A DNA stretch of 64,000 nt from Oxalobacteraceae bacterium (GTDB lineage Bacteria > Pseudomonadota > Gammaproteobacteria > Burkholderiales > Burkholderiaceae_D): the NCBI GenBank assembly GCA_013284265.1, contig JABTBR010000004.1, positions 1 through 64,000 of the forward strand. The letters run 5' to 3'. Positions 1-64,000 of the stretch are shown piece after piece (the first letter of the stretch is position 1; each line of letters starts with the position of its first letter). The notes under the pieces were generated by a model. The model saw only the letters and a program-made list of their open reading frames with translations. It was not told the DNA's origin and made no database searches. The position numbers were made by a program, and so were the translations under genes.

Positions 1-24
1 CCCAAGCGGGCCGCCGAGGTATTT

Positions 25-91
25 AAAACCCAAGGCAAAGCGCCGGGGTCTGACCCGCCGGGTCAGACCCCAGGGTTACGCCTTGGGTTTT
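25..91. repeat. Intergenic palindromic repeat, copy 1 (short form)
   Basis: Outer arms AAACCCAAGGC and GCCTTGGGTTT are perfect reverse complements. They enclose an inner perfect palindrome, GGGGTCTGACCC, spacer GCC, then GGGTCAGACCCC. Related copies lie at 2958-3114, 39006-39072, 49262-49326 and 63722-63822, always outside genes. This copy sits downstream of the minus-strand LysR gene and could fold as a large hairpin that acts as a terminator. That role is inference; the symmetry and repetition are visible directly. Confidence 0.85.
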
Positions 92-132
92 GAGCAGAGC
101 CAGCGCCCCCTTCAAGCCTTGAGCAGCCGACG

Positions 133-1044
133 CTAACGCCATTCCTTGCGCCAATAATCCGGCTGCGAGTAGGTATGCCGCAAAAAATCCACAAACGCCC
201 GTATCCGCAGCGGCAGGTGGCGGCGCTGCGGAAACACAGCATAAATATCATTGCCCGGAGCTGAGTATTGCTCCAGCACGGCAGTGAGTTTGCCCGCCTC
301 GATCTCGCTACCCACTTCCCACATCGAGCGCCAGGCCAGGCCCTTGCCCGCCAGCGCCCAGTCGTGCAACACTTCGCCGTCGTTGCACCCCATATTGCCG
401 CCCACCTTGACGGTGACGTTCTTGCCGTTTTCGCGGAAGGTCCAGCCGCGCTGGCTGCCTTCGCTGCTGATGGCCAGGCAATTGTGGCGCGCCAGATCGG
501 CCAGGGTCTTGGGCTCGCCGTGGCGTTTCAGGTAGGCTGGCGACGCCACCAGCACCCGTTCATTGTCGGCCAGCTTGACGCTGACCAGGTTCGAGTCCGA
601 CAGGCTGGCGATGCGGATGGCCACGTCCACGCCTTCGCCGATCAGGTCGACGACGCGGTCGTTCAGGTTCAGTGTCACCGCCACGTCACGGTGCTCTGCT
701 ACAAAGGAGGGTAGTAGCGGCGCCACATGCTGGCGCCCGAAACCGGCGGGTGCCGAGATCATCAGGTGGCCGCTGGCCTTGGCGCTGCGTTCGGCCACGG
801 CCGATTCGGCGTCCTCCAGCTCGCTCAGGATGCGTTGGCAGTCCTCCAGGAAGGCCGAGCCTTCGTTGGTGAGCGCCAATTTGCGTGTGGTGCGTTGCAA
901 TAATTTAACACCGAGGCGTGCCTCTAATGCGTCGAGACGGCGGCCGATCATGGCTGGGGCGATGCCCTCGGCGCGGGCCGCGGCGGATAAGCTCCCACGG
1001 GCGATGACTTCTACGAAGGTTGATATCTGTCTGAACTGGCCCAT
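133..1044 (-). CDS. LysR-family transcriptional regulator
   Basis: The 303-residue product opens with a LysR winged helix-turn-helix (about residues 1-60, with FVEVIARGSLSAAARAEG and a QRTTRKLALTNEG wing). A substrate-binding domain follows at about 90-295. The length is normal for the family. The N-terminal pattern resembles the subgroup that often controls small redox or efflux genes, but the effector cannot be read from sequence. It is divergent from malate synthase across 190 bp. That arrangement does not prove it controls aceB, because malate synthase is more often controlled by other regulators. Downstream lies only the palindromic repeat. Confidence 0.9.
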   Translation of the reverse strand: MGQFRQISTFVEVIARGSLSAAARAEGIAPAMIGRRLDALEARLGVKLLQRTTRKLALTNEGSAFLEDCQRILSELEDAESAVAERSAKASGHLMISAPAGFGRQHVAPLLPSFVAEHRDVAVTLNLNDRVVDLIGEGVDVAIRIASLSDSNLVSVKLADNERVLVASPAYLKRHGEPKTLADLARHNCLAISSEGSQRGWTFRENGKNVTVKVGGNMGCNDGEVLHDWALAGKGLAWRSMWEVGSEIEAGKLTAVLEQYSAPGNDIYAVFPQRRHLPLRIRAFVDFLRHTYSQPDYWRKEWR

Positions 1045-1188
1045 GAACTCATTTGTGTTGAAAACGCATAGATGAAGTGATTTTTAGTCTCGTTTGAATA
1101 CTAAATAGTGAATATACTGCAAAACACATCACAGCGTAAACGAACGCATCGATTAAAAGATTCAGAGTGCAACACGACTCGTGGTGCT

Positions 1189-1194
1189 TATAAT
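1189..1194 (+). promoter_or_regulatory. Probable -10 element of the malate synthase promoter
   Basis: A consensus TATAAT hexamer lies 41 bases before the aceB start codon. No good -35 box stands at the right distance (TTCAGA at 1161 is 22 bases upstream), so an activator may help. A GGAGAGA ribosome-binding site follows just before the ATG. The 190-bp gap also carries the divergent LysR promoter. Confidence 0.4.
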
Positions 1195-1234
1195 TTAGCC
1201 TGGCAGCTTATTTTTTCTTACGGAGAGACATCCC

Positions 1235-2833
1235 ATGACGCAGTCCACCATCAACTTACCGGCAGGTATGGAAATTTCGGGCGAGATCAAGCCTGGTTAC
1301 GAACAAGTGTTGACGCCGGAAGCGCTCGCCCTGGTGGCTAAGCTGAGCCGTGCGTTTGAACCGCGCCGCCAGGAACTGCTGGCCGTGCGCGTGGAACGCG
1401 CCAAGCGTCTGGATGCGGGCGAGCGCCCTGACTTCCTGCCGGAAACCGCGCACATCCGCGCCGGCGACTGGAAGATCGCGCCGATTCCTCAGGCCCTGGA
1501 ATGCCGCCGCGTGGAAATCACCGGTCCGGTCGAGCGCAAGATGGTCATCAACGCCTTCAACTCGGGCGCCGACAGCTACATGACCGACTTCGAAGATTCG
1601 AACACCCCGAACTGGGATAACCAGCTGACCGGCCAGATCAACATGATGGACGCCGTCCGTAAAACCATTTCGATGGAACAAAACGGCAAGTTCTACAAAC
1701 TGAACGACAAAGTAGCGACCCTGGTAGTGCGCCCACGCGGCTGGCACCTGGACGAGAAACACGTGCTGGTCGACGGCAAGCGCGTCTCCGGCGGCATCTT
1801 CGACTTCGCCCTGTTCATGTTCCACAACGCCAAAGAACAACTGGCACGCGGCGCCGGTCCTTACTTCTACCTGCCGAAGATGGAATCGCACCTGGAAGCG
1901 CGTCTGTGGAATGACATCTTCGTCATGACCCAGAACGAACTGGGCCTGCCACAAGGCACGATCAAAGCCACCGTGCTGATCGAAACCATCCTGGCCGCCT
2001 TCGAAATGGACGAAATCCTGTACGAACTGCGCGAACACAGCTCGGGCCTGAACGCCGGCCGTTGGGATTACATCTTCTCCTGCATCAAGAAATTCAAGCT
2101 GGACAAGGATTTCTGCCTGGCCGACCGCGCCAAAGTCACCATGACCGCGCCGTTCATGCGCTCGTACGCGCTGCTGCTGCTGAAAACCTGCCACAAGCGC
2201 AACGCGCCGGCCATCGGCGGCATGGCCGCGCTGATCCCGATCAAGAACGATCCGGAAAAAAACGACATCGCCATGGGTGGCGTGCGCAACGACAAAGCCC
2301 GCGATGCGACCGACGGCTACGACGGCGGCTGGGTGGCTCACCCAGGCCTGGTCGAACTGGCGATGACCGAGTTCAAGAAAGTGCTGGGCGACAAGCCTAA
2401 CCAGATCGACAAGCAGCGTCCTGACGTGGAAGTAACCGCGGCCGACCTGATGAACTTTGCACCGGAAGCGCCGATCACCGAAGCCGGCCTGCGTTACAAC
2501 ATCAACGTTGGTATCCACTACCTCGGTAGCTGGCTGGCAGGCAACGGTTGCGTGCCTATCCACAACCTGATGGAAGATGCGGCCACCGCCGAGATCTCCC
2601 GTTCGCAAGTATGGCAGTGGATTCGTTCCGACAAGGGCGTGCTGGAAGACGGCCGCAAAGTGTCGGCCGACATGGTGCGCGCGATGATCGCTGAAGAGCT
2701 GGTCAAAGTGCAGCGCGATGCGCCGGGCGGCAATGGTCCAAGCTATGTACGCGCCGGCGTCATCTTCGAAGAAATGTCGACTTCCGACGACTTCGCAGAG
2801 TTCCTGACGCTGCCGCTGTACGAAGAGATCTAA
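1235..2833 (+). CDS. aceB: Malate synthase A
   Basis: The 532-residue product matches the usual length of malate synthase A. It condenses glyoxylate with acetyl-CoA to give malate in the glyoxylate bypass, in the cytoplasm. Family stretches are evident: [19 protein letters not shown] near residue 108, [17 protein letters not shown] near 213, and the [20 protein letters not shown] region that carries acid residues for magnesium binding. The C-terminal plug domain includes [19 protein letters not shown]. The ATG is preceded by GGAGAGA. The gene stands alone, closed by a strong terminator. Isocitrate lyase is not in the window. Confidence 0.97.
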
Positions 2834-2883
2834 GTGAGATGGGGCAGCCTGGCTGCCTTGGTAAGTATGCTTGGAATGAAAAA

Positions 2884-2914
2884 GGGGCGAGTCAAACGGA
2901 CTCGCCCCTTTTTT
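2884..2914 (+). terminator. Rho-independent terminator after aceB
   Basis: GGGGCGAGTC, loop AAACG, GACTCGCCCC and six T form a perfect 10-bp GC-rich stem with a U-tract. It lies about 50 bases after the malate synthase stop. An A-run just before the stem could make it work in both directions. Confidence 0.95.
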
Positions 2915-2957
2915 GCCTTCTGCAAATGCCTGCTTAGCGGGCCCGCGGCACAGTTTG

Positions 2958-3114
2958 AAACCCACGGCGTACCCCTGGGGTCTGACCCAGGGTCCGGGGA
3001 AGGGCTACGCCCCGCCTGTCCCGCAGGGGCAGGCCCCCAGCTCTTTGCCGTGGGTTTTTAATCGAGTCGCCGGCCCTTTGCGGGTCAGGCTCGGCGCTTT
3101 GCCGTGGGTTTTAA
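2958..3114. repeat. Intergenic palindromic repeat, copy 2 (long form plus partial tail)
   Basis: Same family as copy 1 but in the opposite orientation. An extra GC-rich segment (GGGCTACGCCCCGCC, then a hairpin around CCCGCAGGGG) lies between the TCTGACCC core and the closing GCCGTGGGTTT arm. A second, degenerate half-unit ends at another GCCGTGGGTTTT near 3101-3113. It fills the space between the aceB terminator and the convergent end of gloB. Confidence 0.8.
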
Positions 3115-3124
3115 ACGCGGCTTG

Positions 3125-3928
3125 CTAGAAATTATTCTTCCACAAGCGCAGCGCCGTAAACGCCGCCAGCGAACTTTCCCCCGGCTTCAGCATATCCGCA
3201 TTGATCAGCTGCTGAACAATCTCCGGCTCCCGATAGCGCAAGAAGGGATTGGTCGCTTTTTCCAGTCCAATCGTGCTCGGCACCGTCGGAATATTATGTT
3301 CACGCTTGCCGGTCTCGACTTCCACGCGCGAGCGCAGCGCGATATTGCCCGGCTCAACCACACGGGCGAAGCGCAGATTGGACAGCGTATACTCATGAGC
3401 GCAATATACCTTGGTCGCATCGGGCAGCGCGGCCAGCTTGCCAAGCGAGCTGATCATCTGCGCCGGCGTGCCCTCGAACAGGCGGCCGCAGCCGCCGGCA
3501 AACAGGGTGTCGCCGCAGAACAGCCACGGTTCCGGGCCGTCGACGTCACGGATGTAGGCGATATGGCCATTGGTATGGCCCGGCACGTCGAGCACCGACA
3601 GGCGCAGGTCCAGGCCAGGCACATCGACCCGGCTGCCTTCGCCGACCGGACGCGTGACCGAGGCGATGGTCTCGTTGTGCGGTCCGAACACGGGGGCCGG
3701 ATAATGCTGTAATAATTCGGGAACGCCGCCGATGTGGTCAGCGTGGTGATGGGTGAGTAGAATGGCGGTAAGTTTAAGTCCGTGTTCCCGAAGCGCCGCC
3801 AGAATCGGCTTGGCATCTCCGGGATCGACCACGGCGGCATGGATGCCGTCATGTATCAGCCACAGATAGTTATCGTCAAAAGCAGGTACCGTCAGAACAC
3901 TTAAGGCTTGGGCAGAAGATATGGTCAT
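3125..3928 (-). CDS. gloB: Hydroxyacylglutathione hydrolase (glyoxalase II)
   Basis: The 267-residue metallo-beta-lactamase-fold enzyme hydrolyses S-D-lactoylglutathione to D-lactate and glutathione, completing methylglyoxal detoxification in the cytosol. The binuclear-metal motif THHHADH is at residues 59-65, and the later ligands appear in [12 protein letters not shown] and the [15 protein letters not shown] loop. The C-terminal HxxK-type glutathione-binding part is present. I chose the ATG at 3928 ([10 protein letters not shown]) over one 12 codons upstream because the extra residues look non-coding and overlap the divergent methyltransferase start. Only 20 bases separate the two start codons. 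Confidence 0.95.
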
Positions 3929-3948
3929 TGGTTCACTGGGGTCTAGGC

Positions 3949-4722
3949 ATGGATAGCGTCGCATCCGATCAATCCATTATAGCGCTGGATGGCTGGCTGC
4001 AAACGCCCGCAGGCATCTATGTGCGTGCGTGGGAACAAGCATGTCTCGATAATTTAACAGCCGATATATTCGGCTTCAACGCCTTGCAGATCGGCATGCC
4101 CCAAATTGATGCGCTGGCCGCCAGCCGCATGCCTTCGAAGTGGCTGGCCGACACCCGGGTGCGCCCGGCCGGCAGCACGCGTCAGGTCACGCTCACGCTC
4201 GACTACGCCGAATTGCCTTTCGATTCGCAGAGCATCGACCTGGTGGTGCTGCCCCATGTGCTGGAGTTTTCCGCCGACCCGCACCAGGTGCTGCGCGAGG
4301 TCGAGCGCGTGCTCATACCCGAAGGCCAGCTGATCATTTGCGGCTTCAATCCTGCCAGTCTGTGGGGCGTGCGCCAGGCGATGGGACGGCTGACCGGTTC
4401 GTATTACTTGCCGAAGGCGGCTGAATTCATCTCTATGCCGCGTATGAAAGACTGGTTAAAATTATTGAATATGGGCGCCAGCCAGAGCCACTTCGGCTGC
4501 TACGCGCCGGCCTTCCGCACAGAAAAATGGCTGCACCGCTACGCCTTCATGGATAATGCGGGCGCGCGCTGGTGGCCCTACCTGGGCGGCGCCTACATCG
4601 TGCAAGCGATCAAGCGCGTCAAAGGCATGCATTTAATCGGTCCAGCCTGGATCAAGAAATCGGCAACGGCCCAGACGGCCATGCCAGCAACTAACAAGAG
4701 GCGGAAACAGCAGGATGGATAA
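3949..4722 (+). CDS. SAM-dependent class I methyltransferase
   Basis: The 257-residue protein has a Methyltransf_11-type domain. The segment [25 protein letters not shown] is the post-motif strand, followed by [21 protein letters not shown], the usual RVLxPGG helix-strand. The glycine-rich SAM loop is weak. The protein is a member of the small methyltransferases found beside gloB and rnhA in betaproteobacteria, and its substrate is unknown. An upstream TTG at 3928 is possible but less likely than this ATG. Its 3' end overlaps rnhA by 8 bases, so the two are probably co-translated. Confidence 0.85.
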
Positions 4723-5155
4723 AGTCGAAATATTTACCGATGGCGCATGCAAGGGCAATCCCGGCCTGGGCGGCTGGGGTGCGCTGATGATGGCCGACGG
4801 TGCGGAAAAGGAAATTTTCGGCGGCGCGCAAAACACCACCAACAACCGCATGGAATTGCAGGCCGTGATCGAAGCGCTGAATGCGCTCAAGCGTCCCTGC
4901 GCCGTCACGCTGCATACCGATAGCCAGTACGTGCAAAAGGGCATCAGCGAGTGGATCCACGGCTGGAAGGCGCGCGGCTGGAAAACCGCCGCCAAGGAAC
5001 CGGTCAAGAACGAAGACCTGTGGAAGGCGCTCGACGCCGCCCAGGCCGTCCATCAGGTCGAATGGCGCTGGGTGCGCGGCCACAACGGCCATCCCGGCAA
5101 CGAGCGGGCCGACGGCCTGGCCAACCGCGGCGTCGAGTCGGCGCGCGGCCGCTAA
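4715..5155 (+). CDS. rnhA: Ribonuclease HI
   Basis: The 146-residue product cleaves the RNA strand of RNA-DNA hybrids (R-loops and primer remnants) using two metal ions. Catalytic acids are recognisable: Asp9 in [11 protein letters not shown], Glu in NNRMELQAV, Asp in LHTDSQYV, and the C-terminal Asp in NERADGLAN, with the flexible-loop His in [10 protein letters not shown]. The basic handle [20 protein letters not shown] is present. Length and order are as in type I enzymes. It overlaps the methyltransferase and is followed by dnaQ after 79 bases, the familiar rnhA-dnaQ pairing. Confidence 0.97.
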
Positions 5156-5234
5156 CAGCCATTCAGCGGGCAGGGCGCCGCGCTTTGCTATACTGCGCAG
5201 CGCCTTCGCCATTCAGAACACAACAGAACACACC

Positions 5235-5942
5235 ATGCGCCAAATCGTACTCGATACCGAAACCACCGGTATCAACCCCAAGCTGGGTAACCGCGTCATT
5301 GAAATCGGCTGCGTCGAGCTGAACAACCGTATGCTGACGGGGAATAACTTCCACGTCTACATCAACCCGGAGCGGGACTCGGAAGAGGGCGCGCTGAACG
5401 TCCACGGCCTGACCACCGAGTTCCTGCGCGACAAGCCGAAGTTCCACGAGATCGTCGAAGCGCTGCGCACCTACATCCAGGGTGCCGAAGTCATCATTCA
5501 CAATGCCCCCTTCGATCTGGGTTTTCTGAATCATGAATTCAAGCTGCTGAACCTGCCGTCCTTCAGCGAGCACATCGGCGGCTGTATCGATACGCTGGTG
5601 CAAGCCAAGGAACTCCATCCGGGCAAGCGCAACTCGCTGGACGCGCTGTGCGACCGCTACGGCGTGTCCAATTCGCACCGCAAGCTGCACGGCGCGCTGC
5701 TCGATGCCGAGTTGCTGGCCGATGTCTACCTGTCGATGACCCGTGGCCAGAACAGCCTGGGCATGGATGTGGAAGAGGAGGTGAGCGACAACGGCCTGGC
5801 CCTGGAGCCGATTCCGCTGGCCGACATCATCTTCCAGCCGGCCGATGCGGAAGAGCTGGCGGCCCACGAAGCCACCCTGGCCGGACTGGACAAGGCCGTC
5901 AAAGGCAACTGCATCTGGCGCGCGGCGCTGCTGCCGCAGTAA
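5235..5942 (+). CDS. dnaQ: DNA polymerase III epsilon subunit (3'-5' proofreading exonuclease)
   Basis: The 235-residue DEDDh exonuclease proofreads for the replicative polymerase. Exo I is LDTETTG (Asp7, Glu9), Exo II is HNAPFDLGFLN, and Exo III is HGALLDAELLADVYL with the catalytic His. The C-terminal tail with VEEEVSDNGLALEPI replaces the clamp/alpha-binding region of other family members. The ATG at 5235 was chosen because MRQIVLDTETTG is the conserved beginning; longer readings into rnhA are spurious. The gene is probably transcribed with rnhA. Confidence 0.96.
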   Translation: MRQIVLDTETTGINPKLGNRVIEIGCVELNNRMLTGNNFHVYINPERDSEEGALNVHGLTTEFLRDKPKFHEIVEALRTYIQGAEVIIHNAPFDLGFLNHEFKLLNLPSFSEHIGGCIDTLVQAKELHPGKRNSLDALCDRYGVSNSHRKLHGALLDAELLADVYLSMTRGQNSLGMDVEEEVSDNGLALEPIPLADIIFQPADAEELAAHEATLAGLDKAVKGNCIWRAALLPQ

Positions 5943-6001
5943 AAAATATGGGGAAAGCATCTTTTTCGCGGAAGGGCTTCCATTTCGGCGAAAATGTTTG
6001 C

Positions 6002-6007
6002 TATAAT
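6002..6007 (+). promoter_or_regulatory. Probable -10 box of the tRNA-Val gene
   Basis: A perfect TATAAT lies 13 bases before the mature tRNA 5' end, followed by a GC-rich CGCCCCGC stretch like a stringent discriminator. The -35 region is poor (TTCCAT with an 18-base spacer). Confidence 0.6.
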
Positions 6008-6019
6008 TCGCCCCGCTTC

Positions 6020-6094
6020 GGGAGGTTAGCTCAGGGGTAGAGCACTGCATTCACACTGCAGGGGTCACAAGTTCGAAACTTGTACTTCCCACCA
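6020..6094 (+). tRNA. tRNA-Val (anticodon CAC)
   Basis: A complete cloverleaf is visible. The acceptor stem is GGGAGGT with ACTTCCC (one G-U pair), and the D stem is GCTC/GAGC. The anticodon stem is CTGCA/TGCAG around loop TTCACAC, giving anticodon CAC, which reads GUG. The T arm is ACAAG TTCGAAA CTTGT. The 3' CCA is encoded after discriminator A. It is the only tRNA in the window and sits between its own promoter and terminator. Confidence 0.97.
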
Positions 6095-6118
6095 AGAATA
6101 CGCTTCAAAAAATAAAAG

Positions 6119-6149
6119 AATCCGGCACATTGCGTAGCCGGATTTTTTT
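6119..6149 (+). terminator. Rho-independent terminator after tRNA-Val
   Basis: AATCCGGC, a 10-base loop, GCCGGATT and a run of T give an 8-bp stem with a U-tract. It lies 25 bases downstream of the tRNA 3' end. Confidence 0.9.
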
Positions 6150-6190
6150 CGTCCGTAATTTGTCGGTGTAATTTGCCTTATCTTTTATTA

Positions 6191-6220
6191 GTACTGAAAA
6201 CGTATATACTTTAGCGGTAC
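6191..6220 (+). promoter_or_regulatory. Symmetric operator over the toxin-antitoxin promoter
   Basis: The layout GTAC-N7-GTATATAC-N7-GTAC is exactly symmetric about position 6205.5. The central palindrome overlaps a TATACT -10 box at 6205-6210, and the antitoxin ATG with its GAGGAG site follows 19 bases later. Ribbon-helix-helix antitoxins commonly bind short palindromes over their own promoter. Assigning this site to the adjacent antitoxin is inference. Confidence 0.6.
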
Positions 6221-6238
6221 ATTTGAGGAGTTCGCGCC

Positions 6239-6517
6239 ATGTCCAAGGAAGCCGTATTCACGATGAAACTGGAACCTGAGTTGCGCGCCGAATTCATGGC
6301 TGAGGCACAGGCTGCCCATAGGCCGGCCTCACAGATCCTCCGCGAGCTCATGCGTGAATTCGTCCAGCGTCAGAAGGACTCCCGAGAGTATGAGGCGTTC
6401 CTGAGTCGCAAGGTCGATGCCGCTCGCACCTCGATGCGCGCTGGTGTCGGTCATTCCAATGATGAGGTTGAAGCGACCTTTGCCGCTCGGCGTGCCGCGG
6501 TGGTGAACCGGGAGTGA
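6239..6517 (+). CDS. Ribbon-helix-helix antitoxin of a type II toxin-antitoxin pair
   Basis: The 92-residue product begins EAVFTMKLEPELRAEFMAEAQ followed by PASQILRELMREFVQR. This is the short strand plus two helices of a CopG/ParD-like DNA-binding fold. The C-terminal half (about 45-92) is charged and helical, suiting a toxin-wrapping arm. The stop overlaps the next gene's GTG by four bases, so the two are translationally coupled in antitoxin-first order. The GAGGAG ribosome-binding site is good. Autorepression through the operator at 6191-6220 is likely. Confidence 0.85.
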   Translation: MSKEAVFTMKLEPELRAEFMAEAQAAHRPASQILRELMREFVQRQKDSREYEAFLSRKVDAARTSMRAGVGHSNDEVEATFAARRAAVVNRE

Positions 6518-6798
6518 AGGTCATTTGGACGCCTGAAGCCTTACAGGATCGCACCGACGTGTGGGACTTTATTGCGGCCGACAAGCCGCAAGCGGCGGCC
6601 CGGATGGACAAACTTTTTAGTGATGCCGCCGCCTGGCTTGCGGATCACCCGAAACTGGGGCGGCCAGGGACGATTCAAGGGACGCGTGAATTGATACCTC
6701 ATGAAAGCTATCGCCTGGTCTACGAAATCGGCGATGGCGCGGTGTGAATATTGGCATTGGTTCATACTGCGCGACGGTGGCCGATGATCCGTGATTGA
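6514..6798 (+). pseudogene. RelE/ParE-family toxin gene interrupted by a nonsense codon
   Basis: Reading from GTG at 6514 gives IWTPEALQDRTDVWDFIAADKP and later LIPHESYRLVYEIGDGAV, a RelE/ParE toxin. A TGA at 6745-6747 stops it at 77 residues. In the same frame the sequence goes on ILALVHTARRWPMIRD to a second stop at 6796-6798. Family members usually read V-W-ILALVHTARxWP here, so a TGG-to-TGA change is the simplest explanation. The lost part is the final strand and the conserved C-terminal tail, so the 77-residue product may be inactive. A sequencing error is the other possibility. Confidence 0.8.
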
Positions 6799-7053
6799 AC
6801 TCGGAAGAAATTGCGGGTCAAGGAGATCCTCTAATGCAGGCTGAGCACGGCGTTTTCGAATTGCCTCCTGGATCGTTGGCACGTTAACGAATACGGCACG
6901 ATACTGTTTTTCGGTGAGCGCGCAATAGGGGGGGCTTTACCCATGTCGCATTGCATTCCCGTCGAGTCTGCCGAGAATCAACTTGTTCCAGAATCTTCTG
7001 GCTAAGCTTTCCTTTCGAGCATATTCGACTGCTCATCTGAAACGGAGGTAAGC

Positions 7054-7530
7054 ATGGCCAAACCCACATCTGGTCCCCTGTTGTCACGAAGAGGTATTCG
7101 ACCGCGTCAACAAGGCATTGCGGCCGTCGAATTTGCCTTGATGCTAGCTGTTCTCATATTTCTGCTCGCGTTTCCGCTCTATTTTGGGCGCTTGTTCTAC
7201 CACTATGGGGCTGCAATAAATGCAACCCACAACGCGGCCCGTTACCTGTCGGCGATTCCATTGATCGATATGAAGAATACAACGCGTGCGCCGGGAGAAG
7301 TGGCACTTGCGCGACTACTGGTGCAGGAGCACCTGAGCCAATTCATTTCTGAAGGAACCCCGTATTCGGTCAGCGTTCAGTGCGACGGCATCAATTGCGC
7401 TGGATTCACAGCGCCGACGACCGTCACGGTCGCCACTCAATTCGTTGTCGATGACCTGATTTTTCCGCAAATCACCATGCTGAGCATTCCAATGACTGCC
7501 AAGACCACCATCCCTTACGTTGGGCGTTGA
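7054..7530 (+). CDS. TadE-like pseudopilin/assembly protein
   Basis: The 158-residue protein starts with a basic leader, then QGIAAVEFALMLAVLIFLLAFPLYFGRLFYHYGAAINATHNAARYL. This is the characteristic TadE N-terminus: a GxxxxE signal followed by one membrane helix (about residues 23-45). The remaining 110 residues are periplasmic, with two cysteines (VQCDGINC) that could form a disulfide. Upstream is GGAGG at a good distance from the ATG. No other tad/flp gene is present, so it is an orphan here. The 255 bases before it, after the toxin remnant, show nothing I can name. Confidence 0.8.
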   Translation: MAKPTSGPLLSRRGIRPRQQGIAAVEFALMLAVLIFLLAFPLYFGRLFYHYGAAINATHNAARYLSAIPLIDMKNTTRAPGEVALARLLVQEHLSQFISEGTPYSVSVQCDGINCAGFTAPTTVTVATQFVVDDLIFPQITMLSIPMTAKTTIPYVGR

Positions 7531-7678
7531 CTGCTACAAATCTCGCCTGAACCGTGGCGGAAATGCAGGCCTGCGTCAGGGCCGCTTGTGGGAGCGCCCT
7601 TAGGCAGTGGAACGGCATGTTCTTGGCCCGTTCGTGCCGTAATGATATTATCAGATAAACAAATCCCAGTGGAACTCC

Positions 7679-7909
7679 ATGTTGCCCGGTATAAGCCAGC
7701 AAGCCTGCCCGCCTGTCGTGCAAATGTCCGCCGTGGGCGGGCTTGCGTGCGCGGACGACAGGATGCCGGCCCTGGCCTTGCCGCCCAATCCCGACAAACT
7801 GCATTTCGAAGCCATCATGCAGCTGCTCGACCGCCATGGCTGGCACGCCGGGGCGGGCTCCGATAGCCTGGGTGACATGATCCGGATCTCCGACGACGAG
7901 AACAGCTGA
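7679..7909 (+). CDS. Possible small hypothetical protein
   Basis: The 76-codon frame lies in a 537-base gap that has no other good candidate. Third codon positions are strongly G/C, as in neighbouring genes. The last 48 codons (from an internal ATG, MPALALPPNPDKLHFEAI) read like a compact acidic helix ending in SDDENS. No family is recognised. A short frame on the other strand overlaps it, and there is only a weak GTGGA before the ATG, so it may not be expressed. The bases on either side (7531-7678, 7910-8067) hold nothing else I can identify. Confidence 0.4.
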   Translation: MLPGISQQACPPVVQMSAVGGLACADDRMPALALPPNPDKLHFEAIMQLLDRHGWHAGAGSDSLGDMIRISDDENS

Positions 7910-8067
7910 GCGTGGCAGCTGAACCGGCCTGGTTCAGCGCTACTTATATTTAGATCAAAATGGTCTAAGCAATAACTTTTATTTGCTTACTCAGGCAACT
8001 TGGTGGCACCATGTCGGCCTGACATCGGCGGCAACCGTCGGCACGCTCCAAAAAACTAGGAAACAAC

Positions 8068-11000
8068 ATGCAAATCGTTCGCACGGTATTGGCGATATCC
8101 CTTCTTCTATCTGGCCTTGTTTTTGCGCAGTCCACCGCGGACACGCGTGTCGTGGTTGAGGCCTTCAACCCCAAGGGGATAGTGAAGGACGTGCGCCAGG
8201 TTGCCGCGCGCTTCTCCGAGCCGATGGTGGCATTTGGCGATCCGCGGCTGGAATCCCCCTTCGATATCCAGTGCGCGGCAAAAGGCAATGGCCATTGGGC
8301 CGACGCGCGCAATTGGCTGTACGATTTTTCGGCCGACCTGCCCGCCGGACTCAAGTGTACGTTCAACACGCGCGGCAAGCTGAAAGCCCTGTCGGGCAAG
8401 GACGTCAGCCCGGCCAGCTTCGACTTCAACACCGGCGGTCCGGCGATCCGCGAGAGTTGGCCGGAGGAGGGCGCGGAAGATATCGACGAGAATCAGACCT
8501 TTTTGCTGGGCCTGGATGCGGTGGCCGATATGGCCAGCGTGCGTGAACACGCGTATTGCCGGGCCAACGGACTCGGCGAGCGGGTGCCGCTGCAAATTAT
8601 CGAAGGCAAGGAGCGCGAGCAAATCCTGACAGAACAGAAGGGCAAGGCCGGACGGTTTTTCCTGGTGCTGAGCAAGCGCGCCCGTGTGGGACTGCTGGCG
8701 GTCAAGGACAAGCGGCTGGAAGAGGCGCCGCTGGCCGTGGTGGCGCGCTGCGGACGCAAGCTGCCCGCCGGCAGCGAAGTGAGCATCGTGTGGGGCGCCG
8801 GCATCCGTGCCGCCAGCGGTGTCGCCACCGAGGCCGAGCAGACGATGTCGTTCCGGGTACGCCAGGATTTTTCGGCCAAGTCCAGTTGCGAACGGGTCAA
8901 CCCGAAAGCGGGCTGCATTCCGGTCTTGCCGATCACGCTGAATTTCACGGCGCCGGTGGACACCGCCGTGGCCGCCGCGATCGAACTGCGCGGCGCCGAT
9001 GGCAAGGTGGTGCGTCCTACGCTGGACCCGCAGGTCAAATATGTCGAGTCGATCAGCTTTAGCGGACCGTTCGCTTCGCGCAGCGCCGTCACCATCTCGC
9101 TGCCGCCCGGCTTTCATGACGACGTGAAACGGCCATTGCTCAACGCCGCTTCCTTTCCAGTGACGATACGCATCGATGATGATCTTCCGCTGATCAAGTT
9201 CCCATCGCATTTCGGTATTCTGGAAGCCAATGCTCAGCCAACGCTGCCGGTCAGCGTGCGCAATGTCGAGGCCACGCTGAAAGGTCTGCAGGCCAAGGTT
9301 GCCGGTGCGCCGGCCGGTGCACCGAAATCCAGCGGCGACGGCAAGCTTGCCCGCATCGATACCAGCAGCGATGCCAGCATCGCCAACTGGCTCAACAAGG
9401 TCTTGACGCCGCCGCATGAAAACCAGGTCGATGCGCGGGGGAACTCCCGGCGCGAGGGCGAGATCCCGCTGCTGTTCGGAAAGAACGGCGACAGCGACTT
9501 CAAGGCCACGCCACTGACGCTGCCGAAAGCCGAAGGCCCGCGCACGCTGGAACTGATGGGCATACCGATGCCTTCGCCCGGTTTCTATGTTGTCGAGTTC
9601 GCCAGCAAGCGCCTGGGGCAGTCCTTGCTCAATGCCGACAAGCCTTACTATGCCTACTCCAGCGCGCTGGTGACCAATATGGCGGTGCATTTCAAACTGG
9701 GACGCGAATCCTCGCTCGCCTGGGTAACCCAGCTCGACAATGCCAAGCCGCTCAAGGACGTGCAGGTCAATGTGTTGACCTGCAACGGAGAGCCGCTGTG
9801 GAAGGGCAAGACCGATGGCGACGGCGTGGTGCGTATCAAAGAGGAATTGCCCACCAACCATTATCACAAGCAATGCAACGGCTTGCTGATCGTGGCGCGC
9901 AAGGATCAGGATATGTCCTTTACCCTGAGCCGCTGGAGCAACGGCATCGAACCCTGGCAGTTCAATCTGGGCGGAGAAAGTTCGCCGGGACCGACGGTCG
10001 CCCATACCGTGTTCGACCGCCCCCTGTTCCGTGCTGGCGAAACCGTCTCCATGAAGCATTTCGTGCGCACGCGCACCGGTGCCGGCTTCGAAGGTGTCAA
10101 TGCCGAGCAGACTCCCGCCAAGGCGACGCTGACGCACAATGGCAGTGGCCAGGAATATCAAGTACCGATTACATGGCGGGCTGGGGCGGGCATCTCCAGC
10201 TGGGCTATCCCCAAGGAGGCCAAGCTGGGCAGTTACTCGGTCACCTTGGCGCTGGCCACCGGACCCCAGCAAACGGGCCGGATCCGTATCGAGCAATACC
10301 GCGTGCCGCTGATGAAGGCCGTGCTCAAGCCGCCCGCGAAGCCGCAAGTTAAGGTGGCCCGCGTCGATATCGATGCGCAGTTGAGCTATCTGTCGGGTGG
10401 CGCCGCCGCTGGCGCACCGGTCAAATTCCGCAGCCGTCTGGTGGCCTATCCGCAGCATTTCCCGGACTATGATGATTTCCAGTTCGGTGGCAAGGCGCCG
10501 AAGGAAGGAATAGAGGCGGTAGAGCCATATTCCTATGATCCGGAAAGCGACGCCGACAGTGGCGACGACGTTGCCGTCGACGTACCGGCCGGCGTGGCGG
10601 GCTACCCTGTGCGCACCAGCAACGTCACGCTGGACGGCAGCGGCGGCGCGCGTGTGAGCTTTGCCGGCTTGCCGAAGTCGGACGAGGCGCGCGCGCTCGA
10701 CATTGAAATGGAGTACGTCGACCCGAATGGCCAGATATTGACGTCCTCGACGCGCGTGCCGGTACTGCCATCGGCACTGGTGCTGGGCATGCGTGTCGAT
10801 GGCGGCTATGCCACCAAGGACAAGATGTCGTTCAAGGTGCTGGCGCTCGATGCGCTAGGCAAGCCGCTGGCTGGCCGCAAGGTCGCGGTCGACGCCTTCC
10901 GGCGCAAGACCTTTGCCTACCGCAAGCGCCTGCTGGGCGGTTTTTACGCCTACGAGCAGAACGCGGAAGTCAAGCGCATCGGCGAAGTATGCAGTGGCAA

Positions 11001-14000
11001 GACCGACGCCCACGGATTGTTGCTGTGCGTTGGCGAGTCGCCCGAGTCCGGCGAGCTGATCCTCGTGGCCAAGGGAAAGGATGACGATGGCAACATCGCC
11101 CAGGCAAGCAGCGATCTCTACGTTGCCGATGGCGACAACTGGTATGCCGCTTCGGCCAGCGACCGCATCGACGTGATACCGGAACGACGCGATTACAAAC
11201 CGGGCGAAACGGCCCGCTTCGAAGTGCGCATGCCCTTCCGCGAAGCGACCGCACTGGTGACGGTCGAACGTGAAGGCGTGCTGTATTCCAATGTCGTGGC
11301 GATCAGCGCCAAGTCGCCCTTTATCGAGATCCCGATCGCGAAAAATTTCGGACCGAACACCTATGTCTCGGTCATGGTGGTGCGCGGCCGCATCGACCCG
11401 GAATCGTCGGGACGCTATTCCTGGCTGCGCCGCCTGATCAACCGTATCGGCGTCTTCTTGGGACTGACCACTAAACTGCCGCCGGATATAGATACCCATC
11501 CGACCGCGCTGGTCGACCTGACCAAGCCCGCCTTCCGGCTGGGCATTGCGCAGATCCGCGTGGGCTGGGACGCCTACGAACTGAAGGTCAAGGTCGAACC
11601 GGAGAAAGCGGTGTACAAGGTGCGTGACCGTGCTTACGTCAATATTCATGTGAGCGATGCCGCCGGCAAGCCTGCCGCCAATGCCGAGGTCGCACTGGCC
11701 GCGGTGGACGAGGGCTTGCTGTCGCTCGCCGCGCCCACCTCGTGGCAACTGCTGGAGGCGATGATGCAGCGCCGTCCCGAGGAAGTGACGACGTCGACCG
11801 CGCAATCGCAGGTGATCGGCAAGCGCCATTTCGGCAAGAAATCGGCGGCACCGGGCGGCGGTGGCGGAGGCGAGGGCGCCAATGCGCGCGAACTGTTCGA
11901 TACCTTGCTGCTATGGAAACCGGTGGTGCAGCTCGACGCACGCGGCAATGCGCGCGTCGAGGTGCCGCTTAACGATTCGCTGACGGCGTTCCGGATCGCC
12001 GCCGTTGCCCACGCCGACGCCATGCATTTCGGTACAGGCAGCGCCACCATCCGTACCAGCCAGGAAGTGATGCTGTTCTCCGGCCTGTCGCCGTTTGTGC
12101 GCGAAGGCGATCAGTTCGCCGCCAGCGTTACCGTGCGCAACGGCGGCGAGCGTCCGCTCACGCTCGATGTGAGCGCCGCCATGGCCGTCGATGCCGCTAC
12201 GGCGGAAAAGCCGGTCGGCAAGCAGCGCATCAGCCTGAAAGCGGGCGAGGCGAACACCCTGTCCTTCGCGGTCAGTGTGCCCTTCGACGCCCGCACCTTA
12301 CACTGGAATATTGCCGCAAACGAAGTGCCGGCCGCCGGCGCAGCCAACGCCAATGGGGCGAAGGATGCGCTCAAGTTCGTACAGAACGTTGGCGCGGCTT
12401 ACCCGGTGCGCCTGTACCAGCAGACGCTGGAACAGCTGGAGCCGGGCAAGGCCTGGAGCTTCCCGGTCCAGAAGCCGGCCGGTGCCGTCGCCGGACGGGG
12501 CGGCATAGATGTGCGGCTGGTCAATTCCCTGGGCGGGGACCTGGGCGGCTTGCGCGAATGGATGACGCGCTATCCTTATGTCTGCCTGGAGCAGCGCGCC
12601 TCGGTGGCGGTGGCGCTGGAAGATGGCGCGCGCTGGACCGGCGTCATGAACAGCCTGCCGTCCTTCCTGGACAGCGATGGCCTGGCGCGCTATTTCCCCA
12701 TGGGATGGCTGGAAGGCGACGATGCGCTGACGGCCTACCTGCTGACGATAGCCAACGAAGCTGGCTATGACATTCCCGAGGCAACGCGCAACCGCATGCT
12801 GCGCGGTCTGGAAAACTTTGTCGCCGGCCGCATCCACCGCTATGGTTCGGTGCAGACGGCCGATGTCGTTCTGCGCAAGCTGGCCGCGATCGATGCCCTG
12901 GCGCGCTATGGATTGGCCAGGCCGGCCATGCTGGAGCCGCTGGAGATCGCGCCCAATCTGTGGCCGAGCTCGGGTGTGATCGACTGGATATCGGTGCTCA
13001 CGCATATGAAAGACGTGCCGCAAGGCGATCGCAAGCTGGCCGAAGCGCAGCAGATCTTGCGTTCGCGCCTGATGTTCTCCGGCACCACAATGAGTTTCTC
13101 GACCGAGAAAAGCGATTACCTGTGGTGGCTGATGGTGTCGCCCGACGTGAACTCGGTGCGCGCGCTGCGCTTGCTGAGCGACGATCCGGCCTTCCCGGCC
13201 GCCGATGCCGCCCGCCTGGCGCGCGGCGCGCTGGGCCGCCAGGCGCAGGGGCGCTGGAGCACCACCGTTGCCAATGCCTGGGGCGTGCTGGCCTTGCGTC
13301 GTTTCAAGGACCGTTACGAACACGAGCCGGTCAATGGCGCCAGCAGCGTCAAACTCGGCGATCAGGAACGCAGCCTGGCCTGGAGCGCGGCGGTGTCCGG
13401 CAAGACGGGAGACCCGACACTGGGCACGCCGATGGGGGCGGGCCTGGCGACCCATTTTGCGTGGCCGGCCGGCACCGCTCCCTTGTCGCTGCAGCATCAG
13501 GGCGGCGGCAAGCCGTGGGCCTTCGTCGCCTCCCGTGCGGCGCTGCCGCTGGAAAAACCCTTGTTCGCCGGTTACAGCATCAAACGCACGGTCACGGCGG
13601 TGGAGCAGAAGAAAAGCGGCGTCTGGCAAACCGGCGACACCTACCGCGTGACGCTGGACGTCGATGCGCAATCGGACCGCACCTGGGTCGTATTGAACGA
13701 TCCGGTGCCGGCCGGGGCCAGTATCCTGGGCAGCGGCCTGGGCGGCGACTCGGCCCAGCTGGCGTCGGGTGCGAAGAAGACCGGTTGGCAACGGCCGGCA
13801 TTCGAAGAGCGTGCCTTTGACGGTTTCCGTGCGTATTACAGCTATGTGCCAAAAGGGAAGTTCACGATCGAATACACCGTGCGCCTGAACAATGCAGGGC
13901 GCTTCGAGATGCCGGCCACGCGGGTGGAAGCGATGTATGCGCCCGAAATATTCGCCGAACTGCCGGTGGCGAAGATGGATGTGACTGCGGCGGGCAAATA

Positions 14001-14001
14001 A
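8068..14001 (+). CDS. Bacterial alpha-2-macroglobulin family protein (YfhM-like)
   Basis: The 1977-residue periplasmic protein begins with a signal peptide (about residues 1-21, ending FAQS). MG-type beta-sandwich domains fill the N-terminal two-thirds, and the complement-like helical domain is C-terminal. The thioester motif CLEQ is intact (Cys1506-Gln1509, in YPYVCLEQRAS), so it should trap proteases covalently by the family mechanism. The signal has no lipobox cysteine, unlike lipoprotein relatives, so the mature protein may be soluble in the periplasm. It is followed after one base by pbpC, the usual partner, which suggests joint work in defending and repairing the cell wall. Confidence 0.92.
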   Translation: MQIVRTVLAISLLLSGLVFAQSTADTRVVVEAFNPKGIVKDVRQVAARFSEPMVAFGDPRLESPFDIQCAAKGNGHWADARNWLYDFSADLPAGLKCTFNTRGKLKALSGKDVSPASFDFNTGGPAIRESWPEEGAEDIDENQTFLLGLDAVADMASVREHAYCRANGLGERVPLQIIEGKEREQILTEQKGKAGRFFLVLSKRARVGLLAVKDKRLEEAPLAVVARCGRKLPAGSEVSIVWGAGIRAASGVATEAEQTMSFRVRQDFSAKSSCERVNPKAGCIPVLPITLNFTAPVDTAVAAAIELRGADGKVVRPTLDPQVKYVESISFSGPFASRSAVTISLPPGFHDDVKRPLLNAASFPVTIRIDDDLPLIKFPSHFGILEANAQPTLPVSVRNVEATLKGLQAKVAGAPAGAPKSSGDGKLARIDTSSDASIANWLNKVLTPPHENQVDARGNSRREGEIPLLFGKNGDSDFKATPLTLPKAEGPRTLELMGIPMPSPGFYVVEFASKRLGQSLLNADKPYYAYSSALVTNMAVHFKLGRESSLAWVTQLDNAKPLKDVQVNVLTCNGEPLWKGKTDGDGVVRIKEELPTNHYHKQCNGLLIVARKDQDMSFTLSRWSNGIEPWQFNLGGESSPGPTVAHTVFDRPLFRAGETVSMKHFVRTRTGAGFEGVNAEQTPAKATLTHNGSGQEYQVPITWRAGAGISSWAIPKEAKLGSYSVTLALATGPQQTGRIRIEQYRVPLMKAVLKPPAKPQVKVARVDIDAQLSYLSGGAAAGAPVKFRSRLVAYPQHFPDYDDFQFGGKAPKEGIEAVEPYSYDPESDADSGDDVAVDVPAGVAGYPVRTSNVTLDGSGGARVSFAGLPKSDEARALDIEMEYVDPNGQILTSSTRVPVLPSALVLGMRVDGGYATKDKMSFKVLALDALGKPLAGRKVAVDAFRRKTFAYRKRLLGGFYAYEQNAEVKRIGEVCSGKTDAHGLLLCVGESPESGELILVAKGKDDDGNIAQASSDLYVADGDNWYAASASDRIDVIPERRDYKPGETARFEVRMPFREATALVTVEREGVLYSNVVAISAKSPFIEIPIAKNFGPNTYVSVMVVRGRIDPESSGRYSWLRRLINRIGVFLGLTTKLPPDIDTHPTALVDLTKPAFRLGIAQIRVGWDAYELKVKVEPEKAVYKVRDRAYVNIHVSDAAGKPAANAEVALAAVDEGLLSLAAPTSWQLLEAMMQRRPEEVTTSTAQSQVIGKRHFGKKSAAPGGGGGGEGANARELFDTLLLWKPVVQLDARGNARVEVPLNDSLTAFRIAAVAHADAMHFGTGSATIRTSQEVMLFSGLSPFVREGDQFAASVTVRNGGERPLTLDVSAAMAVDAATAEKPVGKQRISLKAGEANTLSFAVSVPFDARTLHWNIAANEVPAAGAANANGAKDALKFVQNVGAAYPVRLYQQTLEQLEPGKAWSFPVQKPAGAVAGRGGIDVRLVNSLGGDLGGLREWMTRYPYVCLEQRASVAVALEDGARWTGVMNSLPSFLDSDGLARYFPMGWLEGDDALTAYLLTIANEAGYDIPEATRNRMLRGLENFVAGRIHRYGSVQTADVVLRKLAAIDALARYGLARPAMLEPLEIAPNLWPSSGVIDWISVLTHMKDVPQGDRKLAEAQQILRSRLMFSGTTMSFSTEKSDYLWWLMVSPDVNSVRALRLLSDDPAFPAADAARLARGALGRQAQGRWSTTVANAWGVLALRRFKDRYEHEPVNGASSVKLGDQERSLAWSAAVSGKTGDPTLGTPMGAGLATHFAWPAGTAPLSLQHQGGGKPWAFVASRAALPLEKPLFAGYSIKRTVTAVEQKKSGVWQTGDTYRVTLDVDAQSDRTWVVLNDPVPAGASILGSGLGGDSAQLASGAKKTGWQRPAFEERAFDGFRAYYSYVPKGKFTIEYTVRLNNAGRFEMPATRVEAMYAPEIFAELPVAKMDVTAAGK

Positions 14002-14002
14002 G

Positions 14003-16231
14003 GTGAACTGGCGTCAGCTGACATGGGGTGAGGTGATTACCCGCACGCGACTGGAACGCGCTGCGCGCCTGCTGGGCCTTGCCTGCGCTGGTCTGGGCGT
14101 GCTCAGTGCCGTGCTGGTATTGACGGCGCGGGTGCCGACTTACGAACAGGTGCGCAATGCGCGCCGCAGTTCGGAGTCGGTGCTGCTCGATCGTAATAAT
14201 GTGCCCATAGAACGGTTGCGCCTGGATATGCGTCAGCGCATGCTGGAATGGATACCGCTGGAGGCGATCTCGCCGGTGCTGCTGCGCGCCGTGGTGGTGT
14301 CCGAAGACCAGCGTTTCTGGCGTCATCCGGGCGTCGATCCGCTGGGCGCCGCGTCCGCGCTGATCGACAATCTGCGCCGCAGCCGCGCGCGTGGGGCCAG
14401 TACGATCACCATGCAACTGGCCAGCCTGATCGAGTCCTCGAACAAGTCCGGTGGCCATAGCTGGGGCGGCAAACTGCTGCAACTGCGCGACGCCATGGCC
14501 ATTGAACTGCACTGGAGCAAGCGCGAGATCCTGGAGGCTTACCTGAATATGGTGCCGTTTCGTGGCGAGCTGGTGGGTGTCGACGCCGCCGCGCGCGGCC
14601 TGCTTGCCAGCGGCCCCGATGGGCTCGACAGCGCCAACGCCGCGGTGCTGGCCGCGCTGATACGCGGTCCCGGTGCCAGCCGCCAACGCATCGGCCGGCG
14701 CGCATGCGCGGCCTTGAAGAGCATGCAGACGGCAACGGCGCCGGCATCCGCATCCGCTTCGGCATGTCAGCGCGCCGTCTTTATCGCCAGCGGCTTGCCG
14801 CGCTCGGGCTACGCCATGCCCGGGGTGGACGATGCACCCCATCTGGCGCGCCGCTTGCTGCGCGCCCCTGGCGAGCAATTACGCGTCACGGTCGATGCCG
14901 GCCTGCAGCGATTCGCCAGCGAAACCTTGCGCACCCACCTGGCCGACCTGGCGACACGTCACGTCGAAGATGGGGCCGTCGTCGTGCTCGACAACCTCAG
15001 CGGTGAGGTGCTGGCGTATGTCGGCTCCAGTGGCGAACTGTCGAGCGCATCCGCCGTCGATGGCGTGGCGGCAGAGCGCCAGCCTGGATCGACGCTCAAG
15101 CCATTTCTGTTCGGCCTGGCGATCGATCAGCGCTGGCTGACCGCCAGCTCGGTGCTGGACGACTCCCCGCTGGCCTTGAATACACCGTCCGGTTTGTATA
15201 TGCCGCAGGATTACGACCGGCACTTCCATGGCGCCGTCAGCGTGCGTGCGGCGCTGGGCTCCTCGCTCAACGTACCGGCGGTGCGCACCTTGACCATGGT
15301 GGGCGTGGACCGTTTTCTCGGCACCTTGCGCGACTTCGGCCTGAGCAGCCTGTCGCGCGATGCCGATCACTATGGCTATGGCCTGGCACTGGGTGGCGCC
15401 GAAACCAATCTGCTGGAGCTGAGCAATGCCTATCGGGCACTCGCCAGCGGCGGAAAATGGACGCCGGTGCGCTTCACGCAAGAGCAGCCGCAGGCGGCGG
15501 CCCGCCAGGTATTGAGTCCGCAAGCGAGCTATATCGTGGGCGACATCCTGGCCGATCCGAACGCGCGTGCGATCACTTTCGGCCTGTCGAGCGCCTTGTC
15601 GACGCGGACCTGGGCCGCCGTCAAGACCGGCACCAGCAAAGGCATGCGCGACAACTGGGCGATAGGCTACACCAGCCGTTACACCGTCGGCGTATGGGTC
15701 GGCAATTTCTCCGGCGAGCCCATGTGGGATGTGTCGGGTGTCACCGGCGCCGCACCGATCTGGCGCGACATCGTGGAATATTTGCATGAGCAATCCGGCG
15801 GTGGCGCCCCCCGGCCACCGGCGGGTGTGCAACGTCAGGAGGTGGTGTTCAAGCCGGCGATTGAAGCGCCGCGCAGCGATTGGATCATCAGCGATGGCGC
15901 CCGTCCCGAGAATGCGAGTGTGGCGCGGCATCTGGTGGCGGCACGCGCGCAGATCATTGCCCCGCCCGACGCCGCCATCATCGCGCCCGATCCCGATATC
16001 CCGGAGCGCCGCCAATCCTTGCTGCTGCAGGCGAGCAGCGCCACCCGTACCTGCCTGCGGCTAGACGGCAAGCCGGCCGCGCGCTGCGGACAGAATATGG
16101 CCTTGCTGCCCTTGCCTCAGGCCGGGCGCCATGTGCTGACGCTCACCGATCCAATGGGGACGGTGCTCGATACGCATGTGTTCAATATACGCGCGCTGGG
16201 CGTGCGTCCCGCCGCAGCGCCGTCCAAATAG
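14003..16231 (+). CDS. pbpC: Penicillin-binding protein 1C, bifunctional peptidoglycan synthase
   Basis: The 742-residue class A PBP starts at GTG with no gap after the macroglobulin stop. One membrane helix (about 22-43) is followed by the glycosyltransferase 51 domain, with catalytic Glu101 in VVSEDQRFWRHPG and the GASTITMQL motif. The transpeptidase domain has Ser363-x-x-Lys366 (PGSTLKPF), Ser421-Leu-Asn423 and Lys541-Thr-Gly (VKTGTSKGMRDNW). The last 100 residues fit the PBP1C-specific C-terminal domain (RQSLLLQASSATRTCLRL). All catalytic residues are present. It is translationally linked to the macroglobulin gene. Confidence 0.95.
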   Translation: MNWRQLTWGEVITRTRLERAARLLGLACAGLGVLSAVLVLTARVPTYEQVRNARRSSESVLLDRNNVPIERLRLDMRQRMLEWIPLEAISPVLLRAVVVSEDQRFWRHPGVDPLGAASALIDNLRRSRARGASTITMQLASLIESSNKSGGHSWGGKLLQLRDAMAIELHWSKREILEAYLNMVPFRGELVGVDAAARGLLASGPDGLDSANAAVLAALIRGPGASRQRIGRRACAALKSMQTATAPASASASACQRAVFIASGLPRSGYAMPGVDDAPHLARRLLRAPGEQLRVTVDAGLQRFASETLRTHLADLATRHVEDGAVVVLDNLSGEVLAYVGSSGELSSASAVDGVAAERQPGSTLKPFLFGLAIDQRWLTASSVLDDSPLALNTPSGLYMPQDYDRHFHGAVSVRAALGSSLNVPAVRTLTMVGVDRFLGTLRDFGLSSLSRDADHYGYGLALGGAETNLLELSNAYRALASGGKWTPVRFTQEQPQAAARQVLSPQASYIVGDILADPNARAITFGLSSALSTRTWAAVKTGTSKGMRDNWAIGYTSRYTVGVWVGNFSGEPMWDVSGVTGAAPIWRDIVEYLHEQSGGGAPRPPAGVQRQEVVFKPAIEAPRSDWIISDGARPENASVARHLVAARAQIIAPPDAAIIAPDPDIPERRQSLLLQASSATRTCLRLDGKPAARCGQNMALLPLPQAGRHVLTLTDPMGTVLDTHVFNIRALGVRPAAAPSK

Positions 16232-16237
16232 CGCGGC

Positions 16238-17734
16238 CTAGCCAAGCGCTTTCATGCGGTCGATGGCGGCAAGCGCGCCGTGCAGCCGCTGACTTTCCTT
16301 GACGGCGGCGGCCGTGACATAACCGAGGGCATACATGGCTTCGCGAGAATCAGCGAACTTGCGCAGCAGTGTTTGCGCGACCGCGAGATCGTTCAGGTGC
16401 CCGAGTATTTCCTGCACCACTTCCAGTTGCCGGATATACGGTTTGGCCTGCTTCGCGGGCAACAGGTCGTGGAAAAACTCGGCGGCGTAGCGGGATTTTT
16501 TTGCGGCGATCCGCACCCGATGCCGTGCCGGCGCATCGCTCTCATCGAGCCCGGCGATGCGCCTGTGGAGACGGCGCTGGGTCTTGCGCAAAAGCGGCAC
16601 CATGGCGCCGCGCGCTGGACTGGCCAAAGGGGAGCTTTTCGGCAGAGCCGCGACGGAACGCCATTGACGCCCGTAAAACCAGCCGTTCAACTGCAAAATG
16701 AGTTGGGTGTAGCGCGGCTGGCGCAGTACCTGCAGCATTTCCAGATGGAGTGCCTGAGCCCGTTTTTCGGCGAGACGGCGCAATTCGGAGAGATCCTCGC
16801 CCTGGATCTCCGGAATCGTCGATCCGGCCAGCACGTCCCACTCGCGCGTCGCGCTCAGCTCGCCCGTAAGCCATTTCAGGCTGTCGTGTATCGGTGCCGG
16901 CAGGGGAGCTATGTCGTCGAACATATCGAGTAGTGCCCGCAAACGCCGCAGGCCGACACGCATCTGATGCAGGCTTTCCACATTTTGTTTCAATACGCCT
17001 GGAACGTTGGCTTCCATCTGCCGAAGGCAATTCAGACCGATGAACTGCAAGGCGTCTTCCATTCGTATTTTTTTCTTCAGATGGATGCGCGCCGCTTTCA
17101 CCGGTCGAACGGATTCGCTGTGTAGCAGCGCGTAGCCCCTGGCTGCCTTGCTGTCGTTTGCGATCTCGAGCGGTATGTCCTCTTGCAGTGCCAGCGCCAG
17201 TTCAAAAAGCTGAGCCGGGTTGCCGTGCTTTAGTTCGAATTCGAGTTCGCCGATCGCCCCATTGTTGCCGCCGGCATGCAGATCGCCCGTGTCCAGCGTG
17301 CATTCCACCATCTGACCATCGGGCAAGCAGATCGGCCAGGTGGTGCGGCGGGTCGTATTATCGAATACCGGCTGCAGCCGCCTGGCGAGGCCAGGCGCTT
17401 GCAACAAGTCGGCGATCCGGGTCGACTTGATCTGGCGAGCAAGTTGGGCCGGCTCCGGCTCCGGCCCGTCCAGCCTGGACTCCCACTCGCCGCGTTCGTG
17501 CAAGGCGGCGGAACTCTGCGCGGCCGTCTTGACGGTTTGTATCCACATGCCGGCGTCGGCGCGTACCCGCAGGGTCAAGCCGCTATTCCACAGGGATAAA
17601 TTGGGTGTGTCGTAATAGATGTCGTGCAGCTCGTGTTCGACGGACACCCCGGTGGCATGGTCTGTCAACAGAGGATGCTGTCGCAGACGCGCCAGATCGG
17701 GTTGTGCAACTTTTAATTTCAGTTCCGTTTCCAT
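16238..17734 (-). CDS. CYTH and CHAD domain protein, probable inorganic triphosphatase
   Basis: The 498-residue product begins METELKLKV, the ExExK signature of CYTH phosphohydrolases (Glu2, Glu4, Lys6). The CYTH tunnel domain spans about residues 1-200. The all-helical CHAD domain (about 215-490) is rich in His and Arg, with HQMRVGLRRLRALLDMF and RHRVRIAAKKSRYAAEFF. The pair is typical of bacterial triphosphatases that cleave tripolyphosphate, with CHAD binding polyphosphate. I chose the ATG at 17734 because the ExExK motif must be N-terminal; a GGGAG site lies upstream. It converges on pbpC with six bases between stops. Confidence 0.9.
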   Translation of the reverse strand: METELKLKVAQPDLARLRQHPLLTDHATGVSVEHELHDIYYDTPNLSLWNSGLTLRVRADAGMWIQTVKTAAQSSAALHERGEWESRLDGPEPEPAQLARQIKSTRIADLLQAPGLARRLQPVFDNTTRRTTWPICLPDGQMVECTLDTGDLHAGGNNGAIGELEFELKHGNPAQLFELALALQEDIPLEIANDSKAARGYALLHSESVRPVKAARIHLKKKIRMEDALQFIGLNCLRQMEANVPGVLKQNVESLHQMRVGLRRLRALLDMFDDIAPLPAPIHDSLKWLTGELSATREWDVLAGSTIPEIQGEDLSELRRLAEKRAQALHLEMLQVLRQPRYTQLILQLNGWFYGRQWRSVAALPKSSPLASPARGAMVPLLRKTQRRLHRRIAGLDESDAPARHRVRIAAKKSRYAAEFFHDLLPAKQAKPYIRQLEVVQEILGHLNDLAVAQTLLRKFADSREAMYALGYVTAAAVKESQRLHGALAAIDRMKALG

Positions 17735-17908
17735 CCGGAGTCTCCCATTGTGTTTGGCCGCGGCGAGCAAATTGCGCCAGTAAATAAGCACGATATGCGC
17801 TATCGCCAGGTGAAGTTTGCGCTTTCTCAAAGTTTTCGAACCCTATTTCCATTAGATCTCTTTGATGAGTCTGAAGCGGCATTCGGCTATACTAGACCGC
17901 TACTAGGG

Positions 17909-18649
17909 ATGGCCATGTCGAGGATATTCTTTCTGCTGTCGTTAATGTGCAGCCTGGCCGCGCAGTGCCGGGAGTTGAAATTTGTCGGTCAGGAATCGCC
18001 GGCCTTCAATTCCACGGTGGCGGGAACTTACACGGGCGCAATGATCGATATTGCTCAGGCAATATGCGTGCGGCTTGGCCACCAGTGCTCCTTCACCGGC
18101 ATGCCGCTGCTCCGGGCGCTGACGGAAAGCCGCATCGGCCACGCCGACGCGGTGCTCAGCCTCTTGCTGAACGACGAACGCTCCGCCTACCTGACCTTCA
18201 GCGACGGCATCATCGTGTCCCATGTCGCCTTTCTCGGCAAACCAGGCGCCAGTCCGGTGCGCAGCGAAAGCGAACTGGACGGTTACACGGTGGCGTCGGT
18301 ACGGGGCTCGACCACGCTGCGCATGCTCGAAGACAAGGCCGTCCGGCTGAGCAAGATGCGGGTCATGTCCGAAACCGATATCGCCACCATCCTGCAGAAG
18401 CTGCATGCCGGCCGCTATGGCGAGCAGGGCCTCATCTTCGGTCCCCAGGTGATGCTGGAAAACGCCGCCACGGAACTGGGCATACCCACGGTGGCGGTGC
18501 TGGTTGCCGACAAGCTGGAGTTCCGCCTGGGGTTTTCAAAACGGCTGGAGCCGGCCATCGTGAGCGATTTCAATAGCGAGTTGAAGAAACTGCGCAGTAC
18601 AGGAGAATTGGCGCGCATCGCCAGGAAGTACGGGCTAGACGTGGACTAG
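17909..18649 (+). CDS. Periplasmic solute-binding (SBP_bac_3-like) protein
   Basis: The 246-residue product has a signal peptide (IFFLLSLMCSLAAQ) followed by a type II periplasmic binding fold: FVGQESPAFNSTVAGTYTGAMIDIAQAIC, DAVLSLLLNDERSAYLTFSDGI, and a terminal KLRSTGELARIARKYG. This resembles polar amino-acid binding proteins of ABC systems, but no permease or ATPase is adjacent. I start at ATG 17909 because upstream codons lack a signal sequence. A TATACT at 17888-17893 could be a -10 box, though its best -35 candidate (TTGATG) is 20 bases away. The ligand is unknown; a sensory or accessory role is possible. Confidence 0.8.
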   Translation: MAMSRIFFLLSLMCSLAAQCRELKFVGQESPAFNSTVAGTYTGAMIDIAQAICVRLGHQCSFTGMPLLRALTESRIGHADAVLSLLLNDERSAYLTFSDGIIVSHVAFLGKPGASPVRSESELDGYTVASVRGSTTLRMLEDKAVRLSKMRVMSETDIATILQKLHAGRYGEQGLIFGPQVMLENAATELGIPTVAVLVADKLEFRLGFSKRLEPAIVSDFNSELKKLRSTGELARIARKYGLDVD

Positions 18650-18668
18650 GCGGGCTTGGTATCAGCGG

Positions 18669-18794
18669 CGTGCCCGCCGCGAGCGTGTCGACGATCCACT
18701 TCGTCATGTCGTTGAAGCCCTTGTGCATGTCGGAGCGCAGTTCAGCGAATTTCCCTTCAATCTTCGCTTCCATGGTCGCAATGCGGCCACCCAT
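18669..18794 (-). pseudogene. Fragment of a coiled-coil membrane protein gene
   Basis: On the minus strand these codons read MEAKIEGKFAELRSDMHKGF followed by NDMTKWIVDTLAAG. This closely parallels the middle of the hypothetical protein at 44935-45327 (ELAALQGEMNKGFADMVKWVVGTAMALG). Similarity stops just at the start of the expected membrane helix, where the sequence runs into the end of the convergent solute-binding gene. No start with a clear ribosome-binding site or intact C-terminus is visible. It is best read as a truncated relic. Confidence 0.55.
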
Positions 18795-18837
18795 CCCGAA
18801 TACCCGTGACTTATAATGAATTTCCTCGTGTCAAGAC

Positions 18838-19626
18838 ATGGAGCCTCCCTTGCCTCGCTTGTCCGCCAAGTTCCGCCATGCCGGCGTGCTGGTTTCGGCA
18901 CTGTTGTTGTGCGGCATCGTGATGGCCGCGACAGAGGTCCGCACGGCCGCGCAGGTGGGCACTGAGCCGAAATTTCAAACCGATGCAGGTAGCGGTGCGG
19001 TCGTCGGGATCTGCATCGATATCATGCGCGCCATCGAGCGCCAGGACCCCAGCCTCAGCTTCAGCGGCCAGCAAGACTGGCAGCCCTTGACCCGTATATA
19101 CTCCGCTATGGATCATGCCAGGCTGGATGCCAGTTGCGGTCTGTCGCACTCGCCTGAGCGGGACAAGAAATACAACTATGTCGGTCCGGTGCTGTTCAGC
19201 ATACGCTACCATCTGATCGCGCGCCTCGATGACCCGGTTTCGGTCAGCAACTGGGACGATGTGCGCAAGCTGGGGCCGGATAATATTGTGTTGGCCAATC
19301 GCGGCTTTGCCGCAGTGACGATACTGGAAAATGCCGGTGTTGAGCAAATCGACTCCGGTGCGGCGAGCCCCCAGTTGAACGTGCAAAAATTGCTGGCCCG
19401 CCGCGGCCGCTTTTTCTTTCATCGCGCTCCAGGCCTGCAGGCCACATTGAACCGCACCGGTTACGGCAGCAAGCTCCGGATATTGCCGACGGAAATGGCG
19501 AGCAGCAAGCTGTACTTTGTCGTCGGTAAGCATGTGGGGGAAAACCTGATCGTCCGCTTGCGCAACGCATTGCTGGCGCTGGAAAAAAGCGGCGAGCTCG
19601 AACGCATCGCCAACAGCTGGGAATAG
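18838..19626 (+). CDS. Second periplasmic solute-binding (SBP_bac_3-like) protein
   Basis: The 262-residue protein has an N-terminal export helix (HAGVLVSALLLCGIVMAA, about residues 14-31). A binding-protein fold follows: VVGICIDIMRAIERQDPSLSF, DASCGLSHSPERDKKYNYVGPVLFSIRYHLIARLDD, and a final LLALEKSGELERIANSW. It belongs to the same broad family as the preceding gene but is only distantly similar to it. No transporter partner is nearby. A TATAAT at 18812-18817 lies 20 bases before the ATG, a plausible -10 box. The ligand cannot be inferred. After it, 153 bases of mostly AT-richer DNA lead to the SWIM gene. Confidence 0.8.
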   Translation: MEPPLPRLSAKFRHAGVLVSALLLCGIVMAATEVRTAAQVGTEPKFQTDAGSGAVVGICIDIMRAIERQDPSLSFSGQQDWQPLTRIYSAMDHARLDASCGLSHSPERDKKYNYVGPVLFSIRYHLIARLDDPVSVSNWDDVRKLGPDNIVLANRGFAAVTILENAGVEQIDSGAASPQLNVQKLLARRGRFFFHRAPGLQATLNRTGYGSKLRILPTEMASSKLYFVVGKHVGENLIVRLRNALLALEKSGELERIANSWE

Positions 19627-19779
19627 GCGTGCGCTTGCTTCAGACTGGCGACACGGCAAGAAGCCCAGGCCAACTTTCCTGGCGCATGGGCTGGGGGGAC
19701 TGGATTTTGCTGCTCCAACACATCATAATTGCATATTAAGTAAGCTTTCCCATGCTTACGCAATTCCACCCACATTTTA

Positions 19780-21162
19780 ATGACACTGACGACAGATCAA
19801 ATCCTGGCACTCGCGCCAGACCCGGCTTCGGCGAAAGCGGGTAGCGCTCAATCGAGCCAGTCCAAATGGTCCGGACTTGGCGGCCACGCGCAAGCCTTGT
19901 GGGGACTGTGCCAGGGCAGCGGCAAAGACCCCTACAAAGCCCAGATCGAATTGGCTGGCCCTGCCTTCAAGTGTAGCTGCCCCAGCCGCAAATTCCCCTG
20001 CAAGCACGGGCTGGGACTGTATCTGCTGTATGCCAGCAACGCGGCGGCCTTTGCCGGAACGAATGCGCCCGACTGGGTCAGCGACTGGCTGCAAAGCCGC
20101 GAGCAGCGCAGTGAAAAAAAAGCCGCCAAACTGGCCGATGCCGAGGCCGCACAAACCCCGGCCGAACTCGCGGCCCGCGAACAAGGCCAGCAAAAACGCC
20201 AGGAACGGCGCGAGGGAAACGTCGAAGCCGGCCTCGCGGTGCTCGACACCTGGCTGGCCGATCTGGCGCGCGACGGCCTGGCGGGCCTGCGCAGCAAACC
20301 GGCCAAGGATTGGGAAACCATGGCGGCCCGCCTGGTCGATAGCCAGGCGGCGGGACTGGCGGCGCGGGTAAGGCGCGCAGGCATGCTGATCTATGGTTCA
20401 AGCGCGCATGCCTGGGAAGTGCCGGTGGCGCGCGAGTTGGCGCAACTTGCCCTGTTGAGCCAGGGTTACCGGAATATGGACAGCCTGCCCGCCGCCTTGC
20501 GGCAGGATGTGCGCAGCGCGATCGGCTGGGTGCTCAACCAGGACGAAGTGCTGGCGGCGGAGGGCAGCAGCGATCTCTGGACCGTGTGCGGCAATCATAC
20601 CCAGGATGAGGCGCGCGTTAGCCGCCGCGCTTGCTACCTGCACGGCCAGCGCAGTGGGCGCTGGGCCATGCTGCTGCAGTTTTCGGCCGGTGCGCAGGCG
20701 TTGCCACCGCCGTTGCTGCCGGGCACCGCTTATCAGGGGACGGTTCACTTTTATCCCGGCGCAGCGCCGTTGCGGGTGGCTTTCGGCGCCGATATGCAGA
20801 TGAGCGGCGCCGCTGGTGCCGCCAACGCCGGCGTGGGCTCCGCACCGGCTCCCGCTTCGGACATCACCGGCTTGCTGACCGAATTTGCCCATGTGCTGGC
20901 ACGCAATCCATTCACGGAACACCACCCTATGCTGTTGGAACAAGTCATTCCGCAACAGCTGGATGGCCAGTTTGTGCTGCGCGCTCAGGACGGCGCGCTG
21001 CTGCCGATCGACCCCGGCTTCCGCCACGGCTGGCAGTTGCACGCGCTCGCGGGCGGCGCCCCGGTTCGCGTGTGTGGTCTGTGGAACGGCTACGCCTTGC
21101 TGCCGCTGGCCGTGACATGCCACGGACGCCCGTACACCCTCGATGGCGGGAGCGGGCAATGA
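19780..21162 (+). CDS. SWIM zinc-finger protein, first gene of the MoxR/VWA operon
   Basis: The 460-residue protein carries the SWIM motif CSCPSRKFPCKH (Cys65, Cys67, Cys74, His76), a zinc-binding module for nucleic acid or protein contacts. The stretch at about 100-150 is rich in Ala, Glu, Arg and Lys and probably helical. The remainder has no recognised catalytic motif. Its stop overlaps the next ATG (ATGA), the first of four such overlaps in this operon. The set resembles the E. coli yeh genes, where a SWIM protein (YehQ) accompanies a MoxR ATPase and a VWA protein. Its molecular role is unknown. Confidence 0.85.
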   Translation: MTLTTDQILALAPDPASAKAGSAQSSQSKWSGLGGHAQALWGLCQGSGKDPYKAQIELAGPAFKCSCPSRKFPCKHGLGLYLLYASNAAAFAGTNAPDWVSDWLQSREQRSEKKAAKLADAEAAQTPAELAAREQGQQKRQERREGNVEAGLAVLDTWLADLARDGLAGLRSKPAKDWETMAARLVDSQAAGLAARVRRAGMLIYGSSAHAWEVPVARELAQLALLSQGYRNMDSLPAALRQDVRSAIGWVLNQDEVLAAEGSSDLWTVCGNHTQDEARVSRRACYLHGQRSGRWAMLLQFSAGAQALPPPLLPGTAYQGTVHFYPGAAPLRVAFGADMQMSGAAGAANAGVGSAPAPASDITGLLTEFAHVLARNPFTEHHPMLLEQVIPQQLDGQFVLRAQDGALLPIDPGFRHGWQLHALAGGAPVRVCGLWNGYALLPLAVTCHGRPYTLDGGSGQ

Positions 21163-22766
21163 ACCTGAACCTGTCCCTTCACAAGGCCTTGCTGGCGGGC
21201 GTGGCGCGTGCGCCTATCGGTCCCGATAGTGCCGATATCGCCCTGCGGCCGCTGCTCGCCAGCGTGCCCGAACCCTTACGTCTGTGGCACAGCGTGGCCG
21301 CGAGCGATCTGTGGCAGCGGGCCGGATTTCAGCCATCGCAAGCGACGCCGCAAACGGCCTGCGTTGAGGAGCGAACCTGTCCGCGTGCGGCCGAACAGAT
21401 GCTCGACCAGATCTTGCGCGGCATTCATCCCGAACAGCTGCTCAACTGGCTGGCCCTGGCGCAGCAACACGGCATGAAGCTGCCGCACGCTGCGCTGGTG
21501 CCCTTGCTGGACATGGGCATGCAAAAACCGGCCTTGCGTATTGCGCTGAGCCGCCTGCTGGGCCAGCGCGGCCAATGGCTGCTGGCCCAGTACCCGGCCT
21601 GGTCCGATGCTTTCCAGCTGGCAGGAGAGGAGAGTGCGGAGACGCACTGGCAGTTGGGTACGCTTGAGCAACGCTGCCTGGCCTTGCAGGCGATGCGGCG
21701 TGCCGATCCTGTCGCGGCCCTGGCCGCGCTTGCCGCAGGCTGGGCGCAGGAAACGCTGGAGGGCCGCAGCGCGCTGCTGCCTTGCCTGGCCACTGGATTG
21801 GGGCCGCTTGATGAGGACTTCCTCGAACAGGCGCTGGACGATAAACGCAAGGAAGTCAGGATGGCGGCCCAGCAATTGCTGGGATGCCTGCCCGGTTCCC
21901 GGTTGAGTGAGCGCTGCAAGACGCGTCTGACAGCGTTAATGGCACTCGAACGCAAGACTGGACTGGGCGCGCGGCTGGGGGCGATGCTCGGCATGGAAGG
22001 ATTGCCGACCTTGACGCTGGTGCTGCCCGAGACCTGCGACAAGGCCATGAAGCGCGATGGCATCGGCATCCAGTCGCACTACGGCATGGGCGAAAAAGCC
22101 GGCTGGATACTCGACCTGATGCGCTGCGTTGCGCCGGCGCACTGGAGCGTAACCTGGCAGTTGGCGCCGCAGCAAGTGCTCGCCGTGCTGGCGCAGCAGG
22201 AATTCAAGACCGCCCTGATCACCGGACTGGTACAGGCTTCGGCACGCACCTTGAGCGTGCAGCCCAGCGCCGCCGCCATCGACTGGTTTGTGATGCTGGC
22301 GGGCGATGGCGCCCAAGTGAAGACGGAGTTGAATATCCCCGGCATGCTGATGCACGATCTGGAGCGCCTGCCGCAGCCGGAGCAGGAAGGCATCGTGTTG
22401 CACTGGCTGGAGGATGGATCGAGCGGCACGCATGGCTTCGACCTGGCGCTGGCGTGGGCAGGCCAGCGTAGCGGAGCCGAGGGCGCCGCGTTCCCGTCCG
22501 CGCTGTCCGATCAGCTATCGCGCCGCTTGCTGGCGATCATCCAGCGCCAGATGGTGGCGGCGCCGCAGCCGGGCTATCACACGCGCGGCCAGTTTGCCGT
22601 GCTGGCGCAGGCGCTGGCCGCCACCAGCCTGGACTACGCGCACGCCAACTGGCCCGCCAGCGACTGGGAGCACTGGCCGCAATGGCGCGCGCTGGTCGAC
22701 GGTTTGATCGACACACTACAATTTCGCCACACTATGCAGAGCAGTTTTTTGGAGACAGACGCATGA
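21159..22766 (+). CDS. DUF5691-family protein
   Basis: The 535-residue product starts at the ATG overlapping the SWIM stop (MNLNLSLHKALLAGVARAPI). It is mainly helical with repeat-like segments such as ALRIALSRLLGQRGQWLLAQYP and LDDKRKEVRMAAQQLLGCLPGS, recalling HEAT-type scaffolds, and it has no obvious active site. I assign DUF5691 by its position between a SWIM protein and a MoxR ATPase and by the N-terminal pattern; the function of that family is unknown. Longer readings starting inside the SWIM gene are shadows. It is coupled by ATGA to the ATPase gene. Confidence 0.75.
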   Translation: MNLNLSLHKALLAGVARAPIGPDSADIALRPLLASVPEPLRLWHSVAASDLWQRAGFQPSQATPQTACVEERTCPRAAEQMLDQILRGIHPEQLLNWLALAQQHGMKLPHAALVPLLDMGMQKPALRIALSRLLGQRGQWLLAQYPAWSDAFQLAGEESAETHWQLGTLEQRCLALQAMRRADPVAALAALAAGWAQETLEGRSALLPCLATGLGPLDEDFLEQALDDKRKEVRMAAQQLLGCLPGSRLSERCKTRLTALMALERKTGLGARLGAMLGMEGLPTLTLVLPETCDKAMKRDGIGIQSHYGMGEKAGWILDLMRCVAPAHWSVTWQLAPQQVLAVLAQQEFKTALITGLVQASARTLSVQPSAAAIDWFVMLAGDGAQVKTELNIPGMLMHDLERLPQPEQEGIVLHWLEDGSSGTHGFDLALAWAGQRSGAEGAAFPSALSDQLSRRLLAIIQRQMVAAPQPGYHTRGQFAVLAQALAATSLDYAHANWPASDWEHWPQWRALVDGLIDTLQFRHTMQSSFLETDA

Positions 22767-23854
22767 GCACCGCAATCACCAATGTAATGAGACAGCACGC
22801 CGAGCAACAGTACGCGCATGAACTGAGCGCGCTGAAAGAAGCCGACGAGCGCCAGCGTCCACCCAACTGGGAATTGTCGCCCTGGGCCGTGGCGACCTAT
22901 CTGCTGGGCGGCAAGCTCGACAACGGATTCGAGATCAGCCCCAAGTACATCGGCAAGCGCCGCCTGATCGAAATCGCCGTCGCCACGCTGGCGACCGACC
23001 GTGCGCTGTTGCTGCTGGGCGTGCCCGGCACGGCCAAGTCCTGGGTGTCGGAACACCTGGCCGCCGCCATCAGCGGCAACTCGACGCTGGTGGTGCAGGG
23101 CACCGCCGGTACCGCCGAGGAAACCATCCGTTACGGCTGGAACTACGCCCAACTGCTGGCCAAGGGCCCGAGCCTGGATGCGGTCGTGCCCAGCCCGGTC
23201 ATGCGCGCCATGCGCACCGGCAAGATCGCCCGTATCGAAGAGCTGACCCGGATTCCGGCCGAGGTGCAGGACAGCTTCATCAGCCTGCTGTCCGAGAAAA
23301 TCCTGCCGATTCCCGAACTGGACGACTATGTGCAGGCGGCCAAGGGCTTCAACGTGATCGCCACGGCGAACGACCGCGACCGCGGCGTCAATGAATTGTC
23401 GAGCGCCCTCAAGCGGCGCTTCAATACGGTTGTACTGCCCCTGCCCGATTCGGCCGACGAGGAAGTGACGATCGTGGAATCACGCGTCGCCAGCCTGGGG
23501 CGTTCGCTGGAGCTGCCTGTCGAAAAGCCGGCGCTGCAGGAAATCCGCCGCATCGTCACCATCTTCCGCGAGCTGCGTTCCGGCCAGACCGACGACGGCA
23601 AGATCAAGCTCAAATCGCCATCGGCCAGCATGAGCACGGCCGAAGCCATCGCGGTGGTCACCAATGGCATGTCGCTGGCGGCGCACTTCGGCGACGGCAC
23701 CTTGCGCGGTGCCGACATGGCCTCGTCGATGGTGGGCGCGATCGTCAAGGACCCGGTGCAAGACCGTTTGATCATGCTGGAATACCTGGAAACCGTCGTC
23801 AAGGAACGTGAAGGCTGGAAGGATCTGTACCGCGCCTGCCACGCCGTGCTATGA
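22763..23854 (+). CDS. MoxR-type AAA+ ATPase (YehL-like)
   Basis: The 363-residue ATPase has Walker A GVPGTAKS at residues 86-93. The Walker B region reads KIARIEELTRIPAEVQDSFISLL, with Glu-Glu where many MoxR proteins have Asp-Glu. Sensor 1 is NVIATANDRDRGVNELSSALKRRFNTV, which also includes the arginine-finger region. MoxR ATPases work as hexameric remodelling chaperones with a VWA partner, and the partner is encoded two genes on. GGAGACAG precedes the ATG at 22763. The gene overlaps both neighbours by four bases. Confidence 0.92.
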   Translation: MSTAITNVMRQHAEQQYAHELSALKEADERQRPPNWELSPWAVATYLLGGKLDNGFEISPKYIGKRRLIEIAVATLATDRALLLLGVPGTAKSWVSEHLAAAISGNSTLVVQGTAGTAEETIRYGWNYAQLLAKGPSLDAVVPSPVMRAMRTGKIARIEELTRIPAEVQDSFISLLSEKILPIPELDDYVQAAKGFNVIATANDRDRGVNELSSALKRRFNTVVLPLPDSADEEVTIVESRVASLGRSLELPVEKPALQEIRRIVTIFRELRSGQTDDGKIKLKSPSASMSTAEAIAVVTNGMSLAAHFGDGTLRGADMASSMVGAIVKDPVQDRLIMLEYLETVVKEREGWKDLYRACHAVL

Positions 23855-26196
23855 CGCTGCATTTACTGGGCATACGCCACCACGGGCCGGGGTGCGCGCG
23901 CAGCGTGGCGCAGGCCCTGGCGCAGCTGCGGCCGGACCTGATCCTGATCGAAGGCCCACCCGAGGCCGACGCGCTGCTGGCACTGGCCGCGCGGACCGAC
24001 ATGCGCCCGCCGGTGGCGCTGCTGATCTACGCGCCGGCCATGCCACGCCATGCGGTGTATTACCCCTTCGCCGAATTTTCGCCCGAGTGGCAAGCCATCC
24101 AGTACGGCCAGGCGCACGCGATACCGACCCGCTTCATCGACCTGCCGCAAGCGCATGCGCTGGCGCAGGCCATGACGGCGGACGATGCGCCGGCCGAAGG
24201 CGGCAGCGACGCCGGCAGCGGCGCCGACAGCGGCGCCGACAGCGGCGCCGACAGCGGCGCCGACAGCGCGGACATTGCCGGCGATGTGGACGACACCAAT
24301 GTGGACGACGCCGGCCTGGTCCCCGAGCCGGAACCGGCCTTGCGGCGCGGCGACGTGCTGGCCGGCCTGGCGCAGGCCGCCGGCTTTGCCGATTCCGACA
24401 CCTGGTGGGACCACCTGGTCGAACAGCGCCAGGACAGCCTGGAGCTGTTCGCCGCCATCGAGGAAATGATGACGGTGGCGCGCCAGGACCCGGTCCAGCC
24501 GCTGGAACCCCATGAAGCCCGGCGCGAAGCCCATATGCGCCAGATGATACGGCTCGGCATCAAGCAGGGACATCAGAACATCGCCGTCATTTGCGGCGCC
24601 TGGCATGTGCCCGCGCTGCGCGACATGCCCACCGCCAAGCACGACAAGGACCTGCTCAGCGATCTGCCCAAAGCCAAGGTCGCGGCCACCTGGACCCCGT
24701 GGAGCTACGGCCGTCTGAGTTTTAACAGCGGCTACGGGGCAGGGGTGCAGGCGCCCGGCTGGTACCATCATCTGTGGCACACGCCGCATAAGGCGCCGGT
24801 GTACTGGCTGGCCGATGCCGTCCGTCTGCTGCGCAAGCACGGGCTGGACGCCTCCTCGGCCCACATGATCGAAGCGCTGCGTCTGGCCGATACGCTGGCC
24901 AGTCTGCGCGAGCGTTCGCGTGCCGGCCTGGGCGAACTGCTGGAAGCGCTGCAAAGCGTGCTGTTTGGCGACAGCGACGCCCCTTTGCGGCTGATCGAGC
25001 GCGAGCTGCTGGTCAATGACCGCCTCGGTGGGGTGCCGGCCGACACGCCGACCCTGCCGCTGCCGCAAGACGTGCGCCAACTGCAAAAGCGCCACCGGAT
25101 GGCGCCGCGCGCCGACCAGATCGACCTTGAGCTCGACCTGCGCCAGCCCGCCCATCTCGATAAAAGCACTTTCTTGCATCGGCTGGCCCTGCTGGACATT
25201 GCCTGGGGCAAGACGCGTGTGGTGCATGGCAAGAGCGGCAGCTTCCATGAACAATGGAAGCTGGCGTGGGAGCCCGAGTTCGAACTGAAGCTGATCGAGG
25301 CGAATGTCTGGGGGGCGACGCTGGAGCTGGCTTGTTGCGCCAGCCTGTGCCACAAGTCCGGCCAGCTGCAGCAGCTGCCCGAGCTGACCGTGCTGGTGGA
25401 GCGGATGCTGCTGGCCGACGTGCGGCGCGCGGTGCCGGTGCTGATGGCGCGCATGCAGGCCCTGGCCGCCAGCACCCAGGATGCCGGCGTGCTGCTGGCG
25501 GCGCTGGCGCCGCTGGCCAACGTTGTGCGTTACGGTAATGTGCGCGGCAGCAATACCGCCAGCGTCGCCGAAGTGATGGATGGCCTGGTGCAGCGCGCCT
25601 GCATCGCCTTGCCGGTGGCGGCCCGCGGCATCAACGAAGAGGCGGCCCAACTGCTGCTGGGGCAACTGATTCAGGCCGACCAGGCGATCGCCCTGTTGCA
25701 GCTGGCCGAACACAAGGCTGCGTGGATGGCGGCGCTGGAGCAATGCGTCAAGGTCCAGGCGCACCCGCTGATCGCCGGGCGCGCCGTGCGCATCCTGTTC
25801 GAGCAGGACTACTGGAATGTGGAGCAGAGCGCGCAAGCGCTGTCGCTTGCCTGCAGCAATCCGATCAACCCGGGCGCCACGGCCGAATGGCTGGAGGGCT
25901 TCCTGCGCGGCAGCGGCCTGCTGCTGGTGCTGAACGACGCGCTGTGGCACATCCTGAACGGCTGGATCGCCACGCTGCCCGAGCCGGCCTTCACCGAATT
26001 GCTGCCGCTGCTGCGGCGCACCTTCGCCACCTTTGCGGCGCCGGAGCGGCGCCAGTTGGGCGAGCGCGTGGCCCATGGCAGCGTGACGCTGGCGGCGGTC
26101 CCGCTCAACGGCACCGACGCGGCGCGCGCCGCCCTGGTGCTGCCTATCCTGGCGCAGCTGCTGGGCGCCCCAGCGAGTATCGAGGAAATAGCATGA
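23851..26196 (+). CDS. DUF5682-family protein (YehM-like)
   Basis: The 781-residue protein begins MTLHLLGIRHHGPGCARSVAQAL, then ILIEGPPEADALLAL, an N-terminal alpha/beta domain with a conserved GxRHHGPG signature. The middle has HQNIAVICGAWHVPALR. The C-terminal half is helical. Residues about 110-150 form an acidic linker with four exact GADS repeats (see 24220-24267). The length is close to E. coli YehM. The function is unknown; its fixed position between MoxR and VWA genes suggests a substrate or adaptor of the ATPase complex. It overlaps both neighbours by ATGA. Confidence 0.85.
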   Translation: MTLHLLGIRHHGPGCARSVAQALAQLRPDLILIEGPPEADALLALAARTDMRPPVALLIYAPAMPRHAVYYPFAEFSPEWQAIQYGQAHAIPTRFIDLPQAHALAQAMTADDAPAEGGSDAGSGADSGADSGADSGADSADIAGDVDDTNVDDAGLVPEPEPALRRGDVLAGLAQAAGFADSDTWWDHLVEQRQDSLELFAAIEEMMTVARQDPVQPLEPHEARREAHMRQMIRLGIKQGHQNIAVICGAWHVPALRDMPTAKHDKDLLSDLPKAKVAATWTPWSYGRLSFNSGYGAGVQAPGWYHHLWHTPHKAPVYWLADAVRLLRKHGLDASSAHMIEALRLADTLASLRERSRAGLGELLEALQSVLFGDSDAPLRLIERELLVNDRLGGVPADTPTLPLPQDVRQLQKRHRMAPRADQIDLELDLRQPAHLDKSTFLHRLALLDIAWGKTRVVHGKSGSFHEQWKLAWEPEFELKLIEANVWGATLELACCASLCHKSGQLQQLPELTVLVERMLLADVRRAVPVLMARMQALAASTQDAGVLLAALAPLANVVRYGNVRGSNTASVAEVMDGLVQRACIALPVAARGINEEAAQLLLGQLIQADQAIALLQLAEHKAAWMAALEQCVKVQAHPLIAGRAVRILFEQDYWNVEQSAQALSLACSNPINPGATAEWLEGFLRGSGLLLVLNDALWHILNGWIATLPEPAFTELLPLLRRTFATFAAPERRQLGERVAHGSVTLAAVPLNGTDAARAALVLPILAQLLGAPASIEEIA
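24220..24267 (+). repeat. 12-bp tandem repeat coding for (GADS)4
   Basis: Four exact copies of GGCGCCGACAGC lie in frame in the DUF5682 gene, preceded by a related unit. Unit length is a multiple of three, so gain or loss of units changes only linker length and not the reading frame. Confidence 0.95.
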
Positions 26197-27341
26197 GTAC
26201 CGAAAAAATCGGCCAGGCGGCACTGGAACGGCGCTGGCGCCTGATGCTGGGCAGCGAGGCGGAGAACCTGACGCTGCCGGACGCCGATGTGGCGCTGGAA
26301 CGCACCCTAGGCGCGCTGTACGACCAGCGCGAGGGGCGCGGCAGCCTGCAGGGTTCGGCGCCCAATGTGGCGCGCTGGCTGGGCGACATCCGCGAATATT
26401 TTCCCGCCAGCGTGGTGCAGGTGATGCAGAAGGATGCGATGGAGCGCCTCGGCCTTCAGCAGATGCTGCTCGAACCGGAGATGCTGCGCAGTGTGCAGCC
26501 GGACGTGCACCTGGTCGCCACCTTGCTGTCGCTGAACCGCCTGATGCCCAGCAAGACCAGGGAGACCGCGCGCCAGGTGGTGCGCACCGTGGTCGAACAG
26601 CTGGAGCGCCAGCTGGCCAACCCGCTGCGCCAGGCGGTCAGCGGCAGTCTGAACCGGGCAGCCCGCAACCACCGGCCGCGCCACAACGAAATCGACTGGC
26701 TGCGCACCATCCGCGCCAATCTGCGCCACTACCAGGCCGATTACCAGACCATCATCCCCGAGCGCCGCATCGGCTTCGCACGCCGCAGCCAGAGCCTGCG
26801 CGATATTGTGCTGTGCGTGGATCAGAGCGGCTCGATGGCGCCCTCGGTAGTGTATGCCAGCGTGTTCGCGGCGGTGCTGGCCAGTATCAAGGCGGTCAGT
26901 ACCCAGGTGGTGGTGTTCGATACCGCGGTGGTGGACCTGACGCCGCTGCTGGCCGATCCGGTGGACGTGCTGTTTGGCACCCAGCTCGGCGGCGGCACCG
27001 ATATCGACCGTGCGCTGGCCTATTGCCAGGGCCTGGTCAAACGGCCGCAGGAGACAATCTTCGTGCTGATCAGCGATCTGTACGAAGGCGGCAATGCCGC
27101 GCAGATGCTGGCACGCGCCAGCGCCCTGGTCGACAGCGGCGTGCAGATGATCGCCCTGCTGGCGCTCGACGACCACGGGGCGCCAAGCTACGACCATCGT
27201 CATGCTGCGCACTTTGCCAGTCTCGGCATCCCATGTTTCGCCTGCACGCCCGACAAATTCCCCGACCTGATGGCCGCGGCGATCAGGAAGCAGGATATGA
27301 TGGCCTGGGCGGCACAGCACGACATCGCGATCGGCGGCTAG
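26193..27341 (+). CDS. VWA-domain protein, partner of the MoxR ATPase (YehP-like)
   Basis: The 382-residue product has a helical N-terminal region (1-200) and a C-terminal von Willebrand A domain. The metal-dependent adhesion site DQSGS (Asp210, Ser212, Ser214) is intact, with later GGGTDIDRAL (Thr contact) and VLISDLYEGG. MoxR/VWA pairs act together in metal insertion or complex assembly, with VWA binding the target. The ATG at 26193 overlaps the DUF5682 stop and the length agrees with YehP. It ends the operon; the next gene begins 52 bases later with its own leader. Confidence 0.9.
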   Translation: MSTEKIGQAALERRWRLMLGSEAENLTLPDADVALERTLGALYDQREGRGSLQGSAPNVARWLGDIREYFPASVVQVMQKDAMERLGLQQMLLEPEMLRSVQPDVHLVATLLSLNRLMPSKTRETARQVVRTVVEQLERQLANPLRQAVSGSLNRAARNHRPRHNEIDWLRTIRANLRHYQADYQTIIPERRIGFARRSQSLRDIVLCVDQSGSMAPSVVYASVFAAVLASIKAVSTQVVVFDTAVVDLTPLLADPVDVLFGTQLGGGTDIDRALAYCQGLVKRPQETIFVLISDLYEGGNAAQMLARASALVDSGVQMIALLALDDHGAPSYDHRHAAHFASLGIPCFACTPDKFPDLMAAAIRKQDMMAWAAQHDIAIGG

Positions 27342-27393
27342 TTGGCACAGCCTGCCGGGTGCCCGTGGCGGTCTTTCATCTCCAAGGAATCCG

Positions 27394-29271
27394 ATGCAAA
27401 CGATACCCGAAACCGAAGCCGCCACCGATAACGGCGATACCACCATCCTGAGCACCATGGTCAGCCGGCGCGTCATGTGGCTGCGCCTGGCCACCGGTCT
27501 GGCGCAGAGCGTGCTGCTGTTCTGGCTGCACGAAGCCAACAAGGGCAGGGCGTGGCCCGCCAATGAACCTTATCTGGCCGTGCCGCTATTCTTCATCGCC
27601 ATGCTGTTGCCGGTGCTGCTGGTGTCCAGCCTGGGCCACATGACGCGGCGCCGCGCCGTGGCCTGGATGGCCGTGGCGCTGCTGGCGATGGTGGCGCTGT
27701 CGGTGCACGACGTCTGGCGCGGCGCGGGCGCGGCCCGCCAGATGGTGAATGGCCAGGAAACGCTTCAGTTCGCGCCATCGTTTCTGCTGATCGCCTTCGG
27801 CTGGGCTTTCTTTTATATCGCCCAGTCGCTGGTGCTGGCCGGCGCATCCGAGGGGCGGCTGGTGGCGCGCTACTCTACTTACTTCGAGACGGCCTGGAAG
27901 CTGGTGATCCAGCTGAAGTTTTCAGTCATGTTCGCCGCCGCGATGTGGGCCGTGCTGTTGCTGGGGAGTTTGCTGTTCAAGCTGGTCAAGCTGGATTTCC
28001 TGGGGCACTTGATGGACCAGCCCTGGTTCGCCTTGCCCGTGACTTGCTGCGCGTTTGCGTGGGCCATGCACATCACCGACGTGCGCCCGGCCATTGTGCG
28101 CGGCATCCGCACGCTGCTGCTGGTGCTGATGTCCTGGATACTGCCGCTGACGGCGCTGCTGATCACGGTGTTTCTATGCTGTATGCCCTTCACGGGCATG
28201 AATACCTTGTGGCAGACCGGCCACGCCACCGCCTTGCTGCTGGCGGCCGATGCGGTGCTGCTGGTGCTGATCAACGCGGCTTTCCAGCATGGCGGCGCGC
28301 CGGAAGGCGTGGCCGCGCCCGTGCGGGGCAGCGCGCGGCTTGCATCCTTGCTGCTGTTGCCGCTGACCGCCATCGCCATCCATGCGCTGGCGCTGCGGGT
28401 GGGCGACTACGGCTGGAGCACCGACCGCGTGATCGCGGCGGCCTGCCTGCTGGTGGCCAGTTGCTACGCGCTCGGCTATGCCTGGGCCGCCTGCCGCCTC
28501 GGCAGCTGGCTGGCGCTGATCGCTCCGGTCAATGTGTTTGCCGCTTTCCTGGTGCTGGCGGTGGTATTCAGCCTGTTTACGCCGCTCGCCGACCCGGCCC
28601 GGCTGTCGGTCAATGACCAGCTGGCGCGGCTGGAGCGTGGCCGCATCACGGCCGCGAAGCTGGACTACCGCTTCCTGCGCTTCGAAGGTGGGCGCTATGG
28701 CAAGGCGGCGCTGGAACAACTGGCGCAGCGCAGTACCGGACCGGAAGCGGCACTGCTACGCGAGAAAGCCGCAGCCGTACTGAAGGAAACCGAGCGCTGG
28801 GGAAGCCGTCCCGAGGATGCGCCGGTGGCGGCGCCACTCACGCCGGCGGCGATCGCGGCCAATGTGAAAGTGTGGCCGGCCGGTGCCGCGCTGCCGGCCG
28901 ACTTCCTGGCCACGCCATGGAGCAAGGTCGATTTTGAGCGTCCAACCATGCAGGGCTGCCTGACGCACGCCGGCGTCGGCTGCGAGCTCACCATGCTGGA
29001 CGTGGATGGCGATGGCAAACAGGAGATCCTGCTGTTCGGAGAAACGGATATGGTGCCGATACTGTTCGCCCGCCAGCCCACCGGTGGCTGGGCGATACTG
29101 GGCCGGCTGCCGGGCCTCGGCGGCTGCGTAGCGCTGCGCGACAAGCTGAGGACGGGCAGCTTCAAGCTGGTACCGCCGCGTGTGCTTGATCTGGAAGTCG
29201 GCGGCCAGCGCATCATGGTCGACCGCGACGCCCGGGTAAGCAACTGGAACGTTTGCGGCGGAATCAAGTAG
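27394..29271 (+). CDS. DUF4153-like polytopic membrane protein
   Basis: The 625-residue protein has about ten to twelve hydrophobic helices between residues 25 and 410. Among them is AWKLVIQLKFSVMFAAAMWAVLLLGSLLF followed by LPVTCCAFAWAMHITDVRP, a pattern I associate with DUF4153. The last 200 residues are soluble, with an LDVDGDGKQEILLFGETD motif like an FG-GAP calcium-binding repeat and a final cysteine-containing tail. Its function is unknown. It may be read through from the VWA operon but is not overlapped with it. Its 3' end overlaps the convergent MFS gene by eight bases with no terminator between. Confidence 0.7.
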   Translation: MQTIPETEAATDNGDTTILSTMVSRRVMWLRLATGLAQSVLLFWLHEANKGRAWPANEPYLAVPLFFIAMLLPVLLVSSLGHMTRRRAVAWMAVALLAMVALSVHDVWRGAGAARQMVNGQETLQFAPSFLLIAFGWAFFYIAQSLVLAGASEGRLVARYSTYFETAWKLVIQLKFSVMFAAAMWAVLLLGSLLFKLVKLDFLGHLMDQPWFALPVTCCAFAWAMHITDVRPAIVRGIRTLLLVLMSWILPLTALLITVFLCCMPFTGMNTLWQTGHATALLLAADAVLLVLINAAFQHGGAPEGVAAPVRGSARLASLLLLPLTAIAIHALALRVGDYGWSTDRVIAAACLLVASCYALGYAWAACRLGSWLALIAPVNVFAAFLVLAVVFSLFTPLADPARLSVNDQLARLERGRITAAKLDYRFLRFEGGRYGKAALEQLAQRSTGPEAALLREKAAAVLKETERWGSRPEDAPVAAPLTPAAIAANVKVWPAGAALPADFLATPWSKVDFERPTMQGCLTHAGVGCELTMLDVDGDGKQEILLFGETDMVPILFARQPTGGWAILGRLPGLGGCVALRDKLRTGSFKLVPPRVLDLEVGGQRIMVDRDARVSNWNVCGGIK

Positions 29272-30463
29272 CGCGGCTCTTTGGTCTCACGCTAATAGCC
29301 AAGCCGGCGGAACTTGAATCATCTGATTTTTGTCCTAGGTAAGGCAGCAGGCTGATCAGTCCAAGGATGGCCAGCGCGACAGCGACCCACAGCGGCGAAC
29401 GCAAGCCGTAGCCGGCGGCGATTCCCAGGCCGCCGGCCCAGGAGCCGGCGCCCAGGCCGATGTTGATGACGGACGTATGAATGGTGTTGACCAGCGGCCC
29501 CGGATGCGCGGTGCGCATCACGCGGGCGATGATGGCGGGATTCATCGACATGCCGACCAGGCCAATCACGGTCAGCAAGACCACGCTGACCGTTTTATCC
29601 TGCGCAAAGACGGCGAACAGCGCCAGGCTGATGCTCAGCACGAGCATGCCCCCGACCATGATGGGGATGGTGTGCCGGTCCGCATACCGGCCCACCACGC
29701 CATTGCCCACCACGTTCGCGACGCCATACACGCCAAGCAGCCAGGGAATCGAAGACGATGGAAAGCCGGTAACCTCCGTCAGGATAGTTGTGAAATAGCT
29801 GAAGGCGGCGAAGATCGCACCGATGATCAGGCCGCTGCTGGCAAAGGCGGCCCACAGATGGCGATTGCGGAACTCCCCCAACTCCGCGCCCAGACTGAGC
29901 ACGTCAGACGGTTTGGAGCGCGGCACCAGCAGCGCGATGGGGACCATGCACAAGAGTGCCAGCAGCACCACCAGCCAGAAGCTGGCGCGCCATCCCCACT
30001 GCTGGTCGATGAGCGTGGCGACCGGCAGGCCGACGACGGAAGCGAGCATCAGTCCGCCGATCACGACCGCGGCGGCCCGTCCCCGGAATTGCGGGCCGAC
30101 CACGTCGGCACAGATCGCCAGGGACAGGCCGAAGCAGGCCGAGCCGGCCACACCCGTGACTACCCGGGCGATGGCCATGACCTCATAGCTGTCCGCCGAT
30201 GCCGCGACGGCTTGGGCAAGGGCGTAGCAGCCCAACAGGCCGAGCAGTCCCTGCTTATTCGGCACCCGCAGCTTGAGCAAGGCAACGGTGATCAAGGGTC
30301 CGCCGATGACCATGCCCGTTGCGTAGAGCGAGATCAGATAGCCGATCTGCGTTACCGGCACGCCCATGGCCTGGGCCAGTGAGGGCATCATGCCGGCCAC
30401 CATGAATTCGGAGGTGGTCAAGGAAAAGATCGTCAATCCCAGGATGTAGACAAGCAAGGGCAT
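29264..30463 (-). CDS. MFS (DHA1/AraJ-type) efflux transporter, last gene of the vio operon
   Basis: The 399-residue protein has twelve predicted helices. N-terminal signatures are LTIFSLTTSEFMVAGMMPSLA and the A-motif-like loop RGRAAAVVIGG. The ATG at 30463 was chosen because AAGGA lies 8 bases upstream and the preceding 21 codons are vioE downstream sequence. Only 19 bases separate it from vioE, so it belongs to the same transcript as vioABCDE. Export of violacein, intermediates or tryptophan-derived toxic by-products is a reasonable inference; drug or sugar efflux is also possible. The classical Chromobacterium operon has only five genes. Confidence 0.88.
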   Translation of the reverse strand: MPLLVYILGLTIFSLTTSEFMVAGMMPSLAQAMGVPVTQIGYLISLYATGMVIGGPLITVALLKLRVPNKQGLLGLLGCYALAQAVAASADSYEVMAIARVVTGVAGSACFGLSLAICADVVGPQFRGRAAAVVIGGLMLASVVGLPVATLIDQQWGWRASFWLVVLLALLCMVPIALLVPRSKPSDVLSLGAELGEFRNRHLWAAFASSGLIIGAIFAAFSYFTTILTEVTGFPSSSIPWLLGVYGVANVVGNGVVGRYADRHTIPIMVGGMLVLSISLALFAVFAQDKTVSVVLLTVIGLVGMSMNPAIIARVMRTAHPGPLVNTIHTSVINIGLGAGSWAGGLGIAAGYGLRSPLWVAVALAILGLISLLPYLGQKSDDSSSAGLAISVRPKSRAT

Positions 30464-30482
30464 ACAGAGTTCCTTCAGTAAT

Positions 30483-31073
30483 TCAGTAAAGATCGGGGGC
30501 GGCGGGGATAAAGATACTGTCCGCAATGTCGCCTGCCGCGAAGTTGGGGAAGTCGCGTACCGAGCGATGGTGCGGGTCGTCGCCGGTGACCATGCGCAGC
30601 AGTCGGTTGCTGCCGGCCTGGAGGTAGAACAGCGCTGGCGCCTTGAGCGGGCGCTTCAGCACCCAGGCGTCGGCCAGCTGTCCCAGCACGGTGTGGCGGC
30701 CGTCATGCCGCGCTTCGCCGTCGCGCAGGATTGTCTGTGGCAGGAAAAGCGCATGGAAGGGCGTGAGCTCATCCTCCAGCGCCGTCTCGCGCAGCGTGAC
30801 GCCGGCAAGCGTCGCCTGGCTGGCATAGGCCACCTTCTGTTTGCGGCTCAGTCCATGTCTGACGTCGCCGATTTCCGACATCCAGAGCCGGTGCCCGGTT
30901 TCCCGTTCCGACCAGGGGTTGAACAGGCCGTCGATGCGGCAGATATTGCGGGCATAGTCGAACCAGCAAAAGCCTGAGGTGAGTTCGTCGTCTTCGTGCA
31001 TCGGCGACCAGTAGGAGATATAGGCGCTGCTCCATTGCATCGGCAGCAGCGGCGGCGTGGCGTGGCGGGTCAT
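30483..31073 (-). CDS. vioE: Violacein biosynthesis enzyme VioE
   Basis: The 196-residue product is clearly VioE: PPLLPMQWSSAYISYWSPM, LTSGFCWFDYARNICRIDGL and FNPWSERETGHRLWMSE are family hallmarks, and the C-terminal RMVTGDDPHHRSVRDFPN is kept. VioE rearranges the imine-derived intermediate from VioA/VioB to prodeoxyviolaceinic acid, directing carbon away from chromopyrrolic acid. It has a lipoprotein-carrier-like fold with no cofactor. The AAGGAG site of vioE overlaps the vioD stop (TAAGGAG), giving close coupling. Length agrees with the 191-residue Chromobacterium protein. Confidence 0.97.
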   Translation of the reverse strand: MTRHATPPLLPMQWSSAYISYWSPMHEDDELTSGFCWFDYARNICRIDGLFNPWSERETGHRLWMSEIGDVRHGLSRKQKVAYASQATLAGVTLRETALEDELTPFHALFLPQTILRDGEARHDGRHTVLGQLADAWVLKRPLKAPALFYLQAGSNRLLRMVTGDDPHHRSVRDFPNFAAGDIADSIFIPAAPDLY

Positions 31074-31082
31074 GGCGGCTCC

Positions 31083-32201
31083 TTATCGGCTCAGGGCGTA
31101 GCCTAGCGTGGCCATCAGCGCGTCCTGCAGCGGCGGCAAGTCTTGACGGCGGGCATCGAAGCTGGCGCTCAGCTCCGCATTGCCCAGGCCGATACGCTCG
31201 CCCACGGTTTCAAACCAGAGGCGGCTGCTGTCGGCATGCTCCCTGAATAACTGCACCAGGGGCAGCACGCGGGCGTTGAAGCTGTCCAGCGCGGCGGCCG
31301 TGCCGGCTTCGGAGGCCAGGGTCTTCACCAGCAGCAGGGCGCTCACCACCGCCATGGTGGTGCCGTTGCCGATAGAGAAGTGGCCCGATTGCAGCGCGTC
31401 GCCGATCAGCACAAACTTGCCGTCGCCGGCCTTGTCGCGGCTGAGGGTCATGAAATTGCGCCAGCTCTGGCCTGGCTGGCTGAACAGCCCGTGCTTGCCC
31501 AGTTCGGGCTCGAACACCCTGGCCAGATAGGCGGCGGCCGCGCGCTCGGTGCGCATCTCCAGCTCGGCCCTGGCATAGGTCTGCTCGCTGCATTCGACGA
31601 TGAAGGTGCTCATCGTGTCCGAGTAGCGGTAGGCATGGCCAATGAACACGCCGGTGTCATTGGCGCGAAATACCAGGTTCATCTGGTCGAACGGCTGGGT
31701 GGTGCCATACCAGATGTATTTGTTGCGCCCGAACGCTATTCGCGGCGCCAGCGCCGGCGGCAAGGCCAGCGCCTTGTGGCTGACGCCATGGGCCAGCACC
31801 ACCAGGTCGTACTCGGCTTCCAGCTGGGCCTTGCTGACCGGCGCCACTTCATACCGGATCGCGATGCCGGCCGCCACGCATTTGGCGCGCAGCGCCTGCA
31901 CCAGGGCCCGCCGTTCGACGCCGCACAAGGTGACGCCGGTGCTCATCAGCTTGGGCTGATCGTGGTGCACCAGTTTGAATTCCTCCAGGAACTGTGGGTG
32001 AAGCAGTTCCGGCTGTTCCAGGTAGGAAAGGGGGTTGGCGGGATGGCGCGGTGGCCGTCCCGGCAGCACCACGCCCCAACCCTGCACCTCGTCCTGGGTA
32101 TTTTTTTCTGCAATGCTGATATCCCAGCCAGGCTGGGCTTGCTTCATTTGATTGGCGAAGATCAGGCCGGCCGGTCCGGCACCGATAACGAGAATTTTCA
32201 T
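31083..32201 (-). CDS. vioD: Protodeoxyviolaceinate monooxygenase VioD
   Basis: The 372-residue flavin monooxygenase begins MKILVIGAGPAGLIFANQMKQ, the FAD-binding GxGxxG. It continues with the VioD-specific GWGVVLPGRPPRHPANPLSYL and FGRNKYIWYGTTQPFDQMNLVFR, and has the flavin-closing GDALQSGHFSIGNGTTMAV. It hydroxylates C5 of one indole ring of prodeoxyviolaceinic acid, using NAD(P)H and oxygen. Start 32201 makes TAATG with the vioC stop (one shared base). A start nine codons upstream is unlikely. Confidence 0.97.
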   Translation of the reverse strand: MKILVIGAGPAGLIFANQMKQAQPGWDISIAEKNTQDEVQGWGVVLPGRPPRHPANPLSYLEQPELLHPQFLEEFKLVHHDQPKLMSTGVTLCGVERRALVQALRAKCVAAGIAIRYEVAPVSKAQLEAEYDLVVLAHGVSHKALALPPALAPRIAFGRNKYIWYGTTQPFDQMNLVFRANDTGVFIGHAYRYSDTMSTFIVECSEQTYARAELEMRTERAAAAYLARVFEPELGKHGLFSQPGQSWRNFMTLSRDKAGDGKFVLIGDALQSGHFSIGNGTTMAVVSALLLVKTLASEAGTAAALDSFNARVLPLVQLFREHADSSRLWFETVGERIGLGNAELSASFDARRQDLPPLQDALMATLGYALSR

Positions 32202-33490
32202 TAATTTACCCTTCCAAGTTTGTACCAAACGTTTTGCTTTTTCTGAATTTGCTGCAACTCATCGTAGGGAACCGATGTGAAGTACAGTTTCTCCGCCATG
32301 TCGGGCGGATAAACACGGGGAAATTTCTTGTGCATATAGCGGGTGTAGCGCGTTTGCAGGAAGAAAATCAGATTCGGGTTGCTCAGCGCTTCGTAGTTGG
32401 CGATCGCCATATCCTGCATGGCGTCGGCCTGCACCTTGCGCTGGCGGGTGAAGTCGGCCAGGGCGGGCTCCAGGGCCTCGCCGTGCTTTTTCAGCAAGCT
32501 CATGAAAACGTGAACATCTTCCAGCGCCATATTCATGCCCTGTCCCAGGAAAGGGGCGGTCGCGTGCGCCGCGTCGCCGATCAGCAAGACCTTGTCCTTG
32601 TAATGGAAGGTGCTGGAACGGACATTGATGAGGTCATTGCTGGGCAGCGCCATGAACTGCTCCAGCAGTTCTTGCCGGCTGGCCGGCGGCAGGCTGCCGA
32701 AGTAGCGGCTGAAGAAATCGGCCATGGCTTCCCGGTTCTGCGAGCCCAGGCTTGGCGTGCCGGTATAGGGCAGGCAAATGGCGAAGCTGATGCTGCCGTT
32801 GGGAATGGTGGCCGCGCGGCCGGCAAACAGGCCCTTGGAATCCATGCCGAAGAAATACAGTAAATCCTTTCTGAAGCCGAGTTCGGCGGCATTCGGCAGC
32901 ACCAGGGTCTTGTAGCCGTGACGGAAAAAACTCTGCCTGAACTCGAAGCGCCGCAAGCCGCTTTGCATGGCGCGCCGCACCGCGGAGTGGGCGCCATCGG
33001 CGCCGATGATCAGGTCGCCTTGCAGATGCCGCATGGCGCCATCCGGCCCCTGGATCAGCACGGCTTTTCCTTCCAGGTCGACATCGATGCATTTGTGTTC
33101 GAAGTAGTAATTCACCTGATGCATGGCGGCGTATTTGTTCAGCAGGCGCTGGAAGGCGCTGCGGTCCAGCGACAGGGGAAACAAGCCTTCGAGCGGGGTC
33201 AGCTCGCGCACCCGGCGTTGGCCGCCGACGGAAAAGGCCATGCCGACGATGGGCTCGCCGCACTGGTCCAGCTCCTGCTTGCCGATGCCGGCGCCCAGCA
33301 CAGCCTTGATGCCGCGCACGGTCATGCTGACGCCGATGGCGCGCGAGCCGACCGGATCGGCGTTGGCCGATTGCGCCAGCAGCGGGTCGGCGCGTTTTTC
33401 GATCACGTGGACCTCGTGTCCGCGCTGCGCCAGATAGATGGCGCTCAGGCTGCCCGCCAGGCCACCGCCGACGATAATAATTTTGTGCAT
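32201..33490 (-). CDS. vioC: Violacein synthase monooxygenase VioC
   Basis: The 429-residue flavoprotein has the same length as the Chromobacterium enzyme. FAD motif KIIIVGGGLAGSLSAIYLAQRG is followed by SRAIGVSMTVRGIKAVLGAGI, IIGADGAHSAVRRAMQSGLRRFEF and GDAAHATAPFLGQGMNMALED. The C-terminus is QKQNVWYKLGRVN. VioC hydroxylates C2 of the other indole of (proto)deoxyviolaceinate, giving violacein or deoxyviolacein after oxidation. It follows vioB after one base and shares one base with vioD. Confidence 0.97.
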   Translation of the reverse strand: MHKIIIVGGGLAGSLSAIYLAQRGHEVHVIEKRADPLLAQSANADPVGSRAIGVSMTVRGIKAVLGAGIGKQELDQCGEPIVGMAFSVGGQRRVRELTPLEGLFPLSLDRSAFQRLLNKYAAMHQVNYYFEHKCIDVDLEGKAVLIQGPDGAMRHLQGDLIIGADGAHSAVRRAMQSGLRRFEFRQSFFRHGYKTLVLPNAAELGFRKDLLYFFGMDSKGLFAGRAATIPNGSISFAICLPYTGTPSLGSQNREAMADFFSRYFGSLPPASRQELLEQFMALPSNDLINVRSSTFHYKDKVLLIGDAAHATAPFLGQGMNMALEDVHVFMSLLKKHGEALEPALADFTRQRKVQADAMQDMAIANYEALSNPNLIFFLQTRYTRYMHKKFPRVYPPDMAEKLYFTSVPYDELQQIQKKQNVWYKLGRVN

Positions 33491-33491
33491 T

Positions 33492-36400
33492 TCAACCCTC
33501 TCTTGACAACTTTCCCCGAGATAAATCGGTCAGTTGCTGATTAAAGAACTCCAACATGTCTATCTGTGTTACGCCGACGACATCGGCTTCCAGGCTGCGG
33601 GCGTACTGCGCCAGCGCCAGGCATTTCTGCGCCAGCATTGCGCAGCCGATGCTGTAGTCGGCGCTGACCGTGGTGGCGAGCGGCCCGGGTACGGGCGGTC
33701 CGGCGTTGCGCCCGGGCGTGCCGGACGGCATGTTCATCAGCGCGGCCGACAGGGGCCGCAGCAAACCGGTCATGATGTCGATGGACGCGTTCATCAGGCG
33801 CGAGCGGCGCAGGCTGCCCAGCGGCTGTTGCGCGAAATGGTGGGCCATCAGCAGGAAGGTCAGCTCATAGCAGCCCTGGTAGAGCTGCATCAGCGAACGC
33901 GTCGTCGGATCGCTCACGACGCTGCAGTCCGCACGCGCGTCGAGCACGGGATTTTTCAGCGCCGGCACGGCCGGTTCGAAGGGCTTGGCGCGTGCCGAAA
34001 ACTTGCCGGCCAGGGCGCGCAGCCGGTGGAAATGGGAAGCGTCGAAATGCGGCGAATCGACCGCCACCCCTTCGCCCTGTTCGGTGACGAAGTCGATCGC
34101 GAACAGCGCGCTGTCGCGGTCGCCCACTTCCAGCTGATAGGCGGGATAGGCGCGGTTGGTCAGCTCCTTCAGGAACAGGTGATGTTCGCCGCCGCGCTTG
34201 CCGCCACCGGCATCGAACAGGCCAGGCAGCTCGGCCAGCGCCTTGCGGATAGCGATATAGAAAGTGGCGATCGACTTTCCCGGCGTGGGGAGATAGTCCG
34301 GCCACTCGAAGCGCACGAAGCGGGCCAGCACATGCTCGGAAAACGGTTCGAATGCGAATTCCGTATCCAGGCCGAAGCGCTCCCTTGCCTCCTGTCCCAG
34401 CAACGGGACACCGGCGTAGAAGGGCTCGCCGAGTGCCATCAGCACATTGTTCACCAACAGGTAGTGGATCATTTCTTCGTGGGCGATTTCCAGCAGCGCG
34501 CCGCGCGCGCCGCTGTTGCGGCGGCGGTCTTCGGTACCACAGGCCAGCTCCAGCTCGTCCGGCAGCCAGCGGCCCGCCGTGACCAGTTGTTCTCCCTGCG
34601 CATAGTTGGGGATGGAGTAGGCCGCATACAGGTACTGCAGCATCAGCGACAGCTCCAGGTCGATTGCCTTTTTCAGCTCCCCGATCAATTCGCCCTTGCA
34701 GCTGATGACATGCGTTGTGGCCGCTTTCGGCGGCGCGGCCTTGGCGGCCGCCTCGACCTGGGCCAGGTATTTCAGGAACAGGCGCGCTTTCGGCTGCGAC
34801 AGTTCGCGCGTGCTCGGCATGTAATAGCTTTTGTCGCGGTTCTGCGGATCGCACATCTGCCACATCAGGCGCGCATAGGTTTCGCACTTGCAGTGGTCGG
34901 CCAGGCTGAACACCTTGTCCGACATGAAGGGATAGACCAGCTCGTAATAGCTCATCACATGCTGGTAGAGGAAGGCGTAGTCGACCTGTTCGGCGGGCAC
35001 CTCGTCTAGAAGCCAGTCGTCGGGCAGCACCCGGGCGCCGATGAACTGGGCATCCTTGCCTTCGCCCAGCTTGACGCGGGTGGCGCCGGAACGGCGGCCC
35101 GTGAGGCTCAGCTCCGCGTAGCCCTTGCCCAGCACGGAAGGCAGCAGTTGCGTGGCCAGCATCTCGCCATCTTCCGGCGTCGCCGTCAACGCCGGATGTT
35201 CCGCCAGCGCGCCGCGAAAACGGCTTTGCACGGTGATGGTCTGCGGGAAATCCTGCTGTTTCTGGCGGTTGGGTGCTTCCAGATACAGATGGTTGCTGTC
35301 GGACTGGTGCACCCAGTCGGCCTCGTCCCACTGCGCCTGTGGGCTGCTCAGGCTAAGCGATTCCGCCGCCGCGGCGGCCTGCCGCAACGGTACATCGAAT
35401 ACGCCATGGTGGCGCCAGTGATCCAGATACAGGCGCTCGGGAATGCGGGCAAGCAGCGCTCCGCCGCTGCCGTGCAGCAGCAGGTCGCCCAGCGCCAGCT
35501 TGCCGCCCAGCGCGTGCGTCGGATGCTGCTCGGACACGGCGCTGGCCGTGCGGGTGGTGAAGGGAACGGCGGTCGGCATATTGAGCGAGACCCGGTCCGC
35601 ATGCACTTTCACCAGCACCGGCCCCAGGCTGCTCTGGCGTGGCAGCAGCAGGCGGCCGGCCGGATAGGTGGCCAGCTCATCGCGGCGCCACAGGCCGATG
35701 CTGCCGGCCAGGTCGTAGAACACCGGCGAATCGGGTTTTTGCGGCGTCGACATATTGAACAAGGCGTACTGAATCGTCAGCCCCAATACCTCGTCGTCGG
35801 CCAGGGCCTGTTGCAGCGTGCGCATGCTGGCCGGCAGCGCCTGGTCGGGATTGAACAGGAAATGCGGGTCCTGCTTGGCCACGGAAAATTGGAATAGCCG
35901 GGAGCGGCCGAATTCCTCATCCAGAAAATGCCCGTTGCGCTCGGTAATATGGCCGCTGCCCAGCCAGCGTACCGAGTGCGCCTGCCCGATGTCGGCACTG
36001 AACAGACTGGGGCAGTTGGGCGTGGCGTGCTGGCCGCTCAGCGTGAACTGGCCGGCGTAAATCAGCGTGGTGTCCGGCTGGGCGGGATGGTTGTCGACCC
36101 AGCGGGCGCGGTTGAAGGTGGTGCGCAGATAGTCGTTGTAATGTCCCCATAGGGCCAGCTTGGCACCCACCAGGCTGTCCCCGGTATCGACTTCGCCATC
36201 GTGCAGCTGGACGCCAGTGATGCGGGTGTTTTCCCAGGAAAAATGATTGTTGCCGCAAAAATTGTAGCCTGCGGCCTGGCTGAAGATGCCCTCCGGGTCC
36301 GGCTTGCCTTCGGCGTTAAATCTGGGGGCGAGTTGCTTCAGGTGGGCATGGAATTCGGACGGTGCCCGGCGCAGATCGAAGGGTACACCCCCCATCGATA

Positions 36401-36509
36401 CCGTATTGCTGGCGATATCGATATGTCCGTGGGTATTGCGATTTGCGGTAGGCACATTGGCGCGGGCAAATCCCCGAAAGTGCAGACGGGGGAAATCAAG
36501 AATGCTCAT
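33492..36509 (-). CDS. vioB: 2-imino-3-(indol-3-yl)propanoate dimerase VioB
   Basis: The 1005-residue protein is the large, heme-containing VioB. It couples two indole-3-pyruvate imine molecules made by VioA into the dimer that VioE uses. It begins MSILDFPRLHFRGFARANVPTAN. The middle and C-terminal parts include a ferritin-like helical region: IDLELSLMLQYLYAAYSIPNY, then LLEIAHEEMIHYLLVNNVLMALG, typical of VioB/RebD C-terminal domains. Length is close to the 998-residue reference. It overlaps the vioA stop by ATGA. Confidence 0.96.
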   Translation of the reverse strand: MSILDFPRLHFRGFARANVPTANRNTHGHIDIASNTVSMGGVPFDLRRAPSEFHAHLKQLAPRFNAEGKPDPEGIFSQAAGYNFCGNNHFSWENTRITGVQLHDGEVDTGDSLVGAKLALWGHYNDYLRTTFNRARWVDNHPAQPDTTLIYAGQFTLSGQHATPNCPSLFSADIGQAHSVRWLGSGHITERNGHFLDEEFGRSRLFQFSVAKQDPHFLFNPDQALPASMRTLQQALADDEVLGLTIQYALFNMSTPQKPDSPVFYDLAGSIGLWRRDELATYPAGRLLLPRQSSLGPVLVKVHADRVSLNMPTAVPFTTRTASAVSEQHPTHALGGKLALGDLLLHGSGGALLARIPERLYLDHWRHHGVFDVPLRQAAAAAESLSLSSPQAQWDEADWVHQSDSNHLYLEAPNRQKQQDFPQTITVQSRFRGALAEHPALTATPEDGEMLATQLLPSVLGKGYAELSLTGRRSGATRVKLGEGKDAQFIGARVLPDDWLLDEVPAEQVDYAFLYQHVMSYYELVYPFMSDKVFSLADHCKCETYARLMWQMCDPQNRDKSYYMPSTRELSQPKARLFLKYLAQVEAAAKAAPPKAATTHVISCKGELIGELKKAIDLELSLMLQYLYAAYSIPNYAQGEQLVTAGRWLPDELELACGTEDRRRNSGARGALLEIAHEEMIHYLLVNNVLMALGEPFYAGVPLLGQEARERFGLDTEFAFEPFSEHVLARFVRFEWPDYLPTPGKSIATFYIAIRKALAELPGLFDAGGGKRGGEHHLFLKELTNRAYPAYQLEVGDRDSALFAIDFVTEQGEGVAVDSPHFDASHFHRLRALAGKFSARAKPFEPAVPALKNPVLDARADCSVVSDPTTRSLMQLYQGCYELTFLLMAHHFAQQPLGSLRRSRLMNASIDIMTGLLRPLSAALMNMPSGTPGRNAGPPVPGPLATTVSADYSIGCAMLAQKCLALAQYARSLEADVVGVTQIDMLEFFNQQLTDLSRGKLSREG

Positions 36510-37819
36510 GGGCGCTCGGTGGAATACGTGGGAAAATTATCGGCGTCGGCGTCGGCGGACGCTTCAGCCGTTTGGGATAGCCGCTCGAGCAACAGTTCGC
36601 TGGCATGGTGTGCACTGATCAGACTGCCTTCCATCCAGCCGCAATGCGAGGTATAGGCGTCCGAGCAGGCGATGATGCCGTCCCGGTGCTGCAGGGCGGC
36701 CGGGTGCTCGGCTTCCGGCGCCAGGCAAAATTCGACGCCATGCGGCCAGTGCTGGTAAAAATGGTCCTTGATCGGCGGCAGCGGCTGTCCGTTCAGCGGC
36801 AGCACTTCTTCCAGATGGCGGCGCACCCGTTCCAGATAAATGTCTTCGCCTAATGCCAGGCTGTCTTGCCAATAGCTGGCGCTGCTGCTGTCGGTGTAGA
36901 ACAGCACATATTTATCGCCCTTGAAGTAGATTTTACGGAGCGGATTCTCGGCCATCAGCACTTTGTCGCTCAGTCCCAGCGCCTGCCACCAAGCCTCGTC
37001 GAAGCTCAGGAAGCCTTTGAACAAGGGCAGGGAGCCGTACTGGAAAGGACTCCAGGCGGCCGGGAAATCCAGGTTCAGGCGCTGCATGGCGGTGGGCGGG
37101 ATGGCCATGATCAGGTGGCGTGCCCGGTGCCGCAGCGTGTCGCCCTTGTGGTGGAAGGCGAGGATATGTTCGGCGCCGGACTTTTCAACGGACAGCAAAC
37201 GGTGTTCCAGCTGAAATTCCACGCCGGCGGCCTGTGCCTGGCGCTGCAGCTGGGCCAGCAGTTCGCCGTAGCCGCCGGTGGCATAGCGCCACTCGTTGCC
37301 GGCGTTGCCGGTAAAGTCCTGGGTCTCGGGGTGTTTCTTGATGATGTCGAAGGCCATGGGCGCCGAGACCATGGGCAGTAGCAAGGCGTCATAGCCGGTG
37401 GCCTTGATGATGCGGACGGCTTGGGCCGCGCCCAGGTATTGGCTGGCGAAATCGAGGAAGGAGTCATGCGGATGCTCTTTCAGCATCGCACTCAGGCTCA
37501 ATAGCGTCGCCTTCAGTTTCTCACGCATGCGGTCCTGGAACACCGCCTCGGTGAAAGGGTAGACCGCATGGGCCAGTCCGCTGCCCTGCATGAGTTGCTG
37601 GAACCGCGGATGGAGCTGCGGCGAGTAGCGCGCGGCGCCGAGCTCGGCGATTTCCCCGCCGGCTATTTTGCGCGAGCGGATACGGCCGCCCACCGCCGTG
37701 TTCAGGTCGAACACCCGGATGCGTAAATTCTCGCCGATGGCGGACTGGATCAAGCGGGCCGCGCACGTCAAGCCTGCGATACCGGCGCCCACTATGCAAA
37801 TGTCAGAATAATTCGTCAT
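36506..37819 (-). CDS. vioA: L-tryptophan oxidase VioA
   Basis: The 437-residue flavoenzyme oxidises L-tryptophan to its imine with release of hydrogen peroxide, the first violacein step. It begins SDICIVGAGIAGLTCAARL (FAD), followed by VGGRIRSRKIAGGEIAELGAARYSPQLHP. VioA-specific segments SLPLFKGFLSFDEAWW and NPLRKIYFKGDKYVLFYTD are present, with the flavin-facing ACSDAYTSHCGWMEGSLISA. It is about 20 residues longer than the 418-residue Chromobacterium protein because of a C-terminal tail rich in Ala, Asp and Ser. AAAGGG lies 8 bases before the ATG. It is first in the operon. Confidence 0.96.
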   Translation of the reverse strand: MTNYSDICIVGAGIAGLTCAARLIQSAIGENLRIRVFDLNTAVGGRIRSRKIAGGEIAELGAARYSPQLHPRFQQLMQGSGLAHAVYPFTEAVFQDRMREKLKATLLSLSAMLKEHPHDSFLDFASQYLGAAQAVRIIKATGYDALLLPMVSAPMAFDIIKKHPETQDFTGNAGNEWRYATGGYGELLAQLQRQAQAAGVEFQLEHRLLSVEKSGAEHILAFHHKGDTLRHRARHLIMAIPPTAMQRLNLDFPAAWSPFQYGSLPLFKGFLSFDEAWWQALGLSDKVLMAENPLRKIYFKGDKYVLFYTDSSSASYWQDSLALGEDIYLERVRRHLEEVLPLNGQPLPPIKDHFYQHWPHGVEFCLAPEAEHPAALQHRDGIIACSDAYTSHCGWMEGSLISAHHASELLLERLSQTAEASADADADNFPTYSTERP

Positions 37820-37868
37820 CCAGAATTCCCTTTAGCCTTTGAGTTAAATCAGAACTGTCGCTGAAAAA

Positions 37869-37896
37869 ATTATAGAAGTGGCAAGGTTACTGTAAA
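37869..37896 (-). promoter_or_regulatory. Sigma70 promoter of the violacein operon
   Basis: On the minus strand TTTACA (37891-37896) and TATAAT (37869-37874) are separated by 16 bases, a near-consensus promoter. The predicted start near 37862 leaves a leader of about 43 bases before vioA. A 7-bp inverted repeat (GAAGTGG at 37875-37881, CCACTTC at 37914-37920) flanks the -35 box and may be a regulator site or chance. I see no convincing lux-type box. The 120-base gap is shared with the divergent LysR gene. Confidence 0.8.
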
Positions 37897-37939
37897 GTCA
37901 TGATCTTGATAACCCACTTCAGCGGAACAGGATTTGTGC

Positions 37940-38878
37940 GTGATAAGAACAAATGACGTAATCAACCGGCTTTCCGATATGGCGATGTTTGTGCGTGTGA
38001 TTGACTCGGGCAGTTTCTCGGCGGCGGCGCGCACGGTCGGCAAAACGCCATCGGCGGTCAGCCGCCAGATCGCCCGGCTCGAGGCCAAGCTGGGCGTGCG
38101 GCTGCTGGTGCGCAGCACGCGCAAGCTGCAGTTGAGCGAGGTAGGGCAGGGGGTGTATGGGGCATGCTGCAAAATGCTGGCGGCGGCCCAGTCGGCCAGT
38201 GACGTGGTGGGCCAGTTCATGATGCGGCCGCATGGTCTGGTGCGTATCAGCGCGCCTGTGAGCTACGGCAAAGTCGTCATCAGCCCGCTGGTCGCCGCCT
38301 TCCTGGAGCGCCAGCCCGACGTCGACGTGCAACTGCTGCTGACCGACCGTCAGGTCGACTTGATCGACGATGACATCGACCTGGCGATCCGCATCGGGCA
38401 GGAGCCGCCGCTCGGTCTGGTGGCGCGCGCGCTCACGCCGGTGCGCCATGTGCTGTGCGCCTCGGCCGGCTATCTGGAGCGGATCGGTGCGCCGCCCACG
38501 CCGCAGGCGCTCGACAGCCATAGCTGCCTGTTCTTCGGCGAGCATGTCGACGACTGCAAATGGCAGTTGGTGCGCGGCGCCGAGCAGGTCAATGTAAAGG
38601 TGCGCGGGCGTTTCATCGTCAACCACAGCGAAGCGATGCTCGAAGCCGTCTGCGACGGCGCCGGCATCGGTTTTCTCCCCAGTTTTACGGCGGGCCGCGC
38701 CTTGCAGTGCCGGCGCGTCGTGCAACTATTCCCCGATTGGCAACTGGTTAGCGCCTACCACGGCACGGCCTGGCTGCTATCGCTGCCGAACCGCAATCTG
38801 CCGCCCAAGGTCAGGGTGCTGATCGATCATCTGAACGGTGCGCTGCGGCCGCAGCGCGAGCCGAGCGAAAACGTATGA
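37940..38878 (+). CDS. LysR-family regulator divergent from vioA
   Basis: The 312-residue protein has a classical LysR start (RLSDMAMFVRVIDSGSFSAAARTVGKTPSAVSRQIARLEAKLG) and a substrate-binding domain from about 90, with VRISAPVSYGKVVISPLVAAFLERQPDVDVQLLLTDRQVDLI. The initiation codon is uncertain: GTG 37940 keeps the whole helix-turn-helix, ATG 37979 trims its edge, and TTG 37934 is also possible. LysR regulators often control the divergent gene, so it is a candidate vio regulator, but nothing in the sequence proves this. The nearest relatives of this sequence type regulate small oxidoreductases. Confidence 0.88.
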   Translation: MIRTNDVINRLSDMAMFVRVIDSGSFSAAARTVGKTPSAVSRQIARLEAKLGVRLLVRSTRKLQLSEVGQGVYGACCKMLAAAQSASDVVGQFMMRPHGLVRISAPVSYGKVVISPLVAAFLERQPDVDVQLLLTDRQVDLIDDDIDLAIRIGQEPPLGLVARALTPVRHVLCASAGYLERIGAPPTPQALDSHSCLFFGEHVDDCKWQLVRGAEQVNVKVRGRFIVNHSEAMLEAVCDGAGIGFLPSFTAGRALQCRRVVQLFPDWQLVSAYHGTAWLLSLPNRNLPPKVRVLIDHLNGALRPQREPSENV

Positions 38879-39005
38879 CGGGGATTGCGGTCATGGCGCC
38901 AAGTGAAGGAAAATGCTCAGATGGCGGGCCGGCGGCGGGAGTTTAAACCCGCAGCGAAGAACCGGGTCTGATCTTGTTTAGTTCGCGGGCCGCCGGCCGC
39001 GACCT

Positions 39006-39072
39006 AAAACCCAAGGCAAAGAGCCGGGGTCAGACCCGTCGGGTCTGACCCCAGGGTTGCGCTGTGGGTTTT
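39006..39072. repeat. Intergenic palindromic repeat, copy 3 (short form)
   Basis: It has the same orientation and form as copy 1: AAAACCCAAGGC, then GGGGTCAGACCC/GGGTCTGACCCC around GTC, closed by GTGGGTTTT. One inner arm base pair is swapped relative to copy 1 (TCTGA/TCAGA exchanged) while pairing is kept. Just upstream (38925-39000) is a further GC-rich, partly symmetric stretch, GCGGGCCGCCGGCCGCG. Together they fill the gap between the LysR and GST genes. Confidence 0.85.
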
Positions 39073-39129
39073 ACACCCGCGGCATGCTGAAGGTGCAGGC
39101 GCATTCAACAACTATAGGAGCACACTCGA

Positions 39130-39810
39130 ATGATCACCTTGTACCACTGCGTCGCCGCGCGCTCCTTTCGGCCTTTGTGGGCGCTGGAAGAACTGGGACT
39201 GCACTACCAGCTGACGATGCTGGCCTTCCCGCCAAGAGTGACGGACAGAAGCTATCTGCAGCTCAATCCGCTGGGCACGGTGCCGCTGATGTGCGATGGC
39301 GCTGTGCGCATGACGGAATCGGCCGCCATCTGCCATTACCTGGGGGCGAAATACGGGCCGTCCGCCTTGGTCGTCAACCCGGACGAGCCGGACTACGGCG
39401 CCTTCCTGAACTGGCTGCAGTTTGGCGAGGCCACGCTGACATTTCCACAGACGCTGATTCTTCGCTACGAACGCTTCGAAACGCCTGAGCGCCGCCAACC
39501 GCAGGTCGCCGCTGACTACAAGCGCTGGTTCCTCGCCCGCTTGCGGACCTTGGCGCCGGTGCTATCACAGCAGAGCGGCGGCGGCATTTGCGCCGGGCGC
39601 TTTACGATGGCCGATATATCGGTGGGCTACGCGCTGCTGCTGGCCGAGTATCTTGGGATGGAGCCGGATTTCCCGGAACCGGTTCGAGACTACTGGCGGC
39701 AGTTGAAGCAGCGCGATGGCTACAGCCGGGCTTGTGCTGCGGAAATCGCGGCGGCAAGTGCGCAGGGGATCAGCACTATTCCTGCGCCATTGCAGGTGCA
39801 GGGGGCTTAG
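39130..39810 (+). CDS. Glutathione S-transferase family protein
   Basis: The 226-residue protein starts MITLYHCVAARSFRPLWALEELGL, a thioredoxin-fold N-terminal domain. NPLGTVPLMCDGAVRMTESAAICHYLGAKYG contains the cis-Pro and the TESAAI glutathione-binding turn. The helical C-terminal domain follows (FLNWLQFGEATLTFPQ, FTMADISVGYALLLAEYLG). It could conjugate or transfer glutathione to electrophiles; the substrate is unknown. The ATG is preceded by AGGAGCACACTCGA. It is a single gene, followed by IS-type sequence. Confidence 0.9.
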   Translation: MITLYHCVAARSFRPLWALEELGLHYQLTMLAFPPRVTDRSYLQLNPLGTVPLMCDGAVRMTESAAICHYLGAKYGPSALVVNPDEPDYGAFLNWLQFGEATLTFPQTLILRYERFETPERRQPQVAADYKRWFLARLRTLAPVLSQQSGGGICAGRFTMADISVGYALLLAEYLGMEPDFPEPVRDYWRQLKQRDGYSRACAAEIAAASAQGISTIPAPLQVQGA

Positions 39811-39838
39811 AAGCAAGCTGCCGGACGTGTCGATTGTT

Positions 39839-39886
39839 GGCGCCGATCTAATATTGACCCAAGGCGCCGATCCAAATATGACCCAG
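39839..39886. repeat. Two tandem 24-bp units like an IS21-family terminal array
   Basis: Two adjacent units each begin GGCGCCGAT and end with an ATTGACCCA or ATATGACCCA block, matching at about 20 of 24 positions. Repeated blocks containing TGACCCA next to GGCG-type spacers are a pattern I associate with ends of IS21-type elements. No transposase gene lies next to it, so it would be a relic end. It marks the left edge of the less GC-rich island. Confidence 0.55.
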
Positions 39887-39910
39887 GGCGGGACGCTGCA
39901 TTTTTTAGTA

Positions 39911-39936
39911 GCAGCTGTGGATAAGTGTACCAAATA
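39911..39936 (+). repeat. 26-bp direct repeat, left copy
   Basis: Contains TGTGGATAAGTGTAC and matches 24 of 26 bases of the copy at 44065-44090, in the same orientation. The two copies bracket the pirin to LysR cassette. Direct orientation fits two like-oriented element ends or a recombination site better than the inverted ends of one transposon. Confidence 0.8.
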
Positions 39937-39942
39937 TTGCGA

Positions 39943-40941
39943 CTAGCGAGACTCGAACCGGGACCTGTCTCTATCATGAACAGGGTCTTTGCTTGGCCAG
40001 CCCCATCCTCCGAATTGCGTTTGCCGATAATCTTCATATGCCTGACTAATTTCGTAGGTCGAATTCATCACGAAGGGACCATCTTGGATAAGCAGTTCGC
40101 CAATGGGCCTTCCCTGTAACATGAGAAGCTCGCTTACCTCTGAACCATTAATTAATTCCATCGGTTCGTCGCAAGACACCTCGACGGAGGTCAACGCGTC
40201 AACCTGATGCCCGCCCATCAACATGCCCTCGCCCATGAAGTAAAACAGCTGCCGACGTGTGCCACTCCCCGACGCCGGCGGCAACGTCCATTTGGCGTGA
40301 GGAGACAGTTTGATGGTCCAAATTGCCAAATCAGAGTTTGGCGCGGATGCCCAGGAATCGTTGGGTGGCGTTGGGGGAGACTGAGGAAACTCTTCGCCGG
40401 GACTCCCAACAATGCACCGAATTTCAACGCAGCCAATGTTGTCCTGAATTTGGTGGAGCGGAATAGTCTCGGCCCAGAGCATCTTGAAGTTCGGCGTCAC
40501 CATCTTGCTGCGGGCGGGCAGATTGAGCCATATCTGAAAAAGCTCAAGAGGATTCGGCGCTTCGCGGTTCAGTAGCGGAAACATTTCAGAATGATTGATA
40601 CCTCTTCCGGCAGTTAGCCACTGGACATCGCCCGCTGCATAGCGTGCGCTATTGCCCATCGAGTCAGCGTGGTCCACCACGCCCTTGCGCAGAATGGTGA
40701 TTGTCTCGAAGCCCCGGTGTGGATGCGCCGGAAAACCAGGAACTTTACGGCCGTAGTACATACTCCAATTGGCCGTACCGTCTGAATCACCGTCCATGGA
40801 GCTATTGGGGTGAGCCGTATCGGGCCCGAGGTCGTCGTTCCCGGATGGGTAGTTGTCCACGTGGTACGCGCAGATTAGGAAGGGGTCAATCGTTTTCCAT
40901 GGAGACCCAAGGGGTTCAATTTTTAGGATTGTGGAAGTCAT
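39943..40941 (-). CDS. Pirin family protein
   Basis: The 332-residue cupin protein has the pirin metal-site pattern PAHPHRGFETITIL (two His), followed by DVQWLTAGRGINHSEM (His and Glu). The C-terminal cupin lobe holds FYFMGEGMLMGGHQVDAL. It is longer than the usual 230-290 residues because of an insertion near 190-215 (SPPTPPNDSWASAPNSD). Pirins can act as quercetinases or redox sensors. MTSTILKIEPLG at 40941 is taken as start; an ATG nine bases upstream is equally weak in ribosome-binding sequence. Base composition is less GC-rich than neighbouring core genes. Confidence 0.88.
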   Translation of the reverse strand: MTSTILKIEPLGSPWKTIDPFLICAYHVDNYPSGNDDLGPDTAHPNSSMDGDSDGTANWSMYYGRKVPGFPAHPHRGFETITILRKGVVDHADSMGNSARYAAGDVQWLTAGRGINHSEMFPLLNREAPNPLELFQIWLNLPARSKMVTPNFKMLWAETIPLHQIQDNIGCVEIRCIVGSPGEEFPQSPPTPPNDSWASAPNSDLAIWTIKLSPHAKWTLPPASGSGTRRQLFYFMGEGMLMGGHQVDALTSVEVSCDEPMELINGSEVSELLMLQGRPIGELLIQDGPFVMNSTYEISQAYEDYRQTQFGGWGWPSKDPVHDRDRSRFESR

Positions 40942-41175
40942 TTTGAGCATTCGAAGGGCGCTTGCGCAGAGAATTGGCCGCAAGTTGATTTGAAGAAGTG
41001 GAGCTCGGCGCTTGCCTTTGTAGGCGTCCCATAGAGGTTCCGCCTGTCGACGTCTATGGGCATTGGTCGCTCGCGGAATCGCAAAAAGCGCTTTCCCGCG
41101 CCAACCGAGTCGTCAATGCCGCATTGAGATCGGTGGACAGGAGCCTCGATGCCCCAAGGCTCCTGTTGAGTAGCC

Positions 41176-41763
41176 TTACCCCAATTTAACCAGGTTCTGA
41201 AGGACCAACGGGCCGCCTTTTTCGAGCAAGACACCGCCTTCGTTAAGCTTGCCCAGCATGATGGGCGCGAAGCCGAGGTCCGCTACCAACTGGACAGCTG
41301 CTGCGGTAGCGTTGGCATCGTTGCCTGCGATGAACATGACGCGACGACCACTACCTTCGGCAGGCGGTGAAGCAAGGAGTTTTGCCGGCAATTGATTCAG
41401 CGTTTTGACTACGTTGGCGCCAGGGAATGCCGCTGCGACGATATCGCTTGAGGCTCTGCCCGCAAGCGCTTCTGGCGGCACACCGTAGGTGTTCATCGCA
41501 TCGACAATGGTCTTGCCAGCCCAATTCAAGGCTGCAGACGCTACTGACGTATGTGCGAGAAATGGCACTGCCAGAATGATGAAATCAGCCTTGATGGCAT
41601 CTTGCAGGCTTAATGCCGATACGTTGCTTCCAAGCTCGCCTGCGAGTTCGGCCAGAGAGTCCGGGCCACGGGTGTTGGCGATGCCAACTGGGATGCCATT
41701 GCGGGCGAATTGACGGGCCAATGCTGTACCAACGTTGCCGGAGCCGATGATGGAATAGCTCAT
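41176..41763 (-). CDS. NADPH-dependent F420-reductase-like NAD(P)-binding protein
   Basis: The 195-residue product begins MSYSIIGSGNVGTALARQFARNGIPVGIANTRG, a Rossmann dinucleotide fold of the F420_oxidored type. Then come ADFIILAVPFLAHTSV, the TIVDAMNTYG strand, and FPGANVVKTLNQLPAKLL, typical of this small family. Despite the family name, such proteins occur in bacteria without F420 and may reduce flavin or quinone substrates with NADPH. It lies in the cassette with pirin and azoreductase, 28 bases downstream of the latter, so it is probably co-transcribed with it. Confidence 0.85.
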   Translation of the reverse strand: MSYSIIGSGNVGTALARQFARNGIPVGIANTRGPDSLAELAGELGSNVSALSLQDAIKADFIILAVPFLAHTSVASAALNWAGKTIVDAMNTYGVPPEALAGRASSDIVAAAFPGANVVKTLNQLPAKLLASPPAEGSGRRVMFIAGNDANATAAAVQLVADLGFAPIMLGKLNEGGVLLEKGGPLVLQNLVKLG

Positions 41764-41791
41764 GATAGTTTCCTTAAAAATTATGAGATTT

Positions 41792-42400
41792 TTATGCAGG
41801 GATTGCTGCGATATCTTTCAATGCTTGGGATACGGCAGCGTCTTTTGCCTCAGGACCAAAGGCGATTCCTTCTGCGCGAACAACTGTCACGTCCGTGATC
41901 CCCAAGAAGGCCAACAGCCCGATGAGGTAGCTTTCTTGGTGTTCCAACGCTGCGGCGGGACTACCGGCCGAATAGACACCACCACGCGCCGACGCGATGA
42001 AAGCGCGCTTGTTCTTCAACATGCCCTCAGGGCCTGTCGACGTGTACTGAAAGGTTTTGCCGGCGATTGCGATGCGGTCGATCCACGCCTTCAGCGATGT
42101 AGGAATCGACAGGTTGTACATCGGTGCGCCGATTACGATGACATCGGCCGCGAACAGTTCATCCATGTAGGCATTGCCTTTAATGAGGTCTGCCATCATG
42201 GTAGCGTCATCCACAACGGCTCCCTGGAAAGCAGCCATGTGCGCGCCGGAAAGGTGCAAGGCCGGGTCGGACGCGAGGTCTCTCGAAACGATGGTGAGGT
42301 CCGGATACTGCGCATGATAGCGAGCGACGATACCGGCGGAGAGTTGGCGGCTCACGGAAGCGGCGCCAAGTACGCTGGAATCAAGATGAAGGATATGCAT
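41792..42400 (-). CDS. azoR: FMN-dependent NADH-azoreductase
   Basis: The 202-residue flavodoxin-like protein begins MHILHLDSSVLGAASVSRQLSAGIVARY, with the Ser-containing FMN phosphate loop. It continues with DVIVIGAPMYNLSIPTSLKAWIDRI, the MYN motif over the flavin, and ARGGVYS. It reduces quinones and azo compounds by two-electron transfer, guarding against electrophile stress. The length matches AzoR. It sits between the F420-reductase-like and YceI genes in one orientation, an operon likely under the divergent LysR. Confidence 0.93.
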   Translation of the reverse strand: MHILHLDSSVLGAASVSRQLSAGIVARYHAQYPDLTIVSRDLASDPALHLSGAHMAAFQGAVVDDATMMADLIKGNAYMDELFAADVIVIGAPMYNLSIPTSLKAWIDRIAIAGKTFQYTSTGPEGMLKNKRAFIASARGGVYSAGSPAAALEHQESYLIGLLAFLGITDVTVVRAEGIAFGPEAKDAAVSQALKDIAAIPA

Positions 42401-42439
42401 AGTTTGCCTCGGGTTTAGGTAAATAATTTATCGAATGGA

Positions 42440-43015
42440 TTACTGTTTGACAGCTTCGACTTGCACTGCGAGCTTCACACTGTCGGGGATGCCCATGTCT
42501 ACACCCCAACCCATGCCCCATTGGCTGCGCTGGATAGTGGTTTCGAAATCGCCACCGCACACTTCGCGCTTGAGCATGGGGTTTATGTAGCAGTTGAAGT
42601 TGCTCGACTTCAGGATCACCGGACGAGTTTTTCCCAAGAGGGTAAGTTGCCCGATGACTTCGCTGACTTTATCGCCTGAAAAGCTGAAATTATTTGCAAC
42701 AAACTTCGCCTCTGGGAACTTGGCGGAATCGAAAAAGTTGTCGCTTTGCAGATGCTTATCGAATGGCACCGTGCCGGTGTTGATGGATGCGGTCTCGAGT
42801 GTCAACTCGACCTTGCCCGTTTTTTCTGTCTTGTCGAGGATGATGGTCCCTTGCTTCTTGTCGAAACGACCGCGATTCGTCGATGTCCCAAAGTGCGGGA
42901 CTTCGAAAGTCACGAAGGTATGTGTTGGGTCAATCGCGTAGGTCGCCACCTCGGCATGAGCGGTGCCGAGTAGAGCCGAGCTGGCCAGAGCGGCAGCGAT
43001 AAGAGTAGTACGCAT
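42440..43015 (-). CDS. YceI-family periplasmic lipid-binding protein
   Basis: The 191-residue product has a signal peptide (RTTLIAAALASSALLGTAHA) and the YceI lipocalin-like fold: YAIDPTHTFVTFEVPHFGTSTNRGRFDKKQGTIILD, then FPEAKFVANNFSFSGDKVSEVIGQLTLLGKTRPV. These bind isoprenoid-type lipids in the periplasm. Two cysteines (NCYINPMLKREVC) may pair. Start 43015 is fixed by the signal peptide and the AAGGAGA site upstream; readings 21 codons longer are not supported. It is first gene of the minus-strand cassette, 131 bases from the divergent LysR. Confidence 0.93.
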   Translation of the reverse strand: MRTTLIAAALASSALLGTAHAEVATYAIDPTHTFVTFEVPHFGTSTNRGRFDKKQGTIILDKTEKTGKVELTLETASINTGTVPFDKHLQSDNFFDSAKFPEAKFVANNFSFSGDKVSEVIGQLTLLGKTRPVILKSSNFNCYINPMLKREVCGGDFETTIQRSQWGMGWGVDMGIPDSVKLAVQVEAVKQ

Positions 43016-43146
43016 GAAAATCTCCTTTGGAAAGTGATAGGGAACGGGGTTTGCAATGAGACTCATGATGCGCGGCATTGGGAGATTGGAAAAGATGATA
43101 TATTGAGATGTGAACCATCTATTTTTGGGATGGATTGGGAGTGGCT

Positions 43147-44091
43147 ATGCTGGATGGTGTGTCGTTGGACCAACTTAGAACCTTTATCGCTGCTGTGGAT
43201 GAAGGCAGTTTTTCGGCGGCAGCCAGGAAGCTAAACCGGGTCCAGTCTGCGGTTAGCGGCTGGGTCAGCTCTCTGGAGGAGCAGATCGGAGTGGTGCTGT
43301 TCGACCGCTCTGGTCGGTTCCCGAAACTAACCGCCGAAGGCGTTCTGTTATTGGCCGATGCTCGCCACATCGTTTCGGGAGTGAATACGCTAAAGGCCAG
43401 GGCTAAATTGATGGCGGCTGGGCTTGAAGCTGAGCTCTCTGTTGTTGTGGACGTCTTCTTTCCGACCTATGCCGTCAGTGCGACCGTGAAAGCATTTGCG
43501 GAAAAGTTTCCATTCACGCCGCTGCGGCTTTTTGTAGAAGGACTTGGAGCCGGCTATCAGCCTATCCTGGACGGACGCTGCAGTCTCGGTATTTTGGGCG
43601 CACTTCCTGGCGTATTTCCCTCACTTGTCAGTGAACGGTTAGGGGAAATACCTCTAGTCGTCGTCGCCTCGAAAGAGCATCCTCTTGCACAGTTCAGTGG
43701 ACGCATTCCTAAGTCCGAGCTTGCAAAGTATGTGCAATTAGTATTGACGGACAGGTCAGAGCTATCGGCGGGGCGAGACTATGGTGTGATGTCGCTGGCC
43801 ACCTGGAGATTGGCGGACCTTTCGACCAAATACGCTTTTCTGAAGGACTCCGTGGGGTGGGGCAGCATGCCGCTTCACTTAGTAGAGCAAGACATAGATA
43901 TCGGGGCATTGATCGTGTTGGAAGTAGACGACATGCCACGTTCCGGCTATCCATTGGCAATGTCCGCTGTCCATCAAGCAGCTGCTCCTCCAGGGCCTGC
44001 AGGACGGTGGTTTATTGACCATCTTAAGGGCTGGTCAGCAGGACAGTCGCCGAGTTTTGAAACAGCAGTTGTGGATAAGTGTACAAAATAA
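43147..44091 (+). CDS. LysR-family regulator of the redox cassette
   Basis: The 314-residue LysR protein has the helix-turn-helix LDQLRTFIAAVDEGSFSAAARKLNRVQSAVSGWVSSLEEQIG and a ligand domain from about 92. It is divergent from yceI, so control of yceI-azoR-F420-like-pirin is probable by arrangement. The final residues (AVVDKCTK) are encoded by the right copy of the 26-bp direct repeat, so the natural C-terminus may have been replaced when the element inserted. Start MLDGVSL at 43147 is preferred; a GTG four codons earlier is possible. It is less GC-rich than the core genes. Confidence 0.88.
   Translation: MLDGVSLDQLRTFIAAVDEGSFSAAARKLNRVQSAVSGWVSSLEEQIGVVLFDRSGRFPKLTAEGVLLLADARHIVSGVNTLKARAKLMAAGLEAELSVVVDVFFPTYAVSATVKAFAEKFPFTPLRLFVEGLGAGYQPILDGRCSLGILGALPGVFPSLVSERLGEIPLVVVASKEHPLAQFSGRIPKSELAKYVQLVLTDRSELSAGRDYGVMSLATWRLADLSTKYAFLKDSVGWGSMPLHLVEQDIDIGALIVLEVDDMPRSGYPLAMSAVHQAAAPPGPAGRWFIDHLKGWSAGQSPSFETAVVDKCTK
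44065..44090 (+). repeat. 26-bp direct repeat, right copy
   Basis: It agrees with the copy at 39911-39936 at 24 of 26 bases. It overlaps the last codons and stop of the LysR gene. Downstream come a hairpin and an IS21 transposase fragment. Confidence 0.8.
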
Positions 44092-44095
44092 CAAA

Positions 44096-44133
44096 GGGCA
44101 ATTCGCGCGGGGCGAAGCCATAGCGAATTGCCC
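44096..44133 (+). terminator. Perfect 11-bp inverted repeat, possible terminator
   Basis: GGGCAATTCGC, a 16-base GC-rich loop, then GCGAATTGCCC followed by TCCCTTT. The T-run is short and interrupted, so it may be a weak terminator for the LysR gene or a structural part of the inserted element. Confidence 0.5.
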
Positions 44134-44181
44134 TCCCTTTACTGCGCCGCAGTTATTTATATAAACGATTTGTACCATTAC

Positions 44182-44879
44182 TCACATCAACTGCAGCCAG
44201 GTGCTCGACACGCGCGCCGGCTTCTCAACATAGCCGTCGAACGGAGTGGGCATGGGCATCATCTGCGCCTGCTCCTGTTCGAGCATATCGGCTACGCTCA
44301 AGGTTGGATATTCCGGGTGACGCAATTCACTCCATAGCGCCTTGCAGCGCTCGCCCAGCCAGGCATTGAGTTCCGCAAACGAGCAGAATTGGCGACTCTG
44401 CGCATCGGGCCAGATCCGGCGGCGGCTGTCCTGCACGTTCTTCTCGACCACGCCTTTTTCCCAACCCGAAGCGCGATTGCAGAAGTCAGAGTCGAACAGG
44501 TAGTGCGAACACATCGAGGCAAAGCGCGCATTGACGATGCGTCCCTTGACCTTGTTGACCTTGTCGACCGCCGTCTTCATGTTGTCGTAGATTCCGCGCC
44601 GGCTGACCCCGCCCAGCGCCTCGAAGGAGCGGGTGTGCGCGTCGAACAGCATCTCATGGCCCTGGCTCGGGTAAGCGGCGAGCCAGAATGCCCGGCTGGC
44701 GCATAGCTTGAGGTGCGACACCTGAATGCGCCGGTAGATGCCGCCGATAACCAGGCCTTCCTCGCTCCAGTCGAACTGGAATGCCTGACCCAGCTCGAAG
44801 GACAGCGGCACGAAGGCATGCGGCGCCTTACCCTCGGTGCCGCGCCAGTCGCGGATGAAATCGGCGACGCGGCTATAGC
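44182..44879 (-). pseudogene. IS21-family transposase (IstA) fragment
   Basis: Reading on the minus strand from 44879 gives SYSRVADFIRDWRGTEGKAP, then FVPLSFELGQAFQFDWSEE, IYDNMKTAVDKVNKVKGRIVNARF and CNRASGWEKGVVEKNVQDSRRRIWPDA. This is the rve-type catalytic core of IS21 IstA, with the DW and downstream Glu region. The helix-turn-helix N-terminus is missing, and the C-terminus breaks off after PARVSSTW into unrelated bases. IstB is absent. The right edge (TGGGTCAGTTTTCGGTCGGCG near 44880-44900) looks like terminal element sequence. The element is dead and marks a rearrangement. Confidence 0.85.
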
Positions 44880-44934
44880 TGGGTCAGTTTTCGGTCGGCG
44901 TCAACAGTCGATGACATTTCGCAAGTGGCGATGT

Positions 44935-45327
44935 ATGTCCAGCTCCGGCCCGGTTGACAGCTATGGAAAACGGCAGGATCATCGCTGGATGGAAGCCCGG
45001 CTCACGGGGTTGGAAGAGTTCGTCGCCGAGATGAAAAAGCGTCTGGGGAGGATAGAAATGCGTCTTGAGGAAATGGCTACCAAGGCTGAACTCGCCGCCT
45101 TGCAGGGGGAGATGAACAAAGGTTTCGCTGATATGGTGAAATGGGTTGTCGGTACGGCAATGGCGCTGGGGGCAACGGGTTTGACCGTAATAACTTTTGT
45201 TCTCAATAACGCCACACCGAAACCAGTCCAATCTAGCCCGGCTCCCATCATCATCTACGCACAGCCGGTCGCTGCCGCGCCAGCAAAGATGGAGTTGGCC
45301 CCCGGAGCCTTACCGTCCAAGAATTAG
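44935..45327 (+). CDS. Hypothetical coiled-coil protein with one membrane helix
   Basis: The roughly 130-residue product has a heptad-rich helix (MEARLTGLEEFVAEMKKRLG, then EMATKAELAALQGEMNKGF) ending at MVKWVV. One membrane segment (about TAMALGATGLTVITFVLNN) follows, then a Pro/Ala-rich tail. The start is uncertain: ATG 44935 or ATG 44989. No function is recognised; the layout suggests an inner-membrane-anchored oligomer. A truncated relative lies at 18669-18794 on the other strand, so the family is repeated in this genome. The stop overlaps the convergent LysR stop by four bases. Confidence 0.65.
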   Translation: MSSSGPVDSYGKRQDHRWMEARLTGLEEFVAEMKKRLGRIEMRLEEMATKAELAALQGEMNKGFADMVKWVVGTAMALGATGLTVITFVLNNATPKPVQSSPAPIIIYAQPVAAAPAKMELAPGALPSKN

Positions 45328-46277
45328 ATGGATAGCGAATGAGCTGCCGCTGTTTCCTCATGCGCCGCAAGCAAGCATTGCCGGAACGCCAGCGCGACGC
45401 GTGACGGCCTCGGCGAACCCCGCAAGATGGACACAAAATCGCATTCGTAACGAAACAGCGGCGGATTGAGCGCACGCATCTTGCCGTCCGCAACGAAACC
45501 CCGGGCATAGTGATCGGGCAAAAATCCCAGGTACTTGCCGGATAAAATCAGCGTCGCGATCGATTCCTGGTCGAAGCCGGTGGCCTTGCGCGGCAGTCTT
45601 ACCTGCTGGCTGATCTGCATATTCGGCGAGTGGTAGCCCAGCCCGGCAAACTGAAAGCCCTGTATGCCACTCCAATCGAGCGCCGCACTTTCCTGCGCGA
45701 ACAGGGGATGATGCTCACCGCAATACAAGAGCATGGTCTCGCCGAACAGCGTGTCGTAAGTCAGGCTTTCCGAACTGCGGTGGGCGGGAATGATGCCGAC
45801 CTGGAACTCGCCATCGATGACGCCGCGTTCTATCCGGTTGATGGTGGCGACGTGAAAGTTCAGCGCCACATCTGGCGCCTGTTCGGCAAACAAGGCGATC
45901 GCTGCGCTGATCTTGCAGGCCGGATTGCTGGCTGTCTTGTCGAACACGGCAATATGCAACTGGCCGCCCATGCGCTGATGGATGTCGTCAATACTGGCCC
46001 GAAAGGCGTCGGCCGAGGCCAGCAGGCGCTGGGTCTCTTGGTATATGCGTTCGCCCTCGGCGGTCAAGGCGAAGCCGGCCCGGCCGCGGCTGCACAGGGT
46101 GAGCTTGAGCCGCTCCTCCAGATCCTTCACATGCCGGCTGACGGTGGAAATCCCGATATTCAGCTCCAGCCCGGCCGCCGCCATGCTGCCGCAATCGGCC
46201 ACGCTCTTGAACACCTGCAGCAGGCGAAAATCCATATCGCTCAACTGTCCCAGCACCGCTTTCGCTTTTACTTTCAT
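45324..46277 (-). CDS. LysR-family regulator divergent from the aminotransferase operon
   Basis: The 317-residue protein has the LysR DNA-binding region (LSDMDFRLLQVFKSVADCGSMAAAGLELNIGISTVSRHVKDLEERLKL) and a ligand-binding domain with LHIAVFDKTASNPACKISAAIALFAEQAPDVAL. It is divergent across 94 bases from an omega-aminotransferase gene followed by mmsA. This gene order (LysR, aminotransferase, MmsA) recurs in beta-alanine use operons, so it is likely their activator. The gap between the two genes is AT-richer and could hold its binding site. Confidence 0.88.
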   Translation of the reverse strand: MKVKAKAVLGQLSDMDFRLLQVFKSVADCGSMAAAGLELNIGISTVSRHVKDLEERLKLTLCSRGRAGFALTAEGERIYQETQRLLASADAFRASIDDIHQRMGGQLHIAVFDKTASNPACKISAAIALFAEQAPDVALNFHVATINRIERGVIDGEFQVGIIPAHRSSESLTYDTLFGETMLLYCGEHHPLFAQESAALDWSGIQGFQFAGLGYHSPNMQISQQVRLPRKATGFDQESIATLILSGKYLGFLPDHYARGFVADGKMRALNPPLFRYECDFVSILRGSPRPSRVALAFRQCLLAAHEETAAAHSLSI

Positions 46278-46371
46278 AAATCGCTAACTAAACATTGATA
46301 GGTTGATAAATATGGAAGTGAAATTTTACCCTAGAATCGGCAACTTCCAATGCCTATAACAGGAGATGAGC

Positions 46372-47703
46372 ATGAAACAAGGAGAACTGCGCACCGACGC
46401 CGCTTGGCTGGAGGCCCACTGGATGCCGTTTTCCGGCAACCGGAATTTCAAGGCCGATCCGCGCATGATCGTCGGCGCCAAGGGTTGCTATTACACCGAT
46501 GCAGATGGGCGCCAGATCTTCGATGGCCTGTCCGGACTGTGGTGCAGCGGCCTGGGCCACGGCCACGCGAAAATCACCGAAGCGGTCAGCCAGCAGATCG
46601 CCACGCTGGACTATGCGCCGGCGTTTCAATTCGGCCACCCGCAGTCGTTCGCGCTGGCCAACCGCCTCAAGGAACTGACGCCGGCCGGACTCGACTACGT
46701 ATTCTTCACCGGCTCGGGTTCGGAGGCGGCCGATACCTCGCTCAAGATGGCGCGGGCTTACTGGCGCGCCAAGGGCCAGGCCAGCAAGACCTTGCTGATC
46801 GGCCGCGAGAAGGGCTATCACGGCGTCAACTTCGGCGGCATTTCCGTCGGCGGCATCGCCGGTAACCGCAAGAGCTTCGGCCAGGGCATTCCGGCCGATC
46901 ATCTGCCGCACACCCTGCTGGCACAGAACGCCTTTTCGCGCGGCATGCCCGAGCATGGCGTGGAGCTGGCAGACAAGCTGCTCGACCTGATCGCGCTGCA
47001 TGACGCGTCGAATATCGCGGCGGTCATCGTCGAACCGTTCTCCGGTTCAGCCGGCGTGGTCATTCCGCCGCGAGGCTATCTGCAGCGCCTGCGCGAGATC
47101 TGCACCGCCCACAACATCCTGCTGATCTTCGACGAGGTCATCACCGGCTTCGGCCGGATCGGCGCCTACACGGCGGCCCAGGCCTTCGGCGTCACGCCCG
47201 ACATCATGAACCTGGCCAAGCAGGTGACCAACGGCGCCCAGCCGCTGGGCGCGGTGCTGGCATCGAAGGATATCTACGACACCTTCATGGCGCAGGGCGG
47301 TCCCGACTATATGGTCGAGTTCGCGCATGGCTACACCTATTCGGCCCATCCGGTCGCCTGCGCGGCGGGACTGGCGGCACTCGACGTGCTGGTGGGTGAA
47401 CAGATGATAGAGCGGGTGCAGGCGCTGGCGCCGCACTTCGAGCAGGCCGTGCACAGCCTCAAGGGCAGCAAGCACGTCACCGATATCCGCAACATCGGCC
47501 TGGCTGCCGGCCTGTCGATCGCCGCGCTGCCCGGCGAGCCGGCGCGCCGTCCCTACGAGATCGCCATGAAGTGCTGGCAGAAAGGCTTCTACGTGCGCTA
47601 CGGCGGCGACACCATCCAGCTCGCGCCGCCGTTCATCGCCGAGAAGGACGAGATCGACCGCCTGGTCTGCGCCCTGGGCGACGCCCTCCACGAAACCGCT
47701 TAA
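46372..47703 (+). CDS. Class III omega-amino acid:pyruvate aminotransferase
   Basis: The 443-residue PLP enzyme has the class III pattern: DGLSGLWCSGLGHGH, FFTGSGSEAADTSLKMARAYW, LLIFDEVITGFGRIGAYTAAQAFGVTPDIMNLAKQVTNGAQPLGAV with the Schiff-base Lys283, and PDYMVEFAHGYTYSAHPVACAAGL. It moves the terminal amino group of beta-alanine or similar amines to pyruvate, giving malonate semialdehyde. Start 46372 follows GGAG by six bases; an ATG two codons upstream is also possible. The mmsA gene 24 bases later can process the product, supporting the beta-alanine assignment. Confidence 0.92.
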   Translation: MKQGELRTDAAWLEAHWMPFSGNRNFKADPRMIVGAKGCYYTDADGRQIFDGLSGLWCSGLGHGHAKITEAVSQQIATLDYAPAFQFGHPQSFALANRLKELTPAGLDYVFFTGSGSEAADTSLKMARAYWRAKGQASKTLLIGREKGYHGVNFGGISVGGIAGNRKSFGQGIPADHLPHTLLAQNAFSRGMPEHGVELADKLLDLIALHDASNIAAVIVEPFSGSAGVVIPPRGYLQRLREICTAHNILLIFDEVITGFGRIGAYTAAQAFGVTPDIMNLAKQVTNGAQPLGAVLASKDIYDTFMAQGGPDYMVEFAHGYTYSAHPVACAAGLAALDVLVGEQMIERVQALAPHFEQAVHSLKGSKHVTDIRNIGLAAGLSIAALPGEPARRPYEIAMKCWQKGFYVRYGGDTIQLAPPFIAEKDEIDRLVCALGDALHETA

Positions 47704-47727
47704 ATCTACACAACAGGAAACGCACAC

Positions 47728-49236
47728 ATGAAATCCGATTACATCGTCGGCCACCTGATCGACGGGAAAATGGTCAGCGGCACCGGCAAATCGCAAGACG
47801 TCTACAACCCGGCCACCGGCGCGGCCCAGAAGCGCGTGCTGCTGGCCGACCAGAAGACGGTCGAACTGGCCATCGCCTCGGCCCAGGCCGCCTTCCCGGC
47901 CTGGCGCGCGACGCCGCCGCTCAAGCGTGCCCGCGTCATGAGCCGCCTGAAGCAATTGCTGGAACAGAACGCCGAGCAGATCTGCCAGCTGATCACCGCC
48001 GAACACGGCAAAGTCCTCAGCGATGCGATGGGCGAGCTGCAGCGCGGTATCGAAAACGTCGAATACGCCAGTTATGCGCCGGAACTGCTCAAAGGCGAAC
48101 ACAGCAAGAACGCCGGTCCGGGCATCGACTCATGGAGCGAGATGCAGCCGCTTGGCGTGGTGGCCGGCATCACCCCGTTCAATTTCCCGGCGATGGTGCC
48201 GCTGTGGATGTGGCCGCTTGCCATCGCCTGCGGCAATACCTTCGTGCTCAAGCCCTCGGAACGCGACCCCTCGTCGACCTTGCTGATCGCCCAGCTGGCG
48301 CTGGAAGCGGGCTTGCCGCCTGGTGTGCTGAATGTGGTGAACGGCGGCAAGGAGGCCGTCGGTACGCTGCTGAGCGATCCGCGCGTGCAGGCGGTCAGCT
48401 TCGTCGGCTCGACCCCGATTGCCGAATATGTCTACGCCACCGGCACCGCCCATGGCAAGCGGGTGCAGGCGCTGGGCGGCGCCAAGAATCACGCCATCGT
48501 CATGCCCGATGCCGACCTGCCGATGGCGGTCAGCGCGCTGATGGGCGCGGCCTACGGCTCCTGCGGCGAGCGCTGCATGGCCATTCCGCTGCTGGTGGCG
48601 GTGGGCGACGCGACAGCCGACGCGCTGATCGCCGGTCTCAAGGCCGAGATCGCGAAGATGCGGGTCGGGCCGGGCACCGATGCCAGCAACGACATGGGGC
48701 CGCTGGTCACGCGCGAACACTTTGAGAAGGTGCGCGGCTATGTGGAAGAGGGCGTGGCCGGTGGCGCGACGCTGGTGGTCGATGGGCGCAAGGTGGCCGT
48801 GCCGGAGGGTTACGAGGATGGGTACTATCTTGGCCCCTGCCTGTTCGACCACCTGACGCCTTCCATGAAGATTTATCAGGAGGAGATCTTCGGACCGGTG
48901 CTGGGCGTGGTGCGGGTCAACTGCCTGCAGGAGGCGATGGATCTGATCGATGCGCACGAATATGGCAACGGCACTTGCATCTTCACCCGCGATGGCGAGG
49001 CGGCGCGCTACTTTAGCGACAATATTCAGGTTGGCATGGTGGGGGTGAATGTGCCCTTGCCGGTGCCGGTGGCTTATCACTCCTTCGGTGGATGGAAGCG
49101 CTCGCTGTTTGGGGATCTGGGCGTGTATGGGCCGGATGGGGTGCGGTTTAATACCCGGCGCAAGACGATTACGCAGCGCTGGCCATCGGCTGGCGTGCGT
49201 GAAGGCGCGGTGTTCAGCTTCCCTTCGAATCAGTAA
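47728..49236 (+). CDS. mmsA: Methylmalonate/malonate-semialdehyde dehydrogenase (CoA-acylating)
   Basis: The 502-residue aldehyde dehydrogenase is of the CoA-dependent MmsA class. Signs are GDATADALI, ERDPSSTLLIAQLALEAGLPPGVLNVVNGG and the active site YGSCGERCMAIP with catalytic Cys283. It lacks the general-base Glu of hydrolytic family members at the usual site (QALGGAKNHAIVMPDADL). It turns (methyl)malonate semialdehyde into acetyl- or propionyl-CoA and CO2 with NAD. It forms an operon with the aminotransferase. Length is standard. Confidence 0.95.
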   Translation: MKSDYIVGHLIDGKMVSGTGKSQDVYNPATGAAQKRVLLADQKTVELAIASAQAAFPAWRATPPLKRARVMSRLKQLLEQNAEQICQLITAEHGKVLSDAMGELQRGIENVEYASYAPELLKGEHSKNAGPGIDSWSEMQPLGVVAGITPFNFPAMVPLWMWPLAIACGNTFVLKPSERDPSSTLLIAQLALEAGLPPGVLNVVNGGKEAVGTLLSDPRVQAVSFVGSTPIAEYVYATGTAHGKRVQALGGAKNHAIVMPDADLPMAVSALMGAAYGSCGERCMAIPLLVAVGDATADALIAGLKAEIAKMRVGPGTDASNDMGPLVTREHFEKVRGYVEEGVAGGATLVVDGRKVAVPEGYEDGYYLGPCLFDHLTPSMKIYQEEIFGPVLGVVRVNCLQEAMDLIDAHEYGNGTCIFTRDGEAARYFSDNIQVGMVGVNVPLPVPVAYHSFGGWKRSLFGDLGVYGPDGVRFNTRRKTITQRWPSAGVREGAVFSFPSNQ

Positions 49237-49261
49237 AGCCAAGGAGCCGGCGGCGGCCGTT

Positions 49262-49326
49262 AAAACCCAAGGCGCACCCCTGGGGTCTGACCCGCCGGGT
49301 CAGACCCCGGCTCTTTGCCGTGGGTT
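49262..49326. repeat. Intergenic palindromic repeat, copy 4 (short form)
   Basis: Short form in the reverse orientation to copies 1 and 3: AAAACCCAAGGCGC, then GGGGTCTGACCC/GGGTCAGACCCC, then CTCTTTGCCGTGGGTT. It lies 25 bases after mmsA, where it may end transcription. The rest of the 350-base gap (49327-49588) is first GC-rich without features and then AT-rich, with the inverted repeat at 49489-49522. Confidence 0.85.
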
Positions 49327-49488
49327 CGGAAATGCGCCGCCGGCCCGCTGAGTCGGCGTTTTCGATGACTTAAAAGCATTAAACCAAGTCCGCCCGATCC
49401 AGCCCGGCCAGCAATGGCCGCGGCTGCCTGCGCGCCTTCGTTTGCCGGCCTTAGTCGCCGTCACAAAACGAACAAAAGTTCAACAATT

Positions 49489-49522
49489 CCCATAATTTTT
49501 TCCGTTTCAGTCAAATTATGGG
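49489..49522 (+). promoter_or_regulatory. Inverted repeat upstream of the nine-gene operon, candidate operator
   Basis: Arms CCCATAATTT and AAATTATGGG are perfect reverse complements with a 14-base spacer. They stand 67 bases upstream of the first start codon in an AT-rich stretch. No regulator gene adjoins the operon. The site may bind a dimeric repressor or activator, or form a hairpin; it has no T-run to act as a terminator. Confidence 0.55.
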
Positions 49523-49588
49523 TTACTATTTTTCAAAACCCGACGAAAAGATCGGTTTATTTCACGAAACAAAAAAGGAGCACAAGCA

Positions 49589-50794
49589 ATGGCAAAGAAG
49601 GCAATCATTTCCATCCTGGGTGGCGCGGGCATGATGGGGCAGGGCATCATCCGTGACCTGCTGTCCGAGCGCAGCATCATCGACATCGAGGAGGTGCGCC
49701 TGTTCGACAGCAACCGTGAACGCATGACGGCGCTGCGCGCGGAACTCGACGATTCCCGTCTGACCCTGCATGGCCTGGACGTGGCCGATCCACAGGCGCT
49801 GGCCCGCGCGCTGGCAGGATCCGACATATGCGTCAACTCCGTGCCGACGCTGGCCGGGCACCAGATGGCGATCTTCGAGGCCGCGCTCACGGCCGGCGTG
49901 GACTACGTCGATCTGGGCGGCCTGGGCACCTTCACCGTCAAGCAGCTGCAATGGCAGGAACGCTTCCGTGCCGCCGGCCTGGTGGCGGTGCTGGGTGTGG
50001 GCGCCGATCCCGGCATGTCGAATGTGATCTGCCGCGCCGTGGCCGATGAACTGGACGAAGTCGACAGCATCAATCTGTACTGGGCCGCGACCCTGACCGG
50101 AGCGGAAAATCCGGTGCTGGTGCCGCCGTACAGCGTCTCGACCGTGCTGGCTGAATATGCCCATCCCTGCCTGCAGTTCCTCGACGGCCGGCATGTGGAA
50201 TGCGCGCCGCAAACCGGCGTGGAGACCATCGACCTGCCGGCGCCATGGGGCCGCTGCGAGTTCATGTACTCGATCCATTCCGAGCAGTTGACCGTGCCGT
50301 TGGCCGACGGCATCCGCGAAAAGGGCATCAAGGAATTTACCTGGAAGCTGCACCTGCCGAACCGCGAGCACGAGGCCTGGGTGGGCCTGGTCAAGGCCGG
50401 CTTCGGCGATGTCGACCGCCCGGTGGTGGTCAATGGCGTGTCGGTGCAGCCGCTCGATGTGCTCAACGCCGTCATCCAGCGCAATATCGCCGAGAACCAG
50501 CACCGCATCCCGCAGCAGCAAAGCCACGAGATCCACTTCGCGGTCGGCCGTGGCCGGGTCGGCGGCAAGCCTGCGATGGCGCGCTGCCAGGTGATCGTGC
50601 GTCCGAACGCGATGTATGACGGTTATGTGGACGCGGCCACCTCGATGAACGCTTCGATCGCGGTGCAGCTGATGCTGAGCGAGCCGCGCCGCCCGGGGGT
50701 GTACGCACCGGAGGCCTACTTCAATGTGAACAGCTATTTCCGCGAAGCGGAGAAGCGCCACTTCGACATCAGCATGACGCGCGATATCGGCTGA
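49589..50794 (+). CDS. Saccharopine dehydrogenase-like NAD(P)-binding oxidoreductase
   Basis: The 401-residue protein has a Rossmann N-terminus, IISILGGAGMMGQGIIRDLLSE, with RLFDSNRERMTAL. The conserved ADICVNSVPTLAGHQM-like loop (here SDICVNSVPTLAGHQMAIFEAAL) and VDYVDLGGLGTFTVKQL, GVGADPGMSNVICR follow. The C-terminal alpha/beta domain is typical of saccharopine or carboxynorspermidine dehydrogenase relatives. It could form or cleave a secondary amine between an amino acid and an aldehyde or keto acid. The substrate is unknown. AAAAAAGGAGC precedes the ATG. It is first in the nine-gene run. Confidence 0.82.
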   Translation: MAKKAIISILGGAGMMGQGIIRDLLSERSIIDIEEVRLFDSNRERMTALRAELDDSRLTLHGLDVADPQALARALAGSDICVNSVPTLAGHQMAIFEAALTAGVDYVDLGGLGTFTVKQLQWQERFRAAGLVAVLGVGADPGMSNVICRAVADELDEVDSINLYWAATLTGAENPVLVPPYSVSTVLAEYAHPCLQFLDGRHVECAPQTGVETIDLPAPWGRCEFMYSIHSEQLTVPLADGIREKGIKEFTWKLHLPNREHEAWVGLVKAGFGDVDRPVVVNGVSVQPLDVLNAVIQRNIAENQHRIPQQQSHEIHFAVGRGRVGGKPAMARCQVIVRPNAMYDGYVDAATSMNASIAVQLMLSEPRRPGVYAPEAYFNVNSYFREAEKRHFDISMTRDIG

Positions 50795-50812
50795 TAGGGC
50801 AGGGGAGAACAC

Positions 50813-52306
50813 ATGCGTAACCTGCTTTATATCGACGGGGCCTTCGTTGAACCGGCCGGCGGTGGCTTTATGGACGTGATCGACCCGGCCACCGAGGAAC
50901 GCTACGCGCAGGCGGCATCGGCCAGCTGTGCCGACGTCGAGGCGGCGGTGGCCGCCGCGCGGCGCGCCTTCGACCATGGCCCCTGGCCGCGCATGCCGGC
51001 CGTGGAACGGGCCGCGATGCTGCGCAGCGTGGCGGCCGCCATCCGCGCCGACCTGGAAGAACTGGCCTGGCTGGAAATGCGCGACAACGGCAAGCCGCTG
51101 AAGGAGGCGCGCTGGGACATCAGCGACGCAGCCTACTGCTTCGAGTACTACGCCGGTGTCGCCGAGGAGGCCGCAGCCGAGGGCGACGTGGTGCAGGACG
51201 TGGGCGACGAGCGCTTCCACTGCCGGGTGCGCAAGGAGCCGGTCGGTGTGGTGGGCGCCATCACGCCATGGAATTTTCCGCTGCTGATGGCGGCGTGGAA
51301 GGTGGCGCCGGCGCTGGCGGCCGGCTGCTGCGTGGTGCTCAAGCCTTCCGAGCTTTGTCCGATGAGCTGTGGGGCCTTGGCGCGCTATCTGCACCAGGCC
51401 GGCGTGCCGGCGGGCGTGTTCAATCTGCTGACGGGACTGGGCCAGGCGGCCGGCGCGCCGCTGAGCGCCCACCCCGGCGTGGACAAGCTGGCCTTCACCG
51501 GTTCGCAGGCCACCGGCACCCGGATCATGCAGGCGGCGGCGCGCGATATCCGCACCGTCAGCCTGGAGCTGGGCGGCAAGTCGCCCTTCATCGTGTTCGC
51601 CGATTGCGATCTCGATAAGGCGGTGGAGTGGATACAGTTCGGCGTGTTCTGGAACCAGGGCCAGATCTGCTCGGCCACTTCGCGCCTGCTGGTCGAGCGG
51701 CCCGTCTACGAGGCCTTGCTGGACCGGCTCAGAAGGGCGGCCCAGCGCATGGTGCTCGGACCGGGCGACCGCGAGGGCGTGCAGATGGGACCTATCGTCT
51801 CGGCCACGCAGCAACGCCGGGTACTGGAAGGGATAGAACGGGGCCGCGCCAGCGGCGCGCGCCTGGTCACGGGCGGCGGCTGCCCGGCGCACCTGACGCG
51901 CGGCTATTTCGTCGAGCCGACCATCTTCGCCGACGTTCCGGTCGACAGCTGGATCTGGCGCGAGGAAGTGTTTGGCCCGGTGCTGTGCGTGCGTCCCTTC
52001 GATACCGAGGAGGAGGCGGTGGCGCTGGCCAATGACAGCCGCTTCGGCCTGGCCGGCGCGGTGATGTCGGACGACCTGGAACGCTGCGACCGGGTCGCCG
52101 GTGCGCTGCGCGCGGGCGTGGTGTGGATCAACTGCTCGCAGCCGACCTTTACCCAGCTGCCCTGGGGCGGCTACAAGGCCTCGGGCATCGGCCGCGAGCT
52201 GGGACGGCATGGCTACGAGGCCTTCCTGGAGGTCAAACAGATCACCCGTTTCGACTTCGGTAGCGACTGGAACTGGTACCAGTCGGCGGCGGAGCCGAGT
52301 AAATAA
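50813..52306 (+). CDS. NAD(P)-dependent aldehyde dehydrogenase (betaine/aminoaldehyde type)
   Basis: The 497-residue enzyme has all ALDH landmarks: GAITPWNFPLLMAAWKVAPALAAGC, Glu252 in SLELGGKSPFIV, catalytic Cys286 in FWNQGQICSATSRL, and EEVFGPVLCVRPF. The sequence style is of betaine-aldehyde and omega-aminoaldehyde dehydrogenases. It would oxidise an aldehyde, plausibly made by the amine oxidase of this cluster, to the acid. It begins 18 bases after the saccharopine-dehydrogenase-like gene, so they form one transcript. Exact substrate unknown. Confidence 0.93.
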   Translation: MRNLLYIDGAFVEPAGGGFMDVIDPATEERYAQAASASCADVEAAVAAARRAFDHGPWPRMPAVERAAMLRSVAAAIRADLEELAWLEMRDNGKPLKEARWDISDAAYCFEYYAGVAEEAAAEGDVVQDVGDERFHCRVRKEPVGVVGAITPWNFPLLMAAWKVAPALAAGCCVVLKPSELCPMSCGALARYLHQAGVPAGVFNLLTGLGQAAGAPLSAHPGVDKLAFTGSQATGTRIMQAAARDIRTVSLELGGKSPFIVFADCDLDKAVEWIQFGVFWNQGQICSATSRLLVERPVYEALLDRLRRAAQRMVLGPGDREGVQMGPIVSATQQRRVLEGIERGRASGARLVTGGGCPAHLTRGYFVEPTIFADVPVDSWIWREEVFGPVLCVRPFDTEEEAVALANDSRFGLAGAVMSDDLERCDRVAGALRAGVVWINCSQPTFTQLPWGGYKASGIGRELGRHGYEAFLEVKQITRFDFGSDWNWYQSAAEPSK

Positions 52307-52457
52307 TCAACTTTATGTGGTTTTGCAACTCAGATTTACAACGCTGTACAAAAAACGCTTAGGAACCTGAATCTTTATTCGGTATATTTGTTGGAGTTGT
52401 CTATACATCGCAATTGCAAGTCACTGAGTGAAGATTCAGCTTATTACATTAAAAAGT

Positions 52458-52482
52458 GTCCTGCCGGAATCCCGGCCAGGAC
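52458..52482 (+). promoter_or_regulatory. Hairpin in the leader of the DUF1329 gene
   Basis: GTCCTG-CCGG, loop AATC, CCGG-CCAGGAC forms a GC-rich stem with one bulged base, ending 24 bases before the start codon. The 200-base gap before it is AT-rich with a TATACA at 52402-52407, a weak -10 candidate. It may give the envelope genes their own transcript; the hairpin could stabilise that RNA. Confidence 0.4.
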
Positions 52483-52506
52483 GCACCCAAGATCAGATTG
52501 GAGACT

Positions 52507-53931
52507 ATGACAATGGCTTACCAAAAACCTTACGCCAGCGTGCGCCGCCAGTTAGCCCGTGGCGCCTGGATTGCCAGTGCCGGCATCGGCATCAGCCTCG
52601 CCGCCAGCCTGGCGGCCCTGGCCGCCGATGCCAGCCAGCTGGGTACCACGCTGACACCGGTCGGCGCCGAAATGGCCGGCAGCAAGGATGGCCGCATCCC
52701 GGCCTGGAAAAACGAAACCCAGGCCACCGAAGGCTGGGCCTGGGGCAAGCTGCGCAAGGACTTCTGGAAGTATAAGAACGACAAGGCCCAGTACAGCATC
52801 AACGCCGCCAATATGGCCCAGCATGCCGACGTGCTGACGCCAGGCCTGTCCGCGCTGCTGAAGCAGAATCCCGGCTTCCAGATGGACGTGTATCCAACCC
52901 GCCGCAGCTGCGGCGTACCGGACTTCGTGGCCGAAAACACCCGCAAGAACGTCAGCACCGCCAAGGTGGGCGAGGATGGCTGGAGCCTGAAGGCCGCCGT
53001 GGTACCGGGCGTTCCCTTCCCGATGCCGGCCAGCGGCGCGCAGGCCATGCTGAACATGAAGATGCGCTACCACGGCGTGGGCGTGGAATACCAGAACGGC
53101 AATACCTTCGTTTCGCCGCGCCGCGGCAGCGAGGACTGGATCCAGGCCGGCTTCGAGCAGGCGTATTTCTACCCGGCCGGGAAGAAGGGTTCGTTCCAGC
53201 TGAGCGAAGCGGGCAACATCGAGTACTACACCTACTTCAGCTACAAATCGCCGGCCGCGCTGGCTGGCCAGGCCCTGGCCGCGAATGTCTACCTGGACAG
53301 CCCGAACAGCGAGACCTTCTACTATTTCCCTGGCCAGCGCCGGGTACGCCGCCTGCCGGCCTACGCCTATGACGCGCCGCAGATCGGCTTCGAGAACCAG
53401 TACCTGCTGGACGAAACGGCGATGTTTACCGGCACCCTGGACCGCTACGACTGGAAGGTCGTCGGCAAGAAGGAAGTCCTGGTGCCGTACAACGTACTCG
53501 GTGCCTATGACTTCAAGGCCAAGATCTCCGACGTCGTGCAGCGCAACGCGCTGGCATCGAGCACCCGCCGCTATGAACTGCACCGCGTCTGGGTGGTCGA
53601 AGCGACGGTCAAGAATGGCGCGCGCCATGTCTCGCCCAAGCGTACCTACTACCTCGACGAGGACAGCTGGAACGCCGTGCTGGCGGAGGACTACGATGTG
53701 CAGGGCAAGCTGTGGAAGGTACGCGAAGGCTACCTGATTCCCGTGTATGAAACCGGCACCTGCGATGTGCTGGCCTTCGGCCAGTACAACCTGCCGGAAG
53801 GCCGCTACATCTTCGACTTCAGCACCGTCGGCGCCGGCGCGGATGTGCGCTGGTTCACCGAAGCGAAGGGCGAACGCATGAAGGCGTCCTTCTTTACTTC
53901 CGAAAACCTGCGAGCCATCAGCGACCGCTGA
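52507..53931 (+). CDS. DUF1329 outer-membrane-associated protein
   Basis: The 474-residue exported protein has a long signal (ARGAWIASAGIGISLAASLAALAADAS) followed by LGTTLTPVGAEMAGSKDGRIPAWKNE, the usual DUF1329 opening. GQRRVRRLPAYAYDAPQIGFENQYLLDETAMFTGTLDRYDWKVVGKKEVLVPYN follows. DUF1329 is related in fold to lipoprotein-carrier proteins and is nearly always paired with DUF1302. The start ATG 52507 has GGAG five bases upstream. It is presumed to carry a hydrophobic substrate across the periplasm to or from the outer membrane. Confidence 0.9.
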   Translation: MTMAYQKPYASVRRQLARGAWIASAGIGISLAASLAALAADASQLGTTLTPVGAEMAGSKDGRIPAWKNETQATEGWAWGKLRKDFWKYKNDKAQYSINAANMAQHADVLTPGLSALLKQNPGFQMDVYPTRRSCGVPDFVAENTRKNVSTAKVGEDGWSLKAAVVPGVPFPMPASGAQAMLNMKMRYHGVGVEYQNGNTFVSPRRGSEDWIQAGFEQAYFYPAGKKGSFQLSEAGNIEYYTYFSYKSPAALAGQALAANVYLDSPNSETFYYFPGQRRVRRLPAYAYDAPQIGFENQYLLDETAMFTGTLDRYDWKVVGKKEVLVPYNVLGAYDFKAKISDVVQRNALASSTRRYELHRVWVVEATVKNGARHVSPKRTYYLDEDSWNAVLAEDYDVQGKLWKVREGYLIPVYETGTCDVLAFGQYNLPEGRYIFDFSTVGAGADVRWFTEAKGERMKASFFTSENLRAISDR

Positions 53932-53956
53932 TCCGCCAACCTACCTGGAGCATCAT

Positions 53957-55585
53957 ATGAAACAGCCATTCATCCTGGCTTGCGGGATCGGTGCGGCCAT
54001 CGCCAGCATCGGCGCGCATGCCGAAACCTTCAATACCGAGTATTTCAAGGGCAGCTTCGATTCCACCATCAGCATCGGCACCGGCATCCGCATGCGTGAT
54101 CCGAATCCAACGCTGATCAGCGCCGGCAACAGCGGCGGTCCGGCGGGCGAACTGGCGCCGACCAGCGGCATCGGCGATCAGGGCAACTTGAACTATGCGA
54201 AGCACGACGCTTTCACCACCTACCTGAAAGGCTCGCACGAACTGCTGCTGAAATTCCCCGAGGACGTGACGGCGATGGCGCGGGTCAGCTGGCTGCGCGA
54301 CTTTAGCGCCACCAGGACCACCGGCTGGACCAGTACCACCACGCCGCCCGGCATGGGCGACAACCTGGCCGACGATGCGCGCAAGGACTTGCGCTTCAAG
54401 GCCCGCGTGCTGGATCTGTGGGTCAGCAAGAAGTTCGACCTGGACGGCCAGATGCTGCGGGTGCGCGCCGGTAACCAGGTGATCAGCTGGGGCGAGAGCC
54501 TGTTCATCCCCGGCGGTATCAATGTGACCAACGCGGTCGACATCATGCGCCTGTCCCAGCCCGGCACCCAGCTCAAGGAAGCCATCCTGCCGGCGCCCAT
54601 CGTCAGCGCGGCCACCGGTTTCGGCAACGGCCTGAATGCGGAAGCCTATGTGCAGTTTGGCTGGAATGCCAACAATATGCCGCCGACCGGCAGCTACTGG
54701 TCGACCTCCAACGGCCTGGGCGCGGGACACGATGCCTACTTCCTGGAAGAGACCAAGGCCAGGAACGGCGGCCAGTGGGGCCTGTCGCTGCGCTACCAGC
54801 CGCCCGGCACCCAGCTGAACCTGGGCGCCTATGCGATCAACTACCACGACAAGTCGCCGTCCTTCACCTTCAACAATCCCAACGCCACCCTGGGCTGGGT
54901 GTATGCCGAGGACCGCAAGCTGTATGGCGTCTCGGCCAACTTCCCGGTCGGGGACTGGGCGGTCGGCGGCGAGTTCTCCTATCGTCCCAAGGATGGCGCC
55001 ACGCTGAACTCGGCCACCAGCGCCTGCTCCTCGCAGGGAGGCAAATGCTGGGTCGACACCAAGCGCATGCAGGCCGCCGTCACCGGCATGTTCAGCCTGA
55101 CGCCGGATACCGCATCGTCCGTGCTGGGCGCGCTGCGCGCCGATTCGGGCAATCTGATGCTCGAAGCGGTCGCGATCCGCTTCCCGGACCTGCAGCGCCA
55201 ATACGGCGACGACCTGGTTTCGGCCGGCGGCTGGGCCTGGGGCCAGGAGTATTCGGCCACGGGCACGCCGACGGCGACAGGAACCCGCAACTCGTCCGGC
55301 GTCAATCTCGATTTCAGCTGGGTCTACGACGGCTCCCTGATTCCGGGCTGGCAGGTGGTGCCGGAGGTGTACTACTTCCGCGCCCTGAGCGGGCGTACCC
55401 CAAATGGGGCGGCCACCTTCATGAAAGGCGCACAATCAGTTAATTTCACGGTGAGTTTCATTCAGAATCCGGCCAACTGGCAGGTCGCCGTCAACTATGC
55501 GCGCTTCATGGGCGGCAAGGCGATCTACGACCAGCCTTACCGCGACCGCAGCTTCGTCGGCCTGACCATCTCGCGTAACCTGTGA
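53957..55585 (+). CDS. DUF1302 outer-membrane beta-barrel protein
   Basis: The 542-residue product has a signal peptide (PFILACGIGAAIASIGAHA), then the DUF1302 start ETFNTEYFKGSFDSTISIGTGIRMRDPNP. Repeated amphipathic strands and the GNQVISWGESLFIPGGINVTN signature follow, and it ends with an aromatic-rich strand (RDRSFVGLTISRNL). It should be an outer-membrane porin or channel. It follows DUF1329 after 25 bases and precedes the RND gene by 7, a conserved three-gene module for movement of hydrophobic compounds. Confidence 0.92.
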   Translation: MKQPFILACGIGAAIASIGAHAETFNTEYFKGSFDSTISIGTGIRMRDPNPTLISAGNSGGPAGELAPTSGIGDQGNLNYAKHDAFTTYLKGSHELLLKFPEDVTAMARVSWLRDFSATRTTGWTSTTTPPGMGDNLADDARKDLRFKARVLDLWVSKKFDLDGQMLRVRAGNQVISWGESLFIPGGINVTNAVDIMRLSQPGTQLKEAILPAPIVSAATGFGNGLNAEAYVQFGWNANNMPPTGSYWSTSNGLGAGHDAYFLEETKARNGGQWGLSLRYQPPGTQLNLGAYAINYHDKSPSFTFNNPNATLGWVYAEDRKLYGVSANFPVGDWAVGGEFSYRPKDGATLNSATSACSSQGGKCWVDTKRMQAAVTGMFSLTPDTASSVLGALRADSGNLMLEAVAIRFPDLQRQYGDDLVSAGGWAWGQEYSATGTPTATGTRNSSGVNLDFSWVYDGSLIPGWQVVPEVYYFRALSGRTPNGAATFMKGAQSVNFTVSFIQNPANWQVAVNYARFMGGKAIYDQPYRDRSFVGLTISRNL

Positions 55586-55592
55586 ACGGACC

Positions 55593-58073
55593 ATGGCTGA
55601 TACAACATTAAAGAAGCCGATGACGGCAGGCGCCGCGGAAGTTCCCGCAGCGTCGGCCGGATTGCTGGCGCGCGCCCTGGCCCGTCTTGAAGCGCTGTGC
55701 TTCGAACAGCGCACCGTGCTGATGGCGGCCCTGCTCGGGCTGACGCTGGTCATGGGCACGCTGGGCTGGCAACTGAAGATGGAGGCCGGCTTCGAGAAGC
55801 AGATGCCGGCCGACCATCCCTATATCGCCACCTTCCATGCCTACCGCAGCGATGTGATGGGGGCCAACCGCCTGAACATCGTGGTCAAGGCGCGCAAGGG
55901 GACGATCTGGACGGCGGCGGGGCTGAAGCGGCTGCATCAGGTTACCGAGGCCGTCACCTTCCTGCCCAATGTCGAGCGGCTGGGCGTGCAGTCGCTGTGG
56001 ACGCCCAACACCTTCGTCAACGAGATCACGGAGGAGGGCTTCCGGGCCGACCCGCTGATCGATGGCAGCGTCACGCCGGACCGGCTGGACGCGGCCGCCA
56101 TCGACGGCATCCGCGCCGCCGCGGCCCAGGGCGGCTTCATCGGCACGCTGGTCTCGCGCAGCCAGGACAGCGCCATGATCAGCGCGGAACTGCTGGAGAC
56201 GGGCCAGGACGGCAAACCGCTCGACTATGTGGCCTACAACGCCATCCTGGAACAGCAGGTGCGCCAGCGCTTCGAGGACGGCGACTTCAGTATCGAGATC
56301 ATCGGCTTCGCCAAGCAGGTGGGCGAGATCGCCGACGGCGCCAAATCGGTCATGCTGTTCTTCGTGCTGGCCTTGCTGCTGACGGCGGGCGCGGTGTACT
56401 GGTACTGCCGTTCGGTGATGTTCACGCTGCTGCCCATCCTGTGCTCGCTGACGTCGCTGGTGTGGCAGTTCGGCGCGCTGCGCCTGCTGGGCTTCGGTCT
56501 CGATCCGCTGGCGGTGCTGGTGCCTTTCCTGGTGTTGGCCATCGGCGTCTCGCATGGGGTACAGCAGATCAACTGCATCGTGCGCGAGGTCTCGATGGGG
56601 AAAAACTGCATGGAGGCTTGCCGCGCCAGTTTCTCCGGCCTGCTGATACCGGGCACGCTGGCCCTGGCCACCGCCTTCGTGTCCTTTGTGACGCTGCTGC
56701 TGGTGCCGATCCCGATGGTGCGCGAACTGGCGATCGCCGCTTCGCTCGGCGTGGCCTTCAAGATCGTGACCAATCTGGTGATGCTGCCGGTGGCCGCCTC
56801 CTACTGCCATATCGGCCAGCGCTACGCCGACGCGGCGATGGTGCTGCGTGAGCGGCGCGCCGGCTGGCTGCGGGTGCTGGCCCGCATCGCCCGGCCGCGC
56901 AATGCGGCGGTCTGCCTGGCGATTGTGGCCGCCATCTTCGGCATGGCGGTGTGGCAGAGCCAGGGACGGGTGGTGGGCACGGTGGAGCCGGGCGCGCCCG
57001 AGCTGCGGCCGGACGCGCGCTTCAACCGCGACGCGGTGGCCATCGCCGCCAACTACGACACGGGGCTGGACTGGCTGACGGTGATCTTTGAAACCCGGGC
57101 GGCACCGGCTGCCGGTGGCGCGCTGGGAGGAGCCGCGGATGTGCAGGGCGTGGGCTTTTGCGGCAATGTCAATATCGGCCTGTTCCAGGACCGCTTTACC
57201 TGGGCGCTGCAGCCGGTGCCGGGCGTGCTGTCGATCGCCTCGTTCTCGGACCAGATGAAGCAGTACAACCGCGGCTACAACGAGGGCAATCCCAAGATGG
57301 AGGCGATTCCGCTGAATTCCGCCAACTTCGCGGGACTGGCCACCGAGATCGCCCGTACCCGCGGCACCATGCGCAAGGATTGCAGCATGACGGCGGTGCA
57401 TCTGTACCTGACCGATCACAAGGCCGTGACGATCAACCGGGTGATCGCCGCCGTCGAGGCCTTCGCCGCCGCCAACGCGGAGCAGGGAATCAGTATCCGC
57501 CTCGCCTCCGGCAACGCGGGCGTGCTGGCCGCCGTGAACCAGACCCTGGAACACAGTGAACTGCCGATGATGCTGTACGTGTACGCCGCCATCGTGCTGC
57601 TGGTGCTGGTGACCTACCAGGACTTCCGCGCCGTGCTGGCCTGCTGCCTGCCGCTGACCGTAGGCACCTTCATCGGCTACTGGTTCATGAAGGAGCTGCA
57701 GATCGGCCTGACGGTGGCCACGCTGCCGGTAATGGTGCTGGCGGTGGGGATCGGCGTCGACTACGCCTTCTACATCTACAACCGCCTGCAGCTGCATCTG
57801 GCGCAAGGCCTGCCGATTGTCGAGGCGATCGAGCATGCGATCCTGGAAGTAGGCACCGCGACCATCTTCACGGCGGTGACGCTGGCGGTCGGCGTGGCCA
57901 CCTGGTCGTTCTCGGCACTGAAGTTCCAGGCCGATATGGGCAAGCTGCTGGCGTTCATGTTCATGGTGAATATGGTCATGGCGATCACGGCGCTGCCGGC
58001 ATTCGCGGTGTGGCTGGAACGGCTGTTCCCACGCAAGCATCCGGCCAAGGTGCCCGGTCTGCTGATGCATTGA
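55593..58073 (+). CDS. RND superfamily exporter (MMPL type)
   Basis: The 826-residue protein has about twelve membrane helices in the RND 1+5+1+5 arrangement, with periplasmic loops after helix 1 (residues 65-255) and helix 7. Visible segments are VMLFFVLALLLTAGAVYWY, MLYVYAAIVLLVLVTYQDFRAVLACCLPL and VMVLAVGIGVDYAFYIYNRL, which is the conserved helix 10 GVDYA/D motif of MMPL/hopanoid exporters. It would use proton flow to move lipid-like substrates. It pairs with the DUF1329/DUF1302 proteins. Confidence 0.93.
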   Translation: MADTTLKKPMTAGAAEVPAASAGLLARALARLEALCFEQRTVLMAALLGLTLVMGTLGWQLKMEAGFEKQMPADHPYIATFHAYRSDVMGANRLNIVVKARKGTIWTAAGLKRLHQVTEAVTFLPNVERLGVQSLWTPNTFVNEITEEGFRADPLIDGSVTPDRLDAAAIDGIRAAAAQGGFIGTLVSRSQDSAMISAELLETGQDGKPLDYVAYNAILEQQVRQRFEDGDFSIEIIGFAKQVGEIADGAKSVMLFFVLALLLTAGAVYWYCRSVMFTLLPILCSLTSLVWQFGALRLLGFGLDPLAVLVPFLVLAIGVSHGVQQINCIVREVSMGKNCMEACRASFSGLLIPGTLALATAFVSFVTLLLVPIPMVRELAIAASLGVAFKIVTNLVMLPVAASYCHIGQRYADAAMVLRERRAGWLRVLARIARPRNAAVCLAIVAAIFGMAVWQSQGRVVGTVEPGAPELRPDARFNRDAVAIAANYDTGLDWLTVIFETRAAPAAGGALGGAADVQGVGFCGNVNIGLFQDRFTWALQPVPGVLSIASFSDQMKQYNRGYNEGNPKMEAIPLNSANFAGLATEIARTRGTMRKDCSMTAVHLYLTDHKAVTINRVIAAVEAFAAANAEQGISIRLASGNAGVLAAVNQTLEHSELPMMLYVYAAIVLLVLVTYQDFRAVLACCLPLTVGTFIGYWFMKELQIGLTVATLPVMVLAVGIGVDYAFYIYNRLQLHLAQGLPIVEAIEHAILEVGTATIFTAVTLAVGVATWSFSALKFQADMGKLLAFMFMVNMVMAITALPAFAVWLERLFPRKHPAKVPGLLMH

Positions 58074-58090
58074 ACGGACAGAGGAAACTG

Positions 58091-59194
58091 ATGAATCACA
58101 ACTGGAATCAACAAATCGGCGCGCGCTTCCGGCCACTGCTGCTGCCGTCGCTGCCGCTGTTGCTGCCGCTGCTGCTGGCCGGTGCGCCGGTTGGCGCGGC
58201 CAACGGCAATGCGCTGGTATCGCTGAATCCCGCGGTCAGCGTGGCGCATGCGACCCAGGCGAGCATGCTGGCGGCCACGTGGGCCGGCAAGCGCGGTGTC
58301 GCGGTCGGCGCGCATGGCATCGTGCTGCTGTCGGACGACCAGGGCAAGAGCTGGCGCCAGGCGCGCAAGGTGCCGCTCGATGTCACGCTGACGGCCGTTT
58401 CCTTCGCCAGCGAGCAGGAAGGCTGGGCGGTCGGCCATGCCGGCGTGGTGCTGCATACGATGAATGGCGGCGAAGAGTGGGAAGTCCAGCGCAGCAAACC
58501 GGAGCAGGACCGTCCGCTGTTCGGCGTTCACTTCTTCGACAAGCAGCATGGCGTGGCGGTGGGCCTGTGGTCGCTGGTGCTGACCACCAGTGACGGCGGG
58601 CGCCAGTGGACCGAGCGGCAACTGGAGGCGCCGCCCGGCGGCAGGCGCGCCGACCTGAACCTGTTTGGCCTGTTCACCGGTCCCGGCGGCGCGCTGTACG
58701 CCCCGGCGGAAAAAGGCTATGTGCTGCACAGCGCCGACCAGGGCCTGAGCTGGACCTATCTGGCCACCGGCTATCGGGGCTCGTTCTGGACCGGTGTCGC
58801 CCTGCCGGACGGCACGCTGCTGGTCGGTGGCCTGCGCGGCGCACTGTATCGCCGCGCCAGCGCCGCCAGCAATATCAGCAATAGCAACAGCGGCGGCGGT
58901 GGCGGCGGCGCGGGCATTCCTGCCGCCGCGCCGGTCTGGTCGCGCATATCCACCGGCAGCACCGCATCGATTGCCAGCCTGGCCGCGCTGGGTAACGGCG
59001 GCAGCGATGCCAGCGTGCTGGCGGTCGGACTCGATGGACTAACGCTGCGCAGTGAAGACAATGGCATGAGCTTCCGTACCAGCTACCGGCAGGACCGCCT
59101 GCCGCTGCAAGCCATATTGCCGCTGGCCGGACACGCGACGGCGCTGCTGTCGGCCCGTGGTCCGGTTCCGGTTGAACTGCGAGTCAGCAAATGA
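58091..59194 (+). CDS. YCF48/BNR-type beta-propeller protein, exported
   Basis: The 367-residue protein starts at 58091 with GAGGAAACTG upstream. A signal peptide (LLLPSLPLLLPLLLAGAPVGAANG) is followed by propeller repeats: GVAVGAHGIVLLSDDQGKSWRQA, GWAVGHAGVVLHTMNGGEEWEVQ, GVAVGLWSLVLTTSDGGRQWTE, and GYVLHSADQGLSWTYLAT. Each has the Asp-x-G-x-x-W box. A Ser/Asn/Gly linker (NSNSGGGGGGAG) is present. YCF48-like propellers act as assembly factors, here presumably for the RND/DUF1302 complex. Its stop overlaps an upstream in-frame ATG of the amidase. Confidence 0.88.
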   Translation: MNHNWNQQIGARFRPLLLPSLPLLLPLLLAGAPVGAANGNALVSLNPAVSVAHATQASMLAATWAGKRGVAVGAHGIVLLSDDQGKSWRQARKVPLDVTLTAVSFASEQEGWAVGHAGVVLHTMNGGEEWEVQRSKPEQDRPLFGVHFFDKQHGVAVGLWSLVLTTSDGGRQWTERQLEAPPGGRRADLNLFGLFTGPGGALYAPAEKGYVLHSADQGLSWTYLATGYRGSFWTGVALPDGTLLVGGLRGALYRRASAASNISNSNSGGGGGGAGIPAAAPVWSRISTGSTASIASLAALGNGGSDASVLAVGLDGLTLRSEDNGMSFRTSYRQDRLPLQAILPLAGHATALLSARGPVPVELRVSK

Positions 59195-59214
59195 CAACAA
59201 CAATAAGGAATTCT

Positions 59215-60636
59215 ATGTCGCTCCCGAATCAATACGATGAGATGTGCTACCTGCCCGCCACCGAGCTGCTGAAGCTGTTCCGCAGCCGCGCTCTGTCGCC
59301 AGTGGAACTGCTGAACGCCTACCAGGCCCGCGCCGAGCGGATCGAACCAGTGCTGAACAGCTTCAGCGCACAGCGCGGCGAAGCCGCCCTGGCCGCCGCC
59401 CGCGAAGCCGAACATGCCTACGGCAGCCGCGCCGCCACGCCGCGCCCGCTGGAAGGTATCCCGACCGCGCTCAAGAATGAGCACACGCTGGTCGGCTGGG
59501 TCACCACCAAGGGGTCCTGGCTGATGGGCGATACACCCGATACGGTCAACGCACCGATCACCCAGCGCCTGCTCGATGCCGGTGCCGTGGTCCATGCGCA
59601 GACCAATGTGCCCGAGTTCTACATGGCCGGCTTTACCCGTTCGGCACGCCATGGCGTGACGCGCAATCCCTGGAATCCGGCCATGACACCGGGCGGTTCC
59701 AGCGGCGGCAGCGGTGCCGCACTGGCGGCCGGCCTGACCACGCTGGCTTCCGGCTCGGACATTGGCGGCTCGATCCGCATCCCGGCCAGCTATTGTGGCG
59801 TGGTCGGCCTCAAGCCCAGCTATGGCCGGGTGCCGGTCACCCCGATCGGCTATGCGCTCAACACCATGAACCATATCGGACCGATGGCCCGCACCGTGGC
59901 CGACTGCGCGCTGATGTTCAATGCCATCAATGGCCCCTACGGCGCCGATCCGGCCACCATCAGCCCCAAGCTGGAGCTACCGCTGGAGTTCCAGCCGGTG
60001 CGCGGCATGCGCATCGCGCTGTCCTACGATCTTGGCTACTGCAAGGTGCACGAGGATGTGCGCGCCGCGCTGGACCAGGTGGTGGCGGTGCTGCGCGACC
60101 TGGGCGCCGTGGTGGAACCGGTGGCGCTGGGCTGGGGCGGCTGGGTCGCCGAAGCGCTGGACCACCGTCTCGGCTTCGAGACCGGGCGCGAGTTCGCCGC
60201 CCGCATCCTGACCCAGGAACAGGAAACCAGCGACTACATCCGCTACTTCGCCGCCGCCGGCCTGCAGGTGACGGGCGAGCAGTACCTCGCGTCCGGCGCG
60301 ACCATCGGCCGCATGTACGACACCATGTCCGGCGTCATGGCCAAATACGAGGCGCTGATCTGTCCGACCATGGCCGGCATCGGCAGCGTGGCCGAAGGGC
60401 AGGCCGACAGTACCGCCTTGTTGCATCAGGACGCGATGACCTATCCCTTCAATCTGCTCAGCCGCCATCCGGTGCTCAACGTGCCCTCGGGGATCGCCAG
60501 CAACGGCGTGCCGACCGGGGTGCAGATTGTCGGCCGGCCTTACGACGAGAGCACCACCTTCCGTATCGGCGCCGCGCTGGAAAGCGCGCTCTGGCAGGGC
60601 CGCCGGCCCGCGTCCGCCGCCGTACACGGTCACTAA
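59215..60636 (+). CDS. Amidase signature family hydrolase
   Basis: The 473-residue enzyme has the Ser-cisSer-Lys triad: Lys87 (TALKNEH), Ser162 in PGGSSGGSGAAL, nucleophile Ser186 in DIGGSIRIPA. The triad spacing (75, then 24) is that of fatty acid amide hydrolase. It cleaves an amide to acid and amine or ammonia; the substrate is not known. ATG 59215 was chosen for AAGGA five bases upstream; an ATG at 59191 overlapping the previous stop is possible. No signal peptide is seen, so it should be cytoplasmic. Confidence 0.93.
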   Translation: MSLPNQYDEMCYLPATELLKLFRSRALSPVELLNAYQARAERIEPVLNSFSAQRGEAALAAAREAEHAYGSRAATPRPLEGIPTALKNEHTLVGWVTTKGSWLMGDTPDTVNAPITQRLLDAGAVVHAQTNVPEFYMAGFTRSARHGVTRNPWNPAMTPGGSSGGSGAALAAGLTTLASGSDIGGSIRIPASYCGVVGLKPSYGRVPVTPIGYALNTMNHIGPMARTVADCALMFNAINGPYGADPATISPKLELPLEFQPVRGMRIALSYDLGYCKVHEDVRAALDQVVAVLRDLGAVVEPVALGWGGWVAEALDHRLGFETGREFAARILTQEQETSDYIRYFAAAGLQVTGEQYLASGATIGRMYDTMSGVMAKYEALICPTMAGIGSVAEGQADSTALLHQDAMTYPFNLLSRHPVLNVPSGIASNGVPTGVQIVGRPYDESTTFRIGAALESALWQGRRPASAAVHGH

Positions 60637-60651
60637 GCGGAGCATGCCGAG

Positions 60652-62145
60652 ATGACTACAGAGAGCACAAATGCCGCAGCCGCCAGCGACACCGCGGCCG
60701 GCGGCAGCGATGCAGGGGAAGTAAACGGCACCGGCAGCACCGGCGGCGGCAAGCTGAAACGCGCGCTCAGCTACCGCGACCTGGTGTTCTACGGCCTGGC
60801 CTACACCGCGCCGGTGGCGCCGCTGACCATGGCCGGTTTCGTCTGGGCCGTGTCCGGCGGCCTGCCGGTGCTGGCCTACCTGCTGGGCGCCCTGTGCGTC
60901 TACTTCACCGCCAGCAGCTACGCGGTGATGACCAACGCCATGCCCAGCGCCGGTTCGGTGTACGGCTTCGCCAGCCAGACCATGGGACCGTTCGCCGGCT
61001 TCATTTCCGGCTGGATGATCCTGCTGGACTATCTGCTGGTGCCCGCGTTCACCTACGCCCTGTGCGCGGTCGGCATCGAGACGCTGGTGCCGCACGGCGA
61101 CCGCGCCACCTGGATCGTATTGACGGTGGTCGCCACATTGGCCGTCAACTGGTTCGGCATCAGCGTCACCTCGCGGGTCAGCCTGATTTCGGTGGTGCTG
61201 CAACTGCTGCTGGTCGCCGGCCTGGCCGTCCTGTTCCTGTTCGCCCTGGCGGACGGCCATGGCAGCGGCGCACTGACGCTGGCGCCGCTGTACCAGGTGG
61301 GCAAGTTCGATGGCGCCAGCGTGCTGGCCGCCACCTCGATTTGCGTGATGGCCTACCTGGGCTTCGACGCGGTGTCGACGCTGGCCGAGGAAGTCAAGGA
61401 TCGCGACACCCGCGTGGTGGGGCGCGCCATCATGAGCAACCTGGCGCTGACCAGCAGTATCTTCGTGCTGACCTCCTGGGTGCTGGGCAATCTGCTGATC
61501 GGTTTCCCGATACAGGACCCGGCCGCCGTGATCTACGACTTGCTGACGGCGATCTCCGGCCACCAGTCGGCGATCTGGCTGGCCTGGTTCCTGACGATCG
61601 TGGTCGGCGTGCCGAATGTGCTGCCGATGCAGGTGGGTGTGGCGCGCGTGCTGTTCGCCATGGGCCGCGACCGTACCTTGCCGGCGGTGCTGGCCAAGGT
61701 ACACCACCGCCACGGCAATCCCCATGTGGCCATGCTGGTCTCGACTGCGGTGTCGCTCAGTATCGCACTGCTGATGCGCGACCGCATCAGCGATCTGGCG
61801 ATCTTCATCAGTGTCGGCGCGCTGTCCGGTTTCGTGTTCGTGCACCTGTCGGTGCTGGTCCAGTTCGGCCGCCAGCCGGGGCGGCGCTGGTGGTCGCAGG
61901 TGCTGGTGCCGTTGTGCGGCATCGCGGCGGTGCTGACCATCCTGTGCAATCTCAGCGCCACCGCGCTGACCGTCGGCGGCTGCTGGCTGCTGGCCGGCCT
62001 GGCCTACTGGCCGCTGTCGCGCCGCAGCCAGCGGGCGGCCGCCGCTTCCGCTTTCAAGACCGGCCGCGAGTCTGGCAACAGTCGCGGCGCCATTCCACCA
62101 ACCCATAATAAGCAGAAAGAGACAACATGGCACACTCTCCCTTGA
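60652..62145 (+). CDS. APC superfamily amino acid/amine permease
   Basis: The 497-residue transporter has a disordered N-terminus rich in Ala, Gly, Thr and Ser (1-35). About twelve helices follow, starting LVFYGLAYTAPVAPLTMAGFVWAVSGGLP. The second helix pair has AMPSAGSVYGFASQTMGPFAGFISGWMILLDYLLVP, typical of APC transporters, and later SICVMAYLGFDAVSTLAEEVKD. It likely imports an amine or amino acid for the neighbouring amidase or dehydrogenase. Its last 19 bases overlap the amine oxidase gene, indicating coupling. Confidence 0.92.
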   Translation: MTTESTNAAAASDTAAGGSDAGEVNGTGSTGGGKLKRALSYRDLVFYGLAYTAPVAPLTMAGFVWAVSGGLPVLAYLLGALCVYFTASSYAVMTNAMPSAGSVYGFASQTMGPFAGFISGWMILLDYLLVPAFTYALCAVGIETLVPHGDRATWIVLTVVATLAVNWFGISVTSRVSLISVVLQLLLVAGLAVLFLFALADGHGSGALTLAPLYQVGKFDGASVLAATSICVMAYLGFDAVSTLAEEVKDRDTRVVGRAIMSNLALTSSIFVLTSWVLGNLLIGFPIQDPAAVIYDLLTAISGHQSAIWLAWFLTIVVGVPNVLPMQVGVARVLFAMGRDRTLPAVLAKVHHRHGNPHVAMLVSTAVSLSIALLMRDRISDLAIFISVGALSGFVFVHLSVLVQFGRQPGRRWWSQVLVPLCGIAAVLTILCNLSATALTVGGCWLLAGLAYWPLSRRSQRAAAASAFKTGRESGNSRGAIPPTHNKQKETTWHTLP

Positions 62146-63680
62146 AGCGTTTCCTGACGTCCGTCATGGACGTGGCACGTCTGCGTAATGAACACGGTAT
62201 TTCGAATGAGGCGGCACTGGAAATGCATCGCCAGCGGCGCAAGCTGCTCAAGCTGTCGGCCGCCGGCTCGGCGGCGCTGCTGGGCAGCAGTCCCCTGCTG
62301 GCCGCGGCGGGCTCGCTCGACAGCGGCCGCGCGCGCATCGTCGTCGTCGGTGCCGGCCTGGGTGGACTGGCCTGCGCCTACCAGCTGAAAAAAGCCGGCA
62401 TCTGCGCCACCGTGTATGAGGCCTCGGACCGGCTGGGTGGACGCTGCTCGTCCAATACCACCACGTTTCCGGGCCAGGTGGCCGAAAACGGCGGTGAATT
62501 GATCGACACCGGTCACCTGGAACTGCGCCATTTGGCGGCCGAACTGGGCCTGACGCTGGATGACCTGGCGGCCTATGACGAGGAGCTGGGCGGCGAACTG
62601 ACCTTCTGGATCGACGGCGCGCGCTATACCTGGGACGAGCAGCTGGAAGACTTCGCCGGCATCGCCGACCAGATTGATGCCGATAATCGCGCCGCGCCGT
62701 TTCCGCAGACGTATAACCAGCATTCCCAGCGTGGCCTTGAGCTGGACAATATGTCGGTCACCGACTACATCACCGCCTATCTGCCGGGGGGATTGAATTC
62801 GCGCCAGGGCAAGCTGCTCAAGCTGCTGATGGACGCTTCGTCCGGCATCGCCGCCACCCAGACCAGCGCGCTGGACCTGGTGGGCTTCTTTGCGGCCAGG
62901 GGCTCGGATGAGCGCTTCCATATCAGGGGCGGCAACGATCAACTGGTGACAGGCATGGCGGCGACGCTGGAGGCTGGCCAGATCGTCAAAGGCCATGCGC
63001 TGACCCGGCTGGTGAAGAATGCCGACAACAGCTATACGCTGACCTTCAATACCAGCCAGGGCAGTAAGCAGATCAACGCGGACCACGTGGTACTGGCGCT
63101 GCCGTTCTCCATTTTGCAAAGCAGCGTTGACTATAGCCGCGCAGGGTTCGACAGCATGAAGGTCGCGACCATCCAGCACTTCAAGATGGGCATGCACTCG
63201 AAATTCCAGATGCAGTTCAACCGCCGCGTCTGGCGCGAGCAGGGTTATACGGGCTTGAGCGACGGCGATACCGGGTACCAGATCAGCTGGGAAGTCACGC
63301 GCGCCCAGCCTGGCACGGAAGGGATTCTGACTTGCTTCTCGGGGGATCAGGTGGCCGTCGCCATGAACGACAAGCCGTTGGCGTCGAAAGCGAACGACCT
63401 GCTCAATGGGCTGGATCTGACCTTCCCTGGTGTGAAACCGTTGTGGAATGGCCGGGCTTTATTGAATTACTGGCCGGGGAATCAGTGGAGCAAGGGCGCT
63501 TATACGGCGCATCCGGTCGGCAGCTATACCAGCTACTACGGCTATGCGGGCGTGCGGCAGGGGAATTGCCATTTCGCCGGCGAGCACGCCTCGGTGCAGC
63601 ATTCGGGCTTCCTGAACGGGGCGGTTGAGACGGGGCAGAAATGCGCCAAGGCGATTTTGCTGGCGATGCGCCGGCGTTAG
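62127..63680 (+). CDS. FAD-dependent amine oxidase, probably exported by Tat
   Basis: The 517-residue flavoprotein has an N-terminal region with RQRRKLLKLSAAG (Arg37-Arg38) and a hydrophobic stretch to residue 62, resembling a twin-arginine signal after a 30-residue extension. IVVVGAGLGGLACAYQLKKAG follows (GxGxxG at 75-80), then YEASDRLGGR, NGGELIDTGHLELRHLA, and the C-terminal FAGEHASVQHSGFLNGAVETGQ, as in monoamine oxidases. It would oxidise a primary or secondary amine to an aldehyde, ammonia and hydrogen peroxide. Export fits its place beside envelope genes. Substrate unknown. Confidence 0.9.
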   Translation: MAHSPLKRFLTSVMDVARLRNEHGISNEAALEMHRQRRKLLKLSAAGSAALLGSSPLLAAAGSLDSGRARIVVVGAGLGGLACAYQLKKAGICATVYEASDRLGGRCSSNTTTFPGQVAENGGELIDTGHLELRHLAAELGLTLDDLAAYDEELGGELTFWIDGARYTWDEQLEDFAGIADQIDADNRAAPFPQTYNQHSQRGLELDNMSVTDYITAYLPGGLNSRQGKLLKLLMDASSGIAATQTSALDLVGFFAARGSDERFHIRGGNDQLVTGMAATLEAGQIVKGHALTRLVKNADNSYTLTFNTSQGSKQINADHVVLALPFSILQSSVDYSRAGFDSMKVATIQHFKMGMHSKFQMQFNRRVWREQGYTGLSDGDTGYQISWEVTRAQPGTEGILTCFSGDQVAVAMNDKPLASKANDLLNGLDLTFPGVKPLWNGRALLNYWPGNQWSKGAYTAHPVGSYTSYYGYAGVRQGNCHFAGEHASVQHSGFLNGAVETGQKCAKAILLAMRRR

Positions 63681-63721
63681 CGCTTAATACTGAGTTTACT
63701 GTCTGGCCCTGCCGTCGTATT

Positions 63722-63822
63722 AAACCCACGGCGTAACCCTGGGGTCTGACCCTGGGTCCGGAGTGGGGCTGCGCCCCGCCGGTCCCGTTGGGACCGGCCC
63801 CCGGCTCTTTGCCTTGGGTTTT
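63722..63822. repeat. Intergenic palindromic repeat, copy 5 (long form)
   Basis: It has the same orientation and long form as copy 2: AAACCCACGGCGTA, then GGGGTCTGACCC followed by GGGTCCGG. The extra segment has GGGGCTGCGCCCC and GGTCCCGTTGGGACC hairpins, then CTCTTTGCCTTGGGTTTT. It lies 41 bases after the amine oxidase stop and could end the nine-gene transcript. Confidence 0.85.
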
Positions 63823-63888
63823 AACAGCAGTCGCGGCGCGCTGACCGCTCCACAGCGTCGCATCAAATTTTAGAATATTGGATACACC

Positions 63889-64000
63889 ATGCCTGTCAAT
63901 TTTTCATGCTTTACCCCCCTGCGTCCGCAGGTCTATCTGCAAGGCGCGTATGCGGCGCCATTGGCCGAGCTGCACAAGGAGTCGATCAACCCGGCCACGC
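63889..64000 (+). CDS. Start of an unidentified gene, cut by the window end
   Basis: From ATG 63889 the 37 complete codons read MPVNFSCFTPLRPQVYLQGA, then AAPLAELHKESINPAT, open to the window edge. GGATACACC is a weak ribosome-binding context. There is no recognisable family in so few residues. It follows the repeat by 66 bases and may be a separate unit from the amine cluster. Confidence 0.5.
   Translation, partial: MPVNFSCFTPLRPQVYLQGAYAAPLAELHKESINPAT

Follow-up and report, generated by a model that had tools for sequence, protein, structure and literature searches.

A conserved MoxR-VWA gene set in which the DUF5682 protein carries a probable TIKI/TraB/ChaN-like domain

Results

Organisation of the five-gene operon

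Positions 19780-27341 of the window (the whole stretch of DNA analysed, 64,000 nucleotides) hold five forward-strand genes encoding, in order, SWIM zinc-finger, DUF5691, MoxR-type AAA+, DUF5682 and VWA proteins (Table 1). The open reading frame list, the sequence and Pfam agree on the genes, on their domains and on an ATGA at each junction (21159-21162, 22763-22766, 23851-23854 and 26193-26196), bearing out the five-gene set with four consecutive ATGA overlaps described in an earlier note on this DNA. The Pfam scores are 19.6 bits for SWIM, which is exactly the cut-off, 355.7 for DUF5691, 130.3 for AAA_5, 844.7 for DUF5682 and 178.5 for VWA_CoxE. Genes 1 and 4 agree in bounds with their listed frames (19780-21162 and 23851-26196); the longest listed frames of genes 2, 3 and 5 start upstream, at 20631, 22682 and 25722, and the starts used here (21159, 22763 and 26193) are in-frame ATGs within the overlaps. 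No sigma-70-like promoter was found by a scan of 19400-27700, and no Rfam match reached the gathering score in 18000-29500. Upstream of the operon, at 19740-19759, lies the inverted repeat GTAAGC-N8-GCTTAC, which was rejected as a shared operator, being absent among the upstream inverted repeats of the 13 relatives examined.

Table 1 Genes and conserved features of the operon, in window coordinates
Feature	Coordinates	Strand	Basis
Gene 1, SWIM zinc-finger protein, 460 aa	19780..21162	+	ORF; PF04434 match at cut-off
SWIM motif CxC...CxH, residues 65-76	19972..20007	+	Conserved residues
Gene 2, DUF5691 protein, 535 aa, predicted ARM/HEAT-like solenoid	21159..22766	+	PF18944 E 8.8e-106
Gene 3, MoxR-type AAA+ ATPase, YehL kind, 363 aa	22763..23854	+	PF07728 E 6.7e-38; 42% to YehL
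MoxR Walker A, G86-S93	23018..23041	+	G86, P88, G89, T90, K92 invariant
MoxR Walker B acidic pair E159-E160	23237..23242	+	Invariant residues
Gene 4, DUF5682 protein, 781 aa	23851..26196	+	PF18934 E 8.7e-254, residues 19-771
TIKI/TraB/ChaN-like alpha/beta domain, residues 1-290	23851..24720	+	Profile and structure matches
His10-His11 after first strand	23878..23883	+	His10 aligns with first TraB His
Glu34 after second strand	23950..23952	+	Invariant in 79
His252 in GAWH after strand 243-249	24604..24606	+	Aligns with TraB GAGH His
C-terminal mostly helical part, about residues 300-771	24748..26163	+	Helical repeat-like from about 475
Gene 5, VWA (CoxE-like) protein, 382 aa	26193..27341	+	PF05762 E 1.7e-52; 35% to YehP
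VWA MIDAS DxSxS (D210, S212, S214)	26820..26834	+	T269 and D295 complete site

Conservation and distribution of the gene set

Through DUF5682, 80 loci of type I, the form seen in the window, were collected from public genomes; type II is an E. coli-type sister with the order DUF4132-MoxR-DUF5682-VWA-SWIM (for example E. coli yehI-yehLMPQ) and without DUF5691. All five genes stand in the order SWIM-DUF5691-MoxR-DUF5682-VWA in 66 of the 80 loci, drawn from eight phyla, more than chance would give, and the same set also occurs in Deinococcota and Actinomycetota records. In Hymenobacter sp. HDW8 and Nocardia farcinica a single open reading frame spans SWIM and DUF5691. Because of this conserved order and these one-frame records, the five genes are a genuine co-evolved unit; the proposal that they constitute one system is upheld, and a check for conserved order across genomes found the genes of most relatives in the same order and not scattered. 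Among 74 genomes of the window's genus, DUF5691 scores above its cut-off in exactly the seven that carry type I DUF5682, where it adjoins DUF5682. Distribution within the genus is patchy, with type I in 7/74 genomes and the sister, by score, in 9/74. In nine of the 80 loci, all of them MAG records, the 0.3 to 10 kb of sequence that follows DUF5682 yielded no VWA gene; in two of these no MoxR was found before DUF5682 either, and in a third none at the usual position.

The four-overlap pattern is a local property and an unconserved trait. In the 67 complete loci (the 66 and the window), ATGA is found at the first to fourth junctions in 24, 26, 6 and 24 cases, respectively, and spacing in relatives ranges from overlap up to hundreds of bases. 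Since the window alone of the 67 has all four overlaps, the idea that they imply fixed protein ratios was rejected as unsupported.

In those type I relatives where the window's DUF4153-like and binding-protein neighbours were found, these genes sit on different contigs or at a distance from the operon. A common insertion site in the genus was accordingly rejected, and no empty site was found. Some relatives are plasmid-borne, and none was found in viral_contigs by patterns and tblastn. Separately, a DUF5682 match occurs in one 'Bacteriophage sp.' record of 14 kb, of faecal origin and without annotation.

The MoxR-VWA core

Both proteins of the proposed MoxR-VWA core retain their functional residues, in support of that assignment. 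In MoxR, Walker A and Walker B, together with N203 and R218-R219, are invariant in 76 sequences, leaving the ATPase motifs intact; in the VWA protein the MIDAS residues D210, S212, S214, T269 and D295 are invariant in 72, leaving that site intact as well. Sequence comparison matches MoxR to structures of NorQ (E 1.2e-6). A MoxR tree has a 98* branch with 35 rows of type I and 13 of type II, including YehL, on one side and, on very long branches, the outgroups RavA (its row filling 12% of columns) and three own-genome paralogues on the other.

The SWIM and DUF5691 proteins

The SWIM residues C65, C67, C74 and H76 of gene 1 are invariant in 39 sequences. The AF2 model of the DUF5691 protein (pLDDT 89.1, pTM 0.80) is nearly all helix, and its top structural matches are importin-alpha and other ARM/HEAT proteins, with Z up to 9.0 (rmsd 17.4, 290 aligned), a value within the range that helical repeats reach by common arrangement. 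DUF5691 is therefore predicted to be an ARM/HEAT-like solenoid, and the HEAT-like fold put forward earlier is supported at the level of a predicted model. Searched against the PDB by sequence, the DUF5682, SWIM, DUF5691 and VWA proteins gave nothing convincing, the two weak DUF5691 rows (E 0.0064 and 0.018) being disregarded. The DUF5691 profile aligns with the middle of DUF4132 (P 2.4e-4), some copies of which carry WGR or HEAT domains.

A probable enzyme-like domain in the DUF5682 protein

The N-terminal domain of DUF5682 looks like a member of the TIKI/TraB/ChaN superfamily, and appears to be a previously unrecognised enzyme-like domain. With hhalign, the domain profile (79 sequences) aligns with ChaN at probability 83 and P 9.1e-6 and with TraB at P 4.3e-4, as against a yardstick of P 2.8e-6 for TraB with ChaN, reversed controls at 0.02 or worse and the operon's other families at 0.12 or worse. 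Type I sequences alone match TIKI profiles weakly (probability about 10, P about 0.003). Similarity to erythromycin esterases is non-significant (P 0.14), a comparison made uninformative by the equally non-significant TraB yardstick (P 0.2). His10, Glu34 and His252 are invariant in the 79 sequences and align with TraB positions. The active-site motif of TIKI-type proteins is given as 2His/2Glu in PMC6254334; the second Glu was not located in the DUF5682 N-domain alignment.

The predicted structure of full-length DUF5682 (pLDDT 88.0) was compared with the fold families listed by VIA-align. Against the PDB, residues 1-264 match 7w5z_E best (Z 9.4, rmsd 5.2, 185 aligned, 12% identity); 7W5Z is a Tetrahymena complex IV dimer, and a TraB-family subunit is reported for that complex as a whole, not for chain E in particular (PMC10060162). 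Foldseek alone gave no DUF5682 match at E 0.001 or better and, for the full-length protein, returned among the matches listed mostly helical-repeat proteins, all non-significant. In a PDB search, a TraB profile matched designed helical proteins and did not retrieve any structure of TraB. A repeat at about residues 118-165, from which the protein had been called a repeat-linker, is an insert modelled with low confidence, which the eight aligned relatives lack or have in shorter form; that description is rejected in favour of an alpha/beta domain joined to a mostly helical part. The fold alone is no proof of hydrolysis, because the closest profile, ChaN (PF04187), belongs to a family that Pfam names for haem binding.

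Discussion

Drawing on what is seen directly (the conserved order, the sister form, the SWIM-DUF5691 frames and the retained ATPase, MIDAS, zinc and TIKI residues), we give an even chance to the operon encoding one remodelling machine of the YehL type, built on MoxR and VWA and equipped with a hydrolase-like subunit of its own. Taking the NorQD model as a template for MoxR-VWA action (PMC13036017), the MoxR ATPase ring would turn or pull its VWA partner, as in NorQ-NorD, and the VWA metal site would grip the target, both steps being those expected of the families. DUF5682 would contribute a helical scaffold bearing an active site of the TIKI/TraB/ChaN fold, such that the motor would remodel a dedicated target and present it to, or open, the hydrolase, probably a peptidase- or esterase-like one. 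Recognition and scaffolding may fall jointly to the zinc protein SWIM and the predicted ARM/HEAT solenoid DUF5691, whose place DUF4132 probably takes in the E. coli-type sister. The formation of a single complex, its catalytic activity, its substrate and its role in the cell are all matters that we infer, and the role would be target processing or quality control rather than phage defence. More tentatively, and with the balance leaning against it, the set may be an ATP-gated hydrolase of new architecture, in which a MoxR-VWA motor has DUF5682 as its built-in TIKI-fold enzyme and a SWIM-ARM module for recognition, and which occurs in about ten phyla and nearly all E. coli as two forms that can replace each other. 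If so, it would be a common bacterial protein-processing machine.

An alternative that we consider unlikely is cofactor or metal insertion, in which the MoxR-VWA pair opens a client enzyme as NorQ-NorD does and DUF5682 binds the cofactor, as ChaN binds haem, without hydrolysis. The NorQ match of MoxR, the CoxE-like VWA protein and the closer match of DUF5682 to the Pfam haem-binding family PF04187 than to TraB are all consistent with insertion, as is the NorQD precedent (PMC13036017). However, no client metalloenzyme was seen to recur beside the operon, as no flanking cluster of frames occurs in more than 12 of the 80 loci (many flanks being short) and the largest is DUF4132, and the TIKI-type His10, Glu34 and His252 are invariant.

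Less probable again is a role in anti-phage defence or conflict, of the kind described for ternary systems with MoxR and VWA (PMC7159879). The patchy distribution in the genus, the plasmid-borne copies and the matches of some neighbours to PADLOC models would fit such a role, but none of the five proteins has a PADLOC match better than E 0.015 (IetA), and the bpMoxR model scores 25.9 bits against MoxR, under its cut-off of 27. The search for nearby defence genes proposed in the earlier note found no PADLOC family matching more than one of 139 scanned neighbours, a count that has no control set, covers 139 of 220 neighbour frames at 16 of 26 loci chosen out of the 80, and may include false frames given the simple longest-ORF rule. 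Moreover, yehLMPQ is present in 5162 of 5426 E. coli genomes, a near-universal presence that is unlike that of typical defence genes and speaks against a variable system of this kind. We regard the suggested defence role as improbable.

A machine for nucleoprotein under stress or DNA damage, recruited to nucleic acid by SWIM and WGR parts and stripping or processing proteins there, is improbable. WGR domains are found in two of four scanned sister-type DUF4132 proteins and in E. coli YehF nearby, and in Deinococcus the drA0165-drA0166 operon (DRA0166 with DUF4132) is strongly induced on depletion of DdrO, the DNA-damage repressor, according to PMC8533742. Nucleic-acid binding by SWIM or WGR is nevertheless putative, neither YehI nor one scanned Bacteroidota DUF4132 protein has a WGR match, and DUF4132 adjoins only 12/80 type I loci. 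Mere co-transcription with no joint function, to which the variable spacing, the inserts and the MAG loci without VWA or MoxR beside DUF5682 might point, is strongly disfavoured and very improbable because of the identical order in eight phyla, the exact co-occurrence of DUF5691 with type I DUF5682 in the genus and the two shared SWIM-DUF5691 reading frames.

Comparison with known systems places the remodelling machine proposed here nearest to E. coli yehLMPQ; the widely conserved five-part set comes in two forms, one of which is this operon. The resemblance noted earlier holds for yehL, yehM and yehP, as MoxR is 42% identical to YehL over its whole length, DUF5682 31% to YehM and VWA 35% to YehP, with these genes adjacent in identical relative order. 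Both sets include a SWIM protein, but its gene is last in E. coli and first in the window, and the likeness does not extend to yehQ: YehQ and gene 1 share no meaningful BLASTP similarity, only a weak collinear profile match (P 0.0043). The E. coli set further differs in having DUF4132 upstream and no DUF5691. One paper reportedly names all four genes of yehLMPQ. Our literature search, outside which most subscription papers fall, found no paper characterising that operon and no mention of DUF5682, DUF5691, PF18934, PF18944 or a SWIM zinc finger with MoxR. E. coli K-12 has two MoxR proteins, one of them YehL, which also gives its name to a MoxR subfamily (PMC3893208); DUF4132 is treated in PMC9334617 and PMC8533742.

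Like NorQ-NorD, CbbQ-CbbO and other MoxR-VWA pairs, the window's set couples a MoxR-type AAA+ protein to a VWA partner with an intact MIDAS, but it adds DUF5682, DUF5691 and SWIM proteins, and no adjacent client enzyme was recognised. RavA-ViaA of E. coli likewise joins a MoxR protein to a VWA partner (PMC3893208), whereas RavA falls outside the YehL-type tree group, on a very long branch with 12% of columns filled. The VMAP (MoxR-vWA-beta-propeller) ternary conflict systems also combine MoxR and VWA with further components; in contrast, bpMoxR is below cut-off here and no beta-propeller family occurs among the five proteins (Pfam, E 0.1). In common with TIKI/TraB/ChaN proteins (EreA), the DUF5682 N-domain has the His, Glu and His positions, and most of the domain can be aligned with TraB and ChaN; it differs in being attached to a large part that is mainly helical, and in its association with a MoxR-VWA operon. 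YehM/DUF5682 probably has a TIKI-type active site, and the three named invariant residues turn a vague chaperone into one that can be tested with mutants.

Conservation of the five-gene order

The five reading frames of the operon and their four ATGA junctions stand as the earlier note described them, with genes 2, 3 and 5 starting at the overlap ATGs, which are internal to longer open frames. In Pfam, genes 1–5 match SWIM, DUF5691, AAA_5 (MoxR-like), DUF5682 and VWA_CoxE, and no NCBIfam model matches any of the five proteins above cut-off. Conservation of this order (type I) across genomes, which the note had proposed to look for, is borne out in eight phyla: iterated profiles place all five families in order on one strand in 66 of the best 80 loci obtained when named genomes were scanned with a DUF5682 alignment, a set biased to closer relatives (Bacteroidota 30, Pseudomonadota 23, Verrucomicrobiota 3, Acidobacteriota 3, Thermodesulfobacteriota 3, Cyanobacteriota 2, Armatimonadota 1, Chloroflexota 1). 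The named loci among these 80 most similar to that of the window, which lies in a 6.9-Mb genome, are from Duganella, Massilia and Rugamonas.

The 14 loci not complete were rechecked with tblastn. Four (L041, L079, L088, L093) have VWA after DUF5682 and every part that fits before the contig start; L065 has VWA, with no MoxR in the 0.9 kb upstream of DUF5682. Nine (L036, L038, L040, L042, L044, L046, L058, L074, L085), all MAG records, show no VWA in the 0.3 to 10 kb after DUF5682. Among these, MoxR was also not found upstream of DUF5682 in L042 (10 kb) and L044 (6.5 kb), or between DUF5691 and DUF5682 of L074, nor was SWIM found within 1.5 kb upstream of DUF5691 in L038. Short contigs account for part of the incomplete loci; L040, L042 and L058 are either real exceptions or assembly faults.

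A plasmid collection of 72,556 records contains 32 that match, some as large as a chromosome; its Deinococcus records (by annotation) and its Nonomuraea and Nocardia records (by profiles) have the identical gene order. A Fusobacterium record carries SWIM, MoxR, DUF5682 and VWA, with a 1.9-kb gap at the expected DUF5691 position. SWIM and DUF5691 are encoded in a single open frame in both Hymenobacter sp. HDW8 and Nocardia farcinica; the Hymenobacter frame could reflect one record's error, because H. radiodurans, a close relative of HDW8, has the two annotated as separate genes, in a record whose DUF5682 and VWA frames are broken.

ATGA occurs at the first to fourth junctions of 24, 26, 6 and 24 of 67 complete loci (66 relatives and the window), respectively, and at all four in the window only. 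The overlaps may provide translational coupling in the window; the fixed protein ratio earlier read from them is no conserved feature.

Genes flanking the window's operon are located elsewhere in the type I congeners possessing them. Of the 74 genomes of the genus, 55 hold relatives of the DUF4153-like protein; in those type I congeners that were checked, its gene is not adjacent to the operon. The GTAAGC/GCTTAC repeat was not seen among inverted repeats lying upstream in 13 relatives.

Features of the window and of loci in relatives
Locus	Positions	Feature
Window	19740-19759	Inverted repeat GTAAGC-TTTCCCAT-GCTTAC, 20 bases upstream of gene 1
Window	24202-24345	Gly-Ser-Ala-Asp repeat insert in DUF5682, about residues 118-165
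Window	27394-29271	DUF4153-like protein 3' of operon, below Pfam cut-off
L042 (cyanobacterial MAG)	10001-12265	DUF5682 gene; other four absent within 10 kb either side
L069	7832-9849	Two genes inserted between MoxR and DUF5682, the first resembling a DNA cytosine methyltransferase by its motifs
L080	13356-16361	DUF4132 gene directly 3' of VWA
L090	12387-13006	Small gene pair between DUF5682 and VWA, taken by motifs to be antitoxin-like and PIN-like
L191 (Deinococcus plasmid)	6768-7004	Small additional gene between MoxR and DUF5682
L193 (Hymenobacter plasmid)	6368-6979	Small additional gene between MoxR and DUF5682

Two forms of the operon

The sister form, type II (DUF4132-MoxR-DUF5682-VWA-SWIM), is that of E. 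coli K-12, where the order is yehI (DUF4132), yehK, yehL, yehM, yehP, yehQ. Eighteen regions fetched from genus and phylum relatives comprise 6 type I and 12 type II. None of the 12 has DUF5691 at E 1e-4, and 11 have DUF4132, as one, two or three copies; the remaining region (L122) reaches a contig end just after DUF5682. DUF4132 precedes MoxR in 10 and follows DUF5682 in L124, like a Sinorhizobium plasmid. VWA is present in 10 of the 12, and an iterated profile identifies a YehQ-like SWIM protein in each of these 10; in L122 and L124 the available stretch ends before the expected positions of these genes. In four congeners of the window's genome (L113–L116) the operon is instead of the E. coli type, preceded in the region covered by one or two DUF4132 genes.

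By blastp clusters, a DUF4132 gene lies 10–82 bases after the type I VWA gene in 12 of the best 80 loci, 11 of them recovered by profile too; these are Bacteroidota, mostly Chitinophagales by title. When four type II DUF4132 proteins were scanned, WGR was found in two and HEAT_2 in a third; YehI matches neither. The DUF5691 profile aligns with the central part of DUF4132 at P 2.4e-4, the comparison pairs DUF5682-DUF4132 and DUF5682-DUF5691 giving P 0.048 and 0.22. The DUF5691 model (pLDDT 89.1) is nearly all helix, with importin-alpha, AP and PP2A scaffolds as top structural matches; because none of these exceeds Z 9.0 and their rmsd is large, the predicted ARM/HEAT-like fold denotes a class, not a family. 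In type II, we infer, DUF4132 provides the solenoid for which type I has DUF5691.

Among 74 genomes from the genus of the window, 16 carry DUF5682, by score 7 type I and 9 type II (gene context of type II read in 4 of the 9); across the phylum, 14 of 398 sampled genomes carry it. DUF5691 exceeds cut-off in precisely the 7 type I genomes, near DUF5682 on the same contig, and one additional, sub-cut-off match lies elsewhere. One relative's genome, G292, has both types. In a MoxR tree built by a quick method and with long outgroup branches, type II forms one side of a branch (SH-aLRT 100) inside a type I background.

DUF5682 as a probable TIKI-fold enzyme

DUF5682 was modelled with AlphaFold2 on 60 sequences (pLDDT 88.0, pTM 0.82). 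Strands of its N-domain (residues 2–8, 30–33, 55–61, 64–73, 93–95, 243–249 and 278–283) have helices between them, and the part that follows is mostly helical, with three further strands between 424 and 471. Residues 118–165 have pLDDT < 50, and the repeat insert is shorter or missing in eight aligned relatives. Of 50 rows listed by VIA-align 2 on the 1000 best Foldseek chains, the best-ranked, 7w5z_E (Z 9.4, rmsd 5.2, 185 aligned, residues 1–264), is the sole one confined to the N-domain, the others lying chiefly on the helical part. The 7W5Z structure shows a dimer of complex IV from Tetrahymena, a complex whose accessory subunits include a TraB-family protein according to PMC10060162; chain E is presumably this subunit.

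From type I sequences alone, the N-domain profile matches TraB at P 0.0029 and ChaN at P 0.0035 (controls 0.089 or worse); with 19 sequences of both types added, these become 4.3e-4 and 9.1e-6 (probability 34 and 83). As a yardstick, the profiles of TraB and ChaN, which are known relatives, match each other at P 2.8e-6. Reversed-profile controls give 0.038 for TraB, 0.02 for ChaN and 0.73 for an esterase, and the operon's other families 0.12 to 0.44 (reversed, 0.3 or worse). In the type I-only alignment, His10 aligns with the GxxH histidine of TraB, Glu34 with its strand-end glutamate, R225-M229 with the helix that contains an arginine in TraB and ChaN, and His252 with the GAGH histidine; H10, E34, R225, E226 and H252 do not vary across 79 DUF5682 sequences. 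DUF5682 is probably a TIKI-fold enzyme subunit, of the superfamily whose His-Glu catalysis and 2His/2Glu motif are described in PMC6254334.

Function and relation to known systems

A defence role, which the earlier note had raised together with a search for nearby defence genes, is disfavoured because the system is in nearly all E. coli (5162 of 5426 genomes have yehLMPQ at a coverage of 80% or more), belongs to no PADLOC family (best match of the five proteins no better than E 0.015) and has no PADLOC family common to two neighbours. The neighbour scan covered 139 of 220 ORFs, near 16 of 26 selected loci, as raw counts without a control set; single ORFs matched reverse transcriptase, ThsB, AbiEi and other PADLOC models. 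A link to DNA damage is a lead only: according to PMC8533742, depleting DdrO in Deinococcus strongly induces an operon that contains a DUF4132 gene. A literature search by the names DUF5682 and DUF5691 found nothing.

Walker A and B, the sensor asparagine and the arginines of MoxR do not vary in 76 sequences, nor do the MIDAS residues of VWA in 72. By sequence, MoxR matches the structures of midasin and NorQ. For NorQD, PMC13036017 describes a VWA-protein finger that reaches into the pore of MoxR and proposes that the partner is twisted by ATP turnover, a mechanism that by analogy may carry over to the present set. The operon is real, widely conserved and uncharacterised, and appears to encode a machine that belongs, as a type I variant, to the MoxR-VWA systems of the YehL kind, YehL being a named MoxR subfamily in PMC3893208 and PMC11834572.
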